From: Actinomycetes bacterium
GTDB lineage: Bacteria > Actinomycetota > Acidimicrobiia > Acidimicrobiales > RAAP-2
Reading direction: 5' to 3'
Assembly: GCA_021822565.1 (NCBI GenBank)
Contig: JAKAQM010000004.1
Location: 1 to 54,991, forward strand
Length of the DNA: 54,991 nucleotides
Below the pieces are notes generated by a model. That model was not told where the DNA came from, searched no databases, and was given only the letters and a program-made list of their open reading frames with translations. Positions 1 through 54,991 of the stretch are shown here, one piece after another. Each line of letters begins with the position of its first letter. Position 1 is the stretch's first letter. Made by a program: the position numbers and the translations under genes.

Positions 1-581
1 TGCTGGCCAGCTGCATCGGGACGCTGTGGGGAGCGATCTCGGGGTATGTTGGCGGGTGGGTGGACGCACTGATGATGCGCGTCGTGGACTCGGCCTTCGC
101 CATCCCTCCGCTCCTTCTCCTCCTCTTGCTGGGCACGATCTTCACCCCGTCGGTGCCCGAGCTCATCGTCGTGCTGGGCCTGGTGTCGTGGCTGATCACC
201 GCTCGGCTGGTTCGGGGCGATTCGCTTTCCCTGCGGACCAGGGAGTACGTCCAGGCGGCGATGTCCGCGGGCGCCAAGCGGCCTCGCGTGGTGGTCCGCC
301 ACGTCATCCCGAACGCGCTGGGCACCATCGTGGTGCAGAGCACGTTCGAGGTGGCGAACGCGATCCTCCTCCTTGCGTCCCTCAGCTTCCTGGGCCTGGG
401 CCCGGCACCACCGGCGGCCAACTGGGGAGCGATGCTCAGCAACGGGCTGAACTACATCTACGCGGGGTACTGGTGGCAGATCTACCCGGCCGGACTGGCC
501 ATCGTGATCACGGTGCTGGCGTTCAACATGCTCGCGGAGTCCGTCCGGGACTCGTTTGAGACCCGGCTCGCCCGCGCATGA
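1..581 (+). CDS. Oligopeptide/dipeptide-type ABC transporter permease (DppC/OppC family), 5'-truncated by window edge
   Basis: Frame 3 reads LASCIGTLWGAISGYVGGWVDALMMRVVDSAFAIPPLLLLLLLGTIF...EYVQAAMSAGAKRPRVVVRHVIPNALGTIVVQ (EAA-type permease loop), then SFLGLGPAPPAANWGAMLSNG; open to the window start. Confidence 0.9.
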   Translation, partial: LASCIGTLWGAISGYVGGWVDALMMRVVDSAFAIPPLLLLLLLGTIFTPSVPELIVVLGLVSWLITARLVRGDSLSLRTREYVQAAMSAGAKRPRVVVRHVIPNALGTIVVQSTFEVANAILLLASLSFLGLGPAPPAANWGAMLSNGLNYIYAGYWWQIYPAGLAIVITVLAFNMLAESVRDSFETRLARA

Positions 582-602
582 GCCCGACTGGTTCCGCGAT
601 CC

Positions 603-1184
603 ATGACTGACTACGCCGATCTGGAGATCGTCGGCGGGCTGACCGAATGGGCGGAGGCCTTCACCGAGAAGCGCGCCCTGCCGGGCTCGGAGACGTTCAA
701 GGACGCCATGCGCGCGCTCGGGACGGGTGTCGGGATCGTCACCGTCCAAGTGGGCGACGAGGTCTTCGGGCTGACGATCAACTCGTTCTGCTCGGTCTCC
801 GCGAGCCCTCCCCAGCTTCTCGTGTCGCTCGCGCACGGGGCGAGCTGCCGAGAGCCGCTGCTGCGCCGGAGGCGCTTCGGCCTCTCCATTCTCGGCACCC
901 AGCACCGGCAACTCGCCGAGCTGGGGGCGGTGCCGGGCGGTCCGAAGCGCATCGACATGTTCTGCGAGCGCCGGGGCGCCGACGGCCCAGTGATCGTCGC
1001 CGGAGCGCTCGCGAGCTTCGACTGCGCCGTCGCCCAGACGTTCGAGGTGAGCGACCACACCCTCGTCATCGGGCGCGTGGAGCAGGTCATCGTCGGAGAG
1101 GACCTCTCGAGCCCGCTCCTCTACCACGATCGGACCTTCAAGCAGCTCGGCGATCTGGTGGAGCCGCCCCCGGAGAAGGCGTAG
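603..1184 (+). CDS. Flavin reductase-like (FMN-binding split-barrel) domain protein
   Basis: FKDAMRALGTGVGIVTVQVGDEVFGLTINSFCSVSASPPQLLVSL...FGLSILGTQHRQLAE; typical flavin reductase domain pattern. Confidence 0.85.
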   Translation: MTDYADLEIVGGLTEWAEAFTEKRALPGSETFKDAMRALGTGVGIVTVQVGDEVFGLTINSFCSVSASPPQLLVSLAHGASCREPLLRRRRFGLSILGTQHRQLAELGAVPGGPKRIDMFCERRGADGPVIVAGALASFDCAVAQTFEVSDHTLVIGRVEQVIVGEDLSSPLLYHDRTFKQLGDLVEPPPEKA

Positions 1185-1216
1185 CAGGGTTCTCGGGAGA
1201 GCCGAGACGACCACGG

Positions 1217-1265
1217 GCAGGCAAGACAAGAGCAGGCAAGACAAGAGCAGGCAAGACAAGAGCAG
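1217..1265 (+). repeat. 15-bp tandem repeat (gcaggcaagacaaga), about 3.3 copies
   Basis: Direct reading: copies at 1217-1231, 1232-1246, 1247-1261, then a partial copy; intergenic between flavin reductase and LLM genes. Confidence 0.95.
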
Positions 1266-1302
1266 GGACAGGCAAGAACACACCAACAGATAGGAGAACA
1301 GC

Positions 1303-2358
1303 GTGAGGTTCAGCATCTACTCGGAGCTGCAGAGCTGGCCCGGCAAGTCCTACGACACCCTCTATGGCGAGGTCCTCGAGCAGATAGAGAACGCAGATCG
1401 CCTCGGCTACGACGCGTACCTGGCCGTCGAGCACGCGTTCTTCCCGAAGTTCTCGGCGTCCGTGAACGTGTTCGGGCTCTTCGGCATCGCTGCCGCGAGG
1501 ACGCGCAACATCAAGTTCCGTGCGATGCTGCACATCCTGCCGTACCACAACCCGCTCGTGCTGGCGGCGATGATCCACGAGTTCTCCATCCTCACGCACG
1601 GGCGCTACGAGTTCGGTGTGGGTCGGGGCCACGGCTGGATCCCCTCGCCCGCAGGGCTCCCGCTGGACTCGACGTCGCGGCCTCGCTACGAAGAGGCGCT
1701 CGACCTCTTCATCGAAGCGCTCCACAAGGACGTCGTGTCGTTCCACGGCGAGTATTGGAACATCGAAGAGAGCCACGTGGTGCCGTTCAGCGGGCACGAC
1801 TTCCGCGTGATCCTCGGCGGAACGTCGGATCGCACGTACGACCTCGCCGCCGAGCACGGATGGGGCGTGGCCGTGCCTCCGCTCCTGCCGTACTCGGCGC
1901 TGAAGGACCAGCTGGACTTCTACCGAGCAAAGTGCGCCGAGCACGGGACGACGCCAGACATCGTCTGGATCCACGCGTGCTACATCGACGAGGACCGCGA
2001 GCTTGCGAGGCGCGAGGCGGAGCGGCACATGCGCGGCTATCTCGAGGGCAACGCATCCCCACTGACCGACTTCACGCCGCCCCCGGCCGATGCGCTGAAT
2101 GCTGCAGGGTACGGGTTCTACGTCTCGGGGATCCTGGAGAAACTTGCCAAGACGCCGTACGACACGATGATCGAGAACGACATCGTCTGGGTCGGAACGC
2201 CCGACGACGTCGTCTCCCGCATACGAGAGACGATCGACGTGTGCGAGGGTCTCACGGAGATCGCGATCACGACCAATCCGGGCGGCGTGGAGCATTGGAA
2301 GGCGATCAAGGCCCAAGAGCTCTTCGCCGCCCACGTGATGCCGGCCTTCCGCACGTGA
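1303..2358 (+). CDS. LLM class flavin-dependent oxidoreductase (luciferase-like monooxygenase)
   Basis: GTG start; MRFSIYSELQSWPGKSYDTLYGEVLEQIENADRLGYDAYLAVEHAFF...FGVGRGHGWIPSPAGL; luciferase-like fold sequence. Confidence 0.9.
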   Translation: MRFSIYSELQSWPGKSYDTLYGEVLEQIENADRLGYDAYLAVEHAFFPKFSASVNVFGLFGIAAARTRNIKFRAMLHILPYHNPLVLAAMIHEFSILTHGRYEFGVGRGHGWIPSPAGLPLDSTSRPRYEEALDLFIEALHKDVVSFHGEYWNIEESHVVPFSGHDFRVILGGTSDRTYDLAAEHGWGVAVPPLLPYSALKDQLDFYRAKCAEHGTTPDIVWIHACYIDEDRELARREAERHMRGYLEGNASPLTDFTPPPADALNAAGYGFYVSGILEKLAKTPYDTMIENDIVWVGTPDDVVSRIRETIDVCEGLTEIAITTNPGGVEHWKAIKAQELFAAHVMPAFRT

Positions 2359-2359
2359 G

Positions 2360-2388
2360 CTCACCGGGTGCGGTGCACCGGGTGTGAG
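2360..2388. terminator. Candidate hairpin terminator between convergent LLM and cobA genes
   Basis: ctcaccgggtgcggtgcaccgggtgtgag: inner stem ggtgc-ggt-gcacc and flanking ctcacc/ggtgtgag. Confidence 0.4.
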
Positions 2389-2409
2389 CGCGATGTCGGC
2401 GGGAGCGGC

Positions 2410-3171
2410 TCACCCCCCAGACCCGTCCGGTCCGCGTGCGCGCCAGCCGAGGCCGGCGACCGGGCCGACGACGATGACGGCTGGAGGCCCGAGATCGACA
2501 TCGGGGAGGCCGGCGAGCGTCGTGCAGACCGTGCGCTGAGCTGCAGTGGTGCCGTTCTGGATCACGGCCACGGGGGTGTCGGGACCTCGGCCGGCATCGA
2601 CGAGCGCAGCGGCGATGGCAGCGCGCGACGCCATGCCCATGAGGATGACGAGGGTGCCGCCAGTGCGGGCGAGCGCTTCCCAGTCCGGCTCGTGCCCGCA
2701 GCCCGACGACTCGCCGGCGTGGCGGGTCTGGCCGGTGACGATCGTCACTGACGAGGCGAGGCCCCGGTACGTGGCGGGGATGCCTGCTGCGCCCGGGACG
2801 CCCAGCGCCGACGACACCCCGGGGACGATCTCCCAGGCGATGCCTGCGCGCTCGAGGATCTCGATCTCCTCTCCGCCACGCCCGAAGACGAACGGGTCCC
2901 CACCCTTGAGCCGCACGACGATCGCGGCCTTTCGTCCGTGCTCGACGAGCAGGCGTCCGATGTCGTCTTGGCGGTGATCGGCCGCCGGGCTGTCGGTTCC
3001 AGGCCGTTTGCCCACGTCGATGCAGAGCGCGTCGCACCGGGCCAGGCGCAGGACGTCCGACGTGACGAGGCGGTCGTAGAGCACGACATCGGCACTACGG
3101 AGGAGCTCCGCCCCGCGGAGGGTCAGGAGCCCTGGGTCGCCGGGCCCGGCGCCGACCAGGTACACGGTCAT
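2410..3171 (-). CDS. cobA: Uroporphyrinogen-III C-methyltransferase
   Basis: MTVYLVGAGPGDPGLLTLRGAELLRSADVVLYDRLV...VVRLKGGDPFVFGRGGEEIEIL...VTGQTRH; canonical SUMT motifs. Confidence 0.95.
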   Translation of the reverse strand: MTVYLVGAGPGDPGLLTLRGAELLRSADVVLYDRLVTSDVLRLARCDALCIDVGKRPGTDSPAADHRQDDIGRLLVEHGRKAAIVVRLKGGDPFVFGRGGEEIEILERAGIAWEIVPGVSSALGVPGAAGIPATYRGLASSVTIVTGQTRHAGESSGCGHEPDWEALARTGGTLVILMGMASRAAIAAALVDAGRGPDTPVAVIQNGTTAAQRTVCTTLAGLPDVDLGPPAVIVVGPVAGLGWRARGPDGSGG

Positions 3172-4145
3172 CGCGTCACGCGCGCTGTGGCCGTGCCCGG
3201 TGCGTCGGCCTGTTGCCGGACTCTCATGTCGTCGTGGTGTCGAAGGGCGCGCTCGAGCCGCGGGAACTGGTCGTGCCGGGGGATCGCGACGCGCACGGTG
3301 CCCTCCAGGCCGAAGCTCGCGCAGTCGCGCACGACGATCCCATGGCTCAACAGCGACGCGCGGAGCGTGCCGGACTGGCCGACGAGGACCCACGGGCCCT
3401 CGTCGGCAATGACGCAGAGCCCGTGAGAGCGGAGGAGATCGGCAAGCTGTCCTCGGAGCGCCGCGGTCTGACGCGCCCACGCCCGCAGGTCGACCGGTCG
3501 CAGCAGGTCGGGCAGGGCGGCTGCTGCCAGCCCGTTCACCGACCACTCGGGCTGGATGCGGCGGACCTGGTGGACGAGCCGGTCGTCGGCACTGAGCACG
3601 TACCCGAGCCGGAGCCCGGGGCACGCGAGGAGCTTGGTCAGGGACCCCACGACGACGGATCCCTTCAGGTGGTCGCCTCGAGTCCACGTTCCCGAAGCGA
3701 TCGGCCAGAAGGCCTCGTCCCACACCCCTGCCGCTGCGTCCGCCGGGGCGAGCGTCCCGAGAGGATTGTTCGGGTTGGACCTCCAACGCGGCCCGCGGGT
3801 GCGTGGGTACAAGGAGAAGTCGGGTTCGTCGACCGCCCCTCCGAGGATCGAACCGATCAGTGCGATGGCCTCCGCTCCGCCGTTCGTGAGCACGAGGTGC
3901 TCGGGCTCGACGCCCATCGCTTCGGCGAGCGCCGCCGCGGCACGGGACGGATCCGGGTAGCGGCCGATGGCGTCGAGGTGCGTGCGCAGGACGCCCGTTG
4001 GGTCGGGCGCCACTGGGCAGAGGCTCGCAGACAGGTCCAGGATGGATGCCGGGTCGATCCCGAGCTCCGCGGCGAGTCGTGCGCCGTTGCCGCCGTGTGC
4101 TTGTCGACCGGCAGGCGGTACTGCTGAGGCGGGTGAGCGCGTCAA
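3168..4145 (-). CDS. cobC: Threonine-phosphate decarboxylase-like / cobalamin-biosynthesis aminotransferase (CobC/CobD family)
   Basis: HGGNGARLAAELGIDPASILDLSASLCPVAPDP...LVLTNGGAEAIALI...SNPNNPLG...GSLTKLLACPGLRLGYVLS; TTG start overlapping cobD stop assumed. Confidence 0.85.
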   Translation of the reverse strand: MTRSPASAVPPAGRQAHGGNGARLAAELGIDPASILDLSASLCPVAPDPTGVLRTHLDAIGRYPDPSRAAAALAEAMGVEPEHLVLTNGGAEAIALIGSILGGAVDEPDFSLYPRTRGPRWRSNPNNPLGTLAPADAAAGVWDEAFWPIASGTWTRGDHLKGSVVVGSLTKLLACPGLRLGYVLSADDRLVHQVRRIQPEWSVNGLAAAALPDLLRPVDLRAWARQTAALRGQLADLLRSHGLCVIADEGPWVLVGQSGTLRASLLSHGIVVRDCASFGLEGTVRVAIPRHDQFPRLERALRHHDDMRVRQQADAPGTATARVTR

Positions 4146-5146
4146 CGGACGTCTCGGCGACTTGGGCGGTTCCGCGTGGGGCGCACGACCTGGATCAGTG
4201 AGGGGAGGGCGACCTGGATCAGTGAGGGGAGGGCGAGGGCCGCGGCTGCGCTGAAGGTGACCTGGCGAGCGAGGTGGCGGGCGCGGGCGATGTCCGCCGT
4301 CTCGGCGACGCGCCCGTAGCCCAGCTCCCCACGATGCTCGACCGCGCCGCCGTAGCTGTTGATCCCGCCGAGGCGAAGGGCGAGCGCGGCGGCGAAGGCG
4401 GCTTCGATCACGCCGGCGTTCGGGGAGGGGTGGTTCGGGGCCTGCTCGCGCACGGCCCGCACGATGTGCGCGGCGCGGCGCGGCGCGCACAGTGCGACGA
4501 GCACGGCTGCGATGCGTGCCGGCACGTAGTTGACGATGTCGTCGGCACGTGCCGAAGCCCAGCCGAATTGTCGGTAGCGGTCGCTGCGGTGCCCGACCAT
4601 CGCGTCGAGGGTGTTCACGGCGCGGTAGGTTGCCGCACCGATCGGGCCGGCCACTGCCGCCCAGAACAGCGGTGCCACGACGGCGTCGACGCTGTTCTCC
4701 GCCAGTGATTCCACGACCGCCCGGGCGATCTCGGCCTCGTCGAGGCCTTCGGGGTCGCGCCCTGCGAGGGCCGGGAGCGCTCGGCGGGCGACGTCGACGT
4801 GTCCGGACGCCAACGCCCCGGAGATCTGCGAGGCGTGTCGATCGAGACTGCGGGCACCGAGCGTGGTGGCGACCACAGCGACGGCGGACGCGCACTCGGC
4901 TGCCAGGCCGCCGAACCGTCGGGCCGTGGCGCCCAAGACCAGCGTGGGCAACCCAGCCACCGCGAGACCGGCACAGAGGTGTCGCGCGCCGCTCCACCGG
5001 TCATCGCTCCACGCGACCGCTTCACGCCACGCCATGGCTCGGCCGAACCACGCCACCGGGTGCAGCCCGTCCCGAGGATCGCCGACGAGGTGGTCCAGCA
5101 CCGCGGCCGCCGCGGCCGTCGCTCCCCGTGATCGCCATCCGGTCAC
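4142..5146 (-). CDS. cobD: Adenosylcobinamide-phosphate synthase CobD/CbiB
   Basis: VLDHLVGDPRDGLHPVAWFGRAM...AENSVDAVVAPLFWAAVAGPIGAATYRAVNTLDAMVGHR...NYVPARI; GTG start in GTGA overlap with cobS. Confidence 0.93.
   Translation of the reverse strand: MTGWRSRGATAAAAAVLDHLVGDPRDGLHPVAWFGRAMAWREAVAWSDDRWSGARHLCAGLAVAGLPTLVLGATARRFGGLAAECASAVAVVATTLGARSLDRHASQISGALASGHVDVARRALPALAGRDPEGLDEAEIARAVVESLAENSVDAVVAPLFWAAVAGPIGAATYRAVNTLDAMVGHRSDRYRQFGWASARADDIVNYVPARIAAVLVALCAPRRAAHIVRAVREQAPNHPSPNAGVIEAAFAAALALRLGGINSYGGAVEHRGELGYGRVAETADIARARHLARQVTFSAAAALALPSLIQVALPSLIQVVRPTRNRPSRRDVR
4187..4234. repeat. Exact 24-bp tandem duplication inside cobD 3' end
   Basis: gacctggatcagtgaggggagggc repeated twice head-to-tail; encodes LPSLIQVA LPSLIQVV on the minus strand. 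Confidence 0.95.
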
Positions 5147-5859
5147 CAGTGAACCCCCGAGACGAGGAGCGCCGCCGTCTCGGAGACGACGACGGCTGCT
5201 CCGAGGACGTCGCCGGTGAAGCCGCCGAGACGCCGACGAGCGAGCCACAGGACGGTTGCCGCGGCGATCGCGCCCGCGCCGAGGCCCGCGCCAGCAGGTG
5301 CTCCTCCGGCCCAGACGGCGACGAACGCGCCCGCGGCGACCCCGATGGATGCGGCCAGCGCGGTACCGACGCGGCTGCCTCCGAGGAATGCCGTGGCGAG
5401 GCCTCCCGTCGTCCTGGCGTAGGGGAGCACGAGCATCGCCGCCACCATGAGCGAGCGCGATACGCACCAGATCCCGACGACGAGCGCGATGTCCGGTCGC
5501 AAGGCGTCGAAGGCGGCGAATCGCAGGAGAAGGACGACCACCGTTGCGGCCAAACCGAAGGCGCCGATGTCGGGCTGGGACATGACCTCGAGCCTTCGGT
5601 CCCGGCTCAGGTGGGCAAGCAGCCCGTCCGCGCTGTCGGCCAGGCCGTCGACGTGCAGCATCCCGGTCGACGCGAGATCGGTGGCGACGGCGAGCGCCGC
5701 CGGCACGAGGTGCCCGTGCCATCCCTTGGACGAGGCCCACCACATGAGCCCGACCGCGACGCCCACGACCGCTCCGACGAGGGGGAACCAGCGCAAGGTA
5801 CCCGGGCTGGGTGCCCGAGCTGGGCCGAACGGGGTGAGGAACCCGAAGGCAGCGAGCAC
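5143..5859 (-). CDS. cobS: Adenosylcobinamide-GDP ribazoletransferase (cobalamin synthase)
   Basis: VLAAFGFLTPFG...LASTGMLHVDGLADSADGLLAHLSRDRRLEVMSQPDIGAFGLAATV; GTG start sharing the G of the cobU TAG. Confidence 0.92.
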   Translation of the reverse strand: MLAAFGFLTPFGPARAPSPGTLRWFPLVGAVVGVAVGLMWWASSKGWHGHLVPAALAVATDLASTGMLHVDGLADSADGLLAHLSRDRRLEVMSQPDIGAFGLAATVVVLLLRFAAFDALRPDIALVVGIWCVSRSLMVAAMLVLPYARTTGGLATAFLGGSRVGTALAASIGVAAGAFVAVWAGGAPAGAGLGAGAIAAATVLWLARRRLGGFTGDVLGAAVVVSETAALLVSGVHW

Positions 5860-6380
5860 TACAGCTCCAGCACCCGCCCCGCGACGACGAGGAGCACCCG
5901 CCCCGCGAGAGCCGCGACTGCCTGGTTCAGGTTCCCAAGGGCGTCCACGAACGCGCGTCCGGCTGCAGTGGGCGGGTGCACGGCCAGGCCGACCTCCTCG
6001 GAAACGACGACGGTGCTCCCCGAGCGCTCCCGGAGCGCAGCCAGTAGTGCTCGATCGTCGACCACCAGGTCCGGCGCCGAAGCCACCCAGGTACCGAGGC
6101 TCTCGACCAGGGCGAGGCCGTCGAGCCGCGCCAGGATCCTGGGTAGCTCCGCGCTCGAGTGCACCTCGACCGTGCTCCACGTCGAAGGACGGCGCGCTCG
6201 GTGCGCGGCGACGCGACGCTCCATGTCTTCGTCGTCGATCGACGTCGTCGCGACGTAGGTGACGGCCCCACCGTCTTCGGACGCGAGGTCCGCGGCCAGT
6301 CGTTCGGCCATCATCGACTTGCCAGATCGGGTGCCGCCGAGGACCAAGGTGACCCTGGAGCTGTCTTGGGACCTCATCAC
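5859..6380 (-). CDS. cobU: Bifunctional adenosylcobinamide kinase/adenosylcobinamide-phosphate guanylyltransferase
   Basis: VTLVLGGTRSGKSMMAERLAADL...TYVATTSIDDEDMERRVAAHRARRPSTWSTVE...VVVSEEVGLAVHPPTAAGRAFVDALGNLNQAVA. Confidence 0.95.
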   Translation of the reverse strand: MMRSQDSSRVTLVLGGTRSGKSMMAERLAADLASEDGGAVTYVATTSIDDEDMERRVAAHRARRPSTWSTVEVHSSAELPRILARLDGLALVESLGTWVASAPDLVVDDRALLAALRERSGSTVVVSEEVGLAVHPPTAAGRAFVDALGNLNQAVAALAGRVLLVVAGRVLEL

Positions 6381-8326
6381 CCCTCCAAAGCCTGCAGGAC
6401 GCGAGCGCGGATCGTGCCGGCCAGCGCCGCCGCCTCTCCTGGCTGCTCGATGTCCTCGAGGAGCACGTAGTCGGCGCCGAGGGTCGTCGCCAGCGACCTC
6501 GCGAGGCCGAGCCGGGCCGGTCCCGTCTCGGCGTCGACGACGAGGCAGGCCACCCCGGTCGCGGCCAGCTCCGCGGCCGCCGAGCCAGCGGCTCGAAGCG
6601 GGTCGTCGCCCCCTGCGGTGGCCCGGCCGTCGGTGACGAGCACCACGGCCGGCCGCGGTCCTCCGGACCGCTGCGTCTCTCGCACGAGGGAGGTGACCTC
6701 CTTCAGCCCGGCCGCCAGAGGCGTCCGGCCGCCGGTGGAGAGCTCCGCCAGGCGCGCACGGGCCACCTCGACCGACCCGGTCGGGCGCAGGACGACCTCA
6801 GCCGACTCCCCCCTGAAGGCCACCATCGCGACGCGGTCGCGTCGCCGGTACGCGTCGCCCAGGAGCGAGACCACCGCCGAGCGCGCAGCGTCGAGCCTCC
6901 TGCGCCCGGCGATCGAGCCGGAGGCGTCGACGGCGACGATGACCAGCGTCGCTCGGGGCTCGGCCGCGACCACTGCCCGGAGGTCCTCCGGCGCCAGGGC
7001 GTCCCCGTCTCCTCGGGCGCGGTGCCCGCGCACGGCACTGGCGACGTGGGCGATCGCCGTCGCGGCGCCGTCCACGCGCTGTCCCGGATCGCCGAATGGC
7101 GCGTGCCCGACGCGGCGACCGCGGGAGCCGCCCCCGGCGACCGCGCTCTTCCCGGTCCTGCCGCGGCTGTCCTTCAGGGTGCTCGTGGGGCGAGGCAGCG
7201 AGAGCCGCCGAGCGTCGACCTCGTTGGCACGGGGCTGCGCCGGAGCATCGAGCGGCCCACGCTGCCCGCCAGGCTGGTCGTGGTCGCCTGGCTCGTGCCC
7301 TTCCGATCTCCGAGGCTCGCCAGGAGGGCCGGATCGAGGCTCCGAGGCCCCCTCTTCAGGAACGTCCCGCTCCGCCCGGACGCGCTGGTCCCGTGTGACG
7401 TCGTGCTGCCCCGAGACGTCGCCGGTTGCGGCTGCGCCGCCCAGCACGTGGTCGAGCGCCGAGGTGAGCTCCTCGGATGCAATCCCCGGTGCTTCGAAGG
7501 GGTCGCGTCGGCGGCGGTGCCCGAGCACGAGCGACGCCACACGGCGAAGGTGCTCGGGCCGGGCCTTGGGCGCTCCGTCGAGCCCGGCCAGGGCTCCGGC
7601 GGCGCGGCAGAGCGCGAGGTCGGCTCGGAGGCCCTGTGCGCCGACGGCCACTGCCAGCTGTGCGGCGGCCATGACGACCGCGTCGCCGCAGGAGACCGGC
7701 CGCGCGCTCGCCAGCGTGTCGCGGATCGCGTCGTCCGCCGAGGCGGCGGGCGGCTCCGACGACTCGAAGGCGAGCTGGCGCCGAACGATCTCGGCGCGCA
7801 CCTCTGGCTCCTCGGGTGCCCGTACGTCGACGGCCAGGCCGAAGCGATCGAGCAGCTGGGGGCGCAGCTCCCCCTCTTCGGGGTTCATGGAGCCCACCAG
7901 CACGAACCGTGCAGGATGGCTCTCGGAGAACCCGTCGCGCTCGACGCGGTTGACCCCTGACACGGCGACGTCGAGCAGCACGTCCACGAGATGATCGGGC
8001 AGGAGGTTGACCTCGTCGACGTAGAGCACCCCTCCGTGGGCGGCAGCGAGCAGTCCGGGGCGGAACACGTAGTTCCGGGACCCGAGCAGCGCGGCGACGT
8101 CGAGGGCTCCGACGACGCGGTCCTCGCTCGCCCCGAGAGGAAGCTCGACGAACGGTGCGCCTCCGGGCAACAGCGCAGCCAGCCCCCGCGCGAGGGTGGT
8201 CTTCGCAGAACCCTTCTCGCCGCGCAGCAGCACGCCGCCGAGGCGCGGCTCCACGGCCGCCAGCAGAAGCGCCAGCTTGGCGTCGTCCTGGCCGACCACG
8301 GAGGAGAACGGAAGGTGCGCGCTCAT
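6377..8326 (-). CDS. Magnesium/cobalt chelatase fused I+D-type subunit (AAA+ ATPase plus VWA domain)
   Basis: FSSVVGQDDAKLALLLAAVEPRLGGVLLRGEKGSAKTTLARGLAALLP...LYVDEVNLLPDHLVDVLLD...C-terminal IVAVDASGSIAGRRRLDAARSAV (MIDAS DxSxS). Confidence 0.93.
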   Translation of the reverse strand: MSAHLPFSSVVGQDDAKLALLLAAVEPRLGGVLLRGEKGSAKTTLARGLAALLPGGAPFVELPLGASEDRVVGALDVAALLGSRNYVFRPGLLAAAHGGVLYVDEVNLLPDHLVDVLLDVAVSGVNRVERDGFSESHPARFVLVGSMNPEEGELRPQLLDRFGLAVDVRAPEEPEVRAEIVRRQLAFESSEPPAASADDAIRDTLASARPVSCGDAVVMAAAQLAVAVGAQGLRADLALCRAAGALAGLDGAPKARPEHLRRVASLVLGHRRRRDPFEAPGIASEELTSALDHVLGGAAATGDVSGQHDVTRDQRVRAERDVPEEGASEPRSGPPGEPRRSEGHEPGDHDQPGGQRGPLDAPAQPRANEVDARRLSLPRPTSTLKDSRGRTGKSAVAGGGSRGRRVGHAPFGDPGQRVDGAATAIAHVASAVRGHRARGDGDALAPEDLRAVVAAEPRATLVIVAVDASGSIAGRRRLDAARSAVVSLLGDAYRRRDRVAMVAFRGESAEVVLRPTGSVEVARARLAELSTGGRTPLAAGLKEVTSLVRETQRSGGPRPAVVLVTDGRATAGGDDPLRAAGSAAAELAATGVACLVVDAETGPARLGLARSLATTLGADYVLLEDIEQPGEAAALAGTIRARVLQALEG

Positions 8327-11300
8327 CTGGACTCCTCCCAGCCGTCGGCGTCGAGCAGGGCTCGCCGGAGCATGTCGGCGGTCTCTCCGTCGGGCTTCCA
8401 TCGGCCCCGCTCCTCGGCCTCGAAGAGCCGCTCGCAGATAGAGCGAAGAGCCCAGGGATTGGACCGCTCGAAGAGCTCCCGGTTCTCGGGGTCTGCGACG
8501 TAGGCCTGGGCCACTCGCTCGTACATCCAGGGCTGCGCGACGTGCGCGGTGACGTCGTAGCCGAAGAGGTAGTCGACGGTGGCGGCCATCTCGAAGGCGC
8601 CCTTGTAGCCGTGACGGCGCATGGCGGCCAGCCACTTGGGGTTGACCACACGGGTCCTGACCACCCGGGCAGCCTCTTCGGCAAGGGAGCGGACGAGGGG
8701 CCGAGCCGGGTTGGCCGAATCCCCGAACCACGCCTTCGGATCCCGGCCGGTGAGGGAACGGATCGTGGCCACCATGCCGCCGTGCTCCTGGAGGTAGTCG
8801 TCCGAGTCGAAGATGTCGTGCTCGCGGTTGTCCTGGTTCTTGACGGCGACGTCGATGGCTGCGAAGCGCCGCCGCATCGCCTCGACGGCCGGCACGCCGA
8901 ACCCCTTCCTGCCGTACGACCACCCTGACCAGGTCACGTACACCGCCGCGAGGTCGTCGTCGGACCGCCAGTTGCGATTCTCGATGAGCGGCAGGATGCC
9001 CGCCCCGTAGCTGCCAGGTGCCGGGCCGAAGACCCTCGGGTCCGCGGCACCGTGCGCCCGGACGAAGTTGTCCTCCGGCGCCTCGTCTAGGCCGGCAACC
9101 AGCTCGACGGCCTCGTCGAGCAGGTCGACCATCGAGGGGAAGGCGTCCCGGAAGAACCCCGAGATCCGCAGCGTCACGTCGACGCGGGGGCGTCCCAGCG
9201 TCGGGAGCGGGATCGGTTCGATCCCGACCACCCGACGAGAGCGCTCCTCCCAGACCGGGCGGACCCCGAGGAGCGCCAGCGCCTCGGCCACGTCGTCTCC
9301 CTGCGTGCGCATCGCCGCCGTGCCCCACAGCACGAGGCCGACCGTCGCTGGGAAGGACCCCTCCTCCTCCACGTGACGGGCGAGCAGCGCGTCGGCGAGC
9401 TTCGTGCCGACCTCCCACGCGAGCTGCGTCGGCAAGGCCTTCGGGTCGACGGAGTAGAAGTTCCTGCCGGTGGGCAGGACGTGGGCGCCCCCGCGGGTGA
9501 GCGCCCCGCTCGGTCCGGCCGGCACGTACCGGCCGTCGAGGCCGGCCAGAAGGTTGGCGACCTCGTCTCCCGTCCGGCGCAGGTTCGGGACCAGCCAGTT
9601 GCAGACCCACGCGATGGTCGCTGTCGAGTCGGGACGCGCCACCCAGCCCTCGGAGGCGGCCGTGGCGACGAGGGAGCGGGACGCCTCCTCGATGCGGTCG
9701 AGGTGCTGGGGATCGTCGGGGTCGAGCCCGCGACGCGACGCCACCTGGTCGCGCAGCGAGGGGACGCGGCCCTGTGGCAGGCGGGTGCTCGCAAGGACCA
9801 GGTCGATCAGCTGCTCGTCCGCTGGCACCGACCCGAGGATGTGGAGCCCTCCGCGGATCTGCGCGTCCTTCAGGGTGCACAGGTAGCCGTCGATCGCGAG
9901 CACGACATCATCGAACCCGTCGTCGAGCGCCACGCCGGAGAGGCCGAGATCCTGGTCGATGCTGGCGTCGCGCACGAGCTTCCAGATCCGCTCGCGCAGC
10001 GCGGGGAGCTTGGCTGGGTCGAGGGACTGCAGCTGGGCGTACTCGTCGAAGAGCTGCTCCAGACGGGCGAGGTCGTCGTAGGTGTCGGCTCTGGTCATCG
10101 GCGGGAGGAGGTGGTCGATCACCACGGCATGGCCGCGCCGCTTGGCCTGCGTCCCTTCCCCGGGGTCGTTGACCACGAACGGGTAGAAGAGCGGCACGTC
10201 GCCAAGTGCGGCGTCGGGCCAGCATCCGGCCGAGAGGCCCACGGCCTTGCCGGGCAGCCACTCGAGCGTGCCGTGCTTGCCCAGGTGGACGATCGCATCG
10301 GCACCCCAGACCTCGTCCAGCCAACGGTAGAAGGCGAGGTAGTGGTGGGTCGGAGGGAGCGACGGCGAGTGGTAGACGGCCACGGGGTCGTCGCCGTAGC
10401 CCCGAGGCGGCTGGATGGCGATGACCACGTTGCCGAGCTCGAGGCCGCTGAACACGAGCCGCTCCTCGTGGACCCGGTGGCGACCCGGAGGCGGGCCCCA
10501 CGCCAACTCGAGCTCCTCCTGGGCGGTGCCGGGGAGGGTGGCGAACCACTCGGCGTAGTGCCTGGCGGGCAGGCTGCCGACGGCGATGCCGAGCTGCTCG
10601 CCGGTCATGTCCTCGGCGTCGTAGGTCAGCCCGTCGGCGAGCGCAGCCATGAGGCTGTCGCCGTCGGAGGGTCGCCCCTCGACGCGGTAGCCCGCGCCGG
10701 CGAGCGCGTCGAGGAGGACGAGGGCGGAAGCCGCCGTGTCGAGGCCGACGGCGTTGCCCAGCCGGCTTCGCTTCGTCGGGTAGGCGGAGAGCACGATCGC
10801 GACCCGCCGGTCCGAGGGCGGCGTGGCACCGAGGCCCGCGAGGCGCAGCGCGAGGCCTGCGACCCGAGCCACCCGGTCGGGAATGGTCCGGTAGGCCTGC
10901 ACGCTGGTGCCGAGCTGGTCGCCGTCGTCGACGACCTCGCTGAACGCGAAGGCTGGCGCGATGATGCGGCCGTCGAGCTCCGGGATGGCGACGCCCGAGG
11001 CGACGTCGAAGGGGCCGAGCCCCGCATCGGAGGCCGCCCATTCCTCGCTCGAGCGTCCGGTGGAGGGAGCCTGGAGCACGGGGATGTCCAGTTGCGCCAG
11101 CTCGGAGACGTCCCAGCCTTCGCCCTCGGCGCCCCCTGGCGCGCCGGTCGTGCCGGCCGCGGCCGCCGCGCCTCCTGCGGCGAGCACGGTCGTGACGAGG
11201 ACCCGGGCACCGTGGCGGCGGAGCAGCTCGACGACCGGCGCGGCGGCCCGATCCCGCAGCGAGTAGCACCAGATGGCGAGCGGGCGTCCCCCCGCAGCGC

Positions 11301-11877
11301 TCACGGCAGCGCACAGGTCGTCGACGAACTGGGTGTTCCCTGCGACCAGGTGGGCTCGGTAGAAGACGATGCCCACCACCGGGCCTGCTCTCGACAGTTC
11401 CGGCTCCCGCCAGACGCCGTGGTCCGCGACAGGGCTCGGCGGCTCGAAGCCCCATCCGTCGAAGCAGACGGTGTCGGCTACGAAGCGCAGCAGCTGCTCG
11501 AGGTTGGCGGGGCCTCCGTAGGCCAGGTAGGCGAACGCCTCGGTGACCGTGGCGCTGGGCACGGTCGAGGCCGCGGTCAGCTCCGCGTCCGGGGCGGCTT
11601 CGCCGCTGAAGGCGAGCAGCGCGATCCCCTGCTCGGCGCACTCGGCCCGCAGACGGTCGAATCCTTCCGCCCACGCCTGGCGACCGCCGAGAAGGCGGAC
11701 CAGGACACAGCTGGTTCCGTGGAGGTCGCCGACGGGGTCGGGTGCCCAGGTAGTCGAGGCGCTCACCGCCCGGAAGCCCTTCGGCAGACCCTCGACCGCG
11801 GTACGCAGCGCGAGCAGGTCGGTGCTCGTGGACACGATCACGTGGATCCGACCTGCGGTTGCGACCGGCGTACTCAC
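8323..11877 (-). CDS. cobN: Cobaltochelatase subunit CobN
   Basis: HLGKHGTLEWLPGKAVGLSAGCWPDAALGDVPLFYPFVVNDPGEGTQAKRRGHAVVIDHLLPPMTRADTYDDLARLE...; GTG start at 11877, about 1184 aa. Confidence 0.96.
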   Translation of the reverse strand: MSTPVATAGRIHVIVSTSTDLLALRTAVEGLPKGFRAVSASTTWAPDPVGDLHGTSCVLVRLLGGRQAWAEGFDRLRAECAEQGIALLAFSGEAAPDAELTAASTVPSATVTEAFAYLAYGGPANLEQLLRFVADTVCFDGWGFEPPSPVADHGVWREPELSRAGPVVGIVFYRAHLVAGNTQFVDDLCAAVSAAGGRPLAIWCYSLRDRAAAPVVELLRRHGARVLVTTVLAAGGAAAAAGTTGAPGGAEGEGWDVSELAQLDIPVLQAPSTGRSSEEWAASDAGLGPFDVASGVAIPELDGRIIAPAFAFSEVVDDGDQLGTSVQAYRTIPDRVARVAGLALRLAGLGATPPSDRRVAIVLSAYPTKRSRLGNAVGLDTAASALVLLDALAGAGYRVEGRPSDGDSLMAALADGLTYDAEDMTGEQLGIAVGSLPARHYAEWFATLPGTAQEELELAWGPPPGRHRVHEERLVFSGLELGNVVIAIQPPRGYGDDPVAVYHSPSLPPTHHYLAFYRWLDEVWGADAIVHLGKHGTLEWLPGKAVGLSAGCWPDAALGDVPLFYPFVVNDPGEGTQAKRRGHAVVIDHLLPPMTRADTYDDLARLEQLFDEYAQLQSLDPAKLPALRERIWKLVRDASIDQDLGLSGVALDDGFDDVVLAIDGYLCTLKDAQIRGGLHILGSVPADEQLIDLVLASTRLPQGRVPSLRDQVASRRGLDPDDPQHLDRIEEASRSLVATAASEGWVARPDSTATIAWVCNWLVPNLRRTGDEVANLLAGLDGRYVPAGPSGALTRGGAHVLPTGRNFYSVDPKALPTQLAWEVGTKLADALLARHVEEEGSFPATVGLVLWGTAAMRTQGDDVAEALALLGVRPVWEERSRRVVGIEPIPLPTLGRPRVDVTLRISGFFRDAFPSMVDLLDEAVELVAGLDEAPEDNFVRAHGAADPRVFGPAPGSYGAGILPLIENRNWRSDDDLAAVYVTWSGWSYGRKGFGVPAVEAMRRRFAAIDVAVKNQDNREHDIFDSDDYLQEHGGMVATIRSLTGRDPKAWFGDSANPARPLVRSLAEEAARVVRTRVVNPKWLAAMRRHGYKGAFEMAATVDYLFGYDVTAHVAQPWMYERVAQAYVADPENRELFERSNPWALRSICERLFEAEERGRWKPDGETADMLRRALLDADGWEESR

Positions 11878-12599
11878 GTGTGCGCCTCTTGGCGTGTGCC
11901 GAGACTGCAGCCTTCGCACGTGCGGCCGCCCGACGTGCGGTACCACAGGCAGCAAGCGGAGCGCCGCCATTCCCAGTCGGCGCCGTGCGTGTCGAACCTC
12001 CCGGTGCCCGCCAGCCACGGCGCGTGTGCGAGGAGCCGATCCGCGCGGCGTCGGATCATGAGACGCTCGCTGGTGTCGCCGCGGTCGCGAGCCGAGCCTT
12101 CGACCGCCCGGAACGCTGCTGCCGAGGAGGCTGCGACGTTGGCCCAGGCCAACCGCTTTCCGAGGCGCTGCGATGCACGCGCGGCGGAGACGAACCCGAC
12201 GAGGTGCGAGGTGAACGCCGCCTCGGCGATCCCCCGGGCGTCCTCCGCCTCGCCGAGGGCGTCGGATCGGAAGCGCAGCGCCTTCGCACGACCTTGGTGG
12301 ACGCGCACCGACGTTGCCTCGGCCGCGGGAGAAGGCCAGGGCAGCCCGAGCGCGAAGGCCGCCAGGCTGACCGCAGCCACCCGATAGGCGTAGGACTGGA
12401 CGAGGAGGGACGCCGCGACGGTTCGATCGCCAGCGGTGTGCGACGCGCCCTCGTCGACGGCGGCTGCGAGCTCCTGCGGACCGATGGCGTCGCACTCGTG
12501 CCAGCCGACTTCTGTCTGCGGGGGATCTCCGCAGGATGCCCGCAGGTGGTCGACCCGGGCTTGCACGGCCGCCAGCACCTCTTCGAGGCGGGTGGTCAC
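11874..12599 (-). CDS. FhuF-like ferric iron reductase / (2Fe-2S)-binding family protein
   Basis: C-terminal RRSACCLWYRTSGGRTCEGCSLG = CC-x10-C-x2-C, the FhuF-type [2Fe-2S] motif; helical N-terminal region. Confidence 0.8.
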   Translation of the reverse strand: MTTRLEEVLAAVQARVDHLRASCGDPPQTEVGWHECDAIGPQELAAAVDEGASHTAGDRTVAASLLVQSYAYRVAAVSLAAFALGLPWPSPAAEATSVRVHQGRAKALRFRSDALGEAEDARGIAEAAFTSHLVGFVSAARASQRLGKRLAWANVAASSAAAFRAVEGSARDRGDTSERLMIRRRADRLLAHAPWLAGTGRFDTHGADWEWRRSACCLWYRTSGGRTCEGCSLGTRQEAHT

Positions 12600-14152
12600 G
12601 CCAGGGCTCCCTCGGAGAGGATCCGGTCGAGCGCCGTGAGGTCGAGGTGCGTCTCGAGGGTGTCGGCCAATCGGTCGATCCGCTGCTCGCGGGCAACCGC
12701 GAACGATCCCGCGCGCGTCACCCGTTTGCGCACCTTCGTCGCGACCCGATCGAGGAAGGCCGCCCGCGCCGCGTCGGCCTCGAGCAGGCCGTGCAGCGTG
12801 GTGCCCCATACCGTGCCCCCGGCCGGCGTGGTGCCGATCGCGCCGTCCGCGGTTCCGTCATCGAGGCGCACCAGCGCCCGCCCCCACGCTGCGACGACGC
12901 CGTGGTGGATCTGGTACCCGCTCGCTCGCCGCCCGAACAGGCGACCGTCCCGACGGCGGGTGACCTTGTCGGGACCGAAGGTCGTCACCGCGTCGAGGAG
13001 GCCGAGACCTTCCACGGACGAGTGGGACGATTCCACGCCGCCGGGGTCGCAGATCGTGCGGCCGAGCATCTGGTAGCCGGCGCAGATCCCGAGCACCGTG
13101 CCGTGGATCGTCGCGACGGCGCGGTCCAACCCGCGGCTCCGCAGCCAGGCCAGGTCGTCGACGGTGCGCTTGGACCCGGGGATGACGAGGAGGTCCGGCC
13201 GCCCGACGTCGCGGGCGTCGGCGACCCAGCGCAGTCGTACCCCCGGCTCCAGCCGAAGCGGGTCGACGTCGGTGAAGTTGGCGATGTGAGGCAGTCGCAC
13301 CACGGCGACGTCGAGCAGGTCACCGGGCTCGGGGAACGGGGTGCGACCGGCCGAAAGGGGACCGGCGACGGCGTCCTCGCCTGTGGGTAGGAGCTGGAGC
13401 GGCCGGGCGAGGGCGAGCGAGTCCTCACTGTCCGTCTCGGCTCCCTCGAGCCACGGGACGACGCCGAGGGTCGGCACGCCCGCACGCGTCTCGAGCCCGG
13501 CCGTCCCGCCGGAGAGCAGCGCCAGATCGCCGCGGAACTTGTTGATCACGAAGCCCTTCACCCGGCGGCGGTACTCGTCGGGCAGGAGGGCGACGGTCCC
13601 GAAGAGCGCGGCGAACACGCCGCCGAGGTCGATGTCGCCGACGACGACGGCCGGGAGGTCCGCCTCGTGGGCCAGGCGGAGGTTGACGATGTCGGTGTCG
13701 AGAAGGTTGATCTCCGCCGGGCTGCCCGCTCCTTCGAGGATGACCACGTCGAAGCGTGCGCGCAGGTCGGCGAGGGCCCCGAGGACCAGGCCGAAGAGCT
13801 CTGGCTTGAGCCGGTGGTACTCCGCCGCCGTCATCGTGCCGAGCGGGCGGCCCATCACCACCACTTGGCAGCAGGTGTCCCCCATGGGTTTGACCAGCAC
13901 CGGGTTCATCGCGACCTCAGCTTCGGCCCCGGCCGCCGTTGCCTGCCATGCCTGTGCCCGAGCGATCTCGTGGCCGGCTGGCGTGACCGTCGAGTTGTTC
14001 GACATGTTCTGCGCCTTGAACGGTGCCACCCGAGCCCCCTGCCGTGCGTAGTGACGGCAGAGCCCGGCCGCGATCGTGCTCTTGCCGGCATTCGACGTGG
14101 CGCCGCACACCATCACTGCGCCTGAAGGAGCCGATCCCGCCCGCTGGTGCAC
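12596..14152 (-). CDS. cobQ: Cobyric acid synthase CobQ/CbiP (start uncertain: GTG 14152 or ATG 14113)
   Basis: AVMVCGATSNAGKSTIAAGLCRHYARQGARVAPFKAQNMSNNSTVTPAGHEIARAQ...GKSTIA..ICAGYQMLGRTICDPGGVESS; stop in GTGA overlap. Confidence 0.95.
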   Translation of the reverse strand: MHQRAGSAPSGAVMVCGATSNAGKSTIAAGLCRHYARQGARVAPFKAQNMSNNSTVTPAGHEIARAQAWQATAAGAEAEVAMNPVLVKPMGDTCCQVVVMGRPLGTMTAAEYHRLKPELFGLVLGALADLRARFDVVILEGAGSPAEINLLDTDIVNLRLAHEADLPAVVVGDIDLGGVFAALFGTVALLPDEYRRRVKGFVINKFRGDLALLSGGTAGLETRAGVPTLGVVPWLEGAETDSEDSLALARPLQLLPTGEDAVAGPLSAGRTPFPEPGDLLDVAVVRLPHIANFTDVDPLRLEPGVRLRWVADARDVGRPDLLVIPGSKRTVDDLAWLRSRGLDRAVATIHGTVLGICAGYQMLGRTICDPGGVESSHSSVEGLGLLDAVTTFGPDKVTRRRDGRLFGRRASGYQIHHGVVAAWGRALVRLDDGTADGAIGTTPAGGTVWGTTLHGLLEADAARAAFLDRVATKVRKRVTRAGSFAVAREQRIDRLADTLETHLDLTALDRILSEGALA

Positions 14153-14164
14153 CCTTGACGTCTC

Positions 14165-14345
14165 CCGCGTCGAGCTCTTCGTCGGCACAGGTGTCCTGGC
14201 TCCCGGATCGACGCTCGCCCCGGCCTTCCAATCCCGATGGACCGTGGCCTCAGCTGGGATCTGCTCCCCGGTTACAGTTGCGGGACAGCCCCGGTTTTCC
14301 ACCGGCGTTCCCTGTAGCCGTCCCGGACGTTACCAGCACTCGGTC
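14165..14345 (-). promoter_or_regulatory. Cobalamin riboswitch upstream of the cobQ polycistron
   Basis: Minus strand reads acagggaacGCCGGTGGAAAACCGGggctGTCCCGCAACTGTAACCGGGgag...GGAAGGCcggg...GAGCCAGGACACCTGTGCCGACGAAG; B12-box and core elements visible. Confidence 0.88.
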
Positions 14346-14381
14346 GAACCCGCGAAACCACGCCCACCTCTCGCCACCGCC

Positions 14382-15188
14382 GTGACCGTCCCGCCTCGCG
14401 TGCTGCTGCTCGGGGGAACGACCGAGGCCGGCGGTCTGGCCGACGTGCTGTCCGCACGTGACGACGTGTCCGCGGTGACCTCGCTGGCGGGACGGACGGC
14501 GGCGCCCCCCGCCGTGCCCGGACGCCGACGGGTCGGCGGGTTCGGCGGCACCGGCGGCCTGGTCGCGTACCTCCGATCGGAGCGCATCGCTGCCGTCGTG
14601 GACGCCACCCACCCCTTTGCCGAGGTGATGCGGTGGCACGCGTACGACGCCTGTCGCGAGGCCGGGGTGCCGAGGCTCCGCCTCGAACGGCCTCGGTGGC
14701 AGGCGCAGGGCGGGGACCGCTGGACGGTCGTTCCCGACGTGGCAGCTGCCGCAGCCGTCATCTCGGCTGGTCCGGCACGGCGGGTGTTCCTCGCCACCGG
14801 TCGGGGCGACCTGTCGGCGTTCGTCCCTGGCGTCGACGGGCGACGCTGGTGGCTGGTCCGCTCGATCGATCCGCCGGCGCGATTGCCGCTGCACCCTGCA
14901 GAGGTCGTCCTCGCCCGTGGTCCGTTCAGCGTCGACGGGGAGGTGGAGCTCATGGAGCGACATCGGGTCGACCTCGTGGTCACCAAGAACAGCGGAGGGG
15001 ACGCCGCCGCCGCCAAGCTCCACGCAGCTCGCCGGCTGGATGTCGCCGTCCTCGTGATCGACCGGCCTCCTTCGCCGGACGGCCCGTCGGCCGCGACCGT
15101 CGGCGATGCGCTCGAGTGGCTGTGTGCGTCGCTCGGGCTCCGACCCGTGGACGAGGGACGACCGCGGCCCGCGCTCAGGGGCGGCTGA
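14382..15188 (+). CDS. cobK: Precorrin-6A reductase CobK/CbiJ
   Basis: RVLLLGGTTEAGGLADVLS...SLAGRT...VGGFGGTGGLVAYLRSERIAAVVDATHPFAEVMRWHAYDACREAGVPRLRLERPRW. Confidence 0.92.
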   Translation: MTVPPRVLLLGGTTEAGGLADVLSARDDVSAVTSLAGRTAAPPAVPGRRRVGGFGGTGGLVAYLRSERIAAVVDATHPFAEVMRWHAYDACREAGVPRLRLERPRWQAQGGDRWTVVPDVAAAAAVISAGPARRVFLATGRGDLSAFVPGVDGRRWWLVRSIDPPARLPLHPAEVVLARGPFSVDGEVELMERHRVDLVVTKNSGGDAAAAKLHAARRLDVAVLVIDRPPSPDGPSAATVGDALEWLCASLGLRPVDEGRPRPALRGG

Positions 15189-17640
15189 CGTCGCCGGCGG
15201 CGACCTCCGCGGGGCCAGGGCCGCCGACCGCGGCGGCGACTGCGTCGAGGGTGGGGCCGCTGGCGCCGCCGCGGTGCTGGGTGGACAGCGCCGCGGCCAC
15301 GTTGGCGAAGCGGGCGGCGGACAGCGCGTCGTCTCCGTTGGCGAATCGCGCCAGCATGGCGCCGACGTGGACGTCGCCGGCGCCGGTCGTGTCCACGGCG
15401 GCGGCTCGGTGCCCGGGCACGTGCGCAGGTGCCATCCCCTGACGGGCGACCCAGCAGCCACCCGGTCCGACCCGCACCACGGCGATGCCGCCGGGGGCGA
15501 GCTGTTCGGCGAGCGCGGCTGCAGCCTCCGCCGGCGTGCCTGCCCCGGTACGCCCAACAGCCTCGCGCTCGCTCGCGCTGAAGAGGTTCACTCGCCCGAG
15601 CACCGCGCCGACGGGATCTGCGGGGGGCGCTCCGAGCGGCCCGGGGTCCACGGCCAACAGGTGCTCAGGGCTCAGCCCGTGCACCCATGACACGATCGCG
15701 GGCCCGGCAACGGGGTAGAGGAGGTCGTAGCCCGACACGTAGACCGCGTCGCCGGCCTCCAGGACGATCCGCCCGAGGAAGCCGGCGTCCAGCCGCGACT
15801 CGATCCCGGGGGAGGTCACGAACGTGCGCTCGCCGTCGGCTTCGACGACGCCGACGGTGAACCCCGTGTCCTCTCCAGCGCCCGGCGGGATCAGGGCCCG
15901 GATGCCGGAGACCTCGAGGTCCCGCGCCACGTGGCGCCCGAAGGCGCCGTCTCCGATCAGGCCTGCGTACGCACCGGGCAGCCCGAGGCGTGACGCCGCG
16001 CTCAGGACGTTGAACCCTCCGCCGCTGGCCAGGGTGCGGTCGCTGGCGATCACGTCTCCACCACGGCTCGGCAGCGCGTCCACGTGTACGAGGATGTCGA
16101 GGAGGATGCTGCCCACCAGCACCAGCCGGCTGGGCGGAGCGGCGGTGGGGACGTACGCCTCCGGCATGGGGCTCGCGGTCGGCGTCACCGCGATCGTCGC
16201 GTCGCGCCGGGTGCTCGGAGCCATCGTGGCGGAGCAGCTGCGACCCCGGCGTGCGCGTGCGGTCAGCCCCCACCCGGCGATCGACACGGCCGCAGCCACG
16301 GCGAGCCCCAGCCCGAACCCGAAGCTGCCGTCGCCCACCAGCCCGCCGGCGAGCGGCCCGGTGTAGAGCGGCGACGCCGTGGTCACGAGCGCCACCGCCG
16401 AGCCGGCCGCGAAACCGGCGAGTCCCGGCACGTCCACGGCCCGCGGGTCGTCCACGGCCCGTGTGGTGGTCGTGCCGGCAGGCGTGCGTCGGGCCGATGC
16501 GCGCGTCGTGCTGATCATGTCCGCCAGCACCACCCCGGCCCAGGCGCAGAGCCCGGCCGCGAGCAGCGTCAGGAAGCTCTCGAACGGGCCGAGGAACCCG
16601 GAGCGGCCGATCATGAGCCACAGCCCGGCGCCGCACACCACGGCGCCGTCGACCAGGACAGTGCGGCTGCGGCGGATCCGGACGCCGAGCGCGAGCAGCG
16701 TGAGCCCCGACGAGTAGCAGGCCAAGTCGGACTCGGCGAGCATGCCGCCGGCCGCGACCAGCAGGAAGGGCGTCGAGATCCAGGCGGGGAGCGCCGCTCC
16801 GATCGGCCCGACCGGGTCCAGGGCGGTGGCCAGGCCGTGGACCTTCGTGCTCAGGAGGTAGCCGGTGACGACCAGGACCGCGGTCGGCAGTGCTGCGCCG
16901 CTCGTGACCCAGCCGACGATCGATCGGGCCCGCTCGTCCAACGGCAGGTACCGGCTGTAGTCGGGGGCGAGGTTGACCCAGCTGATGCCGGTCCCTGCCG
17001 CCAGGATCCCGCCGGCCACGAGCACCGTTCGCAGCGACGCCGGGTGGCCGGCGGCGAGACGGGCGACGTCGACGTGCACCAGGAGCACCGGGAGAACGGC
17101 GACCGTGAGCAGGCCGAACCCGACGGCGGCGAGCCGCTGAAAGCGCAGGATCGCGCCGTGGCCGAGGACGCCGAGGACGAGCGACGCGCCGATCATGACG
17201 CCGAGCGCCGCCGCGTCGACGGCCGCTCCGGCTCGAACCCCGAGGGCGGCGTGCGCTGCAGCGACCAGGGCCCACGCGCCGATGACCGACGTCACCACCT
17301 CCCAGCCCAGCACGCTCACCCAGCCCACTGCCGCCGCGACGAGGTTGCCGGTCCGCCCCAGTGCCCGGCGCGAGAGCACGAGGGCCGGCATGCCGGCGCG
17401 CTGGCCGGCCACCGACACTGCTCCGACCAAGAGGAACGACACCGTCGTCGCTGCGATCGCGGTCACCAGTGCCTGGGCCAGGTCGAGGCCCATCGCGGCG
17501 AGGATGGCGCCGAAGACGACGCCGAGGATCCCGAGGTTCGCGGCGAACCACACCGGAAAGAGGCTCCTGGCGCGTCCATGGCGCTCGTCGGGGGGCACCG
17601 CTTGGATGCCGCGCTGTTCGATCCAGGCGTGTCCCGTCAC
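15175..17640 (-). CDS. Fusion: NCS1-family (purine/cytosine/HMP-type) permease with C-terminal PfkB-family carbohydrate/nucleoside kinase
   Basis: N-term WIEQRGIQAVPPDERHGRARSLFPVWFAANLGILGVVFGAI (NCS1 signature), about 12 TM; C-term LVLVGSILLDILVHVDALPSRGGDVIA...SGGGFNVLSAASRLGLP...AAAVDTTGAGDVHVGAMLARF (PfkB signatures); single uninterrupted 821-aa ORF. Confidence 0.9.
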   Translation of the reverse strand: MTGHAWIEQRGIQAVPPDERHGRARSLFPVWFAANLGILGVVFGAILAAMGLDLAQALVTAIAATTVSFLLVGAVSVAGQRAGMPALVLSRRALGRTGNLVAAAVGWVSVLGWEVVTSVIGAWALVAAAHAALGVRAGAAVDAAALGVMIGASLVLGVLGHGAILRFQRLAAVGFGLLTVAVLPVLLVHVDVARLAAGHPASLRTVLVAGGILAAGTGISWVNLAPDYSRYLPLDERARSIVGWVTSGAALPTAVLVVTGYLLSTKVHGLATALDPVGPIGAALPAWISTPFLLVAAGGMLAESDLACYSSGLTLLALGVRIRRSRTVLVDGAVVCGAGLWLMIGRSGFLGPFESFLTLLAAGLCAWAGVVLADMISTTRASARRTPAGTTTTRAVDDPRAVDVPGLAGFAAGSAVALVTTASPLYTGPLAGGLVGDGSFGFGLGLAVAAAVSIAGWGLTARARRGRSCSATMAPSTRRDATIAVTPTASPMPEAYVPTAAPPSRLVLVGSILLDILVHVDALPSRGGDVIASDRTLASGGGFNVLSAASRLGLPGAYAGLIGDGAFGRHVARDLEVSGIRALIPPGAGEDTGFTVGVVEADGERTFVTSPGIESRLDAGFLGRIVLEAGDAVYVSGYDLLYPVAGPAIVSWVHGLSPEHLLAVDPGPLGAPPADPVGAVLGRVNLFSASEREAVGRTGAGTPAEAAAALAEQLAPGGIAVVRVGPGGCWVARQGMAPAHVPGHRAAAVDTTGAGDVHVGAMLARFANGDDALSAARFANVAAALSTQHRGGASGPTLDAVAAAVGGPGPAEVAAGDVSRP

Positions 17641-17704
17641 CGGCGGCGCACTGTAGCGCGAGCCTCCGCTGTCGAGCGGGGGTGCTCCCCGCGCGCTGCG
17701 CTAC

Positions 17705-17858
17705 CATCGTGTCGCTGCAGTGCTCGCGAAGCCGGTGCGAGCCCGGAGCGGTCCCGCCACGGTGACCGGGGAGTGGCCCTTGCGAAGCCACCGGCTGCGC
17801 CCGGCCTCTGAAGGCGGGGGGCGCGGATCTCGGAGCCAGGACACTGGCAGCGGCAAGA
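17705..17858 (+). promoter_or_regulatory. Cobalamin riboswitch upstream of the cobI polycistron
   Basis: gaaGCCGGTGCGAGCCCGGagcGGTCCCGCCACGGTGACCGGGgag...agccaccggctgcgcccggcct...GGAGCCAGGACACTGGCAGCGGC; gtcgctgc/gcagcggc can form P1. Confidence 0.9.
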
Positions 17859-17882
17859 ATTGCCTCGTTCCACGGGAGATGG

Positions 17883-18647
17883 TTGATGGGCTCGGCCCTG
17901 GTCGGTGTCGGGGTAGGTCCCGGCGATCCCGGCTTGATCACGATCAAGGCGCTGTCGGAGCTGCGCGGTGCCGATCGCGTGTTCGGGCCGAGCATGTCGG
18001 TCGACGTGGTCGGGCGGGCCGAGTCGATCGTGCGGCAGGCGGCCCCCGACGTCGAGGTGGAGCGGCTGGTGTTCGCCATCGTGGAGGATGCCGCCGCTCG
18101 CCGAGCCGCCCACGAGCGGGCGGCCGACCGCGTCGCCGAGTGCCTCGCCGCGGGCGAGCGCGTGGCGTTCGTGACCCTCGGGGACCCGAACGTGTACAGC
18201 ACGTTCCACCACCTGGCTGCACGGGTGCTCGAGCGGAGCCCCGGCACGCCGGTGACGACCGTACCGGGGATCTGCGCGTTCCAGGACCTCGCGGCGCGCA
18301 GCGGCACCGTGCTGGTGGACGGGGTGGAGCGGCTGCACCTGGTGAGTGCCGTCGCCGGGCCCGAGGCCATCGACGCCCCGCTCGCCGATCCCGAGGCCGC
18401 GGTGGTGGTGTACAAGGGGGGCCGGCACCTGCCCGAGCTGGCCGAGCGCCTGCGTGCGGCGGGACGGCTCGACGGCGCGGTGGTCGGCGAGCTCCTCGGC
18501 CTGCCCGGGGAGCGGGTGGGGTCGCTCGCCCTCGTTGCGGCCGTCCCGGGTGCCTACCTCTCCTCCATACTCGTGCCACCGTGCCGTGAGGGCCACGGCG
18601 AGGCGGCTGGCGACGAGCCGGCTGCCTGCGAGGCGAGCGAGCCGTGA
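17883..18647 (+). CDS. cobI: Precorrin-2 C20-methyltransferase CobI/CbiL
   Basis: ALVGVGVGPGDPGLITIKALSELRGADRVFGPSM...VAFVTLGDPNVYSTFHHLA...TVPGICAFQDLAAR. Confidence 0.93.
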   Translation: MMGSALVGVGVGPGDPGLITIKALSELRGADRVFGPSMSVDVVGRAESIVRQAAPDVEVERLVFAIVEDAAARRAAHERAADRVAECLAAGERVAFVTLGDPNVYSTFHHLAARVLERSPGTPVTTVPGICAFQDLAARSGTVLVDGVERLHLVSAVAGPEAIDAPLADPEAAVVVYKGGRHLPELAERLRAAGRLDGAVVGELLGLPGERVGSLALVAAVPGAYLSSILVPPCREGHGEAAGDEPAACEASEP

Positions 18648-19432
18648 TCTCGTTCGTCGGTGCCGGGCCCGGGGCGCCGGACCTCATCACGCTGCGCGGA
18701 CGTGACCGCCTCGCGGCTGCCGACGTCGTGATCTGGGCCTCGTCTCTCGTGCCCGAAGCCGTTCTCGCGCACGCCCGACCTGACGCCGCCGTGCACGACT
18801 CCAAGATCATGACCCTCGAGGACGTCCTGGCCGTCTATGCCGCCAACCCCGACGCGGCGGTGGTCCGGCTGCACTCCGGCGATCCCTCCGTCTACGGGGC
18901 CATCCAAGAGCAGATCGACTGGTGCGTGGCCAAGGGGCGAGCCTTCGAGATCGTGCCCGGTGTCAGCTCCCTCGGTGCCGCTGCGGCTGCACTCGGACGG
19001 GAGCTGACCATTCCCGGTGTCGCCCAGAGCGTGGTGCTCACCCGCCTCGCCGGACGGACCGCTGCCAGCATGCCGCGGCGCGAGAGCGTCGCCGCGTTCG
19101 CCGCAGCGGGCCCGACGCTCGCGGTGTTCCTGTCCGCAGCCCGGCCGGTCGAGCTGCAGCGCGAGCTGCTCGCCGTCGGCTCTGCCTACGAGCCTGCGAC
19201 GCCCGCCGCCGTGGTGGTGCGGGCGTCGTGGCCCGACCAGCAGGTGGTGCTGACGACGGTGGGAGCGCTGCCCGAGGCCATCGCCGGCACCGGGGCGCGC
19301 ACGACGGTCCTCGTGCTGGTAGGGCCGGCGCTCGAGGGCGCCGGCGCGCGGAGCCATCTCTACTCGCCGTCGTTCGCCCACGCCCACCGCCGCCGTTCGG
19401 CTCCAGGGACCACCACGGGTCGCCCCGCATGA
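18644..19432 (+). CDS. cobM: Precorrin-4 C11-methyltransferase CobM/CbiF
   Basis: ISFVGAGPGAPDLITLRGRDRLAAADVVIWASSLVPEAVLAHA...VVRLHSGDPSVYGAIQEQIDW...TIPGVAQSVVLTRLAGRTA. Confidence 0.95.
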   Translation: MISFVGAGPGAPDLITLRGRDRLAAADVVIWASSLVPEAVLAHARPDAAVHDSKIMTLEDVLAVYAANPDAAVVRLHSGDPSVYGAIQEQIDWCVAKGRAFEIVPGVSSLGAAAAALGRELTIPGVAQSVVLTRLAGRTAASMPRRESVAAFAAAGPTLAVFLSAARPVELQRELLAVGSAYEPATPAAVVVRASWPDQQVVLTTVGALPEAIAGTGARTTVLVLVGPALEGAGARSHLYSPSFAHAHRRRSAPGTTTGRPA

Positions 19433-21117
19433 GCCGGCCTCGAACCACCCAGCCGCCGCTCGACGGCATCGTGGCATCCGTGTCGGTCACGGAGGCAGGC
19501 CGGATGATCGCCGGGCGGCTGCCGTTCCCTCATCACCACGGCAACGCAGCCGGGACGGTCCGCCGGCTGTGGTCGCACGTCGACGGGCTCGTCCTCCTGC
19601 TGGCGACGGGTGCTGCCGTGCGCATCGTGGCACCGCTGCTCGCAGGCAAGGGGGAAGACCCTGCGGTCGTCTGCGTCGACGAGTCGGCGCGCTGGGCCGT
19701 GGCGCTCGTCGGCGGCCACGGCGGTGCCAACGCGTTGGCCCGCGAGGTCGCCGCCCTGCTCGGTGCGGAAGCGGTCGTCACCACCGCAACCGATGCCACG
19801 GGGACCCCCGCGCTCGACCTGATCCCCGGCTTCAGGGCAGCGGGCGACGTCGCCGGGGTGACCGCCGCCCTGCTGGCCGGGCGTTCGCCCGTGGTGGAGA
19901 CGGCCCTGCCCGGGTGGCCCGCCCCGGCGGTGCTCGCCAGCGGCGCCGGCCCCGAGCGGGTCATCGTGACCGACGCCGTGCCCACCGCCGAGGCCGGGGT
20001 GGCCGTGCTGCATCCCCCGTCGCTCGTGCTCGGGGTGGGGTGCTCGACCGGAGCAGACCCCGACGACGTCGACGCGCTCGTCGACCGTGCACTCGGCGAT
20101 GCAGGACTGGCCAGAGCCAGCGTCGGATCGCTCGCGACCATCGACCGCCGCCGGGACCACCCGGCAATCGCGTCTCTCGGCCTCGAGGTGCAGGCGTTCT
20201 CGGCGGCGGAGCTCGGCGCCGTCGCGGTGCCGACCCCGAGCGCCGCCGTCGCGGACGCGGTCGGGACCCCGAGCGTCGCCGAGGCGGCCGCCCTGCTCGC
20301 CGCCGGCTCTGGCGCGTCGCTGGTGGTGGCGAAGCAGCGATCTGCAGTCGGTACCGTGGCCGTGGCCCGGCGCGCGACGCCGGCCGGCCGTCTGTCGGTG
20401 GTGGGGCTCGGCCCTGGTGGCGCCGCCCACCGGACCCTGGCTGCGGCCTCCGCCGTACGCCACGCCGAGGTCGTTGTCGGCTACGGACCTTACCTGGACC
20501 AGGCCGGCGACCTCCTGACTGCGTCGCAGGCCGTGGTCCGCTCGCCGATCGGCAGCGAGGCGCACCGTGCACGCCTGGCGCTTGCGCAGGCCGCCGCCGG
20601 TCGACGGGTCGCCCTCGTGTGCTCCGGCGACGCGGGCATCTACGGCATGGCGTCGCTCGTCGTCGAGCTGGCCGGCGCCGAGGCGCCGGACGTGCAGGTC
20701 GACGTGGTGCCCGGGGTCACCGCCGCGCTCGCCTCGTCGGCGCTGCTCGGCGCGCCGCTCGGTCATGACCACGTCGCCATCAGTCTGTCGGACCTCCTCA
20801 CGCCGTGGGAGGTGATCGAGCGGCGGCTGCGGGCCGCGGCCGACGCGGACCTGGTGGTCGTCTTGTACAACCCGCGCTCGACCGGCCGCACCTGGCAGCT
20901 GCCTGCCGCGCTCGACATCCTGCGGGGACACCGGCCGCCGGCGACTCCGGTGGGGCTCGTCACCGACGCCACCCGGCCCAGCCAGCGCGTGGTGACCACG
21001 ACGCTCGCCGAGGTCGACCCGGCCGAGGTCGGGATGACGACCTGTGTCGTCGTCGGGACCACCGCCACCATGACCGTCGCCGGGCGCATGGTCACTCCCC
21101 GGGGGTACCGGACGTGA
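19429..21117 (+). CDS. CbiG-CobJ/CbiH fusion (cobalamin biosynthesis protein CbiG plus precorrin-3B C17-methyltransferase)
   Basis: N-term CbiG region (LLLATGAAVRIVAPLLAGKGEDPAVVCVDESARWAVALVGGHGGANALAREVA), mid LVLGVGCSTGADPDDVDALVD, C-term LSVVGLGPGGAAHRTLAAASAVRHAEVVVGYGPYLDQAGDL...VCSGDAGIYGMASLVVE. Confidence 0.93.
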   Translation: MSRPRTTQPPLDGIVASVSVTEAGRMIAGRLPFPHHHGNAAGTVRRLWSHVDGLVLLLATGAAVRIVAPLLAGKGEDPAVVCVDESARWAVALVGGHGGANALAREVAALLGAEAVVTTATDATGTPALDLIPGFRAAGDVAGVTAALLAGRSPVVETALPGWPAPAVLASGAGPERVIVTDAVPTAEAGVAVLHPPSLVLGVGCSTGADPDDVDALVDRALGDAGLARASVGSLATIDRRRDHPAIASLGLEVQAFSAAELGAVAVPTPSAAVADAVGTPSVAEAAALLAAGSGASLVVAKQRSAVGTVAVARRATPAGRLSVVGLGPGGAAHRTLAAASAVRHAEVVVGYGPYLDQAGDLLTASQAVVRSPIGSEAHRARLALAQAAAGRRVALVCSGDAGIYGMASLVVELAGAEAPDVQVDVVPGVTAALASSALLGAPLGHDHVAISLSDLLTPWEVIERRLRAAADADLVVVLYNPRSTGRTWQLPAALDILRGHRPPATPVGLVTDATRPSQRVVTTTLAEVDPAEVGMTTCVVVGTTATMTVAGRMVTPRGYRT

Positions 21118-21740
21118 CTGCCCACCCCATCGAGCAGGAGAGCTATCGGATCCTCTCCGAACGTCTCGACCTGTCCGGCCTCCCGCCGCTCAGCCGGGCG
21201 GTCGTCGCCCGAGTGGTGCACGCGACCGCCGACGTGGCGCTGGCCGGCACCATGGTGCTCGACGAAGCGCAACTGCGCTCGGCGGTCGCGATGCTTCGCG
21301 ACGGGGCTCCCGTGGTTGCCGACGTGACGATGGTGGCGGCCGGGATCACCGGCCGCCACGCCCGCTGCTTCCTCGATCGGGTGCCTCGCTCCGGTACGGG
21401 TGACGAGCGGGAGGTCGCCGGCAGGGCAGCGCCGGTGACCCGAAGCGCCCGGGCGATGCGCCTCGCGGCGGCGGCGCATCCGGTCGGGGCGGTCTTCGTC
21501 ATCGGCTGCGCGCCCAGCGCGCTGGTCGAGCTGATCTCCCTCGCTCGAGCCGGCGAGCTCGACCCCGGGCTCGTCATCGCTCTGCCGGTGGGGTTCGTGG
21601 GGGCGGCGGAGTCCAAGTCGGCGCTGCGGGCCAGCGGGCTGCCGGCGATCAGCAATGCCGGCGAGCGGGGCGGCTCGGCCGCTGCCGCGGCGGCCTGCAA
21701 CGCGCTCATCCGGATCGCCGAGGAAGGCCACGGTGCCTGA
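21114..21740 (+). CDS. cobH: Precorrin-8X methylmutase CobH/CbiC
   Basis: HPIEQESYRILSERLDLSGLPPLSRAVVARVVHATADVALAGTMVLDE...PVVADVTMVAAGITGRHAR...VGFVGAAESKSALRASGLPAISNAGERGGS. Confidence 0.95.
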   Translation: MTAHPIEQESYRILSERLDLSGLPPLSRAVVARVVHATADVALAGTMVLDEAQLRSAVAMLRDGAPVVADVTMVAAGITGRHARCFLDRVPRSGTGDEREVAGRAAPVTRSARAMRLAAAAHPVGAVFVIGCAPSALVELISLARAGELDPGLVIALPVGFVGAAESKSALRASGLPAISNAGERGGSAAAAAACNALIRIAEEGHGA

Positions 21741-22641
21741 GGCCGTGCTTCTCGTGGCCCACGGGTCGCGGTCGGCCGCTGGGTGCGGCGAGCTGCTCGC
21801 GCTGGCGGATGCCGTTGCCGAGGCGCGTGCAGGAACGCAGGTGCGTGTCGGGTTCCTCGAGATGAGCGACCCGCCGGCGTCGACCGTGCTCGACGACCTT
21901 CTTCGCGACGGGGCCCGCGACGTGACCGTGGTCCCGCTCATGCTCTTCGCCGCCGGGCACGCCAAGTCCGACGTGCCGGCGCTCGTCCTGGACGCCCGGG
22001 CCCACCGCCGCGGCGCACGCATCGTCTACGGCCGCCCACTGGGCGTCGACCACGCGCTCTTGGCGCTGGCGCGGCGACGGCTCCGGGCTGCAGGTGCGCT
22101 GGGCCTTCCCCTGGCGGTGCTGGCTCGGGGCACCTCCGACCCCGACGCGAACGCCGAGGCCTGGCGAGCCAGCCGGCTGCTCGCCGACATGTGCGAGACG
22201 CAGCTCGTGGTCACGGGCTTCTCGGGGCTGACGTGGCCGACGGTCACCGGCGCCCTCGAGCAGTTGCGCCGTCTGGGCGCCGCGCGCGTGGCCGTGTTCT
22301 CGTGGTTCCTGGCGACCGGCGTCCTGCTGGACCGCATGCGTGCCGACTGGCAGGCGTTCGAATCGGCGACCGGCGTCGGAGTGGTCGACGCCGGGTACTT
22401 CGGCGTCGAGCCGGAGCTGATCGCGCTGGTCTGGGCGCGCGCCGACGAGGCCCGCGCGGGCGCAGCGGCGGCGAACTGCGACGTCTGCGCGTACCGACGA
22501 CCGTTCCCGGGCCTCGCCGATCGCGTCGGGATGCCGATCGGCGTGGGCCACTCGCACCTTGCCGCCGAGCACCGCCACCACGCCGGCCGCGGCACCGGTC
22601 ACGCGCTGCCGGGTCCCGACGAGGGCTGCGCAGAGGCATGA
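21733..22641 (+). CDS. cbiX: Sirohydrochlorin cobaltochelatase CbiX with Cys/His-rich C-terminal tail
   Basis: EAVLLVAHGSRSAAGCGELLALADAVAEA...VVPLMLFAAGHAKSDVPALV; tail NCDVCAYRRPFPG...GVGHSHLAAEHRHHAGRGTGH. Confidence 0.92.
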   Translation: MPEAVLLVAHGSRSAAGCGELLALADAVAEARAGTQVRVGFLEMSDPPASTVLDDLLRDGARDVTVVPLMLFAAGHAKSDVPALVLDARAHRRGARIVYGRPLGVDHALLALARRRLRAAGALGLPLAVLARGTSDPDANAEAWRASRLLADMCETQLVVTGFSGLTWPTVTGALEQLRRLGAARVAVFSWFLATGVLLDRMRADWQAFESATGVGVVDAGYFGVEPELIALVWARADEARAGAAAANCDVCAYRRPFPGLADRVGMPIGVGHSHLAAEHRHHAGRGTGHALPGPDEGCAEA

Positions 22642-22663
22642 CACGCCAGGCATGACGCGCCAC
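22636..22663 (+). repeat. 14-bp near-exact tandem duplication at the cobO start
   Basis: gcatgacacgccag / gcatgacgcgccac (12/14 identical), each carrying an ATGA. Confidence 0.85.
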
Positions 22664-23221
22664 GGACGGCGCGATCGGTCGAGCGCTACTGTCGCGCCCG
22701 TGCCGCGGCCGCCACGCCTCCTCGTGAACACCGGTCAGGGGAAGGGCAAGAGCTCGGCCGCGTTCGGCGTGATGGGACGGGCCTGGGCGAGGGGATGGAC
22801 TGTGGGCGTCGTCCAGTTCGTGAAGAGCGACAAGTGGCAGGTCGGCGAGCGCAAGCTCGCCGCGCATCTCGGGATCGACTGGCATACGCTGGGCGACGGG
22901 TTCACCTGGGAGTCCGACGACCTCGAAGCGACCGAGGCCCGGGGTCGCCACGCGTGGGGCGTGGCCGCCGAGATGATCTCTTCGGGCGGTTACGACCTGG
23001 TGATCCTCGACGAGGTGACCTACATCGTGACCTACGGCTGGGTGCCGGTCGCCGACGTCGTGGCGGTGCTCGCCTCTCGGCCGGAGCGGACCAATGTGAT
23101 CGTCACGGGGCGCAGCGCCCCTGAGGAGATCGTGGCGCTGGCGGACACGGTCACCGAGATGGTCAAGGTGAAGCACGCGTTCGACCAGGACATCCGCGCG
23201 CGCAAGGGGATCGAGTATTGA
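22652..23221 (+). CDS. cobO: Cob(I)yrinic acid a,c-diamide adenosyltransferase CobO/BtuR
   Basis: RLLVNTGQGKGKSSAAFGVMGRAWARGWTVGVVQFVKSDKWQVGERKL...YDLVILDEVTYIVTYGWV...VIVTGRSAPEEIVALADTVTEMVKVKHAFDQDIRARKGIEY. Confidence 0.96.
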   Translation: MTRHGRRDRSSATVAPVPRPPRLLVNTGQGKGKSSAAFGVMGRAWARGWTVGVVQFVKSDKWQVGERKLAAHLGIDWHTLGDGFTWESDDLEATEARGRHAWGVAAEMISSGGYDLVILDEVTYIVTYGWVPVADVVAVLASRPERTNVIVTGRSAPEEIVALADTVTEMVKVKHAFDQDIRARKGIEY

Positions 23222-24600
23222 TCGTCCTCGGCCCGCGCCTCGTCGTGTCGGGCACGCATTCGGGCGTGGGCAAGACCGTGGTGGCGACCGGCCTGATGGC
23301 GGCGTTCCGCCAGCGCGGTTGGCAGGTTGCATCGGCCAAGGTCGGCCCGGACTTCATCGACCCCGGCTACCACTCGATCGCGACGGGCCGCCCGGCGCGC
23401 AACCTCGACGCGTGGATCTGCGGCGCGGACCTGATGGGCCCGCTCGCGGCGAGGGCCGGCAAGGGTGCCGACCTCTTGGTCGTCGAAGGGGTGATGGGCC
23501 TGTTCGACGGCGCCGCGGACGGGTCCCCTTCGTCGACGGCCGAGGTGGCCAAGCGCATCGACGCCCCGGTGGTCCTGGTCGTCGACGCAGCGTCCGTGAG
23601 CCATTCGGTCGCGCCCCTCGTCCATGGCTACCGCACCTGGGATCCTGCGGTGCGTGTCGCCGGGGTGATCCTGAACCGGGTCGGGAGCGACGACCACGAG
23701 GTCATGCTGCGGGCCGCGCTCCGCGACGCGGGCATTCCCGTGTACGGCGCGCTGCGGCGTGACGGCTCGATGCAGTGGCGCAGCCGCCACCTCGGGCTGC
23801 GGCCGGTCGCCGAGGATCCTGCTGCGGTGCGCTCCGCGCTCGACCGTCTCGGCGCGGCGATCGCCGGGAGCTGCGATCTGGAGGGGCTGGCTCACCTCGC
23901 GCGCTCGGCTCCTCCACTTCCCGCTGCCCTGCCCCCCGAGCCTCGGCGGGTCGTGGGCGACCAGCGCTCCCCTCGGGTGGCGGTCGCCGCCGGCGCCGCC
24001 TTCAGCTTCTCCTACCCCGACAACCTCGAGGCGCTCGCCGCCGCCGGGGCGGAGGTGGTCATGTTCGACCCCTGCCTCGACGAAGGGCTGCCGACGGGAA
24101 CGTCCGCGGTGCTGGTCGGCGGCGGGTTCCCCGAGCTGTACGCCGAAGCGCTGGCCGGCAACCTGCCGATGCTCCGGTCCATGGCCGACCACCATCGCCG
24201 GGGCGGGGTGACCTGGGCCGAATGCGGAGGGCTCCTGTGGCTGGCCCGCAGCCTGGACGGGTCCGCGATGGCCGGGGTGGTCGACGCGGACGCGACCATG
24301 GGCGGCGGGCGGGTCCTCGGCTACCGTTCGGCGACGACGACCTGCCCGTCCCCGCTGGGGCCGGCAGGCACGGAGATCCGCGGGCACGAGTTCCACTACT
24401 CCGCGACCCGTCCGGACGGCGATGCCATGGTGCTCGCCGGCAGGCACGGGACGACGACCGGGGGATTCGCCGCTTCGAACCTGCTCGCCTCGTACCTGCA
24501 CGTGCACCTCGCTCCGTACCCGGCCATCGCCGAGGCGTTCGTGTCCGCCGCAGCGCGATCGTCGCCCGGCTCCGCGCCGGGGTCACGGCCCTGGCGATGA
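23218..24600 (+). CDS. cobB: Cobyrinate a,c-diamide synthase CobB/CbiA
   Basis: LVVSGTHSGVGKTVVATGLMAAFRQRGWQVASAKVGPDFIDPGYHSIATGRPARNLDAWI...VEGVMGLFDGA...VGGGFPELYAEALAGN; TTG start in TTGA overlap. Confidence 0.95.
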   Translation: MIVLGPRLVVSGTHSGVGKTVVATGLMAAFRQRGWQVASAKVGPDFIDPGYHSIATGRPARNLDAWICGADLMGPLAARAGKGADLLVVEGVMGLFDGAADGSPSSTAEVAKRIDAPVVLVVDAASVSHSVAPLVHGYRTWDPAVRVAGVILNRVGSDDHEVMLRAALRDAGIPVYGALRRDGSMQWRSRHLGLRPVAEDPAAVRSALDRLGAAIAGSCDLEGLAHLARSAPPLPAALPPEPRRVVGDQRSPRVAVAAGAAFSFSYPDNLEALAAAGAEVVMFDPCLDEGLPTGTSAVLVGGGFPELYAEALAGNLPMLRSMADHHRRGGVTWAECGGLLWLARSLDGSAMAGVVDADATMGGGRVLGYRSATTTCPSPLGPAGTEIRGHEFHYSATRPDGDAMVLAGRHGTTTGGFAASNLLASYLHVHLAPYPAIAEAFVSAAARSSPGSAPGSRPWR

Positions 24601-25862
24601 CCCCTGCCGCCGCCCCGCCGGCGGGCGACGGCGGGGTGCGGGTCGCAGTCGTCGGGCTCCACGGCGGCCACGCCTTCGGCCCCGACGCCGTCCAAGCCAT
24701 CGCCGGAGCAGGCGTCGTCGTCGGCTCGTCGCGCCAGCTCCGCTCGACCGCCTCGCTACGCGCGCCCGGTGCGGACACCGTCGTCCTGGAAGGGCCCATG
24801 GACGCAGTGCTCACGCGCGTGAGGGAATCCGCGGACGCGGGCAGAAGGGTCTGCGTCCTCGCCTCCGGGGACCCTGGCTTCTTCGGGATCGTCAGAGTGC
24901 TGGCAGCAGCGCTAGGGAGCGGGCGTCTGCGAGTGCACCCTGCGCCGAGCTCCGTGTCGCTCGCGTTTGCGAGGCTGGGTCTCAGCTGGGACGACGCCGC
25001 CGTCGTCTCGGTGCACGGCCGCCCGCTCGCCGACGCGGTGGGTGCCGTGCGCTCGTCGGCCCAACGGTCTGTCGCGCTCCTCACCTCTCCGGACAACCCG
25101 CCGCAGGTCGTCGCAGCGGCGCTGCTCGCGGCTGGTGAGCCGCCGGGACCCGAGGGGAGCGCCGTGGTCGCCTCGCGCCTTGCCGAGGAGGACGAAGCGC
25201 TCACGGTCGCAGACCTGGAGACGATCGCGCAGGGAACGTTCGACCCGATGTCCGTGCTGGTCCTCACCGGCCGGAGCCGGAATCGGACCGCTCGGAGCCT
25301 GGCGTGGGGACTGCCGGAAGCCGAGTTCGACCACGCAGCCGGCATGATCACGAAGGCCGAGGTACGCGCCGTGGCGCTCGGGAAGCTCGAACTGCCGGCG
25401 CACGGGGTGCTGTGGGACATCGGTGCCGGCAGCGGTTCCGTCGGGATCGAGTGCGCCCGGCTCCGTCCCGGTCTCGAGGTCTTCGCCGTCGAGCGCGATG
25501 CGGCGCGGGCGCAGAGGATCCGATCGAACGCCGCCCGGCACGCTGTGCGCTTCCCGGTGATCGAGGGGGAGGCTCCCGACGCGCTCGACGGTCTCCCCGA
25601 CCCTGACCGCGTCTTCGTCGGAGGCGGGGGGATCGCGGTCCTCGACGCAGCCCTCGGGCGCCTCAGGCCCGCGGGCGTCGTGGTGGGCACCTACGCCGTC
25701 ATCGACCGGGCGGTGGCGGCCGCGTCCAGGCTCGGCAACCTGGTGGAGCTTGCCGTCAGCCGCGGGGTGATGATGACGACGGGAGGCCCGGGTGTACGGC
25801 TGCGCGCCGAGAACCCGGTGTTCATCTGCTGGGGTCCGCATGCCGATGAGGTCGAGACGTGA
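24597..25862 (+). CDS. cobL: Precorrin-6Y C5,15-methyltransferase (decarboxylating), CbiE-CbiT fusion (CobL)
   Basis: VAVVGLHGGHAFGPDAVQAIAGAGVVVGSSRQL...VCVLASGDPGFFGIVRVLAAAL...GMITKAEVRAVALGKLELPAHGVLWDIGAGSGSVGIECARL. Confidence 0.94.
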   Translation: MTPAAAPPAGDGGVRVAVVGLHGGHAFGPDAVQAIAGAGVVVGSSRQLRSTASLRAPGADTVVLEGPMDAVLTRVRESADAGRRVCVLASGDPGFFGIVRVLAAALGSGRLRVHPAPSSVSLAFARLGLSWDDAAVVSVHGRPLADAVGAVRSSAQRSVALLTSPDNPPQVVAAALLAAGEPPGPEGSAVVASRLAEEDEALTVADLETIAQGTFDPMSVLVLTGRSRNRTARSLAWGLPEAEFDHAAGMITKAEVRAVALGKLELPAHGVLWDIGAGSGSVGIECARLRPGLEVFAVERDAARAQRIRSNAARHAVRFPVIEGEAPDALDGLPDPDRVFVGGGGIAVLDAALGRLRPAGVVVGTYAVIDRAVAAASRLGNLVELAVSRGVMMTTGGPGVRLRAENPVFICWGPHADEVET

Positions 25863-25890
25863 GCATGGCATCGGTCGGTCGGCTCTCGAG

Positions 25891-26640
25891 ATGACCAGCA
25901 TCGCGGTGATCGGCGTCGGCATGGGCGAGCCCGACCACCTCAGCGGCCAGGCGGTGGCGGCGCTCAACACCGTCGACGTCTTCTTCGCTCTCGACAAGGG
26001 TGCCGCAGCCGACGAGCTCCTCCATCTCCGCCACGACCTGTGCCGGCGCGTCATCACGTCGCACCCGTACCGCTTCGTCGACGTGGAGGACCCACCCCGG
26101 GATCGCAGCGCCGCCGACTACGGCCGCGCGGTCGCCGACTGGATCGCAGCCAGGGCTGCCGCGCTGGGTGAGGCGATCAGGCACGAGCTCGGGCCCGACG
26201 AGCGCGGGGGACTGCTCGTGTGGGGCGATCCCGCCTTCTACGACAGCACGCTGCGCGTTCTCGACGCGCTCTCGGACCCGGTGGATGTCGAGGTGATCCC
26301 CGGGGTCAGCAGCATCCAGATGCTGGCGGCCGCCCACCGGATCTCCTTGACCCGGGTCGGCCGGCCCGTGCAGGTGACGACCGGACGTCGGCTGGCAGCC
26401 CGTGGCTTCCCGCCGGACTGCGACGACATCGTCGTGATGCTCGACGCAGCGTGCGCCTTCCGTGACGTGGACCACGCCGGGGTGACGATCTACTGGGGTG
26501 CCTACCTCGGGAGCGCGCACCAGATCCTGATCTCCGGCGAGCTGGCTGCCGTCGCCGACGAGATCGCGGCGGCGCGCGCAGAGGCCAAGCTCCGGCGGGG
26601 TTGGGTGATGGACACGTACCTGTTGCGCCGCGGCTCGTAG
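25891..26640 (+). CDS. cobF: Precorrin-6A synthase (deacetylating) CobF
   Basis: SIAVIGVGMGEPDHLSGQAVAALNTVDVFFALDKGAAADELLHLRHDLCRRVI...VWGDPAFYDSTLRVLDAL...VEVIPGVSSIQMLAAAHRISL. Confidence 0.9.
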   Translation: MTSIAVIGVGMGEPDHLSGQAVAALNTVDVFFALDKGAAADELLHLRHDLCRRVITSHPYRFVDVEDPPRDRSAADYGRAVADWIAARAAALGEAIRHELGPDERGGLLVWGDPAFYDSTLRVLDALSDPVDVEVIPGVSSIQMLAAAHRISLTRVGRPVQVTTGRRLAARGFPPDCDDIVVMLDAACAFRDVDHAGVTIYWGAYLGSAHQILISGELAAVADEIAAARAEAKLRRGWVMDTYLLRRGS

Positions 26641-26685
26641 CGGTTGGCTCGGGACCACCGGCCCTGGAGGAGCCGGTCGCATCGG

Positions 26686-27780
26686 TCCCACCATGACGGC
26701 ATGAGCGTGCGCGAGCCCGTTGGCCCGACGCGCCCGACCGCCGGGCCGGCACATCCGGCGAGGTGGCAACGAGGCGGCCTCATGACCGCCGAGGTCGCGG
26801 CTCGCACGGCTGCGGGCCAGGTGAACGCCGTCCACGGTGCCGAGGGCAGCACGTTCCTTCAGATCGTCCGCGCGAACGTCCTCACCCGGTTCAATGCGAT
26901 CCTGGGCGCGCTCTTCGTCATCGTGCTGGTCGTCGGCCCGGTCCAGGACGCGCTGTTCGGGATCGTGCTCGCCGTGAACACCGCCATCGGGCTCTTCGAA
27001 GAAGTCCGGGCCAAGCGGCTCCTGGACCGACTCGCCCTCCTCACCGCGCCGGCGGCCCACGCCGTTCGTGACGGCGTCCTGGCAGACATTGCCGTGGAGT
27101 CCGTCGTCGCCGACGACGTCCTGGAGATCCGCGCCGGCGACCAAGTGGTCGCCGACGGGGTGCTCGTGGAGGCGGCCGGTCTCGAGCTGGACGAGTCGCT
27201 GCTCACCGGGGAGTCCCTGGCCGTGGCCAAGGCAACGGGCGACGAGGTGTGGTCCGGCAGCGTGGTCGTGGCGGGCAGCGGGGTGATGGAGGTCATCCGG
27301 GTCGGGGAGGAAGCAACCGCCCAGCAGATCCAGCGCGAGGGCCGGCGCGCGAGCCTGGTGCGGTCCGAGCTCGTGCGGGGCAACAACCGCCTGCTCCAGC
27401 TGGTCACCTGGGTGATGGTCCCCGCCGGCATCCTGCTCGGACATCCTCGCCGAGGGACGTCGGGTCATCGCGAACGTGCATCGTGTGGCCAACCTGTTCG
27501 TGACCAAGACGGTGTACGCCGCGCTGCTGGCGATCTCGATCGGGCTGGCCGGCCTTGCGTACCCGTTCTTCCCGCGTCATCTGACCGTCGTCAGCTCGCT
27601 CACCATCGGCATCCCCGGCTTCTTCCTGGCGCTGGCGCCCGGGGCGCCGCGCGCCCGGCGGGGGGTTGGCTGAGCTGTTCCTGAACGGTACGTGAACCGT
27701 GTGCTGCGCTTCGCAGTGCCCGCAGGCGCCGTGGCCGCCGCTCGACGCGTGGCGCCGTCCGGCGACGACGCTGCCCGGAT
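26686..27780 (+). pseudogene. Decayed P-type ATPase (CtpE-like): N-terminal TM/actuator part joined out of frame to C-terminal TM part, P- and N-domains missing
   Basis: Frame 1: GQVNAVHGAEGSTFLQIVRANVLTRFNAILGALF...DESLLTGESLAVAK...; frame 2 from 27440: DILAEGRRVIANVHRVANLFVTKTVYAALLAISIGLAG..., in-frame TGA at 27671, then RYVNRVLRFAVPAGAVAAA; no DKTGT anywhere between. Confidence 0.88.
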
Positions 27781-27789
27781 CACCGCGGA

Positions 27790-30138
27790 TCAGGACCTCG
27801 AACCCGATCGGGGCTCCTGAGCGGTGCTCTCCTCGCCCAGCGACAGGTAGCTCTCGTCCTCTTGGGCCGTGTGCAGCCGCAGGACCGCGTAGAGCCCGTA
27901 GAGCAGCCCGCGAAGCTCGATGGTGTCCTCCTCGTCGAGACCCTCGGCACCGACCTCGTCCAAGAGCTGGCCAAGACGCCGTACTTGGTGCGCGATCTCC
28001 ACGTGCTCACGGCTCATCGGTCCGGTCGGGTTCGCGCCGCCGATCGCTCGGTCGAGCACAGGGTAGAGCTGCCGGTCCTCTGCCTCCTCGTGGGGGAGGA
28101 CCTCGTCGACCAGCAGCCGGTGGACCTGGCGCGCTTGCGCCAGGGCGGCGGAGGCGTCGACCGTTCCGAGCGTGTCGGCGACCGCCCGCAGGCGCTCGGT
28201 CACCGCCCTGATGGACGCGTGCTCCTGCCGAAAGCGGCGAGCCAATGCCGAGCCTTCCTCGTCGAGGCGTCCGGGCTCGGGTCCGGGCCGCAGCGTCCGG
28301 AGGGCGTTCAGGATCACCGCCACGTCGATTCCCTCTTGCAAGAGGGCTCCCCACACCGCCGGCAGCCGCCCCAGGGCGGCAGCGGCCATGGCCGCCAGCG
28401 ACATCGCCATGCCGGCGACGACGCTCTGGACGGCGATCCTCCGGGTCCGCGCGGCGATCGAGCGCACGTCGGCGAGCCGGTCGAGCCGGTCGGTCATGAG
28501 CACCATGTCGGCTGCTTCCGAGCTGACGGTCGCGCCGCGCGCTCCGATCGCCACCCCTACGTCGGCCAGCGCCAGCGCCGGGGCATCGTTGATGCCGTCG
28601 CCGACCATGACGGTCGGTGCGCGCCGTCGTTCCTCGCGCACCACGTCGAGCTTCTCGACCGGTGAGCGCTCGGCCATGACCTCGTCGACCCCGATCACGG
28701 CGCCGACCGTCTCGGCGACCTCGTGGCGGTCGCCGGTCACCATCACGATGCGATCGATGCCGGCTTGTCGCAGGGCCCGGACCGTCCGGGCCGCGTCGGT
28801 CCTGACCGGGTCCTCGAGGATGAGGACGCCGGCCGGTTCTTCGTCGACCGAGACGAAGACGGTCATGGTGCCGTCGAGCCGGGCTCGTCGGCGCGCAGCC
28901 TTGGCCCACGAGGGGTTGCCTGTGATCCCCACCCATGCGGCTTTGCCGACCGCGACCGCGCGGCCGTCGACCTTGCCTCGGATACCCTGCCCGGCCGCTT
29001 CCTCGACCGCCTCGGGGAGGACGAGCGGCAGCGCTCGCGCTTCGGCTGCCTTGACGACCGCGCTCGCCAGGACGTGGGGCGACATCTGATCGAGGGACGC
29101 GGCGAACCTCAGCACCTCCTCGGCGGTGTGGGTCTCCGCCACGACGACCGATGCCACCTCGGGCCGTCCGGCGGTGAGCGTGCCGGTCTTGTCGAACAGC
29201 AGGGTCGTGCACGACGCCAGCCGTTCGAGGACGCCGCCACCTTTCACGACCACGCCCCGACGTGCGGCCTGGGAGAGCCCTCCGACGAGGGCGACCGGCG
29301 CGGCCAGGATGAGCGGGCAGGGAGTGGCGACCACGAGGACCGCGACGGCTCGGACCGCACCCCCGACAGCCCAGGCGATCCCGGAGCCGGCCAGGGTGAG
29401 CCCGAGGAACCAGAGCGCATAGCGGTCGGCGAGCCGGACGAACGGCGGCTGCGCCGCCTCGGCCTGCTGCACCAGCCGGACGATCCCCGAGTACGTGCTC
29501 TCTGCGGCGGTCGCAGTTGCCCGGAGGTCGAAGGGCGGGCCTGCGTTGGCCGAGCCGCTGCGGACGGGCTCGCGCGCCTCGCGCTCGACGGGGATGGACT
29601 CGCCCGTCAGGGCCGATTCGTCCAGGACCGCGGCCGACTCGAGGTTCCCGTCGACGGGCACCAGCTCTCCGGAGCCGACCATGAGCCGGTCGCCGGGAGC
29701 GACCCGCTCGAGGGGCACCGTCTCGAGCCCCGAGGTCGTGTAGCGGTGGGCGATCCGCGGCGACCGCTCGAGCAGGTTCCGCAGGTCGTGCCGGGCCCGC
29801 CCCGCCGCCCAGGACTCCAAGGCTCGGCCGCTCACGAGCATGGTGCTCACCACCGCCGCGGCCAGTCCCTCCCCGGTCGCGAGGGTTCCGACGAGGGCGA
29901 GCAGGGCGATGAGGTCCACCCCGATCCTCGCTCGCCGGAGGCTGTCGATCATGGTCCACAGCGAGTAGACCGCGCCGACCGCACCCGTGGCGTCCCACGC
30001 CGCGTCGCCCCCTGCGGGAAGGCCGGCCAGGTGCAGCGCCCCGCCGACCGTCAGCCCGGCGAGAGCCGCCCCCAGGAGCGCGGCCGGGTAGCGCTGCACG
30101 AGCTCGGCGCACCGTTGCCCGATCGAAGGAGCGCTCAC
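27790..30138 (-). CDS. P1B-type heavy-metal ATPase with TPC metal motif and C-terminal hemerythrin-like domain (P1B-5-like architecture)
   Basis: DESALTGESIPVE, ATPCPLILAAPVAL, LLFDKTGTLTAGRPEV, MVGDGINDAPALALADVGVAIG; C-term RFRQEHASIRAV...HRLLVDEVLPHEEAEDRQLYPVLD...SREHVEIAHQV...LRLHTAQEDESYL (HHE pattern). Confidence 0.93.
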   Translation of the reverse strand: MSAPSIGQRCAELVQRYPAALLGAALAGLTVGGALHLAGLPAGGDAAWDATGAVGAVYSLWTMIDSLRRARIGVDLIALLALVGTLATGEGLAAAVVSTMLVSGRALESWAAGRARHDLRNLLERSPRIAHRYTTSGLETVPLERVAPGDRLMVGSGELVPVDGNLESAAVLDESALTGESIPVEREAREPVRSGSANAGPPFDLRATATAAESTYSGIVRLVQQAEAAQPPFVRLADRYALWFLGLTLAGSGIAWAVGGAVRAVAVLVVATPCPLILAAPVALVGGLSQAARRGVVVKGGGVLERLASCTTLLFDKTGTLTAGRPEVASVVVAETHTAEEVLRFAASLDQMSPHVLASAVVKAAEARALPLVLPEAVEEAAGQGIRGKVDGRAVAVGKAAWVGITGNPSWAKAARRRARLDGTMTVFVSVDEEPAGVLILEDPVRTDAARTVRALRQAGIDRIVMVTGDRHEVAETVGAVIGVDEVMAERSPVEKLDVVREERRRAPTVMVGDGINDAPALALADVGVAIGARGATVSSEAADMVLMTDRLDRLADVRSIAARTRRIAVQSVVAGMAMSLAAMAAAALGRLPAVWGALLQEGIDVAVILNALRTLRPGPEPGRLDEEGSALARRFRQEHASIRAVTERLRAVADTLGTVDASAALAQARQVHRLLVDEVLPHEEAEDRQLYPVLDRAIGGANPTGPMSREHVEIAHQVRRLGQLLDEVGAEGLDEEDTIELRGLLYGLYAVLRLHTAQEDESYLSLGEESTAQEPRSGSRS

Positions 30139-30257
30139 CTGCCCATCCTGGTCGAATCCGTCGACCTACACGAAGTGGGCGAGCGCTCCGGGCGCGGCCT
30201 GCGGCAACCGCGATCTCGGGCTCACGTCGTGTGGAGAGCCGCCGATGCGGCCAGCCC

Positions 30258-31091
30258 TCAATTCTGGCCCGTGGTGGTGCGCGTAGGCGTGCCCGTAGGG
30301 GTGTGCGGTGACCCCTCGAGGTCGACGTGCTGGCGCACCCGGTCGGCGAGTGCCGAGGGGATGACGCTGTCGGGATCGTGCAGGGAGCCCAACGACGTCG
30401 TGGCCGCGACGAGAGACCGGTAGAGAGGCGGGCACGTGGCGCACCGGGCGAGATGGGCCTCGAGCGCGGCGCGCTCGGCCGAAGCGAGCTCGCCGTCGAT
30501 GTAGCTCGACACCTGCTGTCGAGCCTCCCAGCAGCTGAGCGGAACGCCGGCGTTCGCCGTTCGCCGCTCTCCTCCTTGTGCCAGGGCACTCACGAGCATC
30601 ATCCTTCCTCGCCGGATCCGCTGCTTGGCCGCAGCGACGGAGATGCCGAGCACGCGTGCAACCTCGTTCGCCGGCCAGCCTTCCGCGTCGTGGAGGACCA
30701 CGGCGCTCCGGTAGTGCTGGGGGAGATGGATGAGCGCGTCCCGCAGATCGGCGGCGGACTCGGCGCGCTCGGCCACCGTCGCAGCGTCGACGCTGTAGGC
30801 CTCGTCACGCCAGCGAAGCTCCACGTCTTCGACGCTGAGCTCGTGCGCGTGGTGGCGAGCTCGGTCGATCGCCAGGTGGTAGAGGACCTGGTGCAGCCAG
30901 GTCCGGATCGTCGCCTCGCCCCTGTACTGCGCGCCTCGCTCGAGGGCTCGCACGACGGTGTCGCCGACAAGGTCCTCCGCCTCCGCCTCGTTGGCCGTGA
31001 TCGAGCGTGCGTACCGGTAGAGCCCAGGGAGCTCCGCCGCCACTTTGGCGGCGAAGCTCCCGCTCGGCTCTGACGGTCCGTCGGCGACCAC
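30258..31091 (-). CDS. ECF-family RNA polymerase sigma factor with C-terminal anti-sigma-type zinc finger (zf-HC2-like) domain
   Basis: LYRYARSITANEAEAEDLVGDTVVRALER...TWLHQVLYHLAIDRAR...LPQHYRSAVVLHDAEGWPANEVARVLGISVAAAKQRIRRGRMML; then CWEARQQVSSYIDGELASAERAALEAHLARCATCPPLY. Confidence 0.9.
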   Translation of the reverse strand: MVADGPSEPSGSFAAKVAAELPGLYRYARSITANEAEAEDLVGDTVVRALERGAQYRGEATIRTWLHQVLYHLAIDRARHHAHELSVEDVELRWRDEAYSVDAATVAERAESAADLRDALIHLPQHYRSAVVLHDAEGWPANEVARVLGISVAAAKQRIRRGRMMLVSALAQGGERRTANAGVPLSCWEARQQVSSYIDGELASAERAALEAHLARCATCPPLYRSLVAATTSLGSLHDPDSVIPSALADRVRQHVDLEGSPHTPTGTPTRTTTGQN

Positions 31092-31107
31092 GCGGCCAGT
31101 CTCTCGC

Positions 31108-31359
31108 TCAGGCTGCCCGGTGCAGGTGCGAGATCCGATGTCCCTCGGCGTCGGTGTTTCGAGCCCCGGTCGTCTGGATCCGCAGAACGCTGTAGATGGG
31201 GCAGTACCCGCTCGCCGAGGTCAGTACCATCACGGCCGCCACTGCCAGCAGCACGATGCCCCACGCCGTCGTGAATCCGAGCACACCGCTCCCCGCAACC
31301 GCGCCGGCCGCCACGACCACCCGGAGGGCTCGGTCCGTCGTTCCCATGTTCTTCTTCAT
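31108..31359 (-). CDS. DUF2892-type small inner-membrane protein
   Basis: MKKNMGTTDRALRVVVAAGAVAGSGVLGFTTAWGIVLLAVAAVMVLTSASGYCPIYSVLRIQT; DUF2892 pattern GxCPxYxxL. Confidence 0.85.
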   Translation of the reverse strand: MKKNMGTTDRALRVVVAAGAVAGSGVLGFTTAWGIVLLAVAAVMVLTSASGYCPIYSVLRIQTTGARNTDAEGHRISHLHRAA

Positions 31360-31548
31360 GGCTTGCTCCTTTGATCGAAACGCTCGAAACCAACACTTCA
31401 CAGACGGACGAGCCGTGAAAAGGGATACATCCCCTGCCCCTATCGACAGGGTGTGCCCTTCGATGTTGGAGAAGATCAGCGCGTCGTTCAGGTCGCGCTC
31501 ACCCGACGCCCGCCGCCGGACGGCTGGGACCCCTCGACCTCCAAGGCT

Positions 31549-33657
31549 TCACGCGGCGCGACGCAGCAGCGCGAGCTCGAACGGTGCCAGGACGAGCTCC
31601 GCTCCGGCCTCGAGGGGCTGGTCGCCGGGGTCCGGGCCCCCCGGCGCCGTGGTCCGCAGCTCCTCGATCCAGCTCCTTGCCCAGCGCTCGCCAGGTGGGA
31701 CGAAGGTCACCTCGGCGTCGGCTGCGTTCAAGAGCACGTAGTAGGTGGCGTCACGGATCCGCTCGCCTCGTGGACCGGGATCGGGGATGGCGTCGCCGTC
31801 GAGGAGCATCCCGAGCGCACGCGCGTAGCCGACCGTCCAGTCGCTCTCCGCCATCTCCGCCCCGTCGGGGCGGAACCACGCGATGTCGGTCGACTGGCCA
31901 CCTCGGATGGCCCGGCCGTGGAAGAAGCGACGGCGGCGGAACACGGGATGCTCGAGGCGCAGACGCACCAGCCGCGCCACGAAGGCGAGCAGCTCGGTGT
32001 CGGCGTGCTCCCAGTCGAACCACGACACGGCGTTGTCCTGGCAGAACGCGTTGTTGTTGCCCTGCTGGGTGCGACCGATCTCGTCTCCGCCGCAGAGCAT
32101 CGGAACCCCCTGGGAGAGCAGCACCGTGGCCAGGAAGTTCCGCTGCTGGCGCTGGCGAAGCGACTGGACCTCGGCATCGTCGGTCGGACCCTCTGCTCCG
32201 CAGTTCCATGAACGGTTGTCGTCGGTCCCGTCGCGGTTGTCGAAGCCGTTGGCTTCGTTGCGCTTGCGCTCGTAGCTCACCAGGTCCTTCAAGGTGAACC
32301 CGTCGTGCGAGGTCACGAAATTGATGCTCGCGTAGGGGCGTCGGCTCTGGGACTCGTAGAGGTCAGAGCTCCCGGTGAGCCGGTAGGCGAGGTCGCCGAG
32401 CACGCCGCCGGCTCCTCGCCAGTAGTCGCGTACCGTGTCTCGGTACTTGCCGTTCCATTCCGACCACAGCGGGGGGAAGTTGCCCACCTGGTAGCCGCCG
32501 GAGCCGAGGTCCCAGGGTTCCGCGATCAGCTTCAGCTGGCTCACCACGGGATCGCATTGGATCAGGTCGAAGAAGGCCGAGAGGCGGTCGACCTCGTGGA
32601 ACTGGCGTGCAAGGCTGGCAGCCAGGTCGAACCGAAACCCGTCGACGTGCATGTCGAGGGCCCAGTAGCGCAACGAGTCCATGATGAGCTGGAGCACGTG
32701 AGGATGGCGCATGTTGAGCGTGTTGCCGGTGCCGGTCGTGTCGACGTAGTAGCGCGGCTGGCTCTCGTCGAGCCGGTAGTAGGCGGCGTTGTCGATCCCC
32801 TTGAACGAGAGGACGGGGCCGAGGTGATCGCCCTCGGCGGTGTGGTTGTAGACGACGTCGAGGATGACCTCGATCCCGGCTTCGTGCAGCGCCTTGACCA
32901 TGGCCTTGAACTCCTGTACCGCCAAGGTCGGGTCCTTCGAAGAGCGGTACCCGTTGTGCGGGGCGAGGTAGCCGATCGTGTCGTACCCCCAGTAGTTCGT
33001 GAGCCCGCGGTCCACGAGGTCGTGGTCGTCCACGTGCTGGTGCACCGGCAGCAGCTCGACGGCCGTGATGCCCAGTCCGTGCAGGTACGCGACGGCGGCA
33101 GGGTGGGCGAGCCCGGCGTAGGTGCCGCGTAGCTCGGGAGGGATGTCCGGGTGCGCAGCGGTGAAGCCCTTCACGTGGACCTCGTAGATGACCGTTTCGT
33201 GCAGAGGCCGCTCCAACGGGGCATCGCGGGCCCAGTCGAAGTACGGGCTCGTCACCACGGCCTTTGGCACGTACGGCGCGGAATCGGTGTCGTCGCGGGC
33301 GAGATCGTCACCCCCGAGCGGATAGGGGTAGAGCGCCGCGTGCCAGGTCACCGAGCCGTCCACAGCCTTGGCATAGGGATCGAGCAGGAGCTTCGCCGGG
33401 TTGCAGCGCACGCCGGAGGCTGCGTCGTAGGGGCCGTGGACCCTGAAGCCGTAGCGCTGACCGGGCCCGACGCCCGGCAGGTAGCCGTGCCAGCAGAACG
33501 CGTCCGCCTCGGAGAGCCCGATCCGCGTCTCGACACCGGCGGCGTCGAAGAGGCACAGCTCGACCGACGTCGCCGCCTCGCTGAAAAGGGAGAAGTTCGT
33601 GCCGGAGCCGTCGTAGGTGGCGCCGAGCGGGTAGGGGGCCCCGGGCCAGACTTCCAC
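31549..33657 (-). CDS. glgX: Glycogen debranching enzyme GlgX
   Basis: VWPGAPYPLGATYDGSGTNFSLFSEAATSVELCLFD...VIYEVHVKGFTAAHPDIP...DVVYNHTAEGDHLGPVLSFKGIDNAAYYRL...FVTSHDGFTLKDLVSY...GGDEIGRTQQGNNNAFCQDN. Confidence 0.95.
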   Translation of the reverse strand: MEVWPGAPYPLGATYDGSGTNFSLFSEAATSVELCLFDAAGVETRIGLSEADAFCWHGYLPGVGPGQRYGFRVHGPYDAASGVRCNPAKLLLDPYAKAVDGSVTWHAALYPYPLGGDDLARDDTDSAPYVPKAVVTSPYFDWARDAPLERPLHETVIYEVHVKGFTAAHPDIPPELRGTYAGLAHPAAVAYLHGLGITAVELLPVHQHVDDHDLVDRGLTNYWGYDTIGYLAPHNGYRSSKDPTLAVQEFKAMVKALHEAGIEVILDVVYNHTAEGDHLGPVLSFKGIDNAAYYRLDESQPRYYVDTTGTGNTLNMRHPHVLQLIMDSLRYWALDMHVDGFRFDLAASLARQFHEVDRLSAFFDLIQCDPVVSQLKLIAEPWDLGSGGYQVGNFPPLWSEWNGKYRDTVRDYWRGAGGVLGDLAYRLTGSSDLYESQSRRPYASINFVTSHDGFTLKDLVSYERKRNEANGFDNRDGTDDNRSWNCGAEGPTDDAEVQSLRQRQQRNFLATVLLSQGVPMLCGGDEIGRTQQGNNNAFCQDNAVSWFDWEHADTELLAFVARLVRLRLEHPVFRRRRFFHGRAIRGGQSTDIAWFRPDGAEMAESDWTVGYARALGMLLDGDAIPDPGPRGERIRDATYYVLLNAADAEVTFVPPGERWARSWIEELRTTAPGGPDPGDQPLEAGAELVLAPFELALLRRAA

Positions 33658-33720
33658 GGGTTGCAGCCTAGGGAATCCCCTCTCGCTGCGTGCGGGTGCG
33701 GGGTGTGCGAACGCGCCATC

Positions 33721-35463
33721 TCATGAGGAGAGCTTCTCCTGCAGGATGCCGATGAGCTCGAGGCGTGCCTTGTCGACGGAAGCAGCGGGGCTGTGCTCGT
33801 CGACGGTGCGCTCGATCGCGGCCAGGCGCGTCGCGAGCGGCCAGTCGTGGAGCACGTCGCCGACCCACCGCGAGAAGTCCTGGCGCGGACAGTGGTGACG
33901 GAGCACCGAGCGGTCGCAACGGCTGAGCACGTCTTCGAGGTCCGCCAAGCTCCGAGCGACTGTGCCGGTGCGCTCGGACACGCCGCTTCGGAAGTGGAAG
34001 CCGCGATCGAGATCGAGCGGATGGCTGGCGTACTTGTGTGTGTGGCGCAGGTGCGTCGTGCTGCGAACTGCCACTTCGAACCGCTGTGCACGGCAGGGCA
34101 GGTCGCGCCTCGTGAGGACGCCGTAGCCGGCGTCGCCGCGCAGGAGGCGGGCGACCTCGTCCCTCGGCGCCGCACCGATTGCCGCCGCCAGGTCCACGAC
34201 CACCTCCGACGTCTCTGGGGAGCCCAGCGCGATGACGGCGTCGAGCGTGGCGATCGCCTCGGCGGCGAGGTCCTCGGGTCGCCACGTGACGAGGCAGTAT
34301 CCGCTCCGTCCGGGTTCGAGGACCCGAAGCGGTGCTGTGACCCGTCCGACGGTCCGGTCCGCCTCGTCGATCACCACCCAATGGGGGAGCCCGGTGCGCT
34401 CGCGGTGCGCCTCGACCCGGGTGAGCAGCGCGGTCTGGTATGTCCGGCTCTTCTCGGGGGACAGGGTGCTCAGGTCGACGACCACCGACGCGTACCGGTG
34501 CCGGAGGAGCCGGAGCACCTCGTCGGGAGCCGGGAGCCGTTCGCTGCCCCCCACCAGGAGGACCCCTTCGAGCTCGTGACTGAGCCCTACGTGGTCGCCT
34601 TCGGGGTCGATCACGAGGACCGAGTAGCTGGCGGCGACCAGCTGCTCGGTGAGCAAGCCGGCGACGTACGACTTGCCCGAACCGGTGCTGCCGGTGATGA
34701 GCACGTTCGTCTGCGAGGCGGGGAGCACGACGGGTCGCCCCTCGGCGGTGACCCCGAGCCGGAGCGTCCAGCGCTTCGAGTGGACCTTCAGGAGACCTCG
34801 GACGACGTCGCCCGAGACGAACGTCGCGACGCCCGAACCGTCGGGTTCGGCCAGGACGATGTCGGCCCGCTCTTTCAGCGGCTCCACGGCGTTGCGCACT
34901 GCGACGGCGAGCTCGCTGCGGTCGTAGAGGGGGAGGTCGTTCTCGGCGTCACCGACGGCGATCGTGTTGTGGAACGACAGCCCCAGGTGACCCAGGGCAT
35001 GGTAGAGGCCGGTCCCCTTGGACACCCCCGCTGGCAGGACCATCAGCTCGGTCCGGTTCGCCACCGTCTGGCAGCCGAGCTCGAGGCTCCTGATGCATGC
35101 CACGATCGAAGGCTCGTCGGCCACCTTGGCGGCGAGGAGCACCTCCCCGCGGGTGAAGGGCACCCCTCGAGCCTCGAGAGCGTCGTCGAGGCGGCGGTCC
35201 ACGGGGTCGGCGAGCAGGTGGTGCCACTCACCGGCGACGAGCACCGCACCGTTCTCGGCGATGACACCGTCGAACGACTCGCGGACGGTCGGCCAGACGC
35301 CCTCGAGCTGACCGAGGATGCGGCCCGTGACCAGGACGACCCGAAGGCCTGACGCACGCGCGGCCAAGAGCGCGTCGAGGACCTCTGGCACAGGAGCGGC
35401 TCCACCCTCGCTGAGGGTGCCGTCGAAGTCGACTGCGAGGACCCGGTAGAAGGTCGAGCTCAT
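33721..35463 (-). CDS. Fusion: HAD-family (Cof/SPP-like) phosphatase, HerA-like (DUF87-type) P-loop ATPase, C-terminal DUF5752-like region
   Basis: VLAVDFDGTLSEGG...VLVTGR...GDAENDLPLYDRS (HAD motifs); NVLITGSTGSGKSYVAGLLTEQL (Walker A), HWVVIDEADRTVG (Walker B); C-term FHFRSGVSERTGTVARSLADLEDVLSRCDRSVLRHHCPRQDFSRWVGDVLHDWPLATRLAAIE. Confidence 0.82.
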   Translation of the reverse strand: MSSTFYRVLAVDFDGTLSEGGAAPVPEVLDALLAARASGLRVVLVTGRILGQLEGVWPTVRESFDGVIAENGAVLVAGEWHHLLADPVDRRLDDALEARGVPFTRGEVLLAAKVADEPSIVACIRSLELGCQTVANRTELMVLPAGVSKGTGLYHALGHLGLSFHNTIAVGDAENDLPLYDRSELAVAVRNAVEPLKERADIVLAEPDGSGVATFVSGDVVRGLLKVHSKRWTLRLGVTAEGRPVVLPASQTNVLITGSTGSGKSYVAGLLTEQLVAASYSVLVIDPEGDHVGLSHELEGVLLVGGSERLPAPDEVLRLLRHRYASVVVDLSTLSPEKSRTYQTALLTRVEAHRERTGLPHWVVIDEADRTVGRVTAPLRVLEPGRSGYCLVTWRPEDLAAEAIATLDAVIALGSPETSEVVVDLAAAIGAAPRDEVARLLRGDAGYGVLTRRDLPCRAQRFEVAVRSTTHLRHTHKYASHPLDLDRGFHFRSGVSERTGTVARSLADLEDVLSRCDRSVLRHHCPRQDFSRWVGDVLHDWPLATRLAAIERTVDEHSPAASVDKARLELIGILQEKLSS

Positions 35464-35651
35464 CGCTGTTGACGCCCCTTTCGGCACGAGGACCGCGACA
35501 GCGCCGCCGTACGAGCATGCCCGGCCCCACCCACGGTTGATCCCGCGCGCTGGGGTCCGGTAGGGCCAAGAGTCACCGCACACGACATCCTTGCCAAACC
35601 TGCCGTTCGGCCCTTTCGACGGACGCGTGCCGCCCGGCATGCTCTGGGCAT

Positions 35652-37205
35652 GTGGACGCGTCGGGCTCGCGGTCGGAGATGACTGGATCGGCGCAGGAAG
35701 AGCGCGGCGTGGCGCGGGGCGGGCTGGCCATGGCCGTCGAGACCCACATGTCCGTGCTCTTCTTCTACGGCGACCGCGTCCTCAAGGTGCGTCGACCCGT
35801 CGAGTACGGGTTCGCGGACTTCTCCGACCCGGCGCGACGGCGTGCCGATTGCGACCGAGAGGTGGAGCTGAACCGCCGGCTCTCGCCCGACGTGTACCTG
35901 GGCACGGCCACGATCTCGCTCGGCGACGAGGTGCTCGAGCACGGCGTGCTCATGCGGCGGCTCCCAGCCGATCGGAACCTCGAGCGCCTCGTCCGACGCG
36001 GGGAGCCTGTGGACACCGAGCTCCGCGAGGTGGCTCGCGCGCTCGCCCGTCTCCACGAGCACGCGGCTCGCTCGGCGACCATCGACGCGTCCGCGACTGC
36101 CGAGGCGCTCTGGCAGCGTTGGCAGGCGACGGAGGAGAGCCTGAGCCGTTTCGTGGGCTCCTTCTTCGACGGGACCACCTACCGCGAGCTCACCGCGCGC
36201 GCGCGGCGCTACCTCGACGGCCGTCGGGAGCTCTTCGAGGAGCGAATCCAGCGAGGCGCGGTGTGCGACGGCCACGGCGACCTCCAGGCCTCGGACATCT
36301 TCTGCCTCGCAGACGGACCGAGGATCCTCGACTGCCTGGAGTTCGACGACGAGCTCCGTTACGGCGACGTGCTCGCCGATGCGGCCTTCCTCGCCTTCGA
36401 CCTCGAGCGTCTTGGCGCCGCAGAGCTCGCGGACGCCTTCTTGGCGGACTACGGCCGGGAGTCGGGCGTCGAGCAGCCGCCTTCGCTCGTGCACTTCTAC
36501 GTCGCGACGAGGGCACACGTCCGCCTTCTCGTCGCGTGCCTCCGGCTCGAGCTGGGGCTCGACCAAGACCGGAGCGAGCCCGAGAGGCTCGTTCGTCTGG
36601 CCGGCGCCCACCTGGAGAAGGCGCTGCCGCGCATGGTGCTCGTCGGCGGCCCCCCAGGAAGCGGGAAGACGACGCTTGCCGAGTGGCTGGGCCAGCGCCT
36701 CGACGCCGAGGTGCTCTCCACCGACCACCTGCGGGCCGAGGGACGGGCCGAGGGTCAGGGTGAGGGCCGGGTCGAGGGTCACGGTGTGGGCGAGCGTGAG
36801 CCGGCGGGCTCCCCCGAGGACCGCTACAGCGAGGCGGCGCGCGCTGCGGTGTACGACTCGATGCTCGAGCGCGCGCGTGTGCATCTGCACAAGGGACGTT
36901 CCGTCGTGCTCGACGCCACGTGGCAGACGGTGACGCTCAGGCGTATGGCCGCAGCGGTCGCCAGGGAGACGTCAGCGGACCAGGTCGAGCTCCGCTGTGA
37001 CGCTCCGCGGGCTCACCGCAGGGCGCGGGTGGTGGCGCGCCTTCAGCGCGGAGGCAGCGAGTCGGAGGCGACCGCAGAGGTGGCCGAGACGCTTGCCGCA
37101 GAGGAGGAACCGTGGCCGACCGCCACCCTGGTCGACACCTCCGGGACCGTCGAAGAAGCGCGGAGTGCTGCGGCACGGGCGCTCGGGCTCGTACGAGCCG
37201 CGTGA
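35652..37205 (+). CDS. Aminoglycoside-phosphotransferase-like domain fused to P-loop kinase (AAA_33) domain
   Basis: [52 protein letters not shown]...[14 protein letters not shown]...[45 protein letters not shown]. Confidence 0.88.
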
Positions 37206-37276
37206 GCTGGACGCTCGCTCTGGGCCGATGGTCCGTTCCCGACGAGCCACTCGACAGAGCGGGCGAGTGCGGCCCC

Positions 37277-38266
37277 GTGCCTGATCGCCGCAGCCGATCC
37301 TTGTTGCTGTGGGCCGGCGGGGTCCTGTCGGTGTGCGCAAGCGTTCTCGGCCTGGCGTCGCCCCAGGTCGCGGGGGCGCAGAGCCCGCAGGTCGCCTTCT
37401 CCACGTGGCAGGCACCTGGTGACGGGTGGACGGCGGGTCAGCGGGTGATCGCGCTCACCTTCGACGACGGACCCGGTCCCTACACTCCGCAGGTGCTGTC
37501 GGTCCTCCAGCAATACCACGTGCCGGCGACCTTCTTCGAGATCGGCGAGAACGTCGCCGCGTACCCCCAGTACTCCCGCATGGTCGCTGCAGCGGGCTAC
37601 CCGGTCGAGGACCACACGTGGAGCCACCCGGATCTCACGACCCTCTCGCCTGTCGAGGTCGGCGCGCAGATCGACAGGACCCAGGCAGAGATCGCCTCGG
37701 TCACCGGCGAGTCCCCCACCTGCGTCCGTCCCCCCTACGACGCCTGGGACCCCACCGTCCTCACCACGATCGCGGCACGCGGCCTCACCGCCATGAGCTA
37801 CTCGGTCGATCCGAGGGACTGGTCCATGCCGGGGGTTGCAGCGATCGTCAGCAGGGTTGTCGCAGCTGCCGCGCCAGGCGCCGTCGTCGACCTGCACGAC
37901 GGGGGCGGGGATCGCTCGGAGACCGTGGCCGCCCTCCCGCAGATCATCACGGACCTGCGCGCTGAAGGCTACGGGTTCGTCTCGATCTGCGGCGACCGCC
38001 AGATGCGCGAGCAGAGCGCGGTCTACCGCTTCGGACAAGCTCCTCCTCCCGCATCCCATGTCGTCTCGGACGCCCCCTATTCCGGTGCCGCGGGGACCGG
38101 TGCCGGCTACTGGCTGACGGCCCAAGACGGCGGGGTGTTCAGCTTCGGCGATGCTCGGTTCTACGGCTCCATGGGCGGGGTGAGCAGCTCCACCCGCTTC
38201 TTCGCCATCATGGCGAGCCCGAGCGGCGCGGGGTACCTGCTCGCCGGTGAGCTCCCGTCGCCCTGA
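37277..38266 (+). CDS. Secreted polysaccharide deacetylase (NodB domain) with C-terminal [19 protein letters not shown] surface repeat
   Basis: GTG start then [32 protein letters not shown] signal; [37 protein letters not shown]...HTWSHPDL...[35 protein letters not shown]. Confidence 0.9.
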
Positions 38267-38312
38267 TGCTCGTGCGCTCGGTCCTGCGGTGTCGTCGCAC
38301 CGAGCCGAGGGC

Positions 38313-39092
38313 TCACGATCCTCGCCTGGCGACGATGTTCAGCCGCACGTAGTCGACGACCGGCTCTCCCATTGCCGCTACCACCCGATCGACGAAGGGT
38401 CGCCGCTCGCCGGCGCCAAGGGTGGCGAGGTGCTCTCGGAGGATGACCGTCGAGAGGAAGTCGGCCAGTCCCGCGGGGTCGTCGAAGCGGGTCGGCTCGG
38501 GGTTCGTCCACACGTCCACATCGACGAACCCGGCGCGTTCGAGCCGCCTCCGGGTCTCGTCACGAGATGCGTAGAGCCAGGTACCCGCACGCTCGACCCC
38601 GAGCGCACGCACGGCGTCGAGGAGCAGGGCCAGGTTGCCCTCGGCGCCGCACTGCGCGACGAGTTGGCCGCCGGGTCGCATGACCATGGCGAGGTTGGCG
38701 AAGAGCCGGTCGTGGTCGGTCACCCAGTGGAACGTCGCGGTCGAGAGCACCGCGTCGACGGGGTGGTCGCGGCCGAGCGCCGACGGCCTGAGGTCGAGGA
38801 GATCGGATCGGACGAACCGGACCCGGTCGTGGTGGCGTGCGAGACGCCGGTGCGCCTCCTCGAGCATCGACGCCGACGCGTCGAGCGCGACGACGTGCCC
38901 GCTGGGCAGCCGATCGAGCAGCTCCTCGGTGACGCGGCCGCTCCCGCACCCCGCATCCAGGACGGTCTCGGCTCCCTCGAGCACCAGGCGGCCGAGCACC
39001 GTCCGACCCCAACGCGCCTGGGGTTCCGAGAGCCGGTCGTAGGCGGCGGCATCCCATTCGCCAGGAGGTCGATCGCTGGACCTGGCGGTCAC
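38313..39092 (-). CDS. Class I SAM-dependent methyltransferase (trans-aconitate methyltransferase-like)
   Basis: WDAAAYDRLSEPQARWGRTVLGRLVLEGAETVLDAGCGSGRVTEELLDRLPSGHVVALDASASMLEEAHRRL...STATFHWVTDHDRLFANLAMVMRPGGQLV; GTGA overlap with add. Confidence 0.88.
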   Translation of the reverse strand: MTARSSDRPPGEWDAAAYDRLSEPQARWGRTVLGRLVLEGAETVLDAGCGSGRVTEELLDRLPSGHVVALDASASMLEEAHRRLARHHDRVRFVRSDLLDLRPSALGRDHPVDAVLSTATFHWVTDHDRLFANLAMVMRPGGQLVAQCGAEGNLALLLDAVRALGVERAGTWLYASRDETRRRLERAGFVDVDVWTNPEPTRFDDPAGLADFLSTVILREHLATLGAGERRPFVDRVVAAMGEPVVDYVRLNIVARRGS

Positions 39093-40138
39093 CGGGCGAG
39101 ACCGAGGTGGTCGTCGAGGTCGCAGAGGAGCTCGCGCCTGCGCTCCCGCGTCGCGAAGCTCGACTCGATCGAGACGCGTGCCACGGCGCCGAGGATCGAG
39201 CGATCCCATCCGAACGTCCGCGCGCACTGCACGTACTCGCCGACGACCGACGAGCCGAAGAGCAGCGGGTCGTCCGTGTTCAGGCTCACCCGCACGCCGG
39301 CCGCCCTGAGCTGCTCGACGGGATGGGCGGCGAGGGACGACACGACGCCGAGCCGTACGTTGGACGTGGGGCAGACGTCGAGCGGCACGGCCTCCGCCGC
39401 GAGCTTCGCGACCAGCGCGGGGTCCTCGACCGCGCGGATGCCGTGGTCCACACGCTCTACGTGCAGGAGCTCGACGGCATCGCGCACCCCTTCGGGTCCC
39501 GACGACTCTCCCGCGTGGGCGCAGGTGTGGAGACCGGCGCTCCGGGCGCGGGTGAACAACGGGGCGAACCGCTGCCCGGTGCGTCCGGCTGCAGCCTCGT
39601 TGCCGTCGACCGACAAGCCGACGACACGGTCAGGTCGGGCCTCGAGCAGCCAGTCCACGAGCGCGGCGGAGTCCGCCGCCGGCTGGGTACGCGTCAGGCT
39701 GAGGCACAGCGCGGTCGTGACCCCATGGTCGGCTTCTCCCGCTTCGAACCCGTGGTCCAGCCGCTCGACGAAGCCGTCGAGATCCGTACGCCACGCGGGC
39801 CAATGAGTCGGATTGAAGATCACGTCGGTGTGGCCGACACCGTTCGACGCGGCCCTGCGGGTGATCTCGTAGGCGATGTGCTCGAGCTGGGTCCCCTCGG
39901 TGACGAGCGCGCAGGCGCGGTCGAGGAACCCGAGGAACTCCGCGAGGTCGCGGAACCGGGGCGCTCCGGTGCCCGGGTCGAACGTGACGCCGGCCCGCGC
40001 CGGGTCGTCCAGCCCGACCGCAGCGGGCGGGACGCAGCCTTCGAGGTGGAGGTGGACCTCCGCCTTTGGCAGGCGCCGGACCCAGCTCGCCTGACGTGTG
40101 CTGGCAGAGAGGCGCTCGGCATCAACGGGCATCGGCAT
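39089..40138 (-). CDS. add: Adenosine deaminase
   Basis: LPKAEVHLHLEGCVPP...HTCAHAGESSGPEGVRDAVELLHVERVDHGIRAVEDPALV...LDVCPTSNVRLGVVSSLAAHPVEQLRAAGVRVSLNTDDPLLFG. Confidence 0.94.
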   Translation of the reverse strand: MPMPVDAERLSASTRQASWVRRLPKAEVHLHLEGCVPPAAVGLDDPARAGVTFDPGTGAPRFRDLAEFLGFLDRACALVTEGTQLEHIAYEITRRAASNGVGHTDVIFNPTHWPAWRTDLDGFVERLDHGFEAGEADHGVTTALCLSLTRTQPAADSAALVDWLLEARPDRVVGLSVDGNEAAAGRTGQRFAPLFTRARSAGLHTCAHAGESSGPEGVRDAVELLHVERVDHGIRAVEDPALVAKLAAEAVPLDVCPTSNVRLGVVSSLAAHPVEQLRAAGVRVSLNTDDPLLFGSSVVGEYVQCARTFGWDRSILGAVARVSIESSFATRERRRELLCDLDDHLGLAR

Positions 40139-40239
40139 CGCGAAGAGCGTACGGGACCCACGGCGCCTTCCTGAGCGGCACGGCCGCCGCCGCATCCGGG
40201 CTCCCCACGCGGGTCTCGCCTACAGTCGTTGCTGCGCCC

Positions 40240-41991
40240 ATGCATCGAATGTCGCGGGGTGCCGGTACCGTCTACGTCGATGCGAGCGAGGTTCGACCCA
40301 CGGTGAAGCTGCGCATGCCCTCTCGGACTGGATCGAACGAGCGATCGCTCGGGAGGGAGCGCCCGACGCTGTCGGTGACCGCCGGAGACGGAGCCGGGGA
40401 CGCATCGGCGGTCGCCGCCGGGTTCGAGGTTCGCCCCGGAGGTCTCGGCTCCCCTGCGCAGGCAGCCGCGCTCGCAACCCTCTGCGCCGTCCTGTTCCTC
40501 ACGTTCCTCGACAACACCGTCGTGAGCGTCGGTCTCGCGAACATCCAGAGCACGCTCCACGCCGGGGTGACCTCGCTGCAGTGGGTCGTCGACGGCTACG
40601 CGCTCACGTTCGCGACCTTCATGCTGGCAGCGGGGACGATGGGGGACATCCTCGGCCGGAAGAAGGCGATGCTCGCCGGTGTGGCCGTCTTCTGCGCAGG
40701 GTCCGTCGTGTGCGCGACGGCGCCCAGCTCGGGGTGGCTGATCGCGGGGCGAGTGATCATGGGGGTCGGGGCCGCGGCGTCCGAGCCCGGGACGCTCTCG
40801 GTGATCCGTCACGTCTACCCGGACCGCGCGACCCGGGCCGACGCGCTCGGCGTGTGGGCAGCCGTGTCGGGGCTGGCGCTGGCGCTCGGCCCGGTCATCG
40901 CCGGCAGCCTCGTCGGTTTGGCCAGCTGGCGGGCGATCTTCTGGTTCAACCTCGGGTTCGGCCTCGTCGCCTTCGCGATGGCCCTGGCGTTCGTTCCCGA
41001 GTCGTCCGATCCCGAGGGGCGCCGGTTCGACTGGGCAGGGATGCTCCTTGGAGGAGGCGCCCTCGGCTGCGTCTCGTTCGCGATCATCCAAGGTGAGATC
41101 TCCGGGTACGGCGCCTGGTGGATCGACGTCCTGTTCGCGGCGTCCTTCGTGCTCGCGACGGCGTTCGTGCGCGTCGAGCGCGTGCGGAAGAGCCCGATGA
41201 TCGACCTCGGCTTGTTCCGGAAGCCGCCGTTCCTGGGCTCGAACGTGGTCGCGTTCGCGACGTTCTTCGGGACCTTCTCGATCTTCTTCTTCACCGCGCT
41301 CTACGTGCAGGTGGTCATCACACAGTCCGCGTACCAGACCGCGCTGGACTTCCTGCCCATGGCGGTGGCCCTGATCATCGGGTCGGCGTTCACGGGGCCG
41401 TGGGTCGCCCGGTCGGGTGCGCGGATCCCGATGGTCGTGGGGTGCGCGCTCGCCGCAGTGGGCATCTTCGTGACCAGTGCGACGCTCGGGCCGCACTCCG
41501 GGCTCGGCACGCTCGGATGGACGTTGCCGATCGCAGGGTTCGGGTTCGGCATCGCGCTCGTCCCGGTGACGTCGGCCGCTCTCACCGTCGTGCCGCCCGA
41601 GCGCTCGGGCATGGCCGCATCGGCCACCAACACGAGCAGGGAGCTCGGAGCGGTGATCGGCGTCGCCGTGCTCGGCGCGGTGGTCGACTCGAAGCTCACT
41701 GGCGAGCTCGCCGCCCGGCTGAAGGCGCTCGGCATCCCCCCGAGCTTCCAGAGCCTGGTGGTCAACGCGGTGTCGAGCGGTGGGCTGAGCCCCAGTGCGG
41801 CCTCGAAGGCCGAGCACAGCCACACAGTCCACGTCGCGGACCTCGCGACCAAGGTCATCCACGCCGCGTACGAGGCCTTCGGCTCGGGCCTCCACCTGTC
41901 GTTCGACATCGCCGGAGCGCTACTTGCTCTGAGCGCGGTCGTCGCGGCGGCGACCGTCCATCGCAAGTCCGGCGAGCAGTACGAGCTGTAG
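40240..41991 (+). CDS. MFS transporter, DHA2 (EmrB/QacA)-type drug efflux (start uncertain)
   Basis: LFLTFLDNTVVSVGLANIQSTLHAGVTSLQWVVDGYALTFATFMLAAGTMGDILGRKKAMLAGVAVF...GVGAAASEPGTLSVI. Confidence 0.92.
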   Translation: MHRMSRGAGTVYVDASEVRPTVKLRMPSRTGSNERSLGRERPTLSVTAGDGAGDASAVAAGFEVRPGGLGSPAQAAALATLCAVLFLTFLDNTVVSVGLANIQSTLHAGVTSLQWVVDGYALTFATFMLAAGTMGDILGRKKAMLAGVAVFCAGSVVCATAPSSGWLIAGRVIMGVGAAASEPGTLSVIRHVYPDRATRADALGVWAAVSGLALALGPVIAGSLVGLASWRAIFWFNLGFGLVAFAMALAFVPESSDPEGRRFDWAGMLLGGGALGCVSFAIIQGEISGYGAWWIDVLFAASFVLATAFVRVERVRKSPMIDLGLFRKPPFLGSNVVAFATFFGTFSIFFFTALYVQVVITQSAYQTALDFLPMAVALIIGSAFTGPWVARSGARIPMVVGCALAAVGIFVTSATLGPHSGLGTLGWTLPIAGFGFGIALVPVTSAALTVVPPERSGMAASATNTSRELGAVIGVAVLGAVVDSKLTGELAARLKALGIPPSFQSLVVNAVSSGGLSPSAASKAEHSHTVHVADLATKVIHAAYEAFGSGLHLSFDIAGALLALSAVVAAATVHRKSGEQYEL

Positions 41992-42002
41992 CGCCGAAGG
42001 GC

Positions 42003-42084
42003 TGGGGACTGCCTGGGGACAGGGCGCTGGTGGACTGGGGACAGCACCCATCCAATTGGGGAGATCGTGCAAGTTCGTGGGGAC
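42003..42084 (+). repeat. Four copies of heptamer tggggac in a short intergenic stretch
   Basis: Copies starting at 42003, 42014, 42036 and 42078 (spacings 11, 22, 42). Confidence 0.85.
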
Positions 42085-42450
42085 AAGTTCGGGATTTCGC
42101 TGGAGGCTCTTGCCTTTTCGCGATCCGAAGCGCAGTCTTTGGATTGTTCGAGTGATCGAACCCGTCATCGGACGGAGGGTCGCCGCGAGGCGGACCGACG
42201 GACGATCAAGGGGGGTCGTACGACTGCCACTTGCCCTGACGGGAGGCCTTTGGCCGACCAGCAGGACCGGCTGGCGCCGCAGGGCACAGCCGGAGGCGGG
42301 GGAGGCCATTCGAACGCTGGTGGCTCGTGACAACGGCCGGGGGGTTCCCTGGAGCCCTCGGCACGGTCTGCGGGAACGGGGTTGTCCGACACTGCCCCGG
42401 GAACGATGACCACGGGTCGCCGCGGGCGTGGGCCCCGAGGAGCTGGACGG

Positions 42451-43467
42451 CTAGGCCGGACGGTTACTCGGGGCCTCGCCGCGTCCGGGGTCGGTGCCGT
42501 GCGGAGCCCACGCGCGGCCGTCATGCGTGCCCAGAGCGTGTACCGGGACCGGCTCGTCGACGCTGCAAGGGTCGTCGAGCTCGTCGTCGCAGCGCTCGCA
42601 CTCCATCTCGAACGTCGTGTGCGTGATGCCCAATGGCATCGTCACGCGCTCGCGTACCGCGGAACCGACCGCTTGCGCGTCTTCCAGGCTGGGGTGGCCG
42701 GCGAGGACCAGGTGCGCGGAGAGCGCGCGGTAGTCGCTCGAAAGGCTCCAGACGTGGAGGTCGTGCACCTCGCTGACCCCCTCGACGGAGGTGAGTGCCG
42801 TGCGGAGCGCGGCGAGATCCACGTCCGACGGCGTCGACTCCAAGAGGACCCCGGTGCTCTCCCGCACGACGCGCACCGCTTGGACGAGCACGAGCAGCGC
42901 GACCGCGAGGGAGGCGGCAGGGTCTGCCAGGTCGCCGCGCGGGCCAGCGAGGACCACGACGATGCCGGCCACGAGGACCGCGACGGCTGACAAGGCGTCC
43001 GCGGTCATGTGCAGCGCGATGCTCCGCAGGTTGAGGTCGCGTCCCGGTTCGCGCACTGCGAGTGCGGCAGCGACGTTCACGACTAGTGACGCAGCGGCCA
43101 CCTCGCTCACGAGCCCGCCGTGGACGGCCACCGGATGGACCAGCCGGTCGACCGCGATGGCCACGATCACGAAGGTGACGACGACGAGGACCGTCGCGTT
43201 GGCGAGCGCGGCGAGGATGGTGCCGCGGTGGTTGCCGTAGGTGCGCAGCTCGCTCCGAGGTCGAAGCGCCCAGCGCACGGCGGCGAGCGAGAGCCCGATC
43301 GCGGCCACGTCCGACAGGTTGTGCCCGGCATCGGAGAGGAGCGCAGAGGAATGCGCGTCGACGCCGGCGACCACCTCGGCGACGACCAGGGCGCCGTTCA
43401 GCGCTGCGGCGGCCACGAGGCGGCGGGTCCGCGCAGGCGCCCGCCGGTCGGTGCCCGCACCGGTCAT
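42451..43467 (-). CDS. Cation diffusion facilitator (CzcD/ZitB-like) metal efflux transporter
   Basis: AALNGALVVAEVVAGVDAHSSALLSDAGHNLSDVAAIGLSLAAVRWALRPRSELRTYGNHRGTILAALAN...HMTADALSAVAVLVAG...SEVHDLHVWSLSSDYRALSAHLVL. Confidence 0.93.
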   Translation of the reverse strand: MTGAGTDRRAPARTRRLVAAAALNGALVVAEVVAGVDAHSSALLSDAGHNLSDVAAIGLSLAAVRWALRPRSELRTYGNHRGTILAALANATVLVVVTFVIVAIAVDRLVHPVAVHGGLVSEVAAASLVVNVAAALAVREPGRDLNLRSIALHMTADALSAVAVLVAGIVVVLAGPRGDLADPAASLAVALLVLVQAVRVVRESTGVLLESTPSDVDLAALRTALTSVEGVSEVHDLHVWSLSSDYRALSAHLVLAGHPSLEDAQAVGSAVRERVTMPLGITHTTFEMECERCDDELDDPCSVDEPVPVHALGTHDGRAWAPHGTDPGRGEAPSNRPA

Positions 43468-44369
43468 GACCGCGCGGCGACCGCCGTCCACAGCTGGGCG
43501 GGACGGTCCCCGCGTGCCACCTCGCGCGCGAGCTCCGCGGAGACCAGCGCGACGTCACCAGGGTGGGTGACGCCGATGGACCGGCCCGGGGCGCGCAGGA
43601 CGTGCACGGCCAGCGTGTCGGGCGCTCCTCGTCTCCGTGCGGTGAGGAGCCCGTCGACGACATCGGGCAGGAGCACTTCGCCGTCGCCGCTCGCCTGTGC
43701 CATCGCGTCCTCGAAGATGCCGCGCAGCTCGGGGCTGAACCCCCACAGGTTCACCGACACGAGCTGTCCGGGGTCGAGCTCCTTCGGCTCGCGTCCGTCG
43801 TCCGCGACGATCCGGCCGTCAGGCAGTGGCGTGACGCGGCGCCGCTCGTCGACGGCTTCGAGCATCCCGTCGCCGCCGACCCGGCACAGGCCCCTGGTGA
43901 CCGGTGCGTCGCCGAGGAGCGAGTCCGAGAGCGCGTAGCAGATGGCGGCGTTGTCCGGATCACCGCGCCGCAGGTGCCCGGCGAGGAGTGCCAGACCCGG
44001 CTCCCCTGGGAGGTCGTCGGCGTTCGCGACGCCGAAGGAGGAGCTCTCGTCGAGCAAGGGCACTGCCGCGAGGACCGCGTCGACGGTGCCGCGGGGCGCG
44101 CGTTGGACCGCGAGCTCGACGCGTACCGCGCTGGGCCACGTGCGCTCCACGTGGTACCGGATGGCGGGGCCGGTGTCGGGGCCGATCACGAGGACGAGCC
44201 GACCGAACCCGGCCGCGAGGGCGTCGCTGGCGAGCACGTCGAGGACCGCCTCGCCGGCGAGCCCGACGGAGGCCAGCGGTTTCACGCCGCCGTAACGGGT
44301 TGCGCGACCTGCTGCCAGGATCACGAGCGTCGGGTCCGGACGGCCTCCGTTGGGCGTGCCTGGGTTCAT
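43464..44369 (-). CDS. Nucleotidyltransferase family protein (sugar-nucleotidyltransferase fold)
   Basis: DPTLVILAAGRATRYGGVKPLASVGLAGEAVLDVLASDALAAGFGRLVLVIGPDTGPAIRYHVE...GVANADDLPGE. Confidence 0.85.
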   Translation of the reverse strand: MNPGTPNGGRPDPTLVILAAGRATRYGGVKPLASVGLAGEAVLDVLASDALAAGFGRLVLVIGPDTGPAIRYHVERTWPSAVRVELAVQRAPRGTVDAVLAAVPLLDESSSFGVANADDLPGEPGLALLAGHLRRGDPDNAAICYALSDSLLGDAPVTRGLCRVGGDGMLEAVDERRRVTPLPDGRIVADDGREPKELDPGQLVSVNLWGFSPELRGIFEDAMAQASGDGEVLLPDVVDGLLTARRRGAPDTLAVHVLRAPGRSIGVTHPGDVALVSAELAREVARGDRPAQLWTAVAARS

Positions 44370-45298
44370 CCCCCCCAGCGTAGGACTGCGCTCGCCCAGG
44401 TCATGCCCCCGCCGAACCCGGTGAGGAGCAGGTGGCTGCCCGCAGAGACGCGGCCGCTGCGCAATGCGTCGTCGAGAGCGAGCGGGATGGAGGCGGAAGA
44501 GGTGTTGCCGTAGCGGTCGATGACCATCACGGTCCGCTCCTCGGGGATCCCGAGCCGCTGGCAGGCGGCCTGGATGATGCGGAGGTTGGCCTGGTGTGGC
44601 ACGAGGACGTCGACGTCGGATGCTTGGAGCCCCGCATCGCGCAGGGCACGCTCCGCGGACTCGACGACCACTCGCACCGCCTTGCGGAAGACCTCTTTCC
44701 CGTCCATGAAGAGGTACCCGCCGTGGTCGCACCTGAGCAAGTGGCGCAGCGTGCCATCGGCGCCGAAGTTCCAGCTCAGCAGATCACCCGGTCCGTCGAC
44801 CGGCTCGACCACGACTGCTCCGGCCCCGTCCCCGACGAGCACCGCCATCGTCCGGTCGTCCCAGTCGGTGATGCGGCTGAGGGCGTCTGCACCGATCACC
44901 AGCACGCGGCCTGATCCGACGGCGACGAGCCCGGCCGCCGCCACGAGGCCGTAGACGAACCCGGAGCACGCGGCATTCAGGTCGAAGGCCCCGCCCGGCA
45001 CCCCGATGCCAGCCTGGACCGTCGCCGACGTCGCAGGGACGAGCGCGTCGGGCGTGGTCGTCGCGAGCAGGACCACGTCGATGTCGGAGGGCTCGAGCCC
45101 GGCATCTGCGATCGCGTGCCGACCCGCCTCGATCGCCATCTGAGAGGTGATGCCCCCGACGTGGCGTTCCTTGATCCCGGTGCGCTCGGTGATCCACGCG
45201 TCGCTCGTGTCGAGCGTCGCCGAGAGGTCGTCGTTCGTCAGGACCTTGTCGGGGACGGAGATGCCGCAGCCCCGGATCGTGATGCCGCGCACGCTCAC
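44366..45298 (-). CDS. 3-oxoacyl-ACP synthase III family (KASIII/FabH-like)
   Basis: GITIRGCGISVPDKVLTNDDLSATLDTSDAWITERTGIKERH...FDLNAACSGFVYGL...VLVPHQANLRIIQAACQRLGIPEERTVMVIDRYGNTSSASIPLALDDAL. Confidence 0.94.
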   Translation of the reverse strand: MSVRGITIRGCGISVPDKVLTNDDLSATLDTSDAWITERTGIKERHVGGITSQMAIEAGRHAIADAGLEPSDIDVVLLATTTPDALVPATSATVQAGIGVPGGAFDLNAACSGFVYGLVAAAGLVAVGSGRVLVIGADALSRITDWDDRTMAVLVGDGAGAVVVEPVDGPGDLLSWNFGADGTLRHLLRCDHGGYLFMDGKEVFRKAVRVVVESAERALRDAGLQASDVDVLVPHQANLRIIQAACQRLGIPEERTVMVIDRYGNTSSASIPLALDDALRSGRVSAGSHLLLTGFGGGMTWASAVLRWGG

Positions 45299-46491
45299 CG
45301 GCTCCCGGCCGCGACCGCGTGCATCCCGATGTAGGCGGCGTCCCCTTCGATGATCCCTCCGGTGTTGACCGCGAGACCGAGCCGCGCGCCTGGCACCTGC
45401 CGGTGCCCCCCGCGCCCGCGCAGGTGGATGGCGAGCTCGACGAGCTGCGCCAAGCCGGTGGCCCCGAGCGGGTGGCCGCGTCCGACGAGCCCACCGCTCG
45501 GGTTCACGCAGAGCCCGCGGCCGCCGATCGTCGTGTCCCCGGCCACCGTCGCAGGCCCGGCCTCGCCGGTGCCGAAGAGGCCGAGCGACTCCAAGGCGTA
45601 GATCTCCTCGGGGCTCGTGGCGTCGTGGATCTCTGCGAGGTCGAAGTCACCGGGGTCGAGACCGCTCTCCTCCCACATGGCCGCGGCGGTCTCCGCCAAC
45701 CGCTCGTGGTAGTCCATCTCGCCGTTTCCCGAGCGCGCCACGGAGGCGATGATACGCGGCGCGTCGAGGGGAGCCGCAGTTGCCGGCGCGAGGACGAGCG
45801 CCGCGGCTCCGTCCGTGAACGAGCTGCACATGAGCCGGGTGAGGATCCCCGCCACCTGGGGCGCAGCGAGCACCTGGTCGACCGTGACCGTCTGCTGGAT
45901 CTGCGCGTTCGGGTTCCTGCTCGCATGCAGGCGCGCCTTGACCGCTGCAGCGGCGAACTGCTCGAGGGTCGCACCGTGCTTCGAGAGGCAATCGCGGGCC
46001 CACCGGTCGTTGAGCGCCATCAGGATGCTGCCGCCGGGGTTCTCCTCCCCGACGAAGCGGGCGTGCATGTCGGCACGGTAATCAGCGGGAAGCCCGTCCT
46101 CGATGCCGGCCAGCGTGGCGGCGCGATCACCCGTCCACATCTTCTCGACGCCGAGGACGAGGACGGGCCCGCTGCCCGCACGAGCGGCAAGCGTGGCCAC
46201 GTGGACGGCAGCCGCCCCTCCGGCGCAGGAGTTGTCGACGTTGACCACCGGCACGCTGCCGAGCCCGGCTTTACGGAGCCACGACTGCGCGCGAATGCTG
46301 CCCTGGTCGCACAGACGCCCGCCCATGGCGTTGCTCGCGACGACGAGCGCGAGCTGCTCCGGCTCGATCGCGGCATCGGCGAGCGCCTCGTGGACCGCCT
46401 GGTGCGCCATCTCGGACGGGGAGAGATCGCGCCGGCTCATGTCGGTCATTCCCGTCCCGAGGATCGCGACGTGCTCGGATCGGACGCTCAT
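45295..46491 (-). CDS. Thiolase family protein (SCP2/lipid-transfer-type acetyl-CoA acetyltransferase)
   Basis: VAILGTGMTDMSRRDLSPSEMAHQAVHEALADAAIEPEQLALVVASNAMGG...VVNVDNSCAGGAAAVHVA...EIHDATSPEEIYALESLGL...NPSGGLVGRGHPLGATGLAQLVEL. Confidence 0.92.
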   Translation of the reverse strand: MSVRSEHVAILGTGMTDMSRRDLSPSEMAHQAVHEALADAAIEPEQLALVVASNAMGGRLCDQGSIRAQSWLRKAGLGSVPVVNVDNSCAGGAAAVHVATLAARAGSGPVLVLGVEKMWTGDRAATLAGIEDGLPADYRADMHARFVGEENPGGSILMALNDRWARDCLSKHGATLEQFAAAAVKARLHASRNPNAQIQQTVTVDQVLAAPQVAGILTRLMCSSFTDGAAALVLAPATAAPLDAPRIIASVARSGNGEMDYHERLAETAAAMWEESGLDPGDFDLAEIHDATSPEEIYALESLGLFGTGEAGPATVAGDTTIGGRGLCVNPSGGLVGRGHPLGATGLAQLVELAIHLRGRGGHRQVPGARLGLAVNTGGIIEGDAAYIGMHAVAAGSR

Positions 46492-47555
46492 GCCCCCACC
46501 TCCGCTCTCTCGTGGGACTGGGCAGCGGTGCCTTCGTCCCAGGGCTCCGCACCTCCTGCTCGCTCCAGCTGCCACGACCCCGTGCGCGCCACTCGGGCCA
46601 GGGGAGCGAGACGGTCGTAGGCGGCGGCGAGCGCACGGAATTGGCCGAGCGCGTCGTCCGCGGCGACGAGCACGATCACGTGCGCTGCGCCGGCCTCCAC
46701 GTATGCCGCGGCCGACGCGGCGCAGTGGTCGGCAGGTCCGGCGACGAGGTGGCGGTCGAACGCCTTGGCCGGGAGGCCGTAGAGGCGGGACAGCCATGAG
46801 GTCCCCGAAGCCCGGGCACGTGCGGCGTCGTCCCCGACGGTCGCGACCATCACCACGGCGGGAACGACCGCGTCCGAGCACCTTCCGGCATTCACGGCGA
46901 TCTCACGGATCGATGCCAGGCCATCGGCGAAGCGCTCGGGCCCCACGAAGAGCGGCACCCAGCCGTCTCCCACCGTGCCCGCCCGTCGAAGCGCCGCCGG
47001 GCTCGTGCCGCCGATCCACACGGGGACCGGGCCGGCCGGGTCGATCCGGTAGGCGTCCGGCTCCTCGGCGGTGCTCCAGGCGCAGCGGAGGGCTGCGATG
47101 CCCGAGTCCAGCAGCGCCCCGCGGGCACGGAAGGAGACGCTTGCCAGCGCGTACTCGGCCGGATGGCTCCCTGATCCCACGCCGAGCACGAAGCGGCCCC
47201 CGCTCAAGGTCTGGAGGGCGGCGGCTTGCTTGGCCACGGCCGCCGGCGAGCGGAGGGGCAGCTGGAGGACACATGCGCCGACCGCAACCTGGCGCGTCGC
47301 GGCAGCCGCAACGGCGAGGGACGTGAGGCATTCCGGCGCGGGCCGTCTCCAGAACAGGTGGTCGGATGCCCATACTCCGGCCGCGCCCGCGGTCTCGGCC
47401 CCGAGGGCAAGCTCGGAGACCCATGAAGTCGTACCGAAGGTAGCATCGTTGTTCTTACTTCCGGTGCTACCACCTGTGGGGGACTCGACAGGGGACATCG
47501 GGGGGAGGAGCAGGCCCAACCGACCGGAGAGCAGTGGGAGGGTGGCCAGCGCCAT
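46488..47555 (-). CDS. LLM class (F420-type) flavin-dependent oxidoreductase
   Basis: ELALGAETAGAAGVWASDHLFWRRPAPECLTSLAVAAAATRQVAVGACVLQLPLRSPAAVAKQAAALQTLSGGRFVLGVGSG. Confidence 0.88.
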   Translation of the reverse strand: MALATLPLLSGRLGLLLPPMSPVESPTGGSTGSKNNDATFGTTSWVSELALGAETAGAAGVWASDHLFWRRPAPECLTSLAVAAAATRQVAVGACVLQLPLRSPAAVAKQAAALQTLSGGRFVLGVGSGSHPAEYALASVSFRARGALLDSGIAALRCAWSTAEEPDAYRIDPAGPVPVWIGGTSPAALRRAGTVGDGWVPLFVGPERFADGLASIREIAVNAGRCSDAVVPAVVMVATVGDDAARARASGTSWLSRLYGLPAKAFDRHLVAGPADHCAASAAAYVEAGAAHVIVLVAADDALGQFRALAAAYDRLAPLARVARTGSWQLERAGGAEPWDEGTAAQSHERAEVGA

Positions 47556-47687
47556 CGCACCATCCTATCGAGATCGTGCGCCGTGCGCACGTTTTGGCGC
47601 TGAGGTGCCACCTCGGTAGTACTGTTCCGAGCGTTGAGTCCTACTCGTGGTACGACTGAGAGCTGGAGGACGGCAGGAAGCGGCAGG

Positions 47688-48179
47688 TCAGTGCAGGGTG
47701 CCGTCGTGGCGCGGGAGAGCCTTCCCGTCAGCGCGGGGGAGCTCGACGACCGCAAGCGTGCAACGTGAATGGCAGATCTCTCGCCCCGCGTCGTTGGTGA
47801 GCGAGATCTCCCAGACCTGCACGGCTCGACCGATGCGGAGCGGCGTCGCGACCGCCGTGAGCACCCCCTCGCGTATCGGGCGGAGATGGCTGGCGTTCAG
47901 CTCGATGCCGACCACGTAGTGCCCAGGCGGCGCCGCCGCGGCGCCGCCGAAGCTCGCCGCAGTCTCCGCGAGCAGCGCGGAGACCCCTCCGTGCAGGATC
48001 CCGTAGGGCTGGTGGACCCGCTCGTCCACCACCAGCCGGAGCTCGACACGCTCGGCACCGACCTGGACGGCCTCGATGCCGAGCAGGCGCGCGACGCCGC
48101 GACGCAGCGCCGACGCGAAGTCCGCCTGCACGTCACCGTGCGGCGAGAGCTGGTGGCCGTCGTCGGGCACGGCGGGCAC
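47688..48179 (-). CDS. PaaI-type hotdog-fold thioesterase
   Basis: [79 protein letters not shown] hotdog motif. Confidence 0.9.
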
Positions 48180-48231
48180 ACTACCGGCGGCCGCAGGCCA
48201 GGCGGAATTCCCCTGCGACTACCATCCGGCG

Positions 48232-49263
<1,032 letters not shown>

Positions 49264-49276
49264 CGCCGCCTGCCCG

Positions 49277-49304
49277 CCGGGCCCGGGCTGCCGGGCCCGG
49301 GCTG
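49277..49304. repeat. Exact 14-bp tandem duplication ccgggcccgggctg between convergent ltaE and sahH
   Basis: Two adjacent copies 49277-49290 and 49291-49304; self-complementary cccggg cores. Confidence 0.9.
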
Positions 49305-49337
49305 CCGAGACCTCGGGGGGGGTGCCCGGAGCGCCGA

Positions 49338-50813
<1,476 letters not shown>

Positions 50814-51007
50814 GTGGCGGGGTCTCCTTCGTCGCTGGGTCGGTCGGCTGGGTCGGTTGGCTGGCGCCACTGCTCGGGCGGCTCCAGGAGCCCAGCGTCC
50901 CGAAGAAGTCCAACCGCCGACCGTGAGCAGGGCTCGGGCTCCAAGACTAGGCGCCACCGGGGGAGCGAGACGTGCCGCGGTCCGGGCGCGCGCGGGTATG
51001 CCGTCGG

Positions 51008-51394
51008 CTACGCCAAGCCTCTGATGATCGTCGCGAGCTCCTCGGGGCGGACGCCGAGCCGTCGGGCGAACACGACGAGCTCCCGCGCCCTCTGGAGGAC
51101 GGCGCCGCGCTCGGGAGTGCCCGACACGGTGATCCCCCTCCCACGGCGGAACTCGAGCAGACCTTCGTCCCGCAGGATCCGCAGCGCGCGGAACACCGTG
51201 TTCGCGTTCACGCCTAGGACGGCTGCGAGGTCCCGGGCCGGAGGCAGACGTTCCCCCGGCTTCGCTTCGCCCTCCGCGATGGCGCGGCGGATCTCTGCAG
51301 CGACTTGCTCGTGGAGCGCAAGCTTCTCGAGCAAGTCGACTCGCTTCAGCCCGTTCATGGTGCTATCCAACATAGCACGCGGATGGAGGAGCAT
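51008..51394 (-). CDS. GntR-family transcriptional regulator (short, YtrA-like)
   Basis: [66 protein letters not shown]; wHTH signature, short C-terminal tail. Confidence 0.92.
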
Positions 51395-51617
51395 GCGTGA
51401 TCACGACGAGGAGCCGTAGAACGCAGGACGAGGCGGACGGGGCTCGTTCCGCGCACGCTCCTTCGGCCGTACCCGCTCCCGATCGCCCGGCTTCGCCTCC
51501 CTCGGCCTTTCTCGGAGATGCGCGCCGCCGCCGACGAAGCCGACGTCGCTTGGATCGAGGCACCGACCTCCTGCGCGGCGGCCGGAGCGTCCCCTCGTCG
51601 CCAGGACCGCTGCTGGG

Positions 51618-52583
51618 TTGCTCAGCTGGCACTGGCCCATGCACTCACCTCGGGTGTTCGACACCTCCCTCGGCCTGTACTTCGCCTGGAGCACCACACC
51701 GCTGGGGGTCGGTTCGATGCACGGGGCGCTCGCGCGCGTCGACCAGGTGACGGGCGAGTTGAGCGTCGTTCGCGCGACGCAGGGCACGGCCACGAGCCTC
51801 GTGGCCGTGCACGGCTCGCTCTTCGTCGTGCTCTCGTCGGAGGGCCCCAAGGTGCCTCGTGGACGCCTCGCACGCGTGGATGCGACCACGCTGAACGTGC
51901 TCCGGTCCTGGACGCTCCCGGCGGTCGGCACCCCGTACGCGACGGTGGCTGCAGGAGGGGCGCTCTGGGTGGCAGCGGGAGCTCACCTCGAACGCGTCGC
52001 ACCCTCGAGCGGGGCCGTCACGACCACGCTCACGCTCGAAGGGGCGGCCTCGGTGAGCCTCGGGACCAACACGACGGGCTCGGCGCTGGTCGCGGCCGGG
52101 GACATCGCGACGGGCGCCTACCACCTCGAGCGGATCGATTCGTGGACGGGCGCGCTCGAGCGCAGAACGGGACGCCGGATCGGAACGGCCGGGATCGGCG
52201 GCGTCATCCGCACCGCGCTGTGGATCGGCGTGGACTTCGGGACGACGGGGAGCGCCCTGCGAGAGCGCGTGCGCTCCCTCCGACCGGTCGGCCCGGGTTG
52301 CCACGCAGGGGTCGGCACGCAGGCATGCGTCGTGGGCTCGAGCCCCCGCCCGGACCTCGAGGCTGGTCACCTGTACGTCACGACACCGAACGCCCCGACA
52401 CGCAACGACTGCGCCCTGAGGACCGGGCAGGTCATCGCCCGGTTGCCGGTCGACCTCCGGCACGACGACGTCATGGCCATCGCACGGACATCGACCCTCT
52501 TGTTCCAGGTCACAACCTCGACACGTAGGACTCCCACCATCTCGGAGGCTTCCGTCCCGGCGTCGTGCAGATCGAATGGGTAG
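51618..52583 (+). CDS. Hypothetical beta-propeller/PQQ-repeat-like protein (start uncertain, possibly 5'-degraded)
   Basis: Recurrent blades: ALARVDQVTGELSVVRAT..SLVAVHGSLFVV / GRLARVDATTLNVLRSWTL..ATVAAGGALWVAAGAHLERVAPSSGAVTTTLTL; no clear signal peptide in frame. Confidence 0.55.
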   Translation: MLSWHWPMHSPRVFDTSLGLYFAWSTTPLGVGSMHGALARVDQVTGELSVVRATQGTATSLVAVHGSLFVVLSSEGPKVPRGRLARVDATTLNVLRSWTLPAVGTPYATVAAGGALWVAAGAHLERVAPSSGAVTTTLTLEGAASVSLGTNTTGSALVAAGDIATGAYHLERIDSWTGALERRTGRRIGTAGIGGVIRTALWIGVDFGTTGSALRERVRSLRPVGPGCHAGVGTQACVVGSSPRPDLEAGHLYVTTPNAPTRNDCALRTGQVIARLPVDLRHDDVMAIARTSTLLFQVTTSTRRTPTISEASVPASCRSNG

Positions 52584-53089
52584 GCACCGTGCGCACGGGT
52601 CCCTCGAGTGCGGCCATCCTTGCGACGTGCCCCTGCCCAGCATTGCGGGCCCTGCGAGCACGTGCTCGTAGGCACGAAGCGCTCGGAGACGCTGGTCCTG
52701 CGGCGAGGTCGAGTGCTGCATGAGGCTGGTGTCCTGAGCCGGTGTCAAAGGTCTGCGACCGGAAGCGGGCACGTCGCCGCCATTGGGAACGGCATCGTCG
52801 GGCGGTCGGCTGCACAGATGTGGATGGTGAGGGGGACCGCTGGCGCGATGGCCGTCCATGTGATGCCGAGACGGATCATCATCGTCAGGTCGTCGAAGCG
52901 CCGTCCATCGAGCCACTGGATGACCCCACTGGTCATAAGGTCATTCCAGCACCACATGACGTCAGACGCTGCAGCAGGAGCTCGACGCCGCTACCCGGAG
53001 GGCCCGAGGTCCGGGATGGCCGGCGGTAGGCTTGCGGCCGGCCGGAGCTGGCACCGAGCAAACAACACAATCCGAATTGCCATCCGACT

Positions 53090-53162
53090 GCCCCCGTAGC
53101 TCAGAGGATAGAGCGTCGGTTTCCTAAACCGTGCGTCGCAGGTTCGAGTCCTGCCGGGGGCG
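53090..53162 (+). tRNA. tRNA-Arg (anticodon CCT)
   Basis: gcccccgtagctcagaggatagagcgtcggtttcctaaaccgtgcgtcgcaggttcgagtcctgccgggggcg: acceptor gcccccg/cgggggc, D-arm gctc..gagc, loop ttCCTaa, T-loop ggttcgagtcc. Confidence 0.95.
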
Positions 53163-54891
53163 CCGACCAGTCCTCCGCGCGAACCTGCGCGGCACCGACG
53201 GTCGCATCTCTGCCGCCATCGTAGAGGGTGACTGCGACATCGATAGCGCCGTCGGCCGGTTGGTAGACGACGTCGAGCTGCAGCGCGTGGAACAGGGCCC
53301 GTAGTTCGCTCTGGGGCGCCTTGTCGAGCGAGTCGACGAGGATCGGCAGCCGGTCGAGCAACGGGGCGACGTCGGCCAACGTGGGCGCCTCTGTCGCCGA
53401 GGCTCGGGCGAGTGCCACGAGCCGCTCGCGCCGCTCGGCGATGGCGCCCTCCAGCTCGGCCACGCGCTGGCCGACGCGCCGACGGAGCGCAGCGGTCACG
53501 TCGTCGGCTTCGAGGTTGACGAGCTGGCGGGTGAGACGCCGTTCGAGGTCGGTGATCTCGGCTTCGATCTCATGAGCGCACGCCTTCGCCGGTGCCGCGC
53601 GCTCCGGCTCGGCGGCGGCTTCGAGGCAGGTGCGCCAGTAGTCGGTGCGCTCTGGGCCGAAGAGGGCGACGGCGAGGAAGGGGAGGAGCGAGTCGCTCAA
53701 GCGTTGCTCGTTCAGGTACACGTGGGGCGGATGGTCGGCAGGGATGTCCTTCGAGCGCTGATGGGAGGGCTGGCAGGAGTAGTACGTCGTGTTGCGGCGG
53801 TGGTTGCCCCACATGCGCAGTCCGCAGATCCCGCAGCAGAGCAGGCCGCGGTAGAGGTAGTCGCGGCGGGCGGTGGGTCGGGCGACGGTCGCGGGCACGG
53901 CCTGGCGCGACCGTTCGTTGGCCCGGGCGCGTGCCTGGACCGCCTCGTGCTCCTCGCGGCTGACGACGGCGGGGTGCGCGGGCTCCTCGGACCAGATCCA
54001 GGCCTCGGGCGGATTGGTGCGGTTGTGGCCCTTCTTGCGAGCCCTGCGGTTCCAGACCTGGTAGCCGGTGTACTTGGGGTTGCGCAGCACCTCCCACACG
54101 CTGGAGCGGCTCCAGGCACCGCGTGCCGTCGTCGGGTCGACCGGCACCGGTGGCGGGTAGCGGTCGGGGTCGGCGTTGAGGCGGTCGCGGATCTGGAGGA
54201 GCCCCATCCCGCCACCGAGGTACCAGTCGTAGATGGCCCGCACCACCGGGGCGCGCACGGGGTCGAGCTCCAAGGTGCGCTTGTTGATGCCGCGGCTCGC
54301 CTTGTGCGGGTTGGGGTGGTCGTGGGTGACGAAGCGGTACCCGTAGAGGGCGACGCCGCCGGTGTGCCAGCCCTGGCGGGTCGAGGTCTCCTGGCCCTGG
54401 CGGGACTTGACCATCAGCTCGTGGTGGTAACCCCGAGCGATGCCGATGTTCACGTGGCGCAGCACGATGGTGCCGAAGGACTCCTCTTGGGGCTCGTCGG
54501 CCGCGCACAGACGGACACCGGCAGATCGCAGCTCATCTTCCACGCGGAAGGCGACCGAGGAATTGCGTGACAGGCGGGAGATGGACTCCAAGATCACCCG
54601 GTCGAACCGAGCCGGTCGGCGGGCCGCGTCGGCGAGCAGCTCCTTGAGGCCGCCGTCTCGGGGGATCGGGATGTCGAAGCCGGTGAGGCCGCCAGAGCCA
54701 CGGGCTGCGTAGGAGCGCGTGCCGGACTCGATGTCGTAGTAGTGGGCGACGATCCGCCCGCCGGCCTCGGCCACCTGTCGCTCGGCGTTCTGGAGCTGAC
54801 GAGGGAAGGAGAGCGTCGGGTCCTGCTCGTCTTCGGTCGAGACCCTCCCGTACCAGGCATAACGAGGTGACGGACCGGCGGGCGTGGTCAT
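53101..54891 (-). CDS. Large serine recombinase (site-specific integrase), C-terminus antisense within the tRNA
   Basis: YAWYGRVSTEDEQDPTLSFPRQLQNAERQVAEAGGRIVAHYYDIESG...ESISRLSRNS...GYHHELMVKSRQG...LYRGLLCCGICGLRMWGNHRRNTTYYSCQPSH (Zn ribbon); ends APPAGLEPATHGLGNRRSIL*, the antisense translation of the tRNA-Arg. Confidence 0.93.
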   Translation of the reverse strand: MTTPAGPSPRYAWYGRVSTEDEQDPTLSFPRQLQNAERQVAEAGGRIVAHYYDIESGTRSYAARGSGGLTGFDIPIPRDGGLKELLADAARRPARFDRVILESISRLSRNSSVAFRVEDELRSAGVRLCAADEPQEESFGTIVLRHVNIGIARGYHHELMVKSRQGQETSTRQGWHTGGVALYGYRFVTHDHPNPHKASRGINKRTLELDPVRAPVVRAIYDWYLGGGMGLLQIRDRLNADPDRYPPPVPVDPTTARGAWSRSSVWEVLRNPKYTGYQVWNRRARKKGHNRTNPPEAWIWSEEPAHPAVVSREEHEAVQARARANERSRQAVPATVARPTARRDYLYRGLLCCGICGLRMWGNHRRNTTYYSCQPSHQRSKDIPADHPPHVYLNEQRLSDSLLPFLAVALFGPERTDYWRTCLEAAAEPERAAPAKACAHEIEAEITDLERRLTRQLVNLEADDVTAALRRRVGQRVAELEGAIAERRERLVALARASATEAPTLADVAPLLDRLPILVDSLDKAPQSELRALFHALQLDVVYQPADGAIDVAVTLYDGGRDATVGAAQVRAEDWSAPPAGLEPATHGLGNRRSIL

Positions 54892-54991
54892 GGCGAGACC
54901 TCCTCGCCTCCTTCTACCTCCACCTCGCCCACCGATGCGCCCAGGGCCGCCAGCGCCCGGCCCTGGGCGGCGGCGAGCGCCCTGCCGGCCT
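54888..54991 (-). CDS. Partial ORF upstream of and overlapping (ATGA) the serine recombinase; hypothetical
   Basis: Minus strand AGRALAAAQGRALAALGASVGEVEVEGGEEVSP*, stop TGA shared with recombinase ATG; runs off window. Confidence 0.45.
   Translation of the reverse strand, partial: AGRALAAAQGRALAALGASVGEVEVEGGEEVSP

Follow-up and report, generated by a model that had tools for sequence, protein, structure and literature searches.

What does a protein built from an NCS1 permease and a PfkB kinase do between two blocks of cobalamin (B12) genes? In the window (the whole 54,991-nucleotide stretch analysed here), which encodes most of a cob pathway, one gene of this kind occupies the minus strand (Table 1). 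The initial annotation treated a part in B12 metabolism and an unrelated role as equally possible; that balance no longer holds, since the B12 side is now well supported by cob clusters, riboswitches, coupling to cobT in a relative and occurrence of the kinase where CobT is missing. We consider it nearly certain that the fusion belongs to B12 metabolism and probable that it serves the lower ligand. Within this frame, we lean slightly towards a one-chain importer-kinase that salvages a precursor of the B12 lower ligand.

Table 1. Positions in the window of the fusion, its parts and the neighboring B12 features
Feature	Position	Strand	Basis or remark
cobA, aminotransferase (cobC/cobD-like), cbiB, cobS, cobU, chelatase-like genes, cobN, cobQ	2410..14302	-	cobN and chelatase-like gene named from sequence and synteny
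cobS	5164-5850	-
cobU	5859-6380	-
Cobalamin riboswitch before cobQ	14167..14352	-	Rfam RF00174, 86.7 bits
cobK, precorrin-6A reductase (approximate start)	14352..15188	+	NCBIfam above cut-off
NCS1-PfkB fusion gene	15175..17640	-	821 aa, GTG start, single frame without internal stop
PfkB kinase domain, residues 505-794	15259..16128	-	Pfam; Foldseek
PfkB catalytic motif DTTGAGD, residues 750-756, catalytic Asp 756	15373..15393	-	Gly 755 and Asp 756 conserved in B12-group kinases
Variable low-confidence linker, ~residues 471-503	16132..16230	-	pLDDT <50 across most; elevated dN/dS
NCS1 permease part, residues 7-470	16231..17622	-	Pfam and AlphaFold2 model
Cobalamin riboswitch of cobI operon, divergent from fusion	17701..17866	+	Rfam RF00174, 39.9 bits, gathering score 31.5
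cobI, divergent from fusion	17883-18647	+
cobI-cobM-cbiG/cobJ-cobH-cbiX-cobO-cobB-cobL-cobF operon	17883..26640	+	cobM, cobO and cobL named from sequence and gene order conserved with L031

Architecture of the fusion

The description of this gene as a single 821-residue ORF combining an NCS1 permease with a PfkB kinase stands. Both Pfam matches exceed their curated cut-offs (PF02133 at residues 15-387, E 3e-40, 138.7 bits against a cut-off of 23.5; PF00294 at residues 505-794, E 2e-32), and the open frame is genuine. Twelve other full-length fused homologues from related genomes are present in our alignment, at 35-91% identity. In comparisons with four homologues, dN/dS is ~0.15-0.3 in the NCS1 and PfkB domains and ~0.6-0.9 in the linker region, a pattern of two structured domains, both under purifying selection, that are held together by a loose tether. 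The AlphaFold2 model (mean pLDDT 86) consists of long helices followed by a disordered stretch and then the kinase; it fits 12 membrane passes, and helices 1 and 6 show the breaks characteristic of the NCS1 fold. Because the number of passes in the model is even, the kinase would lie on the side of the N-terminus, which from the known fold of NCS1 proteins would be the cytoplasm.

Named subfamilies are not reached by either half, with 63 bits against a cut-off of 353 for TIGR00800 (ncs1), 48 against 310 for TIGR02358 (CytX), and 86.6 against 299.65 for the ribokinase equivalog TIGR02152. The top Foldseek matches of the kinase half are ribokinases and YihV, at target-normalised TM scores of up to 0.85. 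The DTxGAGD and GG...N motifs of PfkB proteins are present, and Asp 515, Gly 540-541, Asn 544, Gly 755, and Asp 756 are conserved in all 24 B12-group kinases, and the active-site residues of the fusion are intact. Lys43 of RbsK aligns with a gap throughout this group, and since the conserved residues are the general ribose-binding and catalytic ones, kinase specificity is not readable from them. No sequence feature fixes the substrate, the best matches of the kinase being general ribokinases.

B12 genes and riboswitches around the fusion and its relatives

The gene cobK converges on the fusion, and the two overlap by 14 bp at the 3' end of the latter (15175-15188). Both this overlap and the riboswitch-cobI operon on the other flank had been noted in the initial annotation and are confirmed here, with the correction that the riboswitch in the intervening gap faces cobI and that the fusion has no same-strand riboswitch of its own. 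The minus-strand block from cobA to cobQ reads as a nucleotide-loop assembly cluster without cobT. Leftmost in the B12 region (603-2358, plus strand) are a flavin reductase-like gene and, beside it, a luciferase-like monooxygenase gene.

A survey of the gene neighborhoods of homologues, which the initial annotation had suggested as a check on co-occurrence with cob genes, returned recurrent cob-cluster locations in several gene orders and riboswitches upstream of relatives. The contigs of 11 out of 14 close relatives (L031-L044) also carry cob genes; the other three lie on contigs of 3 to 9 kb, including a 3-kb contig without a cob gene (L036), whose labelling as cob-linked in the tree leaves the result unaffected. 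In these relatives, the fusion is found between cobI and cobK, behind cobK, behind a chelatase gene, or between a chelatase gene and cobO-cobB, and a more distant fusion from the same order (G183, locus L093) is divergent from cobT-cobO-cobB. In eight loci of more distant relatives (L011-L017 and L019), a same-strand cobalamin riboswitch of 93-117 bits lies ~80-260 bp before the NCS1 match. These loci, which are arranged as riboswitch-NCS1 or riboswitch-NCS1-PfkB, are mostly without other cob genes and occupy two well-supported branches of the NCS1 tree. We regard this regulatory arrangement as the strongest independent evidence for a link to B12.

The cobalamin riboswitch is absent at nine NCS1 paralogs of the same order and at 17 loci from a phylum-wide search, and neither a B12 gene nor a riboswitch was found near L091, L092, L094, L096, L097, L098, L106, L040, and L043, several of which are on short contigs. 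Weak riboswitches at the B12-unlinked loci were also considered and rejected, with none at E<=1 and none above the cut-off in longer stretches. A class-wide search with the kinase of family f40 gave no match outside the order of the window among the matches listed. In two genomes of family f62 (L092:4480-8537 and L106:4449-8652), radical-SAM-like and molybdopterin oxidoreductase-like proteins, named by eye, are encoded downstream of the fusion or kinase.

These neighborhoods bear on the idea that the fusion performs ordinary salvage of a nucleoside or sugar (pseudouridine, pyrimidine, or ribose) and lies near cob genes by chance. The wider PfkB family does include E. coli YegV and does occur in GntR-regulated operons without B12 genes; against this stand the eight riboswitch-controlled loci and the several cob gene orders, which make chance implausible, and the placement of the non-B12 homologues on other, separate branches of the trees. 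A predominantly non-B12 setting of the homologues, for instance beside psuG, had been named in advance as evidence against a B12 role: psuG was found beside the kinase in none of the 85 loci searched, which also speaks against a pseudouridine (PsuK) route, and a non-B12 setting was indeed found for a distant subfamily, next to ADP-ribosylglycohydrolase genes. We regard a chance association as highly unlikely.

The riboswitches would also be explained, with no role in making B12, if, under B12 shortage, the protein salvaged a (deoxy)nucleoside and thereby bypassed an enzyme that depends on B12, for example class II ribonucleotide reductase. Turning on B12-independent alternatives is a known function of cobalamin riboswitches. 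Such a bypass is nonetheless very improbable, as it would not lead one to expect the location in cob clusters, the coupling to cobT, or the enrichment of the kinase in CobS-positive genomes that lack CobT, the latter two of which are described below.

Kinase and CobT across the order

The initial annotation recognised no CobT-like ORF in the window, and the genome-wide profile search extends this result: neither PF02277 nor the archaeal/cyanobacterial model TIGR00303 finds CobT anywhere in the 3.0-Mb draft assembly, which is 89% complete. An archaeal/cyanobacterial CobT hidden from PF02277 was considered and rejected, as TIGR00303 matched none of 17 genomes. In L031, the closest relative on a long contig, the cob cluster ends with a gene whose single frame matches both CobT and BluB. 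At the corresponding place in the window, 4 bp past cobF, begins a P-type ATPase fragment of 346 aa (26644-27684, plus strand), so that at least the syntenic copy of cobT is missing from the window. One-frame matches of this kind, indicating BluB-CobT fusions, occur at L031:26-847 (G199:C93:55227-56840, closing the cob cluster) and also in G175, G203, and G211, the last a Bacillota genome. Fusions of bluB and cobT in Actinobacteria have already been reported (PMC8123684).

In relatives, the NCS1-PfkB system is seen either to adjoin CobT or to stand in its place, and family f40 contains both arrangements. One genome (G121) has a riboswitch-NCS1-cobT locus without a PfkB match, in which the NCS1 stop and the cobT start overlap by 4 bp (GTGA), so that this riboswitch-preceded NCS1 gene is translationally coupled to cobT. 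Four others (G040, G087, G152, and G178) carry riboswitch-NCS1-PfkB, with PfkB directly after NCS1, and CobT was not found in them. CobS and CobU are present in G000, G040, G087, G152, G138, and G049, with neither the PF02277 nor the TIGR00303 form of CobT; in G178 (77% complete), CobS was not found and the CobU match is marginal. These CobT absences come from draft genomes that are 77-94% complete.

Across the 136 CobS-positive genomes of the order sample, the window's own included, a B12-group kinase is encoded in 6 of 16 without CobT and in 5 of 120 with it (Fisher p 3e-4). The corresponding counts are 5/10 against 4/99 in genomes at least 90% complete (p 2e-4) and 4/12 against 2/37 by family (p 0.026), all of these being statistics on non-independent genomes from few independent lineages, in which the three within-family contrasts available all run in the expected direction. 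About half of the kinase carriers in the order sample also have CobT (G098, G130, G183, G158, and G039), which indicates that the fusion is not simply a CobT substitute everywhere. G199 and G203, both close relatives, encode BluB and CobT in addition to the fusion, and salvage of the lower ligand would be redundant there.

Adjacency to cobT, in G121 and G183, is also what would be expected if the protein imported and phosphorylated nicotinate or nicotinamide riboside, yielding nicotinate mononucleotide (or NMN as its precursor), the co-substrate of CobT. The PnuC family is known for nicotinamide riboside uptake, and in Lachnospiraceae PnuC follows a related ADP-ribosylglycohydrolase-PfkB pair. 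The kinase is, however, commonest where CobT is absent, and extra NaMN would serve no B12 purpose in such genomes; hence we judge this substrate to be improbable.

A further alternative separates the two halves, with the NCS1 part importing 5,6-dimethylbenzimidazole (DMB), another benzimidazole, or adenine as the free base, and the kinase acting on a riboside that another enzyme makes inside the cell, or having a side role. NCS1 proteins carry mostly bases, and NCS1 without the kinase occurs in six genomes, all six with CobT and four with the riboswitch. In the same vein, the NCS1-cobT operon of G121 may indicate that the carried compound is a base rather than a riboside. Yet no phosphorylase-type gene is seen alongside the NCS1-PfkB pair, and retention of the fusion across a clade of 19 rows argues that both halves share a substrate. 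On balance, we hold the free-base route to be unlikely.

A candidate salvage route and its relation to known systems

The one-chain importer-kinase reading can be set out as follows, with substrate, anomer, direction of transport, and reaction all being what we infer from the comparisons above. The NCS1 half would import a benzimidazole-type riboside, most likely alpha-ribazole, and the PfkB half, attached to it at the cytoplasmic face, would phosphorylate the 5'-hydroxyl of the ribose, producing alpha-ribazole-5'-phosphate. The CobS of this cluster would then join this product to AdoCbi-GDP supplied by CobU. In genomes that have NCS1 and no kinase, the permease would import a free base for CobT. 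The fusion would therefore supply the same product as CobT (PF02277), an NaMN:base phosphoribosyltransferase, through different chemistry and a different fold.

CblS and CblT belong to families other than PfkB and NCS1, and the fusion, with its NCS1 and PfkB parts in one chain, differs from them in build. The resemblance is in function: CblT/CblS of Listeria, Geobacillus, and Lactobacillus coryniformis likewise combine importer and kinase, with alpha-ribazole-5'-phosphate as the predicted product, and gene neighborhoods and the riboswitch scan place importer and kinase together here too, B12-regulated or in B12 loci. CblT/CblS thus provide the functional precedent, as an alpha-ribazole importer and its kinase (PMC6461909, PMC6167548); in L. 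coryniformis they occur where CobT is missing (PMC6167548), and a cblS/cblT riboswitch has been described in Symbiobacterium (PMC9600662). With this precedent already known, any novelty would lie in the NCS1 and PfkB build: we found no paper joining NCS1, PfkB, and cobalamin in the open-access literature, where most subscription papers are missing.

Homologues outside the B12 group suggest a wider context. In Bacillus, Levilactobacillus, Selenomonas, Propionispira, and several actinobacteria, the neighbors of PfkB and NCS1 include an ADP-ribosylglycohydrolase gene, and a gene for a GntR regulator is often present as well. The ADP-ribosylglycohydrolase-PfkB pair is conserved at L051, L053, L054, L057, L058-L068, and L107, in Firmicutes and some actinobacteria. 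E. coli YegV falls in this kinase group, and its gene adjoins yegU, a putative ADP-ribosylglycohydrolase gene; a profile built in this analysis scores YegV at 318 bits, RbsK at 231, and PsuK at 202. Pairs of the YegU/YegV type thus share the wider PfkB group with the fusion and often lie beside NCS1 relatives, but they keep the glycohydrolase, and in the loci scanned they have no cob genes or riboswitch. The psuT-psuG-psuK genes of E. coli likewise combine a transporter with a PfkB kinase, PsuK being a distant relative. No cobalamin riboswitch was found in the scanned homologue loci of Firmicutes, Edwardsiella, and other actinobacteria. In Edwardsiella (L046:4041-15997), an NCS1 and PfkB pair without a riboswitch directly follows genes resembling those for haem uptake, with btuC/btuD-like genes nearby (named by eye); cobT is ~40 kb away.

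ARH1 and ARH3, two characterised members of the ADP-ribosylglycohydrolase family, hydrolyse alpha- but not beta-linked substrates, alpha-NAD included (PMC9738213). As alpha-ribazole is itself an alpha-riboside, alpha-ribosides may be a common theme, and our guess would be that they are the substrates of the ADP-ribosylglycohydrolase-PfkB pairs. A more far-reaching version of the salvage reading, which we put forward tentatively and would not yet bet on as a whole, is that alpha-ribazole is both imported and phosphorylated by the single NCS1-PfkB chain, that this protein has taken the place of CobT in several lineages of actinobacteria, and that it was drawn from a wider alpha-riboside salvage family (ADP-ribosylglycohydrolase and PfkB with NCS1 or PnuC, including E. 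coli YegUV).

If the salvage reading is true, the fusion would represent a second, separately built route for salvage of the activated B12 lower ligand, and it could take over the step left vacant by CobT in organisms whose genes for nucleotide-loop assembly are otherwise present. The fusion would then bear on predicting which cobamide a given bacterium makes and on alpha-ribazole dependence between organisms, and it would be a clear example of a secondary transporter with import linked to phosphorylation. The link to ADP-ribosylglycohydrolases, in turn, provides a testable idea for the unexplained operons of the YegUV type.

Follow-up and report, generated by a model that had tools for sequence, protein, structure and literature searches.

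A serine integrase gene at a tRNA-Arg gene probably spans its attP and exchanges its C-terminal tail on integration

Introduction

The 3' ends of tRNA genes are classical targets of tyrosine integrases. Serine integrases at such genes have been described as rare, examples being AICEs that use tRNA-Leu in Mycobacterium and phage phiRSM1, which uses tRNA-Ser (Ghinet 2011, PMC3218068). A closely comparable system is DsiB of the ssrA genomic islands of Dehalococcoides, a serine recombinase whose gene always overlaps attL with its 3' end. Its stop codon falls outside the island, within a neighbouring island or on the strand opposite the RNA gene (McMurdie 2011, PMC3146451). The authors suggested that full function of DsiB may require the circle, or the proximity of another island that holds the 3' fragment (PMC3146451). 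In the archaeal 'suicidal' integrases (SSV1, pTN3 and pT26-2), attP lies within the integrase gene, which is split on integration at a tRNA gene, and self-disrupting recombinases have been termed exclusively archaeal in a review (PMC8371274). Mycobacteriophages such as BPs show integration-dependent immunity: their attP is part of a coding sequence, and integration at tRNA-Arg alters the C-terminus of the protein and supplies the stop codon (PMC9262239).

Here, we analysed a large serine recombinase (LSR) gene that runs into a tRNA-Arg(CCT) gene on the opposite strand in an actinobacterial contig, together with its relatives in bacterial and archaeal genomes.

Results

The window, that is, the whole stretch of 54,991 nucleotides analysed, is the entire contig G000:C167 of a 3.0-Mb metagenome bin, so that the element is cut off by the right edge of the contig, with about 100 bp left upstream of the LSR gene. 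The features at this end are as follows.

53101-54891, minus strand: LSR (integrase), 596 aa when integrated, with catalytic Ser18, from Pfam and homologue alignment
53090-53162, plus strand: tRNA-Arg(CCT), the target gene; the ARAGORN call spans 53090-53164
54892-54991, minus strand: the sole remaining element sequence upstream of the integrase, up to the contig end
52826-53089, plus strand: host flank 5' of the tRNA, which is 84% identical at the empty site L104 and is partly shared with L102 (81%) and L103 (89%)
53101-53153, minus strand: host (B') side of the junction, comprising the integrase tail and stop, antisense to the tRNA from T-stem to D-arm; the same sequence stands without an LSR in the empty site L104

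The ORF has the domains Resolvase, Recombinase and Zn_ribbon_recom, all above the Pfam cutoff, and Ser18 and its neighbouring motif were invariant across 20 homologues; it thus carries the resolvase, recombinase and zinc-ribbon domains and the catalytic serine that define an LSR. The encoded end of the tRNA is the discriminator at 53162, two positions short of the ARAGORN end at 53164, and the LSR ends with TGA within the D-arm (53101-53103, TCA on the tRNA strand), resulting in an antisense overlap of 62 nt (53101-53162), exactly as the original prediction had placed it. The C-terminus of the integrated LSR reads WSAPPAGLEPATHGLGNRRSIL before this stop, and the tail is antisense to the tRNA, which supports the further suggestion that the host tRNA provides the stop codon and the C-terminus. 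A second tRNA-Arg(CCT) in the same bin (contig C139, L002) carries an 87%-identical LSR that is fused likewise.

A scan of bacterial and archaeal genomes yielded 65 related loci. Among the 27 close relatives compared at the junction, which are not all independent (L002 and L009 are identical DNA), 18 enter an ARAGORN-called tRNA in the same phase, a further two enter a visibly truncated tRNA and seven enter other, non-tRNA sequence. Their DNA is kept up to CGGAGGACTGGT-NN-G[C/T]GCCCCC and is target-dependent beyond it, the targets being tRNA-Arg(CCT), tRNA-Arg(TCT), tRNA-Arg(CCG) and tRNA-Glu(TTC). This comparison indicates that the overlap is not due to chance and that the tail sequence tracks the target, not the protein lineage. 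A homologue with 62% identity sits at tRNA-Leu(TAA). Because the frame is fixed within the window LSR family, the antisense strand of the T-arm is translated as G[FL]EP. In Streptomyces families that are more distant, the other two phases are used (GAPGRIRT... and RPRQDSNLRPSA followed by the stop), so that the tRNA does not dictate the phase. A third LSR type was also observed at tRNA-Arg(CCT) in other genera (L109 and L110), with its tail in another phase (GAPGRTRT). Two further observations concern the targets. A recurrent non-tRNA target, CGCCCCCGGCAGGGAACCACGCAGATGGGAAAC, which is possibly a decayed tRNA, lies beside the LSR end at L012:3119, L021:7746 and L097:7494, and at L010:1738-1800 only the 3' half of the tRNA-Arg stands beside the LSR, broken off within the anticodon loop and continued by other DNA, as a second insertion of tyrosine type would leave it.

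Congeners were informative about the locus itself. In L104, the tRNA site of the window is present with its flank and empty of LSR, and in L102 a different LSR, 26% identical to that of the window, stands at the same point of the tRNA; one congener (L016/L103) has the same LSR-tRNA arrangement at the same locus. Furthermore, an element 99.88% identical in two genomes (L076 and L081; G002:C22 and G003:C146) has two different tails, which split at the core, with the same 122-bp left flank and different right flanks; the difference on the right may be due to an assembly error or to the core having been rearranged later, not to two insertions. The LSR-tRNA junction of the window is an insertion edge (attL) and not a vertical overlap.

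The far end of the element (P' arm) was found by searching for an inverted copy of the P-arm motif GCGGAGGACTGG, and reads CCAGTCCTCCGA. The attP site is the inverted repeat GCGGAGGACTGG-N24-CCAGTCCTCCGA, the centre of which is a GG core within GGCGCCCCCGGCAGG. This block is identical to the 3' end of the tRNA, from the discriminator through the acceptor strand to the start of the T-stem. The corresponding positions in the window are listed below.

53167-53178, minus strand: P-arm motif GCGGAGGACTGG, the element end inside the integrase gene, (nearly) invariant in the family
53150-53164, minus strand: 15-bp block GGCGCCCCCGGCAGG, common to attL, attR, attP and attB by junction comparison
53154-53155, minus strand: putative crossover dinucleotide GG (integrase strand) at the centre of the attP inverted repeat, placed by the symmetry of the L099 attP and of the rebuilt G002:C22 attP
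53156-53162, plus strand: final 7 nt of the tRNA gene, made up of the discriminator and the remainder of the acceptor 3' strand, delimited by comparison of attP, attB and attL

With the crossover placed at GG, these last 7 nt of the tRNA gene would come from the element. The pattern GCCGGGCCAGTCCTCCGACG gave 20 matches, a few of them not real P' arms, in 13 genomes of the genus, versus four for a reversed-pattern control. The flank of one attR (L195) aligned with the host DNA 3' of the tRNA at the empty site L104 up to the core (E=3e-13), and that of another, from the bin of the window (L198), aligned with L108, L107 and L112 up to the core (E down to 7e-17). In one genome, P is joined to P' in an attP-type junction (L099), GCGGAGGACTGGTCGGCGCCCCCGGCAGGGGCCGGGCCAGTCCTCCGAC, and the G002:C22 element holds both ends, 9,176 bp apart; the genomes compared are metagenome bins, and the attP-type junctions, taken from assembled contigs and with partly decayed int genes, are possibly tandem remnants. 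The core is GG at Arg, and one attR (L199) and one attL (L024) have an AA core with a tRNA-Glu-type block, as would be expected if core and target have to match. Judged from the sequences of these relatives, attP appears to have the layout characteristic of LSRs, in which inverted half-sites flank a small core that also occurs in attB.

A second att copy had been anticipated as a direct repeat of about 28 bp of the tRNA; the copy exists, whereas the search for that repeat gave none, the shared block being about 15 bp, GGCGCCCCCGGCAGG. The far end of the window copy was not found in its MAG and lies off the contig. A free circular copy was sought among phage and plasmid sequences and in IMG/VR, with distant matches only, none of them useful, and the far end was recovered neither by homology with relatives of the tRNA-Leu insertion nor by synteny in Streptomyces. 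CGCGGAAGTCCC, found 5' of other tRNA-Arg copies, was considered as an element end and rejected, as it is a conserved tRNA leader. The original prediction of an insertion edge at the tRNA 3' end, for which comparison of the empty site in relatives had been proposed, is supported by the empty site in L104, the other LSR in L102, the other tRNA targets and the attR ends. It had named vertical conservation without a second att copy as the outcome that would speak against it; an empty site and attR were found.

In an independent case, Streptomyces sp. AJS327 (NZ_SKBR01000001.1), a related LSR lies at tRNA-Arg(TCT), with attL and attR 51.4 kb apart (cores at about 549587 and 601019) and, on the host side of attR, the tRNA terminator known from other Streptomyces. 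The tail of this LSR would go from PRQDSNLRPSA to PRQAPPTRAGQKPPMNSENPLTIRFSTHLPKSRAAK (PRQAPPTRAGQK...RAAK), each with its stop. The 51.4-kb element contains the LSR and conjugation-type and pilus-like genes. In the relatives of the window element, a coupling-type ATPase (TrwB/T4SS-DNA_transf) and a Replic_Relax protein are encoded upstream of the LSR, and the variable cargo resembles type I restriction genes, as judged from translations. These genes of the relatives would fit an element that is integrative and either mobilizable or conjugative; the body of the window element is off the contig.

The integrase frame is open through the core, and the C-terminus therefore differs from one junction to the next. 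At the attP-type junctions, the frame passes the core into P' and ends in a conserved native tail, AGAGPVLRRVVRLSRRLEL-, and the stop: the tail of the L099 P-P' junction is WSAPPAGAGPVLRRVVRLNRRLELP, and that of the rejoined ends of the G002:C22 element is WLAPPAGAGPVLRRVVRLTRRLELG. Translation of these junctions, which had been suggested as a check, thus ended the integrase in the native tail and not in the tRNA tail, and the prediction that excision would change the tail agrees with the attP-type junctions and attR ends, where the attP tail is different and conserved. The native tail has about 20 codons, in place of which integration puts AGLEPATHGLGNRRSIL and a stop from the tRNA antisense strand. 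Native tails end in LELV, LELG, LRLA and so on, with no clear ssrA tag, and the tails of integrated copies vary widely in length and sequence. In an AlphaFold2 model, residues 560-596 had a pLDDT below 50, mostly below 40, and lay outside any fold. Since the tail is predicted to be disordered and outside any fold, its exchange would not be expected to break the enzyme, and this predicted disorder, together with the very different tails of integrated copies, suggests that the tail may be dispensable.

To characterize the native tail at the codon level, we compared 22 distinct P' arms, 15 of which have a TGA stop at the same codon and seven of which have no conserved stop. Past the att half-site, the arms differ mainly at third positions. 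The dN/dS in the integrase frame was 0.57 for the 15 stop-bearing arms, against a median of 1.03 in 1000 permutations, seven of which were as low, and 0.71 for all 22 (23/1000 as low). In the other frames it was about 1.5. Right after the stop, variability rises about threefold. These results, from related sequences and by a modest test, suggest present or past translation of the P' tail, and selection on it. A second, unrelated family of P' arms with the tail HNANLEPLVEGPAISLAARHTKVRRDGYR and stop gave a dN/dS of 0.55 in 23 copies, with 0/500 permutations as low.

Other element families were observed around these sites. The element ends of the second family, with the conserved in-frame tail HNANLEPLVEGPAISLAARHTKVRRDGYR and attP-like inverted repeats, were found across the order (L131-L143, L123, L079:19889 and L139:1477). 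In L014, L022, L071, L079 and L203, the P' arm that follows an LSR end belongs to another family; this holds for some ends of the window-family LSR and of the different LSR seen in L102, as expected for elements stacked at one site, where the neighbour element supplies the tail. This different LSR (26% identical to that of the window; L102, L203 and L079, about 38386-39798 of G001:C222) enters the same tRNA in the same frame. In the genome of the window, G000:C211:7543-11268 (L143, L206 and L211) contains three left ends of two families within 4 kb, and at L080:300-900, CRISPR-like repeats (ggatcacccccgcctgcgcggggagc) adjoin the left end of a relative's element. A tail beginning HNANL was considered as part of a host gene and rejected, as it is the P' arm of another element family; an NHADGK tail was also at first read as a host gene. 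Rfam gave no match in the loci carrying the HNANL and NHADGK tails.

Discussion

We consider it probable, at roughly 87%, that the integrase gene spans attP and that integration swaps a native tail for a tRNA-antisense tail. In this model, the attP core would mimic the tRNA 3' end with the frame running through it; in a circular or tandem form, the gene would continue into the P' arm and end in the native tail of about 20 codons, the circle junction being predicted to read GCGGAGGACTGGTCGGCGCCCCCGG followed by P' and that tail. Integration would cut at the core and move the P' arm with the native tail to the far end of the element, leaving the frame to enter the tRNA antisense strand, where it would gain a new tail and the stop in the D-arm. 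The tRNA would stay whole, because the element restores its last 7 nt. In the genome sequences at hand, attL, attR, an empty attB, attP-type junctions, both tails and the codon constraint on the native tail can each be read; from them we infer the exact crossover, excision in nature and the same P' arm for the window copy.

That the tRNA and the recombinase are merely convergent neighbours with a vertically inherited read-through overlap and no insertion edge would agree with the same arrangement at the same locus in the congener L016/L103. Such a history is so improbable as to be practically discounted, given that the tRNA and its flank stand free of the LSR in L104 and are joined to an unrelated LSR in L102, that the window LSR type also occurs at other tRNAs and that the attR ends match displaced host flank. 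It is also very unlikely that a tyrosine integrase of the element targets the tRNA and that the adjacent serine recombinase is cargo or part of a transposon. The preference of tyrosine integrases for tRNA 3' ends would favour this assignment, but the att boundary lies at the LSR gene end in every copy, attP has the inverted half-sites and tiny core usual for serine integrases, no more than about 15 bp are common to attL and attR, and the core dinucleotide changes with the target (GG at Arg and AA at Glu).

What the exchange of tails means for the enzyme is a separate matter. Recombination may proceed as described with a tail that has no role past about residue 575, the gene simply abutting attP without an earlier stop and using the next one, and the conservation of P' reflecting DNA binding. 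We give this trivial reading an even chance. The predicted disorder of the tail and the widely differing lengths and sequences of integrated tails agree with it, the first 18 nt or so of the P' arm are surely under att-site constraint, and the same reading was offered for dsiB (McMurdie 2011, PMC3146451). On the other hand, the codon structure of P' past the att half-site is present in the integrase frame only (0.57 versus about 1.5), the stop at a fixed codon in 15/22 arms is followed at once by a jump in variability, and a second, unrelated tail family has a similarly low dN/dS (0.55, 0/500). Alternatively, the integrase may be a state sensor, in which the P' tail would govern stability, tetramer contacts or direction and would give way to a tRNA-encoded tail on integration, so that the enzymes of circle and chromosome would differ without a directionality factor, a solution that several unrelated serine-recombinase families would have reached independently. 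Speculatively, the native-tailed enzyme made from the circle after transfer could be the integration form, and the tRNA-tailed enzyme of the integrated state could differ in stability or direction. We regard this state-sensor role as possible, if somewhat doubtful.

The tail exchange itself, in which a bacterial serine integrase would swap its C-terminus on integration and lose a native tail that looks selected, is of interest because serine integrases in tRNA genes have rarely been reported and self-disrupting genes had been called exclusively archaeal, and it makes testable whether the integration state alone sets integrase activity. The swap would also account for the many annotated actinobacterial recombinases that end in tRNA-antisense peptides (GLEPATHGLGNRRSIL, GAPGRIRTCAHGSGGRCSIP and RPRQDSNLRPSA), and such integrase genes would bear the wrong tail when taken from chromosomes for tool building. 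We found no paper on a tail swap in tRNA-targeting serine integrases, within a partial coverage of the literature.

Compared with the known systems, the window family is like DsiB in that a serine recombinase overlaps attL and has its stop outside the element. It differs in that DsiB is CcrB-like, has the partner DsiA and targets tmRNA (ssrA), whereas the targets of the window family are several tRNA genes; moreover, a codon-conserved native tail and an inverted-repeat attP are not reported for DsiB in the section consulted (PMC3146451), whereas the window family shows both tails. AICEs and phiRSM1 are likewise serine-recombinase systems that use tRNA genes, with no overlap or tail swap reported for them in the available text, and AICEs are transferred by a TraB/FtsK-type protein (PMC3218068), unlike the relatives of the window element with their T4SS coupling-type ATPase and Replic_Relax protein. 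In integration-dependent immunity, attP also lies in a coding sequence and integration at tRNA-Arg also changes the C-terminus and the stop, but there a repressor is altered by a tyrosine integrase with a 35 bp core and an ssrA-like tag is lost (PMC9262239), whereas here attP lies in the integrase gene. With the suicidal integrases, the window family shares the attP inside the integrase gene and the tRNA target; those are tyrosine recombinases from which the catalytic part is split off, whereas the window enzyme is a serine recombinase that keeps its catalytic domain whole and exchanges a short C-terminal tail. If the state-sensor role proves true, it would be their bacterial serine counterpart. 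Taken together, a serine recombinase that overlaps attL and is possibly complete only on the circle was already published for DsiB (PMC3146451), and the same logic was known with other enzymes or genes from the archaeal suicidal integrases and mycobacteriophage immunity; what appears new here, at the level of sequence comparison, is the range of tRNA genes targeted, the finding of both tails within one enzyme family, the inverted-repeat attP within the gene and the codon-level evidence for the native tail.
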